A DNA stretch of 32,301 bases from a virus, in the IMG/VR virus record IMGVR_UViG_3300031631_000356, positions 1-32,301 of that record. One strand, written 5' to 3'. The translations under genes were made by a program, and so were the position numbers. Numbering within the stretch: the stretch's first letter is position 1; each line of letters begins with the position of its first letter. Below the pieces are notes generated by a model, which ran no database searches, had not been told where the DNA came from, and saw only the letters and a program-made list of their open reading frames with translations. This document shows positions 1 through 32,301 of the stretch, in pieces.

Positions 1-275
1 AGCAGGTCCGACTCTTTTTCCGACCCCTCCAAAAAAAAGCCCACCCCCGCTGCCCCTACTCTCGCAACGGTTTGCGACGTTTTTCCCGCTGCCCCTAGTG
101 CCAGACCAGATTAGAGAGGTCCGGCCGCTGCCCCTAGTGCTGCAACGCTTTGCGGCACCGCTCCGACGATTTACGATTTATTTCCAAGATTTCGGCATTT
201 CCGAGCCCGCGAGACTGAAACCGGGTCCGCGGGTGCCCGATGCCGTGCCTGTCACCCCATGCCACCCCATGCCCC
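1..275. other. Gene-free left flank with repeats and hairpins
   Basis: No convincing gene is seen here. The last early gene ends at 276. The stretch contains an A8 run at 31-38 (T8 on the minus strand), three copies of a 14-15 bp repeat at 47-139, and two short-loop hairpins (62-77 and 137-158). The first hairpin is followed two bases later by T5 on the plus strand. The area could terminate transcription arriving from either side, but neither hairpin is a textbook rho-independent terminator for the minus-strand operon, because the T8 run lies about 24 nt beyond the hairpin. Confidence 0.5.
47..158. repeat. Three direct repeats at exact 39-bp period with interleaved dyads
   Basis: CCGCTGCCCCTACT (47-60), CCGCTGCCCCTAGTG (86-100) and CCGCTGCCCCTAGTG (125-139) begin exactly 39 bp apart. 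After copy 1 lies a perfect dyad TCGCAA-CGGT-TTGCGA (62-77). After copy 3 lies GTGCTGCAA-CGCT-TTGCGGCAC (137-158), with one G-T mismatch. Copy 2 is followed by a weaker GACC/GGTC dyad. The regular spacing is visible directly; the role (protein-binding array, termination region, attachment or replication site) is unknown. Three copies with different 24-25 bp spacers are too few and too short to call a CRISPR. Confidence 0.6.
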
Positions 276-1799
276 CTACCCACCCAGCAGGCTCAACTGC
301 CCCGTCGCTTCGTCTTCAGCTTCCCGCGCTCGCTTCGCGCTCCACGCCTCAACCGAAGCAGCGCCATGCTCCGCCCACCACGCGATACGCTCCCGACTCA
401 GCGCCGCGTACTCGGGCTCGCGCTCGCACCCGACGAAGTCGAAGCCCTCGACCATCGCGGCGCACCCGGTAGTGCCCGAGCCGCAGAACGGGTCGAGCAC
501 CACACCGCCCGGTGGAGTCACCAGCCGGACGAGCCACCGCATAACCTCAACGGGCTTCACGGTGGCGTGGCCGTTCGCCCTTGGCTTCGACTGTTCAGGG
601 GGGACCCATTCCGGACTGGGGCACTGGCACGCACCGCTGACGTTAACCCGCTGGCGTCCGCAAACTGAACACCGCTTGTGCCCGAGCGTGCGGGTTGATG
701 ACTCACCCCCACACCCAGCATCCCGCTCAGCCCCACTAGCCTTCGCGGTGTACCGGAAGGACGGGAAGAACCGCGCCGCCGTGCCCTCGTCGCCATGACA
801 AGGCACGGCAGACTGGGTGCCCATACCATATTCGGACGGGCGTCCGCCGAGACCCACTGTGGCCGGTGACACACTCGCCCCACTCGCCCCACTCTGCAAA
901 CCCAGCTCGCCCACCGCGCACCCCTCGACGCACCCGCGCCCGTTGTGGTCGCCCTCGCATTCGGGGGCATGCTGTAGCAGCACGTTCGGAGGCCACCGGC
1001 CTGCCGGGTCCGGGAACGCGAGGCCGGCCGAATTGACCAACCCTCGATTCATGCACCGAGTCGAATCAGTCTGGACCGCTGCGTGCGAGTATGTGCCCCC
1101 GTTCAAACTGTCCCCCGTCGCCACCCGGCACCCGTCCACATTCAGCGCCCCAGTCCCATGCTCAAGCACGCACGCCGCGACGGTAGAGCCCAGCGGCTTG
1201 CGAGCGACCACGACGGGCTCGCACGCGGGCTTTAGAGCGGTCCCCCAGCCTGCCCATTGCTTCGCGCCTTCGGTCGCCGGGGCGGTCAGCAACTGCACGC
1301 CGCCCTTGTCGGGGCCTTGCCCAAACACCTCGTTAGCTCCGTAACTCTGCAACTTATTCCGACTGCCTATCACCTCCCGCTCAACCCCCGCCGCTTTGTC
1401 TATCGCCTTCGAGACATTCAGACTTTTCGGAAATCCCGATCCATACAGCCAGTGGATAGTATCCCTCAGCTCAAACCCCCCGAGCCGAATCGCCATCCCC
1501 ATAAGGTCGACAGTACGCGAGCCAGAGAACGCGAGCAGGTGCCCGCCCGGTTTAAGCACGCGCAGACACTCACGCCACACCTCGGGCCCTGGAACCCAGC
1601 CATCCCAAGTGGTTGACATGAAGCCCTTTTTCCCGGTGTGCTTCTCACCAGCAAGCCAAGCACGCAGGCACGCCTCGACGTTAGCCGGTGAGCAGTCGCC
1701 CAGCCCATAAGGTGGGTCGGTGACGATCGAGTCTATCGAGGCGTCCCCCATGGCCCGCAGCGCGTCAAGGCAATCGCCATCGCGTATGTCCCACGTCAC
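276..1799 (-). CDS. DNA N4-cytosine/N6-adenine methyltransferase (beta class)
   Basis: This is a 507-residue SAM-dependent DNA methyltransferase that should methylate an exocyclic amino group on phage DNA. The catalytic motif DPPYGLG is at residues 28-34, followed by phage-type N4/N6 methylase sequence (LRVLKPGGHLLAFSGSRT, then GSGFPKSLNVSKAID). A long target-recognition insert contains RFFPSFRYTAKAS and a CSVCG...CQC zinc-ribbon-like knot near 377-393. The SAM motif DPFCGSGTTG is at 436-445. Catalytic motif before SAM motif is the permuted beta-class order. The GTG start at 1799 overlaps the preceding stop as GTGA. It is the last gene of the early operon. Specificity cannot be read from the sequence, and no cognate endonuclease is present. 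Confidence 0.9.
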   Translation of the reverse strand: MTWDIRDGDCLDALRAMGDASIDSIVTDPPYGLGDCSPANVEACLRAWLAGEKHTGKKGFMSTTWDGWVPGPEVWRECLRVLKPGGHLLAFSGSRTVDLMGMAIRLGGFELRDTIHWLYGSGFPKSLNVSKAIDKAAGVEREVIGSRNKLQSYGANEVFGQGPDKGGVQLLTAPATEGAKQWAGWGTALKPACEPVVVARKPLGSTVAACVLEHGTGALNVDGCRVATGDSLNGGTYSHAAVQTDSTRCMNRGLVNSAGLAFPDPAGRWPPNVLLQHAPECEGDHNGRGCVEGCAVGELGLQSGASGASVSPATVGLGGRPSEYGMGTQSAVPCHGDEGTAARFFPSFRYTAKASGAERDAGCGGESSTRTLGHKRCSVCGRQRVNVSGACQCPSPEWVPPEQSKPRANGHATVKPVEVMRWLVRLVTPPGGVVLDPFCGSGTTGCAAMVEGFDFVGCEREPEYAALSRERIAWWAEHGAASVEAWSAKRAREAEDEATGQLSLLGG

Positions 1800-2011
1800 G
1801 ACGCCGCCCCGCCGTCGATGGTCGACACCCACGCCACCCGAGCAACGCACACGAACGCCACCACGTCACCCGCATCGGTATCGACCAGCAGCCAATCCGA
1901 GCCCGACTGGGCGCAACGCTGTAGCCCCGCGCCCACCTCAAGCACCGACCACGGCACCGGGACCGACTCGCCACCCTCAAGATGAATCCTCGCACGCATG
2001 CGCTCACTCAT
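1796..2011 (-). CDS. Hypothetical small protein, 71 aa
   Basis: No family recognised. The protein begins MSERMRARIHLEGGESVPVP and has alternating hydrophobic stretches (WSVLEVGAGL, WLLVDTDAGDVVAFVCVA) that suggest a small beta-barrel. The ATG at 2011 overlaps the end of the upstream gene by 8 nt, and its stop overlaps the GTG of the methyltransferase by 4 nt. That coupling is the main argument that it is real. Another frame starting at 2007 is also open but has a less protein-like composition. Confidence 0.6.
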   Translation of the reverse strand: MSERMRARIHLEGGESVPVPWSVLEVGAGLQRCAQSGSDWLLVDTDAGDVVAFVCVARVAWVSTIDGGAAS

Positions 2012-2165
2012 GGCCCACCTCCCTCGCGTACGCCTCCAGCCACCCAGCGCCATGCTGAAGCCGCAGCCGCTCAAGAGCGAGGCCCGTGCTATGCGCCGCG
2101 CCGAACGGCCCCAGCAGGAGCCCCACAATGCGCTTGAGTAGCGCCACCCTCGCCGCGTCACTCAT
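2004..2165 (-). CDS. Hypothetical small protein, 53 aa
   Basis: Short protein starting MSDAARVALLKRIVGLLLGP, mostly helical in appearance, with a hydrophobic N-terminal helix and a C-terminal GWLEAYAREVGHE. The ATG at 2165 overlaps the stop of the C5-methyltransferase gene (ATGA), and its own stop lies inside the next gene's start region. No function can be assigned. The tight coupling on both sides supports translation. Confidence 0.6.
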   Translation of the reverse strand: MSDAARVALLKRIVGLLLGPFGAAHSTGLALERLRLQHGAGWLEAYAREVGHE

Positions 2166-3291
2166 GACCATCCCCCTCGGGTAGTGAGTAGGCGCCATGC
2201 GAGCGCAGCCACTGCTGGGACCTGGCCGTTGCCAATGGCGCGAAGTCGGTGTGCCCGAGCGGCCACCCCATCAGCCACTCGACCCAAGTGGGGTTCAGAT
2301 GTCCACCAAGATCCTCCGCTATTTCGCCCGGTGTTTTCGACCGGCTTCGGACCGACATCTCCTTGGTCGGCGTCCCGAAAAACTCCCGGTGATACACGAC
2401 CTCGCTCAACGGTCGGCTGTTCCGATCCATCGTCTGTTGACTCGCCTTCCCTGACTTCCAATCCCTCGCAGTAGGAGTCGGCCATTGATGCATCACAACC
2501 CACTCGAGAGAAGCCATGTGATGGGTGCTTGTCTTGCTGGCTGGACGACTGCCCCGCCCGCTCGCATCGTGTGCCGGCGGTGTCGGCCAATTCTCCACCG
2601 TCCGCAGTGGCGGGACCTTCTGTCCCCCTGGTGGAGGGAACCACAGTCGGCCCCTTAAGTCGTCGCCCCGCGCCCACGAAGTTAGGGACGTGCCCGCATG
2701 AGCTGCTGTCGTAATTGGGCACCTCGACGTGCGCCCTGCTGCGTCCATCTTGACCGGCGTTGGAATCATGCCCGGCAACCCAGATGCGCTTTCGGATATG
2801 CGGGGCGCCAACGTCGTCCGCGCCGAGCACTCCCCATTCCGCATCGAACCCCAGCGCGGCCAAGTCTCCGAGAACAACGCCAAGCCCCCTGCTAGTGAGC
2901 ATTGGCGAGTTTTCCACGAAGACGTAGCGCGGTCGTACCTCACGAATGATGCGGGCCATTTCCACCCAGAGTCCGGACCTTGCGCCGTCGAGTCCGGCGC
3001 CCTTGCCGGCGCATGATATGTCCTGGCATGGAAACCCCCCAGAAACCACGTCAACACCGCCGCGCCATGGTCGACCGTCAAAGGTGCGAACGTCATCCCA
3101 AATCGGGAAAGGCGCGAGAGTGCCGTCATTCTGTCGGGCGACGAGTACGCATCCGGGATAGGGCTCGTACTCGACAGCACAGACGGTTCGCCACCCGAGC
3201 AACTTACCTCCGAGGATTCCACCGCCTGCCCCTGCAAAGAGCGCGAGCTCGCGTAGGCCTCGCTGAGCGCCCTGCTGATTAGCCATGCCAT
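2158..3291 (-). CDS. Overprinted ORF in the +1 frame of the C5-methyltransferase gene
   Basis: An uninterrupted 377-codon frame with its own ATG (3291) runs over essentially the entire methyltransferase gene. Its translation is not random-looking. It carries a motif series that I recall from phage proteins often annotated as methylase-associated or hypothetical: ARTYHAPARAPDST, YDRATSSWKTRQCSLAGG, FSETWPRWGSMRNG, repeated WPTP, WPTPTARDWKSG, NSRPLSEVV, and NPTWVEWLMGWPLGHTD. These blocks are the +1 translation of motifs IV-X of the enzyme: VENSPMLTSRGL reads SSWKTRQCSLAGGL, and PHLGRVADGVAARAHRL reads PTWVEWLMGWPLGHTD. The frame may be a true overprinted gene, one end of a frameshift product, or a by-product of constraint on the enzyme frame. 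The sequence alone cannot decide. Confidence 0.4.
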   Translation of the reverse strand: MAWLISRALSEAYASSRSLQGQAVESSEVSCSGGEPSVLSSTSPIPDAYSSPDRMTALSRLSRFGMTFAPLTVDHGAAVLTWFLGGFHARTYHAPARAPDSTAQGPDSGWKWPASFVRYDRATSSWKTRQCSLAGGLALFSETWPRWGSMRNGECSARTTLAPRISESASGLPGMIPTPVKMDAAGRTSRCPITTAAHAGTSLTSWARGDDLRGRLWFPPPGGQKVPPLRTVENWPTPPAHDASGRGSRPASKTSTHHMASLEWVVMHQWPTPTARDWKSGKASQQTMDRNSRPLSEVVYHREFFGTPTKEMSVRSRSKTPGEIAEDLGGHLNPTWVEWLMGWPLGHTDFAPLATARSQQWLRSHGAYSLPEGDGHE

Positions 3292-3295
3292 TCAC
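2162..3295 (-). CDS. dcm: DNA C5-cytosine methyltransferase
   Basis: This 377-residue enzyme should transfer a methyl group from SAM to C5 of cytosine. Motif I FAGAGG is at residues 20-25 and motif IV GGFPCQDIS has its catalytic Cys at about 90. Motif VI reads ENS (128-130) instead of the usual ENV. Motif VIII is GAPHIRKRIWVAG (163-175), and motif IX/X (GRVADGV, RLRAIGNGQVPAVAALAW) lies near the C-terminus. The region between VIII and IX, which should bind the target, is unusually polar and low in complexity. The GTG at 3295 overlaps the helicase stop (GTGA); ATG at 3286 is an alternative. The same DNA is also open in the +1 frame for its whole length (see next entry). Confidence 0.88.
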   Translation of the reverse strand: MNGMANQQGAQRGLRELALFAGAGGGILGGKLLGWRTVCAVEYEPYPGCVLVARQNDGTLAPFPIWDDVRTFDGRPWRGGVDVVSGGFPCQDISCAGKGAGLDGARSGLWVEMARIIREVRPRYVFVENSPMLTSRGLGVVLGDLAALGFDAEWGVLGADDVGAPHIRKRIWVAGHDSNAGQDGRSRAHVEVPNYDSSSCGHVPNFVGAGRRLKGPTVVPSTRGTEGPATADGGELADTAGTRCERAGQSSSQQDKHPSHGFSRVGCDASMADSYCEGLEVREGESTDDGSEQPTVERGRVSPGVFRDADQGDVGPKPVENTGRNSGGSWWTSEPHLGRVADGVAARAHRLRAIGNGQVPAVAALAWRLLTTRGGWS

Positions 3296-4707
3296 GTCAC
3301 CACCCCTTCACGCTGTAGGCTGTCCATCAAGTCTGCCGGCGGTCGCCTCTGCCATCCCGCATTGCGCTCCCAGAACGCGCCGCAGTCGGGCCGATGGTTA
3401 ACGGTCAGATTGAAGACTTTACCCTCACGATTCTTGACCGCGAGAATCGTAGCCGTCTCAGTGCGGCCGTCGTCATCAATCAACCCATGGTCCAGATACG
3501 CGGGCCGGTGCAGTAGCAGGACCATGGACGCCCAGAACGCGAGGCCATCCCCGCCGCGGATGTCCTTCTCCACCGGAGGCGCATTCGGCCGCTGCTTGTC
3601 GCCTCGGTTGAGCTGGGCGAGCACATACATGGCGACCCCGTTCTCAACCTGAATCACCTTGAGCGCCGCTGCGATGGCGTCAAGCTTGTCCGTCGTGTTG
3701 CCATACCGAACCCCATCAGTGATGGAGAGGACTTGAAAATAATCAATGACCACCGCAGCGACAGGCCCCCGCCTGCACGCTTGCCTCACCTTGCGAGCGA
3801 TGTAGCCCACATCGAGCCCCGCCCTGAAGTAGGTAGTCACGCCCTCGCGTTGCATGCCCATACCGGTCAGCTCATGAACCGCGTTGTCATCGTCGCCAGC
3901 GTGCGAAAACTTCCAGGACTTGATGCACCCCAGGTCGATGCCCGTTCGCCTCGCGAGGCGCCTCGCAATGAGCTTCTCGCCCGACACCTCGACGCTGAAG
4001 TACAACACCACGCCGAGTCCGAGCCGCCCTATCTCGTCTGCCAGCTGGTCACCAAGCGCGGTCTTGCCCACACCCGAACGAGCCGCGATGGCGACGAGTT
4101 CACATCGCGGGTCTGCGCCTAGATTGGTTTCCTTCGAGAGCGTGGGCAGGTTGAACCCGAACGGAATCTTCCGCGGGAAGATGCCTTGCGATACCGCCAG
4201 CAACTCCGTCCGCAGCGCGAGCGCCGACTCCTTCTGAGTCTGCACCACCTCACCCCGCCCCGGCACATCGAGCAGCGCCGCGAGCAGGCCGTCAGAGGCG
4301 CTAAGCGCCTCACCAACGGTCTGCGACGTGTCGCACGCATGCTGGGAGATACCGACCGCCGCCTCGTACAGCCTACGCCGCTTGCTTCCGTCTGCCACCA
4401 CCTGAGCGTGCGAGGCTACATTGACCGATGTGGCCGATGCCGTCGTCAGGCTGAGCAGATACCCAAACCCTCCCGCGCTTACCTCAGTCCCCGCGCCTGC
4501 GGCCTCCAGCTCCACGCCCACAGTCACCGCGTCAATAGCCCCACCCCTCGCGTCGAGCCTGCACATCGCCGACCATATCAGCCGGTGCCGAGTGTCGCGG
4601 AATGATGCCGCGTCAATGAGGTCGGCGCATGGCCCGAGCGCGTCTTGGCTGAGCATGATGGACCCCAAGAGCGAGACCTCAGCCTCGTGTGTCGGTGTCC
4701 CGCTCAC
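3292..4707 (-). CDS. dnaB: Replicative DNA helicase, DnaB family
   Basis: This 471-residue protein matches the DnaB two-domain layout. An N-terminal helical domain (residues about 5-110, starting HEAEVSLLGSIMLSQDAL) is followed by a RecA-like ATPase with Walker A ARSGVGKT (209-216), the SVEVSGEKL block with the catalytic Glu near 240, Walker B VVIDYFQ (319-325), and AQLNRGDKQR then DIRGGDGLAFWASMVLLLHR. It should form the hexameric 5'-3' helicase loaded at the phage origin by the initiator encoded upstream (5500-7101). The GTG start at 4707 overlaps the MazG stop (GTGA). DnaB N-termini usually begin shortly before the PxxxEAExxLLG block, which fits this start. Confidence 0.93.
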   Translation of the reverse strand: MSGTPTHEAEVSLLGSIMLSQDALGPCADLIDAASFRDTRHRLIWSAMCRLDARGGAIDAVTVGVELEAAGAGTEVSAGGFGYLLSLTTASATSVNVASHAQVVADGSKRRRLYEAAVGISQHACDTSQTVGEALSASDGLLAALLDVPGRGEVVQTQKESALALRTELLAVSQGIFPRKIPFGFNLPTLSKETNLGADPRCELVAIAARSGVGKTALGDQLADEIGRLGLGVVLYFSVEVSGEKLIARRLARRTGIDLGCIKSWKFSHAGDDDNAVHELTGMGMQREGVTTYFRAGLDVGYIARKVRQACRRGPVAAVVIDYFQVLSITDGVRYGNTTDKLDAIAAALKVIQVENGVAMYVLAQLNRGDKQRPNAPPVEKDIRGGDGLAFWASMVLLLHRPAYLDHGLIDDDGRTETATILAVKNREGKVFNLTVNHRPDCGAFWERNAGWQRRPPADLMDSLQREGVVT

Positions 4708-5075
4708 GATCGAGCCTCGATGTGCTCGGTGACTCCGGCCGCGTCCGGTCGCCCCCACTTGCGCCGCGTGTTGACCTGGTGCTTTCGAGCGACAGCTTCC
4801 GCGAGGTCAACCCCCGCCTCGTCGGCTGCGCTCAAGAGCAAGATGAGCACGTCCGCCAGCTCGGCCGCGAGCTCAGCGCGAGCCGTCGCGAGCCATGCAG
4901 GGTTGGCCCCCTCCTCGGTGTACCGGTCGACCAGATACGCCGCGTCCCGAGCCTCGCCCACCTCGCGCCGGATGTGGTCAAGCCTGGAGTAGCACCCAGT
5001 GCGTCGGTCTGCCGGGCCGAACGTCTCCGCTTGCCAAGCCCGTACCTCTGCCGCGATGGCGTCGAGCCCGCTCAC
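4704..5075 (-). CDS. MazG-like nucleotide pyrophosphohydrolase (dATP/dGTP-type)
   Basis: A 123-residue all-alpha protein with the metal-binding pattern of the MazG/dUTPase superfamily: EVGEARDA supplies the first ExxE and ELADVLILL the ExxD. The tail (ARKHQVNTRRKWGRPDAAGVTEH) resembles the C-terminal signature of phage dATP/dGTP diphosphohydrolases, where a conserved W-x-x-P-D-A-D-G-V-x-E-H follows the catalytic helices. It would hydrolyse dNTPs to dNMPs and adjust nucleotide pools during replication. The GTG at 5075 overlaps the upstream stop (GTGA) and its own stop overlaps the helicase start. Superfamily is confident; the exact substrate is inferred. Confidence 0.8.
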   Translation of the reverse strand: MSGLDAIAAEVRAWQAETFGPADRRTGCYSRLDHIRREVGEARDAAYLVDRYTEEGANPAWLATARAELAAELADVLILLLSAADEAGVDLAEAVARKHQVNTRRKWGRPDAAGVTEHIEARS

Positions 5076-5503
5076 AAGCGCACCCCGTCGAGGTATGCGA
5101 AACCAAAATCAACCCCCTCGGTGAGAGCGCCGCGCAAGTCCGCGCCGCGCAGGTCGGTAGTCCAGCGACAGTCTGCCCCGCGCATATCCGCGCCGCGCAA
5201 GTCCGCCCCCCTCAAGTCCGCGTGCCTCAGCGTCGCGCCTCGAAGGTCCGCCCCTCGACAGTCGAGGCCCTGCAAATCGAAGTCGCGCAAGTCGGCACCC
5301 GCGAGCGACCAGCCTGCGAGCGGAAGCATTTCGATCAGCCCCTCTGCGACCACCTCCCGGAGCCACGGACGGAGCCGCCTGCTGCCCATCGTCAGCGCCT
5401 GTATCATCGGCGTCCAGCGCGGCGCGCTGATGAGGTCGTCCGGCCACTCGACGCGGGAGTCGTAGCCCCCGTCGTCCTCGGTGTGTTGAGTCTCGCCACT
5501 CAT
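5072..5503 (-). CDS. Pentapeptide-repeat protein
   Basis: 143 residues. From about residue 66 the sequence turns into tandem A(D/N)LXX units (GADLRDFDLQGLDCRGADLR, then ATLRHADLRGADLRGADMRG and further copies to about residue 130), predicting a right-handed quadrilateral beta-helix. The first 65 residues are unrelated (acidic start, then WTPMIQALTMGSRRLRPWLR). Members such as Qnr and MfpA mimic B-form DNA and bind gyrase, but most phage members have no known role. The ATG at 5503 overlaps the initiator stop (ATGA). Its place between initiator and helicase genes suggests a replication-linked role, which is inference only. Confidence 0.85.
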   Translation of the reverse strand: MSGETQHTEDDGGYDSRVEWPDDLISAPRWTPMIQALTMGSRRLRPWLREVVAEGLIEMLPLAGWSLAGADLRDFDLQGLDCRGADLRGATLRHADLRGADLRGADMRGADCRWTTDLRGADLRGALTEGVDFGFAYLDGVRL

Positions 5504-7101
5504 TTCGATTCCTCCAATTCGGCCCACAGTTCTGGCCGGTGTGGTGTCCTGATGTGGGGCTCATGCCCCGATGATGTGAGCACGCGCATCTTGGGTGCCG
5601 CGTCTCGCTTCGCCTTCTCGATCTTGCAAGCCCGCTCGACAACCCAAACGGCCTTCGGGTCGGTCGTGCCGTTCTCAATGTGCCACTGGTACGCCGCCGC
5701 GAACGCCGGGCACCTCTGCTCAGGAGTGTTGAGGCCTTGCGCCTTGAGCGCCGCGCTCGGTGCAGTCAGCCACCCGCGCAAGTCGCGAACGAGGCGCATC
5801 GACCCCGGGCCTGCTTCGTGGTGGATGTACTCGGTGAGCGGTGCCCACTCCGGTGGCGCCGATGTGTCGACCCCTACCGGCCCCGAGCATGCAGCCTTGA
5901 TGCGGTCGACCCATTCGTCCGGGCCTAATGCATCGGCTCGCGAGGCCTCTCCAGCGTCTCGACTCTCGCGTTGAGCAGTTGGACCACCCGGCCGATCCGG
6001 TCGAGCGCGCTCAGCGTCGTCTCCACCACCCCAACCAGCCGTTCGAGTTGCGCCGTCTGCTTCGCGAGCTCCGCGACCATCGCCGCTTGGTCTATCCTCT
6101 TCATCGTCCACACATTCCGGGCGACTTGCGCCCCATCCATCAACTACCAATCGGGCTTCAGCGCCCGCTCGATCCTCGACACCCTCGCCGCCAGCAGGTC
6201 GAGCGAGTCCATCACCACTGCCACCGACCGAATGATCGACGCTGCCGACCGCTCCACCGCCGCTAGATCCACCGATAGGGTTATCGAGTCCGATTCGATC
6301 GCTTCGAGCCGCTCCTTCAGATCGCGGACTTGCGCCCGCGTCGTGATTGCCATCGCTCGACTCAGCTCTTGATCCGTCACCGTCATCACTCACCTCCTCC
6401 TCTGGTACATACTCGAGCTCAGTGCCCCAGTAGTCGATATGCTCGGGCCGCTCGTGGGGCAGATTGCCGTTCTCGTCTTCGACCGCTGGCAAGTCCCGCA
6501 CCCTCACGCGCACCGGTTTGGATGGCGCCGGCTCTTGGGGTGTTGAGGGCTCAAGCTGGAAGGGGGGGATAGTGGCGCCCGGGCTTGTGTGTTGCGCCTC
6601 GTATCCTCCCGCGGCCGCGCCCCCATCCTTACCCTCTCCTTGGGAGATCCTTGAAGACTCCTTAAATGTGGGTTCACCGTGAACCACCCCCGGGTTCACA
6701 GTGAACCCACTAAGGTTCACCGTGGACCCGGTACTAGGTTCACCGTGGACCCGGTTGGTAGGTTCACCATGGACCCGGTTGGGGTCGAATGATGAACCGT
6801 TCACATCGATCCAGACCGAGTATTTCGAGACCATCCCCGGGGCCGAATCGCATCGGATGAACCCGCGTTCTCGGAGGCTCGTAACCGACCGCTTGCATGT
6901 AGACCTGCTCAGCTTCGACAGCCTCACCAACTCCGACAGCCGAATCTGGCGCGGTCTAGTTGCGTCTTCCCAAGACCGGCCCGGTGCGTAGATGATGGCG
7001 AGCAAAAGCGACACCTCCGTGTGCGCCAACTCGGTCGACACCACAAGAGCGGGTGCCGCCCTCATGGCCTTGATTGCTTGCTTCGGTAGTTCATTTTCCA
7101 T
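5500..7101 (-). CDS. Phage replication initiator (lambda O-like organisation)
   Basis: 533 residues. Residues about 20-105 resemble a winged-helix domain of phage replication proteins (LAHTEVSLLLAIIYAPGRSW, then QIRLSELVRLSKLSRSTCKRSVTSLRERGFI). Codons about 109-144 overlap five dyad iterons and give a repetitive peptide (VHGEPTNRVHGEP). A long acidic Gly/Ser/Arg linker (about 230-395) follows, then a well-formed C-terminal domain (DEWVDRIKAACSG, MRLVRDLRGWL, CPAFAAAYQWHIENG) likely to recruit the helicase. An initiator with its origin inside the gene, followed by a DnaB-type helicase gene, matches lambda O and its relatives. The ATG at 7101 overlaps the upstream gene by 11 nt. The linker region is overprinted by two small ORFs. 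Confidence 0.75.
   Translation of the reverse strand: MENELPKQAIKAMRAAPALVVSTELAHTEVSLLLAIIYAPGRSWEDATRPRQIRLSELVRLSKLSRSTCKRSVTSLRERGFIRCDSAPGMVSKYSVWIDVNGSSFDPNRVHGEPTNRVHGEPSTGSTVNLSGFTVNPGVVHGEPTFKESSRISQGEGKDGGAAAGGYEAQHTSPGATIPPFQLEPSTPQEPAPSKPVRVRVRDLPAVEDENGNLPHERPEHIDYWGTELEYVPEEEVSDDGDGSRAESSDGNHDAGASPRSEGAARSDRIGLDNPIGGSSGGGAVGSVDHSVGGSGDGLARPAGGEGVEDRAGAEARLVVDGWGASRPECVDDEEDRPSGDGRGAREADGATRTAGWGGGDDAERARPDRPGGPTAQRESRDAGEASRADALGPDEWVDRIKAACSGPVGVDTSAPPEWAPLTEYIHHEAGPGSMRLVRDLRGWLTAPSAALKAQGLNTPEQRCPAFAAAYQWHIENGTTDPKAVWVVERACKIEKAKRDAAPKMRVLTSSGHEPHIRTPHRPELWAELEESK
5925..6140 (-). CDS. Nested coiled-coil ORF inside initiator gene (second), 71 aa
   Basis: Lies wholly inside the initiator linker, in the same frame as the nested ORF before it; the upstream stop (TAG at 6146-6144) is followed directly by TTG ATG. 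The product (MDGAQVARNVWTMKRIDQAA, then VAELAKQTAQLERLVGVVET, LSALDRIGRVVQLLNARVET) has a regular heptad pattern of L/V/I and predicts a coiled coil, whereas the initiator frame here reads as low-complexity Gly/Ser/Arg. No strong Shine-Dalgarno is seen; expression would rely on termination-reinitiation. An internal ATG (6104) gives a shorter product. Function unknown. Confidence 0.5.
   Translation of the reverse strand: MDGAQVARNVWTMKRIDQAAMVAELAKQTAQLERLVGVVETTLSALDRIGRVVQLLNARVETLERPREPMH
6144..6386 (-). CDS. Nested coiled-coil ORF inside initiator gene (first), 80 aa
   Basis: The frame lies entirely within the initiator gene but reads like a real protein: MTVTDQELSRAMAITTRAQV, then RDLKERLEAIESDSITLSVD and DSLDLLAARVSRIERALKPD, i.e. 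helices with heptad hydrophobics. It is preceded by AGGAGGAGGTGAGTGATG, a near-perfect anti-SD match with AGGAGG 6 nt before ATG 6386 (GTG 6389 is an alternative). A strong ribosome-binding site in the middle of another gene is the best evidence that it is translated. In the host frame the same bases encode the acidic stretch EEEVSDDGDG. The sequence is not assigned to a family. Confidence 0.62.
   Translation of the reverse strand: MTVTDQELSRAMAITTRAQVRDLKERLEAIESDSITLSVDLAAVERSAASIIRSVAVVMDSLDLLAARVSRIERALKPDW
6636..6775. other. Probable replication origin: five dyad iterons plus AT-richer flank
   Basis: Five copies of the 15-bp element GGTTCACNGTGRACC start at 6671, 6693, 6714, 6737 and 6761, i.e. 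every 21-24 bp or about two helical turns. Copies 1 and 2 are perfect palindromes around the central base (GGTTCAC-C-GTGAACC, GGGTTCAC-A-GTGAACCC). Copies 3-5 have one arm altered (GTGGACC or ATGGACC). On the 3' side in gene direction (6636-6670) the sequence is relatively AT-rich (CCTTGAAGACTCCTTAAATG), as expected of an unwinding element. Position inside the initiator gene and phasing match lambda ori. Function is inferred. Confidence 0.75.
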
Positions 7102-7348
7102 GACCAGATTCTAACATGCCCGTTGGCACATCGGCAACACCCTGAAGAGTGACGACCAGCCGGACACCGAGCGCGCAGGCGAGAGCCCCGATGGTCTTGA
7201 CGGTCGTCTCACGCGCACCGCTTTCGGCTCGGCTTACGCACGAATGATGGACCCCCGCCAGCTTTGCTAGCTCGCGTTGACTCAGGCCAAGCCCTTCCCG
7301 CAAGTCCCGGATCCTCTGGCGTAGCCCGCTCAAGTCAGTGCTTGTCAT
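7091..7348 (-). CDS. XRE-family helix-turn-helix regulator, 85 aa
   Basis: A small Cro/CI-type DNA-binding protein. Residues about 5-65 form a complete HTH_3 domain (LRQRIRDLREGLGLSQRELA, then KLAGVHHSCVSRAESGARET and VKTIGALACALGVRL), with the recognition helix at HHSCVSRAES. The short tail (VVTLQGVADVPTGMLESGHG) is not a dimerisation domain of CI type. The ATG at 7348 overlaps the Dam-like gene stop (ATGA), and its end overlaps the initiator start by 11 nt. It probably regulates phage early transcription, or could be an orphan HigA-like protein; no toxin partner is seen. Confidence 0.8.
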   Translation of the reverse strand: MTSTDLSGLRQRIRDLREGLGLSQRELAKLAGVHHSCVSRAESGARETTVKTIGALACALGVRLVVTLQGVADVPTGMLESGHGK

Positions 7349-8331
7349 ATCCCGAGTCCCATCTGTGAGTTGTCGTTGCATGCCGGCGAGAACCATATGC
7401 GCTCCCGGCCTGAGTTATCATCGGCGGCATTGCCGCGCCCGCCTCCGTATCCACCGGCCGCACGCCATGCGACCTCCCGCCACCCGTCCGGCACGGTGCG
7501 GCCATCGTCATAGCCACACACTGCTATGCGGTACCGGTCGTCTTCCCCCGCCTCGATTGCCCAGGCCCACACCTCAGCGGCGATGCCGTCCCGCTGCACG
7601 GTGTACCCCTGGCCCTCCTCATATGGAGGGTCGAGAAATACGCCGGTCGTGCCCAGCATGACGGTCACACTCTCACCGACCACGCGGCGCCAGTCACCGC
7701 AGGCCACCCTCACCCGTCGCATACGGGCATGGATGGCGGTCGCCCACTCTCGCCCCGCGTCGCCCAGGTGCGGCAGCTTCCGGTTGATGCCTCGCCCGCT
7801 GGTCAAGTGCGGCAGCTGCCGGTTGATGCCTTGCCCCCCGTTGCTCAAGTGCGGCAGCTGCCGGTTGATGCCTTGCCCCCCGTTGCTCAAGGACAGTACC
7901 CCGTCGACCGAGCGCCACGGCCCCTCGCCCGAGCACCACCCTGAGCCTATCCACGAGCACGCACCCCAGACCCACCAGCCAGCGACCTTGGCGTCGCACC
8001 ACGAGGCGTCACCCATGAGGCGCTCGGTCATGCGGTCGCGCTCACCCAGGAGCCATAGGTGCCGAGCGTGCAAGTCAGCCTCGTTGACAGGCCAGTCAGC
8101 ATGATGCGCGACCGCCTCAGCGTCGAGTGCCATGGCCCGCCAGAAGTTGGCAACGAACCCGTCCGCGTCGTTGACCGTCTCGATTCGGCCCTCACCCCCT
8201 GGCCTCGACAGTAGCACCGCAGCCGAGCCGCAGAATGGCTCCACATAGTTCGCAACGTCCCGGCCGAACGTCTCCCACACGAGCGCCGCAGCGCGAGACT
8301 TGCCGCCGAAGTAGGGGAATGGTGCCCTCAC
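7345..8331 (-). CDS. dam: Dam-like DNA N6-adenine methyltransferase
   Basis: 328 residues of the D12 class (alpha order). The N-terminal SAM motif is PFPYFGGKSRAAALVWETFG, continued by YVEPFCGSAAVLLSRPG. The catalytic motif DPPYEEGQGYT lies in the second half (FLDPPYEEG). Between them, about residues 145-190, sits a tandem peptide repeat (LSNGGQGINRQLPH twice, then LTSGRGINRKLPH) encoded by a DNA minisatellite. The GTG at 8331 overlaps the upstream stop (GTGA) and begins directly before the conserved APFPYFGGK, which supports this start. Target adenine context is unknown (GATC in the classical family). Confidence 0.88.
   Translation of the reverse strand: MRAPFPYFGGKSRAAALVWETFGRDVANYVEPFCGSAAVLLSRPGGEGRIETVNDADGFVANFWRAMALDAEAVAHHADWPVNEADLHARHLWLLGERDRMTERLMGDASWCDAKVAGWWVWGACSWIGSGWCSGEGPWRSVDGVLSLSNGGQGINRQLPHLSNGGQGINRQLPHLTSGRGINRKLPHLGDAGREWATAIHARMRRVRVACGDWRRVVGESVTVMLGTTGVFLDPPYEEGQGYTVQRDGIAAEVWAWAIEAGEDDRYRIAVCGYDDGRTVPDGWREVAWRAAGGYGGGRGNAADDNSGRERIWFSPACNDNSQMGLGI
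7768..7890 (-). repeat. Coding minisatellite (39/42/42 bp) in the Dam-like gene
   Basis: Copies begin at 7768, 7807 and 7849 (plus-strand coordinates). The copies at 7807-7848 and 7849-7890 are identical over 42 bp; the 7768 copy is 39 bp and diverged. All lengths are multiples of three, so copy number can change without a frameshift. The encoded peptide repeat GQGINRQLPHL occurs between the SAM and catalytic motifs, where the target-recognition domain of D12 methylases lies. The identical pair suggests recent duplication or slippage. Confidence 0.9.
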
Positions 8332-8555
8332 GACCTCGACTCCTTGACCAACTCGACTCGAAAGCAAGTGCGCTGGGGTTGCGACAGACCGCCCCCTCCC
8401 GCGTCGATGTGCCACCGCTGTTTCGTGCTCCACGAATCCCACTTGACGAACATCCCGGCCGCGTCAGAATGGACCGTCCCGGTGAGACTGCGACGGGGTA
8501 GGTTTCCGTCCGTATCGCCCCCGAAGTACACTCGATCCCCCGTCTTAAGCGTCAT
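8328..8555 (-). CDS. Hypothetical small protein, 75 aa (SH3-like barrel suggested)
   Basis: Begins MTLKTGDRVYFGGDTDGNLP and continues RSLTGTVHSDAAGMFVKWDS, a pattern of short beta strands with GDRVYF and VKWD typical of small KOW/SH3-like barrels that bind nucleic acid or protein; this is only a resemblance. The ATG at 8555 overlaps the stop of the preceding gene (ATGA), and its stop overlaps the GTG of the Dam-like gene. No specific function assigned. Confidence 0.7.
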   Translation of the reverse strand: MTLKTGDRVYFGGDTDGNLPRRSLTGTVHSDAAGMFVKWDSWSTKQRWHIDAGGGGLSQPQRTCFRVELVKESRS

Positions 8556-9016
8556 CCGTCCACTTCCCAACTCGCACCCATCGCGCCAAAGCCGGCCGCG
8601 TGGAGGTACCGAGTGGCCGCCACCTTGGCTGCTATCTGGCAAGAGTGGCCGCCGGTCGGCTGCTTGCCCACCGCCGGCGACACGAACCATTGCCAAGCGT
8701 CCCCGCAGAATACGCGGGCGGTCACCACCGCAGCGGTCCGGTGATGGATATACCGCCGCGTCCACTCGGCTTCCGTGTCCTCGACACCATCGACGCGAAC
8801 GACTGGACCGCCGGTGCGCGTGATGAACTCGTGACCGAGCGCATCAGTCAGTGCAGCAGCCGTGGCAATGCGCGGCCACCGGTTGCCCCGCTCAATCGAC
8901 TGGACGCAGCGGTAGGAGACGCCCGCCGCCACCGCGAGAGATTCCCGCGACATACCCGCGCCGAGCCGCGCGTCACGCAACCGAGCCCCCATAGCCACCG
9001 TCAGCGCGTGACTCAT
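8552..9016 (-). CDS. XRE-family helix-turn-helix protein with C-terminal domain, 154 aa
   Basis: The N-terminal half is a Cro/CI-like domain (MGARLRDARLGAGMSRESLA, then AGVSYRCVQSIERGNRWPRI and AAALTDALGHEF). After residue about 75 comes a second, unrecognised domain (AAVVTARVFCGDAWQWFVSP, then GGHSCQIAAKVAATRYLHAA) that weakly resembles the neighbouring 9013-9414 product in its aromatic strand plus Ala-rich helix layout. The ATG at 9016 overlaps the upstream stop (ATGA). Likely a phage transcription regulator; whether the C-terminal domain is a sensor or dimerisation module is unknown. Confidence 0.75.
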   Translation of the reverse strand: MSHALTVAMGARLRDARLGAGMSRESLAVAAGVSYRCVQSIERGNRWPRIATAAALTDALGHEFITRTGGPVVRVDGVEDTEAEWTRRYIHHRTAAVVTARVFCGDAWQWFVSPAVGKQPTGGHSCQIAAKVAATRYLHAAGFGAMGASWEVDG

Positions 9017-9414
9017 CGGCCACCGCTGGTATATGTCCGCGTGTGCATGCCGACGCCGTAGCCATAGTCCGTGCTCGCAGCGGCCGGGTCAGGGTGCCGC
9101 GCCTCGATTACGCGAGCCGCCCATACCTCCGCAGCGCACTCCCGCTTCGCGCCCTTACCAGCCATCTTGTCGGTGACGCACCGCCGGCCTTGCTTGCGCC
9201 GGTTGTGGTCGGTGAAGACGTAGCCGACCCACGCCCACGGCTCGCCAGTCCCGCCGAACAACTGCACCACGCAGCCGATTGGCGTCCCGCTACATGAGCG
9301 GTTCGCGTCGGTCGGTGCCCGCTCATGAATCAGCGTCGTCTCTTCCGTGTTGATGATTTTCGCGTGTCCCGCCATCTGCCAATCGGTCCTCACCACTTGC
9401 CGTCCCTTGCTCAT
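9013..9414 (-). CDS. Hypothetical protein, 133 aa
   Basis: No family recognised. The central part (CVVQLFGGTGEPWAWVGYVF, then KMAGKGAKRECAAEVWAARV) looks like strands followed by an amphipathic helix, similar in layout to the C-terminal half of the adjacent XRE protein. The ATG at 9414 (GGAG three bases upstream) starts 92 nt before the end of the previous gene; ATG 9375 is an alternative that reduces the overlap. A competing frame starting at 9326 is ATGA-coupled but has a poor Ser/Arg/Ala composition and was not chosen. Confidence 0.6.
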   Translation of the reverse strand: MSKGRQVVRTDWQMAGHAKIINTEETTLIHERAPTDANRSCSGTPIGCVVQLFGGTGEPWAWVGYVFTDHNRRKQGRRCVTDKMAGKGAKRECAAEVWAARVIEARHPDPAAASTDYGYGVGMHTRTYTSGGR

Positions 9415-9541
9415 CGTCTCCGTCTTTCGTTTCGTCTGGATGTGGGTCGCGCAATTTCGCGGCCCACTCTTTCGCCTCGGTCGTCCCGAGCCTCGCGACC
9501 CTTGCCGCCTTGCGCTCGCTCCATATCGGGTTGCGCTTCAC
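9323..9541 (-). CDS. Hypothetical small charged protein, 72 aa
   Basis: Begins with GTG overlapping the upstream stop (GTGA). The first 35 residues (KRNPIWSERKAARVARLGTT, then EAKEWAAKLRDPHPDETKDG) look helical and basic. The remainder is an acidic, Gly/Asp/His-rich tail (DRLADGGTRENHQHGRDDAD) that overlaps the next gene and may be unstructured. No function can be given. The unusual composition of the second half makes the true end less certain than the start. Confidence 0.5.
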   Translation of the reverse strand: MKRNPIWSERKAARVARLGTTEAKEWAAKLRDPHPDETKDGDDEQGTASGEDRLADGGTRENHQHGRDDADS

Positions 9542-9972
9542 GGATTGCGCGGTGGATTCGCCGCGAGCAGCGCCGCCAGAGACGCCGCGCCCCGAGCTGC
9601 ACGAGCATCATCCGCAGCCTTGCGCGCCGCCCGGTCCTCGTCCACTTGCGCCTGATGTCCGTCGGACCACTCACCCATCACCGCGTTGAGCCACACCGTT
9701 ACCGGTTGCCCATCGCTGTCGATGGCGCACACCGCCTCAATCTTGCAATCGTCGCCATGCCAGGCGGGAATGTACCGCTCGCCACGGTTGCAGCCGTGGA
9801 TGCGGAGCCCTGAGCCCTGACCGCGCCGCGGGTCCGCATAGATATACTCCGACACCGCATACAGTCGCGCTTGCATGGGCGGGAGTCCTCGCCGTTCGAC
9901 GGCATACCATCGACTCCGACCGCCCGTCGCGCTGTCCTCGGCTTGTGCCGCTTCGATTTCTTGCCTCGTCAT
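9538..9972 (-). CDS. Hypothetical protein, 144 aa
   Basis: Not recognised. Begins MTRQEIEAAQAEDSATGGRS and contains a beta-rich centre (RWYAVERRGLPPMQARLYAV, then YIPAWHGDDCKIEAVCAIDS and QPVTVWLNAVMGEW) and a C-terminal charged helix (QVDEDRAARKAADDARAARG). The ATG at 9972 overlaps the VRR-NUC stop (ATGA), and its own stop overlaps the next start. The position between recombination genes and regulators suggests an accessory early function. Confidence 0.68.
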   Translation of the reverse strand: MTRQEIEAAQAEDSATGGRSRWYAVERRGLPPMQARLYAVSEYIYADPRRGQGSGLRIHGCNRGERYIPAWHGDDCKIEAVCAIDSDGQPVTVWLNAVMGEWSDGHQAQVDEDRAARKAADDARAARGAASLAALLAANPPRNP

Positions 9973-10472
9973 ACGCACCCCGCGAGCGCGTAGCCCGCCG
10001 CTTTAAGTTCATCGATGGCGCCGGCCGCGCCGTAGCCGACCACGCACCACCATCCCCGGGCCTCGAGTAGCTCCATCCGCGCCCGCTGGTGAGGCAGCGC
10101 GCCGCTCCACCTGTGAGCCCGAGCGGTCTTGGGTCGAGCCTTCGCTCGCTTCATTTCTATCATCATCCCGATACACTCGGGCATGTTCGGAGGCTGGTCG
10201 TAAATGCACAGGTCCGGCTCTCCAGCCTCCATGCCTGAACGGCTCGCCTTGCCCGCCTGCGTCCGCGATAGACGCACGCCGTTGAGACTCGACGCGAAGA
10301 CCAGACCGCTCGCACGCAGCACCGCCACGACCGCACATTGCGCCTCATGCTCCGGGTCTGCGCGCCTCATGTCGGCGCCACTGCGGACGGCTCGGCAACC
10401 TGTGGATCCCCGTGCCCCGCCGCGACAGCAAATTCCACCGTGGCGGGAACCGTCCGCGCTGACGCCGACCAC
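9969..10472 (-). CDS. VRR-NUC domain nuclease
   Basis: A small PD-(D/E)XK-type nuclease. After a divergent N-terminus comes the VRR-NUC core: PEHEAQCAVVAVLRASGLVF (helix with Glu), SSLNGVRLSRTQAGKA, MEAGEPDLCIYD (GxPD), MIEMKRAKARP (the E-x-K pair), then HQRARMELLEARGWWCVVGY. Phage stand-alone VRR-NUC proteins are thought to act as structure-specific or Holliday-junction nucleases. The GTG at 10472 lies just after the recT stop; ATG 10370 would remove 34 residues of low-complexity Gly/Arg/Cys sequence while keeping the whole domain, and neither start has a strong ribosome-binding site. Adjacent recT suggests a joint role in recombination. Confidence 0.8.
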   Translation of the reverse strand: MVGVSADGSRHGGICCRGGARGSTGCRAVRSGADMRRADPEHEAQCAVVAVLRASGLVFASSLNGVRLSRTQAGKASRSGMEAGEPDLCIYDQPPNMPECIGMMIEMKRAKARPKTARAHRWSGALPHQRARMELLEARGWWCVVGYGAAGAIDELKAAGYALAGCV

Positions 10473-10473
10473 C

Positions 10474-11454
10474 TCACTTACTGCGGCCGAAGAACTCAGC
10501 CAGCCAATCGCCGCGCATCAGCTCATGAGCCTCGATACCCTCGACACCCGCCGCGATAGCAGCCCCACCTGCGGTGCCGTCGGTCAGGCTGTCGAAGAGT
10601 TCCCACGCCGCCGGCCCAGTCGGCTCGATACCCCGGGCAAGCTCCCACTTGCCACCGTAGCCCTTGAGGATTGCGACCACGCCGCCCCGGCGGAAGTCGG
10701 ACCACTCCGATTTTGGCGACACCTCTTCCCGCCAGAGACACACAAGGTCGCGGCTCAAACCCATCTCCAGGCATGCCGCCGAGAACCCCAGGCTGCTGAG
10801 TTGCGGAGGCGACTCTTTGCGTTCACCCTCTTCAGAACGTGGGGTGTCCGGCACAAACACCGCGTCAACCACATCGGGCTGCACCGCTCGGTGCTGCTGA
10901 GGGTGCGCGACTGGGGCACGCGGCGCCGACTTGTCGTGCTGCTCATCCGGAGTCAAGACCCCCGCGAAGAGGTCCGGGTAGACCATCCTCACGAGCTTCG
11001 ATGTGCACCGGTGCCGCAGCATATCCTCCGGGTGTTGCTTCCACGGGCCGCGGTTGAGAAGCCCCGCCCGTTGCGCCTGGTCTATCGTGTAGGACAACGT
11101 GATTTCCCGCGTGCTGCCGACTCGCTTCGTGGCGTACGTCGCCCGCAGCGCGTCGGTGTGCACACAGTCGAAGTACTCGCACACGTCGCGCCTCGACAGG
11201 ACCACACCCACCATGCAGTCCGACTTGAGGCTCGGCGACCCCTCCACGATGTAGCAGTTGAACAGGCTCGCCACTGGACCCCAACCGAATCGGGCGCCGT
11301 ACATCGCGACGATTGCCGCGTCGGCTGAATTGTTGATGCCCTTCGGTAGAATGCTCGAACGCTCCATTGCTCCGAATACGCCAATCGCGGTCGTGAGGGC
11401 GTCGAGGCTGTCGACCGGTGCGGTGCTGACTGCTAGCGCGCTGGTGTCGCTCAT
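10474..11454 (-). CDS. recT: RecT-family single-strand annealing protein
   Basis: 326 residues. The first 190 residues match RecT/Redbeta-type annealases: AMYGARFGWGPVASLFNCYI, VEGSPSLKSDCMVGVVLSR, CEYFDCVHTDALRATYATKR, ITLSYTIDQAQRAGLL, PWKQHPEDMLRHRCTSKLVR, MVYPDLFAGVLTPDE. The C-terminal third is poorly conserved and variable in the family. It would anneal complementary single strands during phage recombination or replication restart. The ATG at 11454 overlaps the upstream stop (ATGA). A RecE-type exonuclease is not seen; the nearest nuclease is the VRR-NUC protein encoded immediately after. Confidence 0.88.
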   Translation of the reverse strand: MSDTSALAVSTAPVDSLDALTTAIGVFGAMERSSILPKGINNSADAAIVAMYGARFGWGPVASLFNCYIVEGSPSLKSDCMVGVVLSRRDVCEYFDCVHTDALRATYATKRVGSTREITLSYTIDQAQRAGLLNRGPWKQHPEDMLRHRCTSKLVRMVYPDLFAGVLTPDEQHDKSAPRAPVAHPQQHRAVQPDVVDAVFVPDTPRSEEGERKESPPQLSSLGFSAACLEMGLSRDLVCLWREEVSPKSEWSDFRRGGVVAILKGYGGKWELARGIEPTGPAAWELFDSLTDGTAGGAAIAAGVEGIEAHELMRGDWLAEFFGRSK

Positions 11455-11837
11455 GATGCCCACCCCTTGACGCCGGGAATCCCGGGGCACGCAGCGTCGA
11501 TCCATCCGACGTAGGCGGCGAAGATGCCGCGCAGCTCGGGTGTTGAGTCGGCGCAGTACCGTTCGTCGAAGAGCGCCGCCATGCCGCACTGTCCAGAGAA
11601 CGCCCGCTGCAAGGTCTCATCGAACTGCATCACACAGTGGCGCGAGGGCTTGCGACCCAGCCGTGAGATTGCGCTCGCAACCTCACGCCGGACGTAATTG
11701 AACTCCCAGTCTACCGCGTTGACGTGCACGGCCCGCGCCGGCGCGTCGGGTAGGTATGCCTGCATGGTCTCTGCTGTGACCGGTTGCCCGCGTCCCGCCC
11801 AGACCCACTCTTGAATGGCTGCGGTAGTGTCGCTCAT
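11451..11837 (-). CDS. Hypothetical protein, 128 aa
   Basis: Not recognised. Begins MSDTTAAIQEWVWAGRGQPV and is mostly helical, with FNYVRREVASAISRLGRKPS in the middle and DAACPGIPGVKGWAS at the end. Upstream of recT and coupled to it by ATGA; its own ATG (11837) overlaps the stop of the XRE gene. The recT operon context suggests an early role in DNA metabolism, but nothing in the sequence specifies it. Confidence 0.68.
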   Translation of the reverse strand: MSDTTAAIQEWVWAGRGQPVTAETMQAYLPDAPARAVHVNAVDWEFNYVRREVASAISRLGRKPSRHCVMQFDETLQRAFSGQCGMAALFDERYCADSTPELRGIFAAYVGWIDAACPGIPGVKGWAS

Positions 11838-12076
11838 GATGCCCTCCGTACGTCGCTAGCGAGTGCGCTGAGTAGACCGTCCGGCGTGTAGCCGAGCGCC
11901 GCCGCTGCCGCTGCAATGTGCTTGATCGAGATCGTCGTCTTGCCTGACTCGATGCGGTAGAGCGCGTCGACGCTCAGGCCCATAGCCTCGGCAAGGTCGG
12001 CCGCTTTGACCGCGCCCCGCTCACGAGCCGCTTTGAGCGCCGCCGCTGTTTGCGTGTTGAGTGTGCCGACCATCAT
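11834..12076 (-). CDS. XRE-family helix-turn-helix regulator (Cro-like), 80 aa
   Basis: Compact one-domain DNA-binding protein: AALKAARERGAVKAADLAEA, MGLSVDALYRIESGKTTISI, KHIAAAAAALGYTPDGLLSA, with the recognition helix at SVDALYRIES. The size and lack of a C-terminal protease or dimerisation domain make it Cro-like. The ATG at 12076 overlaps the upstream stop (ATGA). As the third gene from the 12.7 kb promoter region it is a good candidate for a protein acting on the nearby operator-like repeats, which is inference. Confidence 0.8.
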   Translation of the reverse strand: MMVGTLNTQTAAALKAARERGAVKAADLAEAMGLSVDALYRIESGKTTISIKHIAAAAAALGYTPDGLLSALASDVRRAS

Positions 12077-12339
12077 GACGCGGCCCTCTCGGCCATGTAC
12101 ACGCCCCATCGGGCCGAGCCGAATGCCGTGCTACCAGCAGCAGCCGGGCGTGGAGTACGCCGCATCGAGTCGCACGGGCCGGGGCCATCGAATCGCTCGG
12201 ACACCGCGCCGCTCGCGTCAATCGTCCACTGCTCGCGATTCCACCCAGGGTCTCCACAGGAGTGGTGACGCTCGCAGACGACTCGGCCCAGTGGGCCGGC
12301 GCATGTAATCGCGTCGCGTAGTAGGTTGTTTATGTTCAC
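12073..12339 (-). CDS. Hypothetical protein, 88 aa
   Basis: Begins with GTG (12339) preceded by GGAG at a 5-nt spacing. Product VNINNLLRDAITCAGPLGRV, then CERHHSCGDPGWNREQWTID, DASGAVSERFDGPGPCDSMR, ending RWGVYMAERAAS. It contains five Cys and adjacent His residues, but no clear zinc-ribbon spacing. An ATG two bases upstream of the GTG is in another frame. Coupled to the XRE gene by ATGA. No function assigned. Confidence 0.62.
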   Translation of the reverse strand: MNINNLLRDAITCAGPLGRVVCERHHSCGDPGWNREQWTIDASGAVSERFDGPGPCDSMRRTPRPAAAGSTAFGSARWGVYMAERAAS

Positions 12340-12377
12340 ATTCTCTCCTTGATGTGAGCCCCGAGAGGCTCGGTTGA

Positions 12378-12638
12378 TTACGCCGCGAAGACTGCGGTCA
12401 CATCGACCGCCCATGGCCCGCTGCTGTCGCCCACCGCGATGACGCTGCCCATGTAGACACCCACTGTGAGGTACCCAATGTCGGTCACGAATGAGGCACC
12501 GAGCGCGGCGATGGTGTCATCGCCGTCCTCGCCAATCTCGTACCCCTGGCCCGCGTTATTGCCGGCGTTCCATGCCGCGACGACTGCGGTAGTGTGGGCC
12601 TCGATGATGGATGCGGTCAGGTTGATAAGGTCGGTCAT
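12378..12638 (-). CDS. Hypothetical protein, 86 aa (first gene of the early operon)
   Basis: The ATG at 12638 has GGAG seven bases upstream and is the first start after the predicted minus-strand promoter. The product begins MTDLINLTASIIEAHTTAVV and continues AAWNAGNNAGQGYEIGEDGD, AALGASFVTDIGYLTVGVYM, GSVIAVGDSSGPWAVDVTAV, i.e. one helix followed by beta strands. No family recognised. The 38-nt gap to the next gene holds its ribosome-binding site. Being promoter-proximal it may be an early takeover or regulatory protein, but there is no direct evidence. Confidence 0.65.
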   Translation of the reverse strand: MTDLINLTASIIEAHTTAVVAAWNAGNNAGQGYEIGEDGDDTIAALGASFVTDIGYLTVGVYMGSVIAVGDSSGPWAVDVTAVFAA

Positions 12639-12679
12639 TGTCGGTCTCCGTTTCGGTCGGCTCGATTGCCGATGACCAG

Positions 12680-12708
12680 ACAGTAGACGCATATTTATCC
12701 GGCGTCAA
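12680..12708 (-). promoter_or_regulatory. Predicted sigma70-type promoter for the early operon
   Basis: On the minus strand TTGACG (-35, 12708-12703) is followed after exactly 17 nt by TACTGT (-10, 12685-12680), keeping the most conserved T1, A2 and T6. It sits 42 nt upstream of the first early gene (ATG 12638). The -35 box lies inside the upstream copy of the direct repeat described next, so a protein bound to the repeat would block or assist polymerase. No other sequence in the 12 kb of coupled genes downstream looks as good. Confidence 0.55.
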
Positions 12709-12737
12709 ACACTTATTTTATCCGACGTTAAATAAGT
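12694..12737. promoter_or_regulatory. Operator-like AT-rich repeats in the divergent spacer
   Basis: Two 18-bp direct copies, TTTATCCGGCGTCAAACA (12694-12711) and TTTATCCGACGTTAAATA (12717-12734), are offset by 23 bp. Overlapping the second is a perfect 8-bp dyad, ACTTATTT (12711-12718) and AAATAAGT (12730-12737), around an 11-nt spacer. The segment is markedly AT-rich against a GC-rich genome and lies between genes diverging to both sides. Probably a repressor or Cro-like binding region controlling both directions. Confidence 0.6.
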
Positions 12738-12797
12738 ATTTTGGCGGGGCTTGGCGCGGTCGTGATAGGGTCGCCTCGCGCTTTGGAGGCGTACGAT

Positions 12798-13019
12798 ATG
12801 GACCCATCCTGCGAATTTTGCGGCGAGTGCCCGAGCGATTGCAGGTGCCTCGATATATGCCCCGCATGCGGCATCGAGTGCGCTTGCGAGACCGAGCCCC
12901 CGCGCTTTGACCAGCGCCCGCCACTTGTGGCCTGCGTGGTGCCCGATACTGAGCGACAGTCCGAGCAGTATCTGAGCGTGTGGGGCGGTCGCGTCTTGCG
13001 CGAGGCGTTGCCCAAATGA
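12798..13019 (+). CDS. Cysteine-rich putative zinc-binding small protein, 73 aa
   Basis: One of only two plus-strand genes. ATG at 12798 follows GGAGG at an 8-nt spacing. The first 35 residues pack nine Cys in CxxC-like spacing (DPSCEFCGECPSDCRCLDIC, PACGIECACETEPP), suggesting one or two zinc knots. The rest is PRFDQRPPLVACVVPDTERQ and a short amphipathic helix. Its stop overlaps the next gene's ATG (ATGA). The minus strand is also open here, but its translation has no such order. Function unknown; a zinc-knot regulator or inhibitor would fit. Confidence 0.7.
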   Translation: MDPSCEFCGECPSDCRCLDICPACGIECACETEPPRFDQRPPLVACVVPDTERQSEQYLSVWGGRVLREALPK

Positions 13020-13435
13020 TCGAGCTGGTGTTGTCCATCCTAGTCACAGCACACTCGGTCTGCATCGAGTCAGGCCGGCGGTACGATGATGGCGAGGTCG
13101 TCGCGCAAGTGGCCGTCAATCGAGCGACGGCGCGAGGCATACCGCTGTGGCGGGTCTTCGATGCGTCTTGGAATCGAGGCATGCCCGCCGCATGCAAGTG
13201 GCCCGTGACACCCGAGCACATCGCCATCGCGTTACGCGCACGGCTCGGCCTACTCGATGCGCCGGTCTGGGCTGCCGATGCAGTCGCGTTTGTAACCCCT
13301 CGACGCGAGCGCGGGTTGACTCGCCACGGCGATACCGTCGCTCAGCGGTGGAGGCGGCGAGGGCTAGAACGGGCTGGCGTACTTGTCCACGTCTTCTACC
13401 GGCGTCACCCTGTCGAGGGTTGCGGGCGCCGGTAG
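13016..13435 (+). CDS. SleB-like cell wall hydrolase / lysozyme-like protein
   Basis: 139 residues, translationally coupled to the Cys-rich gene. The N-terminal half (VTAHSVCIESGRRYDDGEVV, then AQVAVNRATARGIPLWRVFD, ASWNRGMPAACKWP) follows the pattern of the SleB/Hydrolase_2 lytic transglycosylase-like family: a helix with Glu (E18), the VAxVxxNRxxxxGxP block and a Cys before PVTPEHIAIA. A hydrophobic N-terminus (MIELVLSILVTAHS) could be a weak export or membrane segment. The C-terminus is Arg-rich. It would cleave peptidoglycan as a second lysis or entry enzyme, but expressed opposite to the late operon. Its last 72 nt overlap the end of the convergent lysis gene. Confidence 0.62.
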   Translation: MIELVLSILVTAHSVCIESGRRYDDGEVVAQVAVNRATARGIPLWRVFDASWNRGMPAACKWPVTPEHIAIALRARLGLLDAPVWAADAVAFVTPRRERGLTRHGDTVAQRWRRRGLERAGVLVHVFYRRHPVEGCGRR

Positions 13436-13579
13436 GTCTCGACGGATACGGGCGAGCAACTCGCGCAGTCTGGCGAGTTGCACCGCCGCCGCAGCGTAGG
13501 TGTCAGCTCGGCTCGGCGGGGTCTGAGCGACGGAAGGCTCGGACGGTGCGAATGAGAGGGCGAGGGCGAGTAGTAACAT
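13364..13579 (-). CDS. Small exported protein, last gene of the lysis cassette (possible outer spanin-type)
   Basis: Chosen start is ATG 13579, which has AGGAG five bases upstream; ATG 13591 is an alternative. The product opens with a signal peptide (MLLLALALSFAPSEPSVAQ, probable cleavage after AxAQ-like SVAQ). A short helical domain follows (ADTYAAAAVQLARLRELLAR, IRRDLPAPATLDRVTP). There is no lipobox Cys, so it is not a classical Rz1 lipoprotein, but an exported helical partner next to a membrane coiled-coil protein resembles a two-component spanin. The 3' end overlaps the SleB-like gene on the other strand by 72 bp. Confidence 0.55.
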   Translation of the reverse strand: MLLLALALSFAPSEPSVAQTPPSRADTYAAAAVQLARLRELLARIRRDLPAPATLDRVTPVEDVDKYASPF

Positions 13580-13592
13580 TGGGCTCCTCATT

Positions 13593-13862
13593 TCATCGGG
13601 GTGCCGCAAATGCTTTCGCGAGCGCGTCGACAGCGAAGGTCAACTTGAGCATCGACTCGGAGAGTGCGCGGTTTGCGGCCGTCTGCTCATCCATCCGGGT
13701 CTCCAGTTTGCCGATGGCGACGAGCGCCCGGTCGGTGTCGGTCTTGACGGTGTGGACCCACACGATACCGCCCACAAGTATGCCGCCTAGGGTCACGACC
13801 GCGATGGCCGATGACGCGAGCGCCTTCGCATGGTCTGCTACTGATGTATTCGGCTCGCTCAC
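13593..13862 (-). CDS. Membrane coiled-coil protein, 89 aa (possible inner spanin)
   Basis: GTG at 13862 overlaps the upstream stop (GTGA). A short soluble N-terminus (SEPNTSVADHAKALASS) is followed by one transmembrane segment (AIAVVTLGGILVGGIVWV, about residues 18-36) and then a coiled coil to the end (DRALVAIGKLETRMDEQTAA, NRALSESMLKLTFAVDALAK). Membrane anchor plus periplasmic coiled coil is the layout of Rz-type inner spanins and of XhlA-like proteins. The lysis-cassette position supports this. Family membership is inferred from topology only. Confidence 0.6.
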   Translation of the reverse strand: MSEPNTSVADHAKALASSAIAVVTLGGILVGGIVWVHTVKTDTDRALVAIGKLETRMDEQTAANRALSESMLKLTFAVDALAKAFAAPR

Positions 13863-14188
13863 AGGTGGGTACCAATCCAAAATGTGCCGCAGCTTACCAT
13901 ACCCACGCCCGTCCCGATAATGGCAGCGGTCCACTCTGAGCAGTCGCACGCCTCGACCGGTGCGGTGAGGCACACTGCCTGAGTCTCAAGGGCCCGAGCG
14001 GTCTCCAACTTAGCCTCGCGTAGCGCGGTCTTGAGCACGCCCACATCGGCGCGTAGCGTGCTCACCTCGGCCTCGACTGCCTGCATTTCGTGCAGCGTCA
14101 AAACAAACGCCCGCTGGTCTAGACAGTGGCCCTCGTCGCGCACTGTGCCGAGCGTCGAGAGGACCAGCGCGGCGAGCCATGCTCTCAT
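13859..14188 (-). CDS. Lysis-cassette membrane/coiled-coil protein, 109 aa
   Basis: Begins with a signal-peptide or membrane-anchor segment (MRAWLAALVLSTLGTV), then a coiled-coil stretch (LHEMQAVEAEVSTLRADVGV, LKTALREAKLETARALETQA), three closely spaced Cys (VCLTAPVEACDCSEW) and a C-terminal hydrophobic segment (AAIIGTGVGMVSCGTFWIG). The two ends could both be in the membrane with the coiled coil outside. The ATG at 14188 overlaps the preceding stop (ATGA). Probably part of the lysis or spanin system, by position and topology only. Confidence 0.58.
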   Translation of the reverse strand: MRAWLAALVLSTLGTVRDEGHCLDQRAFVLTLHEMQAVEAEVSTLRADVGVLKTALREAKLETARALETQAVCLTAPVEACDCSEWTAAIIGTGVGMVSCGTFWIGTHL

Positions 14189-14421
14189 TGCTCACCCGCC
14201 TCGAACCGCTCAGCAGCGGACGGGCCTGCGTCGAAGATTTCGGTCGGGGTGTCGATCTCATCAGCCTCGACGCGGAGCACCCGCGCTCGGTTGAGCGCCT
14301 GCTTTGCTAGCAGCGTGGGCAACACGCCCGTTGCCGCGTACTCTGGACCGGCGAGGATGCCCGCCACGATAGCGACAGTCGCGCCGATGGCGAGCCACAC
14401 GAACCACGGGACGCGCCTCAC
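14185..14421 (-). CDS. Small membrane protein in lysis cassette, 78 aa (holin candidate)
   Basis: GTG at 14421 overlaps the preceding stop (GTGA). One strong N-terminal transmembrane helix (WFVWLAIGATVAIVAGILAG) is followed by a second weaker hydrophobic stretch (YAATGVLPTLLAKQAL) and an acidic tail (VEADEIDTPTEIFDAGPSAA). Small size, membrane segment and position directly after the endolysin make it one of two holin candidates. No sequence family recognised. Confidence 0.58.
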   Translation of the reverse strand: MRRVPWFVWLAIGATVAIVAGILAGPEYAATGVLPTLLAKQALNRARVLRVEADEIDTPTEIFDAGPSAAERFEAGEQ

Positions 14422-14579
14422 GAATCGGCTCGGTGCTCAAAGAGATTGGCCCCGCAGAATGAACCACCGAGCGCTGCAAGCGCGGAGAACGGCGCCGCTC
14501 CCTCAATGCCCGCCAGTGCTAGGAGGCAGACCAGCGAGCCAAGCAGGCCCACTACAGCGGCCTTGCGATAGCCCCTCAC
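14418..14579 (-). CDS. Very small membrane protein, 53 aa (holin candidate)
   Basis: A short gene bounded by two GTGA overlaps: its GTG (14579) overlaps the endolysin stop, and its TGA overlaps the next GTG. The product is RGYRKAAVVGLLGSLVCLLA, then LAGIEGAAPFSALAALGGSF and CGANLFEHRADS: a positively charged start, one clear transmembrane helix (residues 7-25), a second hydrophobic stretch (30-45) and a charged end. This hairpin-like layout directly after an endolysin is what a class II-like holin would look like. Function inferred from context. Confidence 0.6.
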   Translation of the reverse strand: MRGYRKAAVVGLLGSLVCLLALAGIEGAAPFSALAALGGSFCGANLFEHRADS

Positions 14580-15274
14580 GACTGACCCCCGCCGCGCAAC
14601 AGGTCGGAGAATCCGGCGTAGTCGAAGCGCGTACCCAAGTCCCAGTCACGCCCGATCACCTTGCCAGCCTTGAAGACCGTGCCCCTACGCATCGGGTCAA
14701 TATCCGAGTGGGTGACGACCGTTGGCGCCATGCCGCCCATGCGAGCGGTGAGGCCCGCGTCAGCGAGCAACTCACAGCACAATCCCGCAGCGACCTCGAG
14801 TTGACGCCGGGAGAAGTCACCGGTCGGAGTCGGTAGCAGGTCTAGCCCGATGCTGTGATTATTCGGGTTGCGCGTCCCGATTAGATCGAGCGGCGAGGGT
14901 ACGCCAGGCCAACGAGCGTCCCACCAATCCCACACCACATCGGGTGGCCGATTGTGCTCGATATAGTCCGCAGTCGTCGCGCTGAGTGGCTTGGCCCACA
15001 ACCGCCACGGCTCGCCATCCGCGCCTGCCTCGTAGCGCCAGTCGAGCGATGCGCTGTGGTACGCCCGCGCGCTGTACGGGGCGAGCTGCGCATAGGTGCC
15101 CGCCGTGTCAACGATGCCATGGCCATAGTACGGCGCGGCTGTGCTGGTGTAGCGGGCGAGAGCGCCATCGGTCGTGCCACCCACTCGGCCGGAGAACGTG
15201 CGGCCTGTGGTGTGGAGCACGACGAATCGCACTGGCGCGGTTCGGTCTTTGAGATTGTCGGACTGTGGCAGCAT
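14576..15274 (-). CDS. Endolysin: N-acetylmuramoyl-L-alanine amidase (Amidase_2)
   Basis: 232 residues, no signal peptide, so it should need a holin. The amidase fold is recognised from VRFVVLHTTGRTFSG (first zinc His at 21), YYGHGIVDTAGTYAQLAP, the NNHSIGLDLLP strand (137-147) and TVVTHSDIDPMRRGTVFKAG (second His at 189). In AmpD the third ligand is an Asp ten residues after the second His; here that position is Thr (199), so the third ligand must come from elsewhere or zinc binding is altered. It would cut the bond between MurNAc and L-Ala. ATG 15274 follows AGGAGG at a good spacing. Confidence 0.85.
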   Translation of the reverse strand: MLPQSDNLKDRTAPVRFVVLHTTGRTFSGRVGGTTDGALARYTSTAAPYYGHGIVDTAGTYAQLAPYSARAYHSASLDWRYEAGADGEPWRLWAKPLSATTADYIEHNRPPDVVWDWWDARWPGVPSPLDLIGTRNPNNHSIGLDLLPTPTGDFSRRQLEVAAGLCCELLADAGLTARMGGMAPTVVTHSDIDPMRRGTVFKAGKVIGRDWDLGTRFDYAGFSDLLRGGGQS

Positions 15275-15299
15275 GGCTCGCCTCCTGCTGTGTTGGTGC

Positions 15300-15331
15300 T
15301 GCGCCCGAGCTGGGCGAGCAACTCGGGCGCA
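15300..15331. other. Strong hairpin in the endolysin leader
   Basis: TGCGCCCGAG (15300-15309) and CTCGGGCGCA (15322-15331) form a perfect 10-bp stem with a 12-nt loop. No T run follows on either strand, so a standard rho-independent terminator is not supported. It lies between a predicted promoter (15361-15389) and the endolysin ribosome-binding site, in the only gap of about 100 bp in the late region, and could be an attenuator, an RNA processing or stability element, or a protein-binding dyad. Confidence 0.6.
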
Positions 15332-15360
15332 ACGGGTGCGAGGCTTGCGCCTGCGCTCGC

Positions 15361-15389
15361 ATTATGCCGCAGCCTGTCTAGGCGTACAA
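15361..15389 (-). promoter_or_regulatory. Candidate promoter for the lysis cassette
   Basis: On the minus strand TTGTAC (15389-15384) and CATAAT (15366-15361) are separated by 17 nt. CATAAT matches the -10 consensus at five of six positions; the -35 box keeps only TTG. It spans the last codons of the large tail gene and lies about 90 nt upstream of the endolysin ATG. It would allow lysis genes to be expressed apart from read-through of the tail genes. Confidence 0.35.
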
Positions 15390-18300
15390 CTTCGCCGGGT
15401 CTGGCACAGCGCCCAAACCGCCCGCGTCATCGCCTAGGTATGCGTAGGCTTGCTGCGTTGTCGTTGTCGCCGGTTGCGCGTACCCGTCCGGTCTGAGGGT
15501 GTCGCCCACGTTGAGCGCGGGCACCGCCGGGCCGCTGAGCGTAACCAGGTTGCCCACGATTGAAAGCACAGTCAGACCCCCCGTCGAGGTACCGTAGCTA
15601 CCCCGAGGACACGCCCGTATAGAATCGCCCGCTTGCCAGTAGTCCACGTCTTCAAGCGCGAGGCCCGACACCGGGTCAGTCGTCTCGGTGTAAATGTTCG
15701 CCTCAACTGTATATGTGCTCGCGTTCGTCACCGCCGCGACCATAAGCGATGGCGACCACCCACTGACCGTCGAGTCATGCCACGTCAGCTTGATGCGCGC
15801 CGTCTGTTTGTAGCCGTCGCCGTTGATCGAAATCACCCGCATCGGTTGCGCGCTGATACCGCGTGCGCCGTCGTAGCCGTATATGTCGACCGCCGACACC
15901 ATGACGGTCGTGCCCGCGTTGATCTGCACCGCATCGGCCCATGCAATCGCGCCCTCAATCTGCCGGCGAGGTGCGCCGACTTGAGCGAATCGAGCCGCGC
16001 TGAACGGCAGCAGGCTGGCGAGATGGTCGGCTGGACTGCCCGGCGGTATCGTGACGCCGCGCAGGTCTAGCTCATCCGTCGGTGCGGAGCCGTACTCCCC
16101 GATTGAGTCGCGGTTGACTAGGTTGACGATGGTCGAATACTCGTCCGCCGCGCTGTCGTAGCCCGTCGAGGCCCGAATGATGTTGACGATTCGATCATCG
16201 TCGGTTGTATCAGGTCGAGAGTTGGCGAGCCAATCGCCGTTTGCAATCGTGCCGATGGCGTCGCCGGCGTACTCCGAGGACACCGACACAAGCGTGAGGC
16301 GCCGGCGTAGGACACCGCCCGCACCGGCTGCCGCTACCCGCTCGACACGCAGCACAAGGGCCGCGCCGATGCTGCGTAGGATGGGCTCCACGAACTCTCG
16401 GATAGTGATGCTGTCCCAATCGTTGAGGCTGAGCGTGAGGCGCTGCGCGAAACCGTCCGGGTATGGGTAACGGACGAAAGATTGGATATCGACTTCATCC
16501 TGTCGCAGATTTGCGCCCATTGCGAATACGTCGAACGTCGAGTTGTACCCGTTGCCGTCGCCGCTCATTAGCACGTTGAGCAGTACCGTCTTCGGGCCGG
16601 TATTGCGCCAAGAGACGTCCTCCTCAATCGTGCACTTGGATTGCCCGGGCCAGTCGCCAAAGCTCATATTCCAGCGGTCTTGGTCCGTGTCAATCTTGAG
16701 CAATGTCCCAGGCTGCCCCGGGGTGATAAGGTCCGCCGCTTGCGTCCCCGACTCGTCAATCGCGATGGATTGCCGGTACTCCTCGCCGTCCCATTCAGTC
16801 CATCGGACTAGGATTCGACTGCCCCGAATGACGTTATCGGTGATATGAATCCACGATTCGCCCCGCTGGTAGTAGGCGTCCGGGTATCCGCGCACGGGCA
16901 CAATCAAGGAACCGTCGGCCGCGGCCTGCTCCCAGAGGACTTGTGCATTGCCTAGCGCGCCAGACTCACGACGAATCACGATGGCGCCCACGTTGGCGTG
17001 CTGCTGAGTCTCCAGCATCCATACTTTTGTGGCGGCGTCAGAAGCGAAGCCCGAGGCCCCATAGTAGAGGGCCTCTCCGCTCGCGTCCCATGCCGTTATC
17101 TTGACGAACGCGCCCGCCGGACGGGCGGTGTTGAAGCGGAACTGCACCACCGGCCCACCGCTCGCGTGGTTCGGGTCGAGTATCACATCCGCGAACTGCC
17201 CGAGTTGTAGTGGCGTGTCTCGGTGGTCGTGAGGCGACATAAGCGCGGTTAGACGAGCGAGCGCAACGCCCGGCCATTGGATGACCTCGGGCACACCTGG
17301 CGCGGTTAGCACCGATGCGCTGATGTTGTTTGAGGCTGCCGCGTTCTGCCAAGTCTTGCGGCGAGGCGTCACGAACACGGTCCCCGGGCTGAGTGTCAAC
17401 TCGTCGCCAATGGCGTCACCATCTGGGAGACCGACATACGCGGTCACATCTTGAGCCGCCTCGGTGCCGTCCTCGTCCACAACACGACCGCGACGCTGGT
17501 AGTCTGGATTGGCGCCGCCGATTGTCGTCACCGCGGCAAGGTCAAACGTGCCGTTGTGGGCTGCCCATTTAATCTTCAGCTCGGTGTTGGCCGCGGCGTT
17601 GAACCCCGTGTCATCCGACCACGCCTCACCCTGAGAGTACCCCACCGCGCACATGAACGTGCCGCCAGACTGGCCGTCGAACGTGTGCAGCCCTTGCTGT
17701 AGCCCGGTCCTCTCGACACCGCCGCCCACGCTGATGCTGAGCGCGTCGGTGTGCGGGATAATGTTGAGCGCGACCGATAGACCATCACCCGAAATCTCGG
17801 GGTTGCTCACGATGCGCCCGCTGACGTACTCCACCCAGCCATCGGCCTGCGAACCGTCCGGCCTGAGCGACGAGACGAGCACCCGCGCCTTGCGATTCTG
17901 CCAGGTCACGCACTGCGAATAGATGCGCGGTGCCCACCCCTCGACAGAGGACGCGATGTGCATTCTCTGCTCGCTACCCCACCACCCGCGGTCGGTGGCG
18001 AGAGCAATCGTGAATTGCCACGGTGACGCGACCGAGCGCGCTGAGTACTGGATGCACTCCTTACCGATCCAAAGATAACCCGCCGCAGGCCACCCGCTTA
18101 TGTCCTCGTTAACCTCGACGAGCCCACCGCCGGTCTGGTCGAGCGTCGAGGCGAGCGTCGCCATATGTGGCGAGCCATCTCGCCCAACCGCCATCAATAG
18201 CCGTGCGTCATTGTCGCGAGTCACCGCCAGAGTGACCGACACTTGACCAGCCGTCACGACAGATTGAAGCACGTCCAGTTCCTGGTCTGCCGATGTGACC

Positions 18301-18458
18301 GCCATAATCCCGGGCGCCGCTGTGTGCGTCCATGCCTCGGCATAGGGCGGAAGCGTCGGGGCCGTCGGGCTGCTGTAGTACGTCTTTTGCAGGCCGTCGA
18401 TTTCGAGCAACCAGACCATCGTGTTCTGACGGCGGGATAGTTCGTCGAGCACACTCAT
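15378..18458 (-). CDS. Large tail-tip / hub-like protein, 1026 aa
   Basis: The longest gene in the window and the last of the tail module, where phages usually encode the central tail hub or host-contact protein. Begins MSVLDELSRRQNTMVWLLEI and is largely beta-rich, with blocks such as GWPAAGYLWIGKECIQYSAR, WAPRIYSQCVTWQNRKARVL, GYLDxxG-free middle sections and a C-terminal repeat-like strand region (TYTVEANIYTETTDPVSGLA, LEDVDYWQAGDSIRACPRGS). The motif IGKECIQYSAR is typical of phage tail proteins that carry an imported surface-binding fold. I do not recognise a catalytic domain. ATG 18458 overlaps the upstream stop (ATGA). Confidence 0.65.
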   Translation of the reverse strand: MSVLDELSRRQNTMVWLLEIDGLQKTYYSSPTAPTLPPYAEAWTHTAAPGIMAVTSADQELDVLQSVVTAGQVSVTLAVTRDNDARLLMAVGRDGSPHMATLASTLDQTGGGLVEVNEDISGWPAAGYLWIGKECIQYSARSVASPWQFTIALATDRGWWGSEQRMHIASSVEGWAPRIYSQCVTWQNRKARVLVSSLRPDGSQADGWVEYVSGRIVSNPEISGDGLSVALNIIPHTDALSISVGGGVERTGLQQGLHTFDGQSGGTFMCAVGYSQGEAWSDDTGFNAAANTELKIKWAAHNGTFDLAAVTTIGGANPDYQRRGRVVDEDGTEAAQDVTAYVGLPDGDAIGDELTLSPGTVFVTPRRKTWQNAAASNNISASVLTAPGVPEVIQWPGVALARLTALMSPHDHRDTPLQLGQFADVILDPNHASGGPVVQFRFNTARPAGAFVKITAWDASGEALYYGASGFASDAATKVWMLETQQHANVGAIVIRRESGALGNAQVLWEQAAADGSLIVPVRGYPDAYYQRGESWIHITDNVIRGSRILVRWTEWDGEEYRQSIAIDESGTQAADLITPGQPGTLLKIDTDQDRWNMSFGDWPGQSKCTIEEDVSWRNTGPKTVLLNVLMSGDGNGYNSTFDVFAMGANLRQDEVDIQSFVRYPYPDGFAQRLTLSLNDWDSITIREFVEPILRSIGAALVLRVERVAAAGAGGVLRRRLTLVSVSSEYAGDAIGTIANGDWLANSRPDTTDDDRIVNIIRASTGYDSAADEYSTIVNLVNRDSIGEYGSAPTDELDLRGVTIPPGSPADHLASLLPFSAARFAQVGAPRRQIEGAIAWADAVQINAGTTVMVSAVDIYGYDGARGISAQPMRVISINGDGYKQTARIKLTWHDSTVSGWSPSLMVAAVTNASTYTVEANIYTETTDPVSGLALEDVDYWQAGDSIRACPRGSYGTSTGGLTVLSIVGNLVTLSGPAVPALNVGDTLRPDGYAQPATTTTQQAYAYLGDDAGGLGAVPDPAKLYA

Positions 18459-19567
18459 AGGTTAGGCAATCCGGGCGTCGGCACCGCAAGATGGAAGTCG
18501 GCCGCGTTGTCTTTCGTGTCGTGCCCGTCGGTCGGGTACCGCTGCCACGAACGTGGATCGCCCGCGTCCGGCGGAAGCATAGTGCCCTCGGCGACACCAG
18601 GCATAAAGAAGCCGTGCCCTTGCTCCCACGCGACGCCGCTGAGCCGATTGCCCGCGTCGTCTATAGTTACCCCCGCGACGTTGTTATTGAGACTTGACCC
18701 AGCCATCAGAACGCTCTTTGTGCCCTGCGGTAGGCCGTCGATGATAAGTTGATTCCCAACGACCATCCGTTGACCGGGTTGAAGTATCCCGTCCCCTACA
18801 TTGAGCGGCCAACTGTTTGTATTTACTAAGAGAAAATCCCAGTAATTCAACACCGTATTCGTCAAGTCGTGCGGCGCCCGGCCCGCGTTGTAAATCTCTA
18901 TAAACTCGAAAATGTCAGCGCCGGGGATATCATAGTCGACCTCGCTAATGACCAGCCGCGAGATTGGCGTGTGCGTGTTCTGATACGCCTCAAGCGCCAT
19001 GTGCGAATAAACGCGGGCGTCATTTGTCGAGACTCGAATCTGAACCGCTTGTCCCTGATAGCCGGACACGTCGAGCAGTCGCGGGTCGGTGGCGTTGCCC
19101 TGGGTGCCCCAGCCGGTGTGCATAATCCGGTCATGCCCTTGATTCCCGGCGGGCGCTGGCATGTCCCAGTACACCCGAGTCGGCAGTTTACCGTTGTCTG
19201 GGGTCCACTCAATAGGCCCATCGATAAGCACGCCTGCGACGGTCTCTAGGCGCACGGTGATACTCGGGCCGGTGGATTTCTGTTCGGCTGCGACCCACGC
19301 CCCCCACCACACATACTGAGCAAGCGGCGAGACCACCCACCGCATGATCGGATCGTTATTCATCGGGCCGTGTGGCGGGTCGTCATCGGCAGTTGATGCC
19401 GCGTTGATGATGCACTGTGCCTGCATAAACCGCAGGCCGCGGAAGCCGGCCAGATGATTGAGCCCGTTGCTGAACGTCGACACCGTGCGTCCGAATAGAG
19501 GTCGGGCCACGTTGTGCGCGGACGTGTCAGGCATCGCGTTGAGCACTGTCGGGATTGTGCCAGCCAT
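18455..19567 (-). CDS. Tail protein with C-terminal lamin-tail domain (LTD)
   Basis: 370 residues. Residues 203-369 match the lamin-tail/LTD immunoglobulin-like fold: SRLVISEVDYD, FEFIEIYNAGRAPHDLTNTV, ILQPGQRMVVG, GVTIDDAGNRLSGVAWEQ, then the signature RSWQRYPTDGHDTKDNAADF and PTPGLPN. In bacteria LTDs occur mostly in exported or surface proteins; a virion protein is unusual. The first 200 residues (MAGTIPTVLNAMPDTSAHNV, FSNGLNHLAGFRGLRFMQAQ, then a beta-sandwich) resemble the layout of the next gene upstream. Probably a tail-tip or receptor-binding component. The start lies directly after the upstream stop. Confidence 0.72.
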   Translation of the reverse strand: MAGTIPTVLNAMPDTSAHNVARPLFGRTVSTFSNGLNHLAGFRGLRFMQAQCIINAASTADDDPPHGPMNNDPIMRWVVSPLAQYVWWGAWVAAEQKSTGPSITVRLETVAGVLIDGPIEWTPDNGKLPTRVYWDMPAPAGNQGHDRIMHTGWGTQGNATDPRLLDVSGYQGQAVQIRVSTNDARVYSHMALEAYQNTHTPISRLVISEVDYDIPGADIFEFIEIYNAGRAPHDLTNTVLNYWDFLLVNTNSWPLNVGDGILQPGQRMVVGNQLIIDGLPQGTKSVLMAGSSLNNNVAGVTIDDAGNRLSGVAWEQGHGFFMPGVAEGTMLPPDAGDPRSWQRYPTDGHDTKDNAADFHLAVPTPGLPNL

Positions 19568-20620
19568 CTAGACCCCCCACGCGGAGAACGATTTGAGGCC
19601 TGGACGCGGGTAGACGGTCAAGTGAGCGAAACCGAAGTACTCGCCGGGCGCCTGCACAATATCGCCCGGTTCGAGGACGATCGAGATCTCGCCCGAGTCG
19701 AACGGGTCGCCCGCGACACCGGCCACCAGCACCTGTGTGTACCCTCGCGACGTGTTGTTGGCTTGCCATAGCCGCCACGCGGACTCTTGGGTTGCCGCGC
19801 TGTGCTGGATTAGATGCGCCACCGGCTGGGCCTGGACTGTCGAGAGCATGCGAAACTTGAGTGTGTGTCGAGCGTTGCCGAGGTCATAGACCGGAACGAC
19901 CACGCGGAACGGGCGCTGAAGAAAGTACGGCAGAGGCAGCACGCCCATTGCGTGGTAGGTCCGACGCCGGGTCGCAACGGCTGTTACCCCCGCAGATACA
20001 GTCTGTGCGAGTTCCGAGCATAATGGGTCGTCTGCGAGAACCTCGAGAGAGTCGAGCGGCGTGGTCCCGTCTGGACCGACACCCCCGAGAAGCTCGTCGT
20101 TAGCGCCTGGATACGCGCCGCCGGGGTTGAGTTCGTCGAACTCGATCGCGATGCTTTCGATATTCACATCACCCGATGTGGAGATCGTGATCACATCGGT
20201 GTCGCCGGGCGGAAGCCCGATAAATAGCGCGGGTGCCCCTGTGTACCATGCGGTTGCGGCGAGTAGCGCCACATCTGAGAAGTTGCCGGTCGTCGCGGAC
20301 GTGAATCTCACCACGCCACCGCCGAGGAAGCTGTGCCCGTACACTCTGCACGATAGGGTCAAATGCTGGTCGGTTAGCTTTGGGATGATGACCGTCAGCC
20401 GGTCGACCAGGCCTGGCACGTTGTAGACGAACCCGCCATCCCAATTCTGCTGATAGACCGGCTGCGCGTGCATCATTGCAAGGTTGAGGTTGTGCAACTG
20501 CGCCACGTCGTACCAGTGCCCGAGGTTGCTTATGCTTCCCGCGTCAACCGGCTTTGTCGGTGTCGTCAGCCTCACATCGGGAAGCGCGATAGACGCCACC
20601 GCTGGGATAGTCCTCGCCAC
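19568..20620 (-). CDS. Tail-tip protein, probable paralogue of the LTD protein's N-terminal half, 350 aa
   Basis: Begins with GTG (TAGTG overlap). The product starts MARTIPAVASIALPDVRLTT and has ISNLGHWYDVAQLHNLNLAM followed by beta-sandwich-like sequence (DRLTVIIPKLTDQHLTLSCR, FSDVALLAATAWYTGAPALF, ESIAIEFDELNPGG). A second sandwich-like part follows (YFLQRPFRVVVPVYDLGNAR, ISIVLEPGDIVQAPGEYFGF). The opening M-A-x-T-I-P and the following SNxxxH..N/GL..MxAQ pattern recur in the downstream LTD protein, suggesting gene duplication. No known family. Probably a receptor-binding or tail-tip structural protein. Confidence 0.6.
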   Translation of the reverse strand: MARTIPAVASIALPDVRLTTPTKPVDAGSISNLGHWYDVAQLHNLNLAMMHAQPVYQQNWDGGFVYNVPGLVDRLTVIIPKLTDQHLTLSCRVYGHSFLGGGVVRFTSATTGNFSDVALLAATAWYTGAPALFIGLPPGDTDVITISTSGDVNIESIAIEFDELNPGGAYPGANDELLGGVGPDGTTPLDSLEVLADDPLCSELAQTVSAGVTAVATRRRTYHAMGVLPLPYFLQRPFRVVVPVYDLGNARHTLKFRMLSTVQAQPVAHLIQHSAATQESAWRLWQANNTSRGYTQVLVAGVAGDPFDSGEISIVLEPGDIVQAPGEYFGFAHLTVYPRPGLKSFSAWGV

Positions 20621-21900
20621 TAGTCCTCCGCGTTCTCAAGTATCGTGGTCATGGGGATACGCCGCAGCAGCGAACCCGGCCATTTGTTGGCTTTCTTCGC
20701 CTTGTCCGATATGCCGCGGCGCCCCCTGATACGCCCGCGGCGGCCGTCGAGCTCAGCGGTTGCGAGTAGGTCGTAGGCTGGCGTCACTACCTCCGAGCCG
20801 ACAAGGCCGGTAGTGCGCGCCTCGACTGTATGCCGCACGCGGCGAGAGTCTCCCCACACCTGATAGAGCGTCCACCGCACGCCCTTTGCAGCGCGAGGCA
20901 CTACAGCGTTGAGCCAGTGCGTCGACAGGTCGCGAGAGTCGGCCGGGCCGTCGATCCACCACTCGACAGACACCGACTCGAAACCCATCACCTTGTTACT
21001 CGCAATCTCACCGCTGGTCAGACGCGCCGTGTTTGTCGTCTCGTCGTACCGGTGCGTGACTGGGCGCATCAGTGGACGGCTTGGCATGATGGCGCCCTCG
21101 CAGGGATGCATTGCCTCGATGAACTTGAGATCGTCGCCTGTCGTCGCGTCGGCGAGAGTCTGCGTGGTCTCGGTCCCATCGAAGCCGAGCCACTCCTGAA
21201 AGTCTGAAACACGCCACACCCCAACGCCGTTGGGCTCTGTGGACGGGAACCCGAGGGACGCCAGCCAGACATGCCCATCGGCGTTGAGGCCCCACCGGTA
21301 TTGACCGGGCGCCCCGTACGCTGCGACCGTCTGGCTCTCGAGGTTGGCGGCTGCGTCTGTGCTATCCGCATCGACTAGCGTTGACGCCCGCAGCATCGTG
21401 ACCACGTCTTGCGCCCTGTATGCGTGATACGGGATATTGTCAGTAGCGCCGCCCCCGTCCTTTATTATCAGGTGCTTATTCTCGACGTTACCCCGCACCC
21501 AATCGGCACTAGCTGTAATTCTGCGAATGGGACCGGCACCAACCAGCGCAGACGTGATATCGCCGACCGCTGAGTTCGCAAAACCGAACGCTTCGCGCCC
21601 TCCGCCGGGCTTGAGAATGAAGATACCCGATGTGTCCTCGATGACTACTCGATCATCACCGTTGAGATAGATCGACCACGTTGCCCCCTTGACCGTCTTC
21701 ACCAGCGCGTCGAGGTCGGCGCCCGGCGAACTGCACCGGCCGTTCAAAAAGTTCAGCGCGTCCTCGAAATAGTCAGTGGCAGGCCCCAGTAGCTTAGGCC
21801 CCACTCCGCCCGCCATTAGCATCAACTCCACGCCGCGCCATGCTCGGGCGTCAACCTCCGTCAGTAGCGCGATAGGTGGGCTTGGGTCGAGACTCGGCAT
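20620..21900 (-). CDS. Tail-associated protein of unknown function, 426 aa
   Basis: Not recognised. N-terminal half is alpha/beta (LTEVDARAWRGVELMLMAGG, YFEDALNFLNGRCSSPGADL, WSIYLNGDDRVVIEDTSGIF), and the middle contains VSDFQEWLGFDGTETTQTLA and HVWLASLGFP. The basic C-terminus (LDGRRGRIRGRRGISDKAKK, ANKWPGSLLRRIPM) is enriched in Arg/Lys and could bind another virion component. It lies between unrecognised tail proteins, adjacent to the upstream stop with no gap. Confidence 0.6.
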   Translation of the reverse strand: MPSLDPSPPIALLTEVDARAWRGVELMLMAGGVGPKLLGPATDYFEDALNFLNGRCSSPGADLDALVKTVKGATWSIYLNGDDRVVIEDTSGIFILKPGGGREAFGFANSAVGDITSALVGAGPIRRITASADWVRGNVENKHLIIKDGGGATDNIPYHAYRAQDVVTMLRASTLVDADSTDAAANLESQTVAAYGAPGQYRWGLNADGHVWLASLGFPSTEPNGVGVWRVSDFQEWLGFDGTETTQTLADATTGDDLKFIEAMHPCEGAIMPSRPLMRPVTHRYDETTNTARLTSGEIASNKVMGFESVSVEWWIDGPADSRDLSTHWLNAVVPRAAKGVRWTLYQVWGDSRRVRHTVEARTTGLVGSEVVTPAYDLLATAELDGRRGRIRGRRGISDKAKKANKWPGSLLRRIPMTTILENAED

Positions 21901-22797
21901 CTACTCAGCGACCGCGCCGTCGCTACGACAAAGCCACGCGCCGCCATCCATGCAGACTGCTTTGACGGTCGCGCCGTCTTTCCACTGCGTGGCAATCGTG
22001 CCGTTGGGGCCACTATATAGCGCGGGACAAGTGCCGACGATTGTCGCCTGCCCGAACGTCCCGAGGTTGGCCCCCGGAATCGCGATCGCAACGGGGCAAA
22101 TGCGCCAAGTGCCTGCGCCGTCGGTCGCGTAATCCCCAGTCAGGCCGCTGGTGTTGAGCGGTAACATTCTCGACGTGTTGACCCATGCGCCGTCCCGTGC
22201 CTCGATAGCACAATGGTCGTTCGACGAGGTTGTCGCCCAATCCGACCACATCCCGCCAAACACGCAAAAACCATCGCCAAGCCCAGCGTCAAGGCGCGAG
22301 TATCGACCAGCAAAGCAGCCGCCATTATATCCGGCCGCCCCTGCCTTATGCCGTATCAGGAGCCAGTCAGCGCCACTCACGACAATCGACCTGCCGCTCA
22401 GCGTGAATTGTGTTGCGGCTTGGGTGTCTGCCGTCCATCCAGAGAATCTGGGGCCGACCATCCATCCCATCGTCGTGATGTCCATCACCGCGCCGCCTGG
22501 GTCCACACCGACCATGACGTCATCAGCGGCAGCCTGTGCTGCCCCGTCAACCATAAGCCCACCCACGCCCATGCTATTTGCAAATAGAATATTGATCGTG
22601 CTGGTTGCGGTGTCCTCAATCACGAAGCCAGCATCGCCCGGGTTCGTGATTGACGCGGGCAACATGACGCCCATCTTGATGCGCCAGTTAGGATCCTGTC
22701 CGGCGTCAAACGCCGCGTATAAACCGCCGAGAAGTTCCTTGAATGTCGCGCTGACCGGCGTTGCGTAGGTAACCGCGATGCCGTCTTGAACTGCCAT
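21901..22797 (-). CDS. Tail-associated protein of unknown function, 298 aa
   Basis: Begins MAVQDGIAVTYATPVSATFK. Beta-rich, Gly/Ala-rich sequence (FVIEDTATSTINILFANSMG, MGWMVGPRFSGWTADTQAAT, GGCFAGRYSRLDAGLGDGFC) with paired Cys (PVAIAI...VGTCPALY, CMDGGAWLC). The composition is that of a tail-tip or fibre-associated protein, and the position agrees. No family assigned. Confidence 0.6.
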   Translation of the reverse strand: MAVQDGIAVTYATPVSATFKELLGGLYAAFDAGQDPNWRIKMGVMLPASITNPGDAGFVIEDTATSTINILFANSMGVGGLMVDGAAQAAADDVMVGVDPGGAVMDITTMGWMVGPRFSGWTADTQAATQFTLSGRSIVVSGADWLLIRHKAGAAGYNGGCFAGRYSRLDAGLGDGFCVFGGMWSDWATTSSNDHCAIEARDGAWVNTSRMLPLNTSGLTGDYATDGAGTWRICPVAIAIPGANLGTFGQATIVGTCPALYSGPNGTIATQWKDGATVKAVCMDGGAWLCRSDGAVAE

Positions 22798-22808
22798 GAT
22801 TGACCCCT

Positions 22809-22961
22809 TTAAGGTGTTCCGCCGTTAGGCTGTGCGGTCACCACTGGTGACGGTGCGGGAGGTAGACTTGTGACTGTGTATGTAGGTACTGAAAGCGGAG
22901 CCGCTGGCACTCCGCCCGCCCCCGCTGGTGATGCCACCGGCCCCCCTCGTAGTGTCGCCAT
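22809..22961 (-). CDS. Very small Pro/Ala/Gly-rich protein, 50 aa
   Basis: A short frame filling the otherwise empty gap between two tail genes. ATG 22961 lies two bases after the preceding stop and has GAGG eight bases upstream. The product starts MATLRGGPVASPAGAGGVPA, continues APLSVPTYTVTSLPPAPSPV and ends TAQPNGGTP. It is almost free of charged residues and likely extended or disordered. It could be a linker or adaptor peptide of the tail tip. Confidence 0.5.
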   Translation of the reverse strand: MATLRGGPVASPAGAGGVPAAPLSVPTYTVTSLPPAPSPVVTAQPNGGTP

Positions 22962-22963
22962 CG

Positions 22964-23410
22964 TCACACCCTCGGCTGCATGCTTAGATAGACGATCGGC
23001 GCGGCAGCTGCGCCGAGCGCAGTGAAGGTAATCTCGAACGCCTGGACGATTGGCCCATCAACGAGCACGGTGTCAACCGATGTCGCCGCGAGTTGGTGCT
23101 CGCGTGGAGGTATCGGCGGGGGGCTGCCGGGCAGGTAGAGCTTCACGTCGAACGTGCCGCCGTCGAGGCCGTCAACGTGGATCTGGAACAGCGCGTTGGC
23201 AGTCGCCGGGTCATAGCCCATGTTGGGCTCGGCGAGTAGCACAGGCTCCCACACCCCGAGAACGAAAACAGCAGCCTGAGAGACAAGCGCCTGTGCCGTC
23301 GGTGATGCGCCGACCGTTGCGATTGCGCCCGCCGCATTGACCGCGACCATGCGGAGCGTCCCGCCGTCGTCGCCAATGATGAGCGCAGTAGTTACTGGAT
23401 TGATTGGCAT
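22964..23410 (-). CDS. Hypothetical tail protein after the tape measure, 148 aa
   Basis: Begins MPINPVTTALIIGDDGGTLR, beta-rich, with FQIHVDGLDGGTFDVKLYLP, a Pro-rich turn (GSPPPIPPREHQ) and QAFEITFTALGAAAAPIVYL near the end. This suggests a single beta-sandwich domain. The position immediately after the tape measure gene is where distal tail or tail-tip adaptor proteins are usually encoded, but there is no recognisable family signature. Confidence 0.6.
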   Translation of the reverse strand: MPINPVTTALIIGDDGGTLRMVAVNAAGAIATVGASPTAQALVSQAAVFVLGVWEPVLLAEPNMGYDPATANALFQIHVDGLDGGTFDVKLYLPGSPPPIPPREHQLAATSVDTVLVDGPIVQAFEITFTALGAAAAPIVYLSMQPRV

Positions 23411-23413
23411 CGG

Positions 23414-25063
23414 TCAGGCCCCCATTATGCCGCGCAGCTCTTGAGCCATCTGGGCTTGCTCGATACGCAGCAACGGGCGCGAGCCCGCTGTTAGATTTAG
23501 ATTTATCGTCGTCTCTTGAGTGCCGCGGCCTTCGCTGCGGTCCTGTCCCGTGTCGCCGCCGCCGGTGAATGCGTCAGACTCGGCCTCGGCGTCTTCGGCG
23601 TCACCACCACCCGCACCCGCAGGCCCGTTAAACCCGCCGGTCGCCATCGTGAGGCCAGTGGCAGTGCCAGCAACCGCAGCGAAAGCAGCAGCTGCGCCAT
23701 AGTGCACCGCTGCGCCCGGTGGGTTAATAAGTGACATCGCAAGCCCCTTGGCTAGCTCCATCATGGCCTGGATCCCAGCCTCTTTCGCCATGACCTCGAC
23801 AACATCGTTGAAGGCGTCCTTCATCGAATCGCTATACACAGCGGCGTCAAAAGCAGCGCTCAGCAGGCCGTTGCCCATCATATCGACTTGGGGCCCGAGG
23901 GTCGACTTAAACGAATCGCTCAACTCCTCATTATACTTTGTCGCGGCCCTCACCTCATCGACCCACTCCCGGACTCCCTCGATGAGTGGATCGAGCTTAT
24001 CTCTTGCGGCGTCGAGGCTCGCAAATAGAGCGTCACTGAATGCGGTGCCATCGGCGGAATCATCCGGGCTCAGAGCTTCAAGTTCGGCCCGAAGTTCCGC
24101 GATAAACTTCTCCTCGTCTCGGTCTACTGCGTCCCACTCGTCGGCCAACTGCCGAAGGGACTTCTCTCTTTTGGCCGACCTGGCCCCACTCCGCCCGCCA
24201 CCCTTGGGCGTGACCTTAGGCTCAACCTTGGGCGGGTTGAAGGCATCGCCCATCGATTTAGCCAGCGCATCAAAAGCCTTCTGCTCAGCCCGCAGCGCAT
24301 CGGTAGCCCTCCCCGCGATGATGAGCGTCTTGATCCTCTCGCCCTTAAGCTTCTTAAGTTCCTTAGTAGCCTTCGCCCATGCGTTGGCGATCGCCGCCGC
24401 CTCTTCTACTGTTTGGCCAGCCTTTATCGCCTTGTTTTCTTTGTGGAGTTGAGCGACGTGTTTCGCCTTGGCTGCGGTCCTGGCCTTCAGTAGTTGGATC
24501 GCGTTAAAGCCTGCGTCGTCAGCCGCCTTTGCCGCACGCAATTTCGAGACCGCATCACTAGCGGCGAGCTTCTCACTCAGCATCAAAGCCGAGCCAGCGA
24601 CACCGATTTGTTTAGCGAGTTCTCTGTACGAATCCGCCGCTTTATCTGACTCTTTGACGAGCGCTTTGAGAGCCTCTGCTGCTTTCTCCTTGGCAGCCTT
24701 AGCTAGTTCATCCTGCGCTTTAGCTGCTGCGCCTGCCCACTCGGTGAGGAGCTTATACGCGCCGACTACCACGCTGATGGCGATACCCACCACACCCATT
24801 GCGGCAGTTGCTGAGCCCATAATCGACGACAGCCTGTCGGTAGCTTTGAACGCCTTCCCGAGCCCGTTCTCAAGCTTCTTGTCCAGCATCATGGACAGGT
24901 CGCCAATGGATCGAGTTGCAGCCTTTGTTCCCCCCGTGGACTTCTTGGCGGTCTCACCGAAGGCAATCATCTCGACGCCGGTGGACTTGAGCGCCAACTG
25001 GGCTTTGTTCAGGTCGTCAAACTTGACTTCGATTATGGCCTTTTGGATGACTGTGCCGGCCAT
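23414..25063 (-). CDS. Tape measure protein
   Basis: 549 residues, mostly alpha-helical and Ala/Lys-rich, with long coiled-coil segments (LAKAAKEKAAEALKALVKES, AATKYNEELSDSFKSTLGPQ). Hydrophobic Gly/Ala segments (SIMGSATAAMGVVGIAISVV, then VVGAYKLLTEW; SLINPPGAAVHYGAAAAFAA) and a Gly-rich tail (GGFNGPAGAGGGDAEDAEAE) are present. This matches tail tape measures, which set tail length and carry membrane-active segments; at about 1.5 angstrom per residue it predicts a tail of roughly 80 nm. Its start lies two bases after the chaperone frameshift product's stop, the expected gene order. Confidence 0.85.
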   Translation of the reverse strand: MAGTVIQKAIIEVKFDDLNKAQLALKSTGVEMIAFGETAKKSTGGTKAATRSIGDLSMMLDKKLENGLGKAFKATDRLSSIMGSATAAMGVVGIAISVVVGAYKLLTEWAGAAAKAQDELAKAAKEKAAEALKALVKESDKAADSYRELAKQIGVAGSALMLSEKLAASDAVSKLRAAKAADDAGFNAIQLLKARTAAKAKHVAQLHKENKAIKAGQTVEEAAAIANAWAKATKELKKLKGERIKTLIIAGRATDALRAEQKAFDALAKSMGDAFNPPKVEPKVTPKGGGRSGARSAKREKSLRQLADEWDAVDRDEEKFIAELRAELEALSPDDSADGTAFSDALFASLDAARDKLDPLIEGVREWVDEVRAATKYNEELSDSFKSTLGPQVDMMGNGLLSAAFDAAVYSDSMKDAFNDVVEVMAKEAGIQAMMELAKGLAMSLINPPGAAVHYGAAAAFAAVAGTATGLTMATGGFNGPAGAGGGDAEDAEAESDAFTGGGDTGQDRSEGRGTQETTINLNLTAGSRPLLRIEQAQMAQELRGIMGA

Positions 25064-25065
25064 GC

Positions 25066-26078
25066 TCAGCGCCTCACTTTCGAGCGCGCTGTGGCGTCAC
25101 GCTTCGCACGCTCGCGCCGGTCGCGGTCCACCGCTGCGACTTCGCCCGCGACTGTCGCCAGACCGTCGAGCGCGCACGCCGTTGGCTTGTCGAGTAGGTC
25201 GGCGAGGGCCACGCCGTCTATCTGTAGTTGGCGGTAGAGGGCCATAATGTCGTGCGTTACTCCCTCGTTAATCTCGGCAATCGGGCACCGGTAGAACCGA
25301 GCCGCTGCAACCTCTGGCGTGGATATTCCGCTCCACACATTCTCCCCCTCGACGTATCGGCGACCGTCATTCGCGACGGTCGACCGCTTCAAATCGGAAG
25401 CGAAAGCTCCGCCACAGTCCCCGCGCTGGCGTCGCAAATCAGGCTTACATCGGTCGCACCGCCAGTGGGAGAATCCTCCGCCTCGGTCTGCTTCTCCGAG
25501 CCAGACGCTGAGTTGCACAGCCCTTTTGGGCGGGTTCCAAGCCCCGAGTAAGCCTGGACTCTATAGCCGAACTCATGGGCGAGTCCCTCGCGCATCGACG
25601 GACTCGGGACCATGCCGAGAAATTCGGCCGCGCTTGTCCATGTCTGGCCTGGGTGCTCAACCAGCACGACACCGGCCGCTGCAATGCGCTCGAATCGGGC
25701 CGACTCGTAGGCGTCCCACGCTTCGAGCGCGAGTTCCTCCGCGTCGGTGAGAGCATCGAGCCAACACGCGAACGCTTGCGCGCCCTCGTCGGTGTCGATG
25801 CTGCCTATCGCCTTGCGCGCTTCCGCCTTGCGCTGAGCGACGACCGCGCCGAGCTGCGGTCGTCTGCCTGCCGCTCGGGCCGCTGCGCCCATTTCGGCGG
25901 CACTAAGCGCACGGATAGTGATGATGGTCGCATGGTCTGGCACATCGAGCACGGACGGGTCGCCTGTCGCGATGTACTCAGACACCGCCTCGGTGGAGTT
26001 GGCCTGCTGTATCGCGGGGTCGCTCCAAAGCGGGATCCTGATATGCGGGGCGCCTGCTGCGTCGAGGGTCGGGATCAT
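25066..26078 (-). CDS. Tail assembly chaperone G-T fusion made by -1 frameshifting
   Basis: If the ribosome slips back one base on CCCAAAA (25530-25524) in the G gene, it enters the frame that ends at 25066, giving about 337 residues: 185 from G and 152 from T. The T part reads RAVQLSVWLGEADRGGG, then WSGISTPEVAAARFYRCPIA, EINEGVTHDIMALYRQLQID, and a basic tail (AAVDRDRRERAKRDATARSK). It has no credible start of its own (only a GTG at 25518). Frame geometry, slippery site and location between tail tube and tape measure genes all match lambda gpG/gpGT. Confidence 0.78.
25389..26078 (-). CDS. Tail assembly chaperone, G-like (unshifted product)
   Basis: 229 residues, begins MIPTLDAAGAPHIRIPLWSD. 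Helical sequence follows (ATIITIRALSAAEMGAAARA, KAEARKAIGSIDTDEGAQAF, LDALTDAEELALEAWDAYES), then EFLGMVPSPSMREGLAHEFG. Chaperone proteins of this type coat the tape measure during tail assembly and are absent from the virion. The slippery heptamer lies at codons 184-185, leaving 44 codons of G-only tail before the stop. Sequence similarity to lambda G is not evident, so the call rests on gene order and the frameshift site. Confidence 0.72.
   Translation of the reverse strand: MIPTLDAAGAPHIRIPLWSDPAIQQANSTEAVSEYIATGDPSVLDVPDHATIITIRALSAAEMGAAARAAGRRPQLGAVVAQRKAEARKAIGSIDTDEGAQAFACWLDALTDAEELALEAWDAYESARFERIAAAGVVLVEHPGQTWTSAAEFLGMVPSPSMREGLAHEFGYRVQAYSGLGTRPKGLCNSASGSEKQTEAEDSPTGGATDVSLICDASAGTVAELSLPI
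25524..25530 (-). promoter_or_regulatory. -1 ribosomal frameshift site CCCAAAA
   Basis: Minus-strand CGC CCA AAA GGG provides the heptamer C CCA AAA in the correct phase (X XXY YYZ), allowing both P- and A-site tRNAs to re-pair after slipping. A small GCTG/CAGC hairpin (25521-25507) starts two bases downstream, and a 5-bp CTCGG/CCGAG stem lies at 25500-25482; either or a larger fold could stimulate slippage. Confidence 0.72.
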
Positions 26079-26079
26079 G

Positions 26080-27393
26080 CTAGTTACCCAGTCCGATCCG
26101 AAACGTCTTACCGCCGGGGCTGCTGCTGCCGCTCACGGAGTCGCCGGTCCATGGGCCGGACTGCTTGAACAGGTAGCGGTACTTGATGATGTCGCCGCCT
26201 AAATCGCGGATGTTTGGGTCAGCCTGAAGCGCGGCGGCTGGCAGGTAGAGACACAGGCCGTTGCCCGTGCTGACGTTGCTCAGGCCTACTATCAAGCTGT
26301 GCAGTTCGCGCCGTAGGATTGTGCCCTGGGTGAGCGCCGGGGTCTCGATGCTGGTCAAAATGTCGACGTCACAAACGAAGTCGGTGACCTCATAGTCGGC
26401 GATCCCAATCGGAGTCGCCGCAGTACCACGGGCGCCGAGCGTCCAGGATAGAGACGCGCTGAACTCGTCTACAATCAGGTCGGTCTTTGCTTCAGCGGCC
26501 GGGCTCGTCACTCCATTCACGGCGGCCATCGAGACCGCCGTGACCGCCTGAAGCATATGCGCCGCGCAGCCGTCCGCGATTACAGGGTCAACGATGTTGA
26601 TTCCTGCGGTGACGCTCGCGTCAAAGTTATCGTCGAAGATGTGGGCACACTCGATGGTCCAAGAGAACTTGACCATGCGCGGGCTGGTGGTGATGTTGAG
26701 CGCGCTCGGGCGACACCCTACCGCGTACCAGCGAAAGCCGTCACCGTCGCCTCGGAATGACAACGACGCGCCCAACTCTCCAAACTGAGTAGCCGTTGAG
26801 AACGTCGAGCCGATCCGCATATCACCCGACGGCAGTGACGTCATGGCGGGCGATATCGTGATAACCACGCCTGCAATGCCTGTTACAAAGGAGTAGTTGC
26901 CAACCCCCCCCTGCGCTTGGCAAACCATCGCGCCGACTGTGTACTTCGCCGGGTCGGTCGCGGTGAACTCCGTGAACGACGCAGCCCCTGCAACCGGGTC
27001 AAACACAGCGGTGTTCGCGGTGTAACGCAGCACCGCGTTGAGCATTTTCCCGATTGGGTGCGCCGAGTAATCGGCGAACGTAGTAGCCGAGCCGATCATC
27101 GTCACGACTTGATCGATCTGAATCTGCCCAGTCCGCCGCGGGATCGGGTTGCCGTTCGCGTCACACGCGGTATTCGCCTCTGGTGCGTGAGTATAGAAGC
27201 CCGTGCGAGTATCGGGGCGCTCGTCAACCGGCAACTCGCCAGCCACGACAATCGGCGCCCGCTCGCACTCAAGAGATACGTAGGTGAGCGCGCCGACTGC
27301 CACTACGTCCGGCATCCCGGTTAATGGGTTGATGCTCCCGAAGCTCGCCTCGGTGGCGACGCTGAGCGACTTGATATGTGGGGTGCCGCTCAT
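26080..27393 (-). CDS. Major tail (tube) protein
   Basis: 437 residues from ATG 27393, which overlaps the upstream stop (ATGA). The sequence extends further upstream in frame but that part is Arg/Ser-rich and unlike protein. Opens MSGTPHIKSLSVATEASFGS, then beta-rich repeats (ALTYVSLECERAPIVVAGEL, IQIDQVVTMIGSATTFADYS, GMRIGSTFSTATQ-like strands) and the C-terminal ATILRRELHSL-type strand LIVGLSNVSTGNGLCLYLPA. The position, directly before the chaperone pair and after the tail terminator, is that of the tail tube gene. The length is above the usual 150-300 residues, suggesting extra surface domains. Confidence 0.7.
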   Translation of the reverse strand: MSGTPHIKSLSVATEASFGSINPLTGMPDVVAVGALTYVSLECERAPIVVAGELPVDERPDTRTGFYTHAPEANTACDANGNPIPRRTGQIQIDQVVTMIGSATTFADYSAHPIGKMLNAVLRYTANTAVFDPVAGAASFTEFTATDPAKYTVGAMVCQAQGGVGNYSFVTGIAGVVITISPAMTSLPSGDMRIGSTFSTATQFGELGASLSFRGDGDGFRWYAVGCRPSALNITTSPRMVKFSWTIECAHIFDDNFDASVTAGINIVDPVIADGCAAHMLQAVTAVSMAAVNGVTSPAAEAKTDLIVDEFSASLSWTLGARGTAATPIGIADYEVTDFVCDVDILTSIETPALTQGTILRRELHSLIVGLSNVSTGNGLCLYLPAAALQADPNIRDLGGDIIKYRYLFKQSGPWTGDSVSGSSSPGGKTFRIGLGN

Positions 27394-27872
27394 ACGCTGA
27401 CCTCTCGATATGTTACTGGGTTGGGAATAGTGAGCACGAATCCGACCTCTGCATCGCCCTGGTCGAGCGGTTCGCGTGTCGGCTGCTGTGCGGGAGCAAT
27501 CGAGACAATGCCAGTAGTGGCGCAGTCCCATTGTAGATGCTGCTGAATTGCGGCCTGGATGGTCGCGCAGTCCTCTTGAGCCAAGTCCCATCGGCGGGCT
27601 CGGTCAATCTGACTATAGAGGTAGACGACCTTGACCTCGATGATGGCCGTCAAGCGTCCCGCCGGGGTGCCCGCTTCGCCGTCGTCTAGCGGCATCACAT
27701 CGGACGGCCGCACCACGAAGTCGCGGGTTTGGCCTCTGCTCGGGTCGGCGATAACGTCCGGGGTCCAAGCGCCGTCAGACTCCGCGAGAACGAACGGTCG
27801 AGACGCATCAGACCGCGGCGTGGAGCCACTCACGAGCGCCGCTATCCTGTCGACTGCTAGGCGGATACCCAC
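27390..27872 (-). CDS. Tail terminator-like protein, 160 aa
   Basis: GTG at 27872 overlaps the upstream stop (TAGTG). The sequence GIRLAVDRIAALVSGSTPRS, FVVRPSDVMPLDDGEAGTPA, GRLTAIIEVKVVYLYSQIDR, QEDCATIQAAIQQHLQWDCA, GDAEVGFVLTIPNPVTYREV has the helix-strand-helix layout of gpU/tail-terminator proteins, which cap the tube and join it to the head. Genomic position before the tube gene supports this. No decisive motif. Confidence 0.6.
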   Translation of the reverse strand: MGIRLAVDRIAALVSGSTPRSDASRPFVLAESDGAWTPDVIADPSRGQTRDFVVRPSDVMPLDDGEAGTPAGRLTAIIEVKVVYLYSQIDRARRWDLAQEDCATIQAAIQQHLQWDCATTGIVSIAPAQQPTREPLDQGDAEVGFVLTIPNPVTYREVSV

Positions 27873-28396
27873 TAGATCACCCCCCCAGTGTTGAAGGTAT
27901 CGCGCAACGAATCGGCCTTGAACGACCGATCCAGCGTGTACTCAAGCCACCGTTGGATCTTCTTTCTGGTCGCCGGCCTCAACACCATGAACGGGCGCGC
28001 CGGGAGTGCGACGTGTCCCGGCCCAATGTCCCTACCCTCGACGCGACGCCCCCCGATGACACGAGCGCCCTCGTCTGCTTTCTTCCGCAGCCGCTTGCCG
28101 GTGATGGTGCCGTTGTGAACAAATCGCCCGTAATACTCACCAACCTTGATGCGCCCCGTTGTCTTGCGGAATGAGATCTTGATCGTCTCCAGCATTGACC
28201 CGTTTTCGGTCAGGTCGACCGGGGTGTCCTCCATACCCTTCGTCTTGTATGGCGCATACTGCCCGCCGTCTGGACCGATGCCGCGGTACGCCATGACAAT
28301 CGTATCCTCACGGATGATTTTCATGAGGGCACGGTTCTGCTTTTTGCTCATCAGGTTGACTTCACGCTGAGTGATTTTGACGATCACGCTAGGCAC
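27872..28396 (-). CDS. Head-tail connector / tail completion protein (HK97 gp10 / virion morphogenesis type)
   Basis: 174 residues, strongly basic. GTG 28396 (TAGTG overlap; GAGG upstream). The core (MSKKQNRALMKIIREDTIVM, GQYAPYKTKGMEDTPVDLTE, GSMLETIKISFRKTTGRIKV, EYYGRFVHNGT) and the end (LPARPFMVLRPATRKKIQRW) follow the phage morphogenesis/gp10 pattern, in which LTxxGxLxxSI, YAxxxxxG and a late ARPFL motif are characteristic. It joins head and tail or completes the tail. Confidence 0.75.
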   Translation of the reverse strand: MPSVIVKITQREVNLMSKKQNRALMKIIREDTIVMAYRGIGPDGGQYAPYKTKGMEDTPVDLTENGSMLETIKISFRKTTGRIKVGEYYGRFVHNGTITGKRLRKKADEGARVIGGRRVEGRDIGPGHVALPARPFMVLRPATRKKIQRWLEYTLDRSFKADSLRDTFNTGGVI

Positions 28397-29400
28397 TAGC
28401 GAGCCCTCACAACACGCACGCGAGGCACCGACGAGAACCCAGCCGACACTACGCCGGGGCCGGGGCCTGTGACTGCTTCGAGCTCGCCCACGTCAACGAT
28501 GCCATCTCTGTCGAGGTCTACCCAAATCGGCCGCATGGCGTCAGCATACAGGCCCGTCTTGCGGCGCTGGTCGACACTCGACTCGGTGCCGAATGCTCGG
28601 GTCCAATAGTGCTGAAAGGTCTCAAGGTCTCCACGGGTCGCCGCGACTTTCGCCGCAACCATGTAACCATGCACGAGCTGTAGCCCTGCATTCTGCGAGG
28701 CTACATCATCGACCGTGGCCCGTTGCCCGTCGCTTGTGGTGTATGCGTGAACATCGGTGTCGATGCGGTTCGCGAGCTCAGCGTACATCGCGTCAATCTG
28801 AGGCTGATACGATGCGTCGCGGTGCCCGAGATTCTGGAACTCAGGGAATGCCGCGACGAATGAGGCATCGGTCAGGCCCGATTGCCAGACCACGCGCACG
28901 ACTTTGACCAGCCCTTGAGCGTAGGTAACATCAAACGGCAAGACGCGGGTGTACGCCACCGACCATTCTGTCCCGCTATAGTCGACAGCGGCCGTCACGT
29001 TGGCCGGCCCAATCGGCGCATACCACGCCGCGAACTGAAGCGTTGAGACGCCGGTCAGCGGTGCCGCAATCGGAAGCGGCTGCGCGAGTAGGATAGCCGT
29101 ACCGTCGACGCGGATAACGCGGATTGGGAACGACTCACCCTCGGCGGTCACTAGATAGGCCGCACCGAACTTGACGAAATCGGCAGGGATGACAGGCGCC
29201 CCCGCTGCGGTTAGTACCGTCCGGTCGGTGTTGATGCCGCCCACTATAATCGACACATCCGCGACGGGTTGAGCCATCGCGACAGAGTACGCGCCGATGG
29301 TCAGATTCACGCCTGCGATTGAATCCAGAGGCTCGGGCGCCTCCCACATGAAGTTAGCCGATGCGCCTAGCCTGAACGTGCGCGGGTAGAGGGTCGACAC
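28396..29400 (-). CDS. Head-tail connector-region protein with C-terminal EF-hand loop, 334 aa
   Basis: The N-terminal 150 residues are beta-rich (FRLGASANFMWEAPEPLDSI, DVSIIVGGINTDRTVLTAAG, YAPIGPANVTAAVDYSGTEW). A helical part follows (SFVAAFPEFQNLGHRDASYQ, PQIDAMYAELANRIDTDVHA, HGYMVAAKVAATRGDLETFQ) whose DASFxxxFPEF and helix pattern resembles phage head-tail adaptor (gp6-like) proteins. Residues 295-306 form a textbook EF-hand/dockerin-type calcium loop, DLDRDGIVDVGE. It looks like a fusion of an adaptor with extra surface domains. GTG start after the upstream stop. Confidence 0.62.
   Translation of the reverse strand: MSTLYPRTFRLGASANFMWEAPEPLDSIAGVNLTIGAYSVAMAQPVADVSIIVGGINTDRTVLTAAGAPVIPADFVKFGAAYLVTAEGESFPIRVIRVDGTAILLAQPLPIAAPLTGVSTLQFAAWYAPIGPANVTAAVDYSGTEWSVAYTRVLPFDVTYAQGLVKVVRVVWQSGLTDASFVAAFPEFQNLGHRDASYQPQIDAMYAELANRIDTDVHAYTTSDGQRATVDDVASQNAGLQLVHGYMVAAKVAATRGDLETFQHYWTRAFGTESSVDQRRKTGLYADAMRPIWVDLDRDGIVDVGELEAVTGPGPGVVSAGFSSVPRVRVVRAR
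28483..28518 (-). other. EF-hand (dockerin-type) calcium-binding loop coding segment
   Basis: Encodes DLDRDGIVDVGE: Asp at loop positions 1, 3, 5 and 9, Gly at 6, a hydrophobic residue at 8 and Glu at 12, all the consensus EF-hand ligands. Only one loop is present and it lies near the C-terminus. Confidence 0.75.
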
Positions 29401-29403
29401 CTA

Positions 29404-29625
29404 TCAGCCCTCCGCCTTAGGCTTGCGCCGCCGCTTGCGGGTGGGCTTCGGCGGGTCGAGCAAAGCCAGCGCGGGCGCGCCGTCGATGCCCGGATAAGAT
29501 GCGTTGACGGTCGCCGCCAACTCTTGCGAGCAGTCGACGACACACCCCGTGCTGTGCATAGCACCGCCCGGGGAAGAGGCGAACACAGCCCTAGGGTCCG
29601 CAGGATTGAACCTGTAATTTGCCAT
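29404..29625 (-). CDS. Small virion-region protein, 73 aa
   Basis: ATG 29625 has GGAGG upstream (in GGAGGGCGCGAAC). Product MANYRFNPADPRAVFASSPG, then VVDCSQELAATVNASYPGID and a basic Lys/Arg/Pro tail (PPKPTRKRRRKPKAEG). Small proteins with a lysine/arginine-rich tail often lie just after the capsid gene and act as head or neck fittings. No family assigned. Confidence 0.65.
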   Translation of the reverse strand: MANYRFNPADPRAVFASSPGGAMHSTGCVVDCSQELAATVNASYPGIDGAPALALLDPPKPTRKRRRKPKAEG

Positions 29626-29642
29626 GTTCGCGCCCTCCTAGA

Positions 29643-30668
29643 CTAGACCAAGCAGGCCGAAATCCGAAACCCGAGGTCAGTGTTGATCGCGGTGTAGGCG
29701 TTCGCCTGCGACGCGCGGAACCACTGCACTAGACGGTTTGAGGACTCGAACGAATCCGCCAAGAACGGGTGCGCGGAGAAGTCCGCAGCGGCCGTCGGGG
29801 CAAGGCTGATAGCGTTGCCGGTGCTGACAGTGCGCGGTGTCGCGTTGCCCATCTTGCCCATCCACACCTGATTGGTCCACATGAACGCAGCCGCGCCGGC
29901 GAGTCCCAGGTTGGCGGTGTTCTGCACGTAGTCGCCGACGAACACTCGCGAGGCATCGACGCCGGTTGCCTCGGCGATGACGCCGCGCAACATGGCGAAG
30001 TTATCGTTGGCGCTGAGCACTCGAGAGCCGACGCCCACGTTGAGCGCCGCAGACAAGTAGCCGCGAGTCTCCGGGTGGCGGTTGAGTGCAACGGCAACAT
30101 CGACGCTTAGGACGATGGTATCGGGACGCTCGCCGAAAGCCTGCAAGGGCACGGTCTGCGTCGCGACGAGCGCAAGGTCGCTGATTGGAGTCGATGCCGC
30201 GGCGGACCAAATGACACCACCACCGCCCAACCCTGCGGCCGTTGAGGTAACCCAACCGGTCGGCACACCAAAGAGCAAGTCGACGAGCCGCTGCTCGGCT
30301 TTCTGCTTCGTGACGCGCGCGGCCTGAGTCGCACGCCGCACGCCAAGGTCGCCGAGCTGGTCGATGATTTCGTCCAGCCGCTTGTCCATGCCGACTTTGT
30401 GCCCGAAGTCGATGCAGTTGAACGCGCCAACGATCGGGTCGAACGTCACGCCCTGGGAGAACTCGCCCATGCGCCCACGGGCGATGTCGATGTCTGCCGC
30501 GCCGGCATAGCCGCGAGGGTCATCTGACAAGAACGTGCCCGAGATTTCGGGAACGATGATTTCGGGCAGTACGCCCGAGTCACACAAGAACCGCTGCTCG
30601 AGGCCTTCGGCCGCGAACTTGGTCAAGATATTGTTTACCGGATGCGATCCGGCACGAGAAAGAGCCAT
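29643..30668 (-). CDS. Major capsid protein, lambda gpE-like
   Basis: 341 residues, the same length as lambda gpE. Begins MALSRAGSHPVNNILTKFAA, includes GEFSQGVTFDPIVGAFNCID, FGHKVGMDKRLDEIIDQLGD, LRxxTQAARVTKQKAEQRLV-type helix (RRATQAARVTKQKAEQRLVD) and the C-terminal WTNQVWMGKMGNATPRTVST. The HK97-fold long helix, and gene order protease/scaffold - decoration - capsid, support the assignment. GGAGG lies 7-8 bases upstream of ATG 30668, a strong ribosome-binding site as expected for the most abundant protein. Confidence 0.85.
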   Translation of the reverse strand: MALSRAGSHPVNNILTKFAAEGLEQRFLCDSGVLPEIIVPEISGTFLSDDPRGYAGAADIDIARGRMGEFSQGVTFDPIVGAFNCIDFGHKVGMDKRLDEIIDQLGDLGVRRATQAARVTKQKAEQRLVDLLFGVPTGWVTSTAAGLGGGGVIWSAAASTPISDLALVATQTVPLQAFGERPDTIVLSVDVAVALNRHPETRGYLSAALNVGVGSRVLSANDNFAMLRGVIAEATGVDASRVFVGDYVQNTANLGLAGAAAFMWTNQVWMGKMGNATPRTVSTGNAISLAPTAAADFSAHPFLADSFESSNRLVQWFRASQANAYTAINTDLGFRISACLV

Positions 30669-30683
30669 GATTCAGCCTCCAGT

Positions 30684-31094
30684 TTAGATTGCGGGTCCGT
30701 CGACAATGAGAACGCGAATGACGTCACCGGCAGCGGCGCCAGTAGCCGCGTGGGTCGCACTCGGCAACCAGTTGGCGCAATGCACGCCGCCGCCGACGTG
30801 GGCAACTAGCGCGCCTGTGCCGACTTCAGCCATAAGCGCAAGCGCGCCCGCGGCTGCGAGAATGCCCGCGCCGCCTGCGATGGCGTAGGAAATACCAAAC
30901 ACCTGTACCGCGGTGGGCTGCGCGACTGTGACACCGAGCGCGATGCCCTCTTGGACGATTCCCATCGTGCGAGGGTTGCCCGCGCCGGGAAGCCCGATGT
31001 TCCCGGTTGGGTCAGTAGAGACCATTGAGAATTGTGGGATCGCCGCTGCGCCGTCGCTGATGAGCGTGATTGTGTTGTCGGTCGATGCAGCCAT
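30684..31094 (-). CDS. Head decoration protein (gpD-like position)
   Basis: 136 residues. MAASTDNTITLISDGAAAIP, QFSMVSTDPTGNIGLPGAGN, VQEGIALGVTVAQPTAVQVF, then ATHAATGAAAGDVIRVLIVD at the end. Such Ala/Gly-rich beta-barrel proteins between protease and capsid genes belong to decoration or capsid-stabilising proteins (gpD or DUF2190-like). It overlaps the protease stop by one base (TAATG). Confidence 0.72.
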   Translation of the reverse strand: MAASTDNTITLISDGAAAIPQFSMVSTDPTGNIGLPGAGNPRTMGIVQEGIALGVTVAQPTAVQVFGISYAIAGGAGILAAAGALALMAEVGTGALVAHVGGGVHCANWLPSATHAATGAAAGDVIRVLIVDGPAI

Positions 31095-32301
31095 TAGTTG
31101 GCCCCCTTCATGACTTCGATGTATTCGTTTCGGTGTTGAGCCTTGAAGGCATCAACGGCCGCTTTGGTGTTGGCGCCAGCGTTCGCCGAGCAGTAGTCGG
31201 CGACCCAGCCCTCGAAACCGGCAGCGGTCGCGAGCGTGGTGTTGACCGGGCCGGCGAACGGCTTGCCGCCCACGGACGAACCAGCGAGCCCCGCGTTTGA
31301 GGCGCCAGCGGCTTTGCCCTCAAGTGCGCTAAAGAGCCGACACTTGGACTGCGCCGCCGATGCGGTCGCGAGCGTGACACCGCGGCGCATTGCGTACGCC
31401 TGGGTGGCCTGCGCTTCGGCATCGTACAGGTGCTCGGCGATGGCGCGGTCGTTGTCGGTCGTACCGATACGGCCGGACGTGATGAGCGCGTCGATTCGGC
31501 TGTTACGCTCAGCGGCGCGAGCGCCCTGGACGTGTAGCGCGAGAACCGCAGACTTGGACTCGGCGGTCGCGAGAGCGGCACGAAGTCGGTTGAGTTCGAT
31601 ATCCGCGGCGACTGCGCCCGCGTCCTCGAGCTCGTCTTCGATCAGTTTCTCGGCGTCCTCGTCGGTGTCAAGGTCAAGGGCTTCAACCTCTTCCTCGCCA
31701 TCTTCCATGGACGCGGCGCGAAGAGCCAGCAGCTCAGTTTCGATTTCCTCCCGGCTCATTTCGCCGGGGATTGGCAGACCCATCGGGCCCTCCTTTTCCC
31801 GGTCTCCCGGGTCTGTTGATTCTTGAGCGACAGCTTGCGAGCCGTCGGGTCGACCTGCGCCAATAGCGGGGCCGACAATCGCGTCGATGAGACCAGCGGC
31901 GAGCGCGGCCCGTGCTGGCAACGTCGCGCCGCTTCCGAAGTCGGCCGCTACTTTTGCGCGGTCTCGCCCTCGATTGGCTGCTACGTCGTCGAGCAGCTGC
32001 CCGGCGAAGTCATCGACTATGGCCTGATACTGCTCGGCCTCTTCGCTGCGAGGGTCTGGCACCTTGGCCGGGGTCTGCGACGATATGAAACGCCGCTCGC
32101 CTTTTGGAAGGTCCGCCTTGCTCAGCATGACGCCGAGGCACCCTATCGAGGACGTGGACTGCGCTTCAATGCGGCCTGCCGCGCTGGCGAGCCAATACGC
32201 AGCCGAGCAACACGCGCCGTCTACCTGGACGGTCGTAGGCTTAGCACAGTCGCGGATTGCGGCCATTGCGCGCCGCACGCCATCGACCATTCCGCCGGGT
32301 G
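31094..32301 (-). CDS. Prohead protease/scaffold, S49 peptidase gpC-like (5' end outside window)
   Basis: Partial: the frame stays open to the window edge and the three visible codons before the first internal ATG read PGG, completing the S49 motif (SPGGMVDGVRRAMAAI), so the true start lies beyond 32301. The catalytic Ser is in VDGACCSAAYWLASAAGRIE, and a Lys 47 residues later (SSQTPAKVPDPRSEE) corresponds to the Ser-Lys dyad of lambda gpC. After the protease domain come a linker, an acidic coiled-coil part (MEDGEEEVEALDLDTDEDAE) and a scaffold-like segment (AAERNSRIDALITSGRIG). It matures the prohead and should cleave off its own scaffold part. Confidence 0.88.
   Translation of the reverse strand, partial: PGGMVDGVRRAMAAIRDCAKPTTVQVDGACCSAAYWLASAAGRIEAQSTSSIGCLGVMLSKADLPKGERRFISSQTPAKVPDPRSEEAEQYQAIVDDFAGQLLDDVAANRGRDRAKVAADFGSGATLPARAALAAGLIDAIVGPAIGAGRPDGSQAVAQESTDPGDREKEGPMGLPIPGEMSREEIETELLALRAASMEDGEEEVEALDLDTDEDAEKLIEDELEDAGAVAADIELNRLRAALATAESKSAVLALHVQGARAAERNSRIDALITSGRIGTTDNDRAIAEHLYDAEAQATQAYAMRRGVTLATASAAQSKCRLFSALEGKAAGASNAGLAGSSVGGKPFAGPVNTTLATAAGFEGWVADYCSANAGANTKAAVDAFKAQHRNEYIEVMKGAN

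Follow-up and report, generated by a model that had tools for sequence, protein, structure and literature searches.

Setting of the LTD gene

What is encoded at this locus? The window, by which we mean the whole analyzed stretch of 32,301 nucleotides from an uncultivated phage, carries on its minus strand, in this order, genes for a head maturation protease, a head protein, a neck protein and a tape-measure-like protein, then five genes among which lies the one of interest here, a gene for a 1026-residue protein, an amidase gene, and finally replication and methylase genes. The gene of interest encodes a protein of 370 residues that bears a lamin-tail domain (LTD), which is familiar mainly from nuclear lamins and from proteins that bacteria secrete. 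The features are as follows, with their basis in brackets.

31094–32290, minus: head maturation protease of the S49 type (PF01343 and phrog_53)
29643–30668, minus: major head protein (phrog_1005, E 1.1e-13)
27872–28396, minus: tail completion or neck protein (phrog_5, E 1.7e-5)
23414–25063, minus: probable tape measure protein, 549 aa (position; Ala/Lys-rich, helix-like sequence; weak tape-measure PHROG match, E 0.53)
21901–22797, minus: tail-region protein, 298 aa (ORF; weak match to a PHROG of unknown function)
20620–21900, minus: tail-region protein, 426 aa (ORF; no phage family match)
19568–20620, minus: tail-region protein, 350 aa, immediately upstream of the LTD gene (position; no family match)
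18455–19567, minus: LTD-bearing tail-region protein, 370 aa from ATG (ORF; PF00932 over the cut-off)
18983–19567, minus: its N-terminal region, residues 1–195, proposed as the virion-attachment part (no relatives found)
18647–18967, minus: its LTD core, residues 201–307 (Pfam; model of residues 195–370; Foldseek)
18461–18547, minus: its conserved C-terminal block of bacterial-type LTDs, residues 341–369 (alignment with bacterial LTDs)
15378–18458, minus: 1026-aa protein, immediately downstream of the LTD gene, probably tail hub or tip (size and position; no family match)
14576–15274, minus: N-acetylmuramoyl-L-alanine amidase, end of the structural and lysis block (PF01510, E 1.9e-11; endolysin PHROGs)
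276–1850, 2162–3295 and 7345–8442: DNA methyltransferases (N6_N4_Mtase, C-5 DNA_methylase and MethyltransfD12)

The LTD gene lies inside the tail block and is coupled on both sides, to immediate neighbors that are named by position only: the TAG stop of the 350-residue gene abuts its ATG, and its own stop overlaps the start codon of the 1026-residue gene (ATGA). Judged by hydropathy, in place of a dedicated signal-peptide predictor, the first 60 residues of the protein lack a signal-peptide-like core, the highest mean over a stretch of 13 residues being 0.88. Because the gene is coupled in this way and sited between the tape-measure-like gene and the amidase gene, and because its product lacks a signal-peptide-like start, the best reading of the protein is that of a virion component, a tail-tip or adsorption protein, with virion membership deduced from synteny. 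The initial annotation had called it a phage tail protein, which position and coupling to the neighboring genes uphold but homology does not, as no tail family in Pfam, PHROG or NCBIfam matches the protein or its neighbors. A cargo gene product acting at the surface of the infected host cell, rather than a virion component, would be in keeping with the closest LTDs found, all of which occur in bacterial proteins, several with signal-peptide-like starts on reading; given the start of the window protein and the coupling of its gene within the tail block, we regard such a role as very improbable.

Homology does not back this positional reading. No relatives were found for residues 1–195 or for the neighboring tail genes, and none were confirmed in viral_contigs for the 370-residue protein, its 1026-residue neighbor or the head protein, and comparison of the latter two with phage records likewise returned no relatives. 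The DnaB-like helicase of the window has 778 distant phage matches, spread over many different hosts, its amidase has none among phages, and the window holds no tRNA gene that might hint at a host. The three DNA methyltransferases in this one 32-kb fragment belong to different families according to Pfam.

The LTD and its predicted fold

That the 370-residue protein carries an LTD, as proposed in the initial annotation, is borne out by the Pfam search suggested there. LTD (PF00932) is the sole Pfam family found in the protein by hmmscan, with an E value of 3.7e-9 and a score of 37.4 bits, above the curated cut-off of 34.3 bits. The match spans residues 201–307 and covers profile positions 4–100 of 109; the sequence VISEVDYDIPGADIFEFIEIYNAG... 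falls within it and is the basis of the match. In a six-frame search of the whole record, the LTD profile again gave a single match (40.2 bits). When E[FW..][IV]E[IL]YN is written as a degenerate codon pattern, the window has one occurrence, inside the LTD gene, and 100 shuffles have none. PHROG and NCBIfam searches of the protein returned no match.

The base composition of the core is unusual, with a GC content of 0.520 over 18647–18967, a value as low as which is seen in none of 72 other coding windows, and a GC3 of 0.626, as low as which is seen in five of the 72. As a sign of foreign DNA this dip is weak, since it mostly reflects amino-acid composition, that is, the first and second codon positions.

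Structure prediction, also proposed at the outset, points to the same domain. A single-sequence model of the whole 370-residue protein was too poor to use (pLDDT 33.5) and was discarded, but a model of residues 195–370, built with 47 bacterial LTDs as alignment, reached a pLDDT of 63.9 and a pTM of 0.65. In a Foldseek search of the PDB with this model, ranks 1–13 are all lamin A/C or B domains, with probabilities up to 1.00 and a best E value of 1.8e-3, so that none reaches E ≤ 0.001. VIA-align places 12 lamin entries on top with Z scores of 6.1–7.6, the next, unrelated row having a Z score of 5.5. Although Z scores below 8 are weak on their own, the predicted lamin-type Ig-like fold of residues 195–370 is convincing because the model agrees with the sequence profile; as the rows of the alignment were picked as LTDs, the fold evidence is partly dependent and leans toward an LTD fold, and the model itself is of moderate confidence. 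At the sequence level, a PDB search with the 370-residue protein found no match, and one with our alignment of the window LTD and bacterial LTDs (alignment A3) found a single weak, uncharacterized match (E 0.028).

How close is this domain to its eukaryotic namesake? With the nuclear lamin tail (PDB 1ifr, 3umn) it shares the predicted Ig-like LTD fold over 107–115 residues, at the Z scores given above, whereas identity is 11–14% and the sequence relatives found for the window LTD are bacterial. The coiled-coil rod, or filament, domain of nuclear lamins was not found in the 370-residue protein by Pfam at E ≤ 0.1, which returned the LTD alone.

A bacterial affinity is also apparent beyond the Pfam match. 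The initial annotation had identified the LTD by a hallmark block, SWQRYPTDGHDTKDNAADF...PTPGLPN, which corresponds to residues 340–369. This block lies outside the match to residues 201–307 and is thus not what Pfam recognizes, but it does align with the C-terminal end of bacterial LTDs. In alignment A3, its 29 residues (341–369) are identical at 9–13 of 22–28 aligned positions in each of five bacterial LTDs, all from Actinomycetota, and the whole LTD unit, which starts near residue 203 and runs to the C-terminus, aligns with these five, block included. The bacterial-type feature DG.DT..NAADF...TPG..N after the LTD core is present in the window protein. A D..D[FWYL] block ends 25 of 26 distinct full-length bacterial LTD rows, and [TS]PG is found in eight of the 26, counts that are supportive rather than independent, as the profile already includes the block and five of the rows are its own seeds. 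On these alignments, the block is most readily understood as the stretch in which LTDs of the bacterial type end. A DNA pattern for the usual form of the block found no locus in viral_contigs, although the DTKDNAADF of the window itself would not match that pattern. Taken together, the LTD at the C-terminal side of the 370-residue protein is real and of bacterial type.

In front of this domain lies a region for which we found no kin. Residues 1–195 have no Pfam, PHROG or NCBIfam match and no close relatives in viral_contigs, and BLASTP against the neighboring proteins gave nothing significant. Kinship with the 350-residue neighbor was rejected, since shuffled sequences reached the observed score 31 times in 300 with its first half and 183 times in 300 with its second, as was kinship with the 426-residue and 148-residue proteins (204 and 47 of 300 shuffles). 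The 298-residue protein, for which 7 of 300 shuffles reach the score, was not accepted either, the similarity being a short gapped stretch in one of five comparisons. What we describe is a known domain in an unusual setting, a bacterial-type LTD ending a probable phage tail-tip protein.

Bacterial relatives and phylogeny

Where could such a domain have come from? A search with the window LTD matched 8 of 296 Actinomycetota genomes, from which the five LTDs of the alignment were taken; a wider profile search matched 26 of 246 Actinomycetota genomes at E ≤ 1e-6 and 4 of 101 Bacillota genomes at E ≤ 0.001. Compared with the Actinomycetota proteins L057, L058 and L061, the window LTD has in common the core EVDYDxPGxD...EF[IV]EI and the C-terminal block R.PDG.DT..NAADF...TPG, at 30–33% identity over the unit. 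The two settings differ, however: the proteins of the L057, L058 and L061 type read as exported and carry a nuclease-like, a collagen-like or no partner domain, while the window LTD is joined to an orphan region within a phage tail block and lacks a signal-peptide-like start. An acquisition from bacterial proteins, as suggested initially, is thereby supported, the nearest relatives found being bacterial LTD proteins of which several read as exported.

In a tree of 42 rows, whose bacterial members are from Actinomycetota and Bacillota and whose branches are long, the window LTD lies among bacterial LTDs on a long branch at an unresolved fork (83/61), its best identity being 33% (to L088). The proposed phylogeny against exported LTDs of candidate hosts is therefore realized in part: it places the domain among bacterial LTDs, on genomes of these two phyla. 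The LTDs of three other phages, phage G, DAC23 and crAss002, form a starred clade of their own (100/99), apart from the window LTD, and the AU test rejects a single clade uniting the four phage LTDs (p 0.0003), with the long branches and the restriction to two bacterial phyla as caveats. Because of this rejection, phages have probably recruited LTDs at least twice.

Among the full-length LTDs closest to that of the window, L057 and L060 occur in proteins that read like ExeM-type nucleases, which raises the question of nucleic-acid binding, be it to extracellular DNA of a biofilm matrix or to the phage genome, as suggested for nuclease LTDs. DNA binding by LTDs has indeed been proposed in one paper (PMC4486849). 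However, Pfam finds no nuclease domain in the window protein, and ExeM without its LTD is described as retaining residual activity in vitro and as producing in vivo a clearing zone of nearly wild-type size (PMC6085458). Binding of nucleic acid by the window LTD appears to us the least probable of the roles considered, slightly less so even than that of a cargo product.

LTDs in other phages and a candidate role

The window phage is not alone in carrying an LTD, but sequence searches did not readily reveal this. With the 370-residue protein and its LTD as queries, tblastn against 50,697 phage records gave only one significant match, MT835827, which was rejected as a phage relative because it reads like a piece of bacterial chromosome; titled "Bacteriophage sp.", this record (MT835827.1) looks bacterial in its content, encoding a metallophosphatase with tandem LTDs as well as transporter-like products. 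Two bacterial LTDs used as queries found no match in the phage records, and a plasmid search found no relatives. In viral_contigs, a scan with the LTD alignment matched 34 stretches, none of which was confirmed, and three DNA patterns for the LTD core matched 9, 0 and 9 loci, with PF00932 in none of the 18 matched records.

A viral structure library, on the other hand, returned gp352 of Bacillus phage G as a match to the window LTD model (probability 0.93, E 0.03). In gp352, an Mtd_N-like stretch (25.1 bits; cut-off 26.3) is followed by an LTD, which scores 29.9 bits, below the cut-off of 34.3, and reaches E 8.0e-8 in a six-frame search, and then by a metallophosphoesterase. The part of gp352 that comprises the LTD and the phosphoesterase has matches in 35 phage records: two are of phage G itself, and most of the others belong to Bacteroides DAC/SJC phages, crAss-like phages or Lak megaphages. 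In six of the 35, sampled from different groups, the LTD profile matches every time with an E value no higher than 1.1e-4, and in one of them the match exceeds the cut-off. By hmmscan, DAC23_84 and crAss002_19 consist of an LTD followed by a metallophosphoesterase, the LTD lying under the cut-off in both, and Lak-A1, a Lak megaphage, has a weak but consistent LTD match on its metallophosphoesterase protein. Like the window protein, gp352 and the "phosphatase" proteins of DAC23 and crAss002 begin with a virion-like region, carry an LTD behind it and are encoded in or near tail or adsorption genes; they differ from it in the metallophosphoesterase after the LTD, a domain not found by Pfam in the window protein, in LTD scores below the Pfam cut-off, and in the branch to which their LTDs belong. 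LTDs in phage adsorption regions thus look like a recurring theme, and tail spikes of Crassvirales have been annotated with phosphatase domains according to one study (PMC10136315). This parallel to the window phage seems to be unnamed: in crAss-like phages and phage G the proteins concerned are recorded as "phosphatase" or "metallophosphoesterase", with no mention of the LTD match, and in DAC23 and Lak-A1 the LTD matches lie on proteins left nameless. A literature search, which reached little of the subscription literature, found no paper that reports a phage tail protein with an LTD.

What, then, might the domain do at a tail tip? Phage tails are commonly decorated with Ig-like folds. The LTD could accordingly be a structural module that joins subunits or serves as a tail decoration, without any host ligand, and its position directly after an orphan region, with no catalytic domain, would suit such a role. 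The LTDs of the other phages, however, accompany a metallophosphoesterase in an adsorption region, which suggests an outward role, and we consider the structural alternative, the main rival, to be rather unlikely, though the least so of those we have weighed. Surface docking would fit a tail-tip protein best. For bacterial LTDs, whose role is described as not elucidated, targeting to membrane structures has been suggested (PMC6085458) and anchoring to the outer membrane proposed (PMC6461901), and one LTD protein is counted among putative cell-surface proteins (PMC12021427). Together with the LTD proteins of other phages, these proposals make the initially suggested function as a receptor- or surface-binding module plausible.

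Our favored reading, which we hold to be moderately probable, is accordingly that of a minor tail-tip or adsorption protein, with its bacterial-derived LTD as an outward docking module for a host ligand associated with the envelope. The N-terminal region of about 195 residues would attach the protein to the tail, and the C-terminal LTD, presumably taken over from a protein that bacteria export or display on their surface, would point outward from the particle. There it may dock on the envelope-associated ligand and so supplement the tail's main receptor-binding function with a hold on the cell surface. More tentatively, and possible rather than likely, LTDs would be a recurrent adhesion module, recruited independently several times from bacterial surface proteins into the tails of phages unrelated to each other, whether accompanied by a phosphoesterase or not. 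If so, phages would exploit the same envelope-docking surface by which bacteria hold on to the enzymes they export, and the ligand that bacterial LTDs bind could be revealed through a phage LTD. A small phage tail protein with a stand-alone terminal LTD provides a simple system in which to look for this ligand.

Further observations concern the neighborhood of the LTD-phosphoesterase genes. Phage G (gp352–gp353; L083, 7583–16001) and DAC23 (DAC23_84–85; L114, 4810–13614) have a two-gene cassette in common, in which the LTD-metallophosphoesterase gene precedes one for a large protein of Laminin_G_3/LRR type, whose phage G version is CotH-like; the products of the second genes match each other in BLASTP at E 5e-45. 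The genes after DAC23_84 and crAss002_19 are large, with LRR or weak lectin-like matches or labels, and similarly labeled genes stand beside the LTD-phosphoesterase in crAss-like phages. In one of these, cr60_1 (L116, 3924–7304), the annotated phosphatase gene contains eight in-frame stops under translation table 11, as would be expected if a stop codon is recoded.
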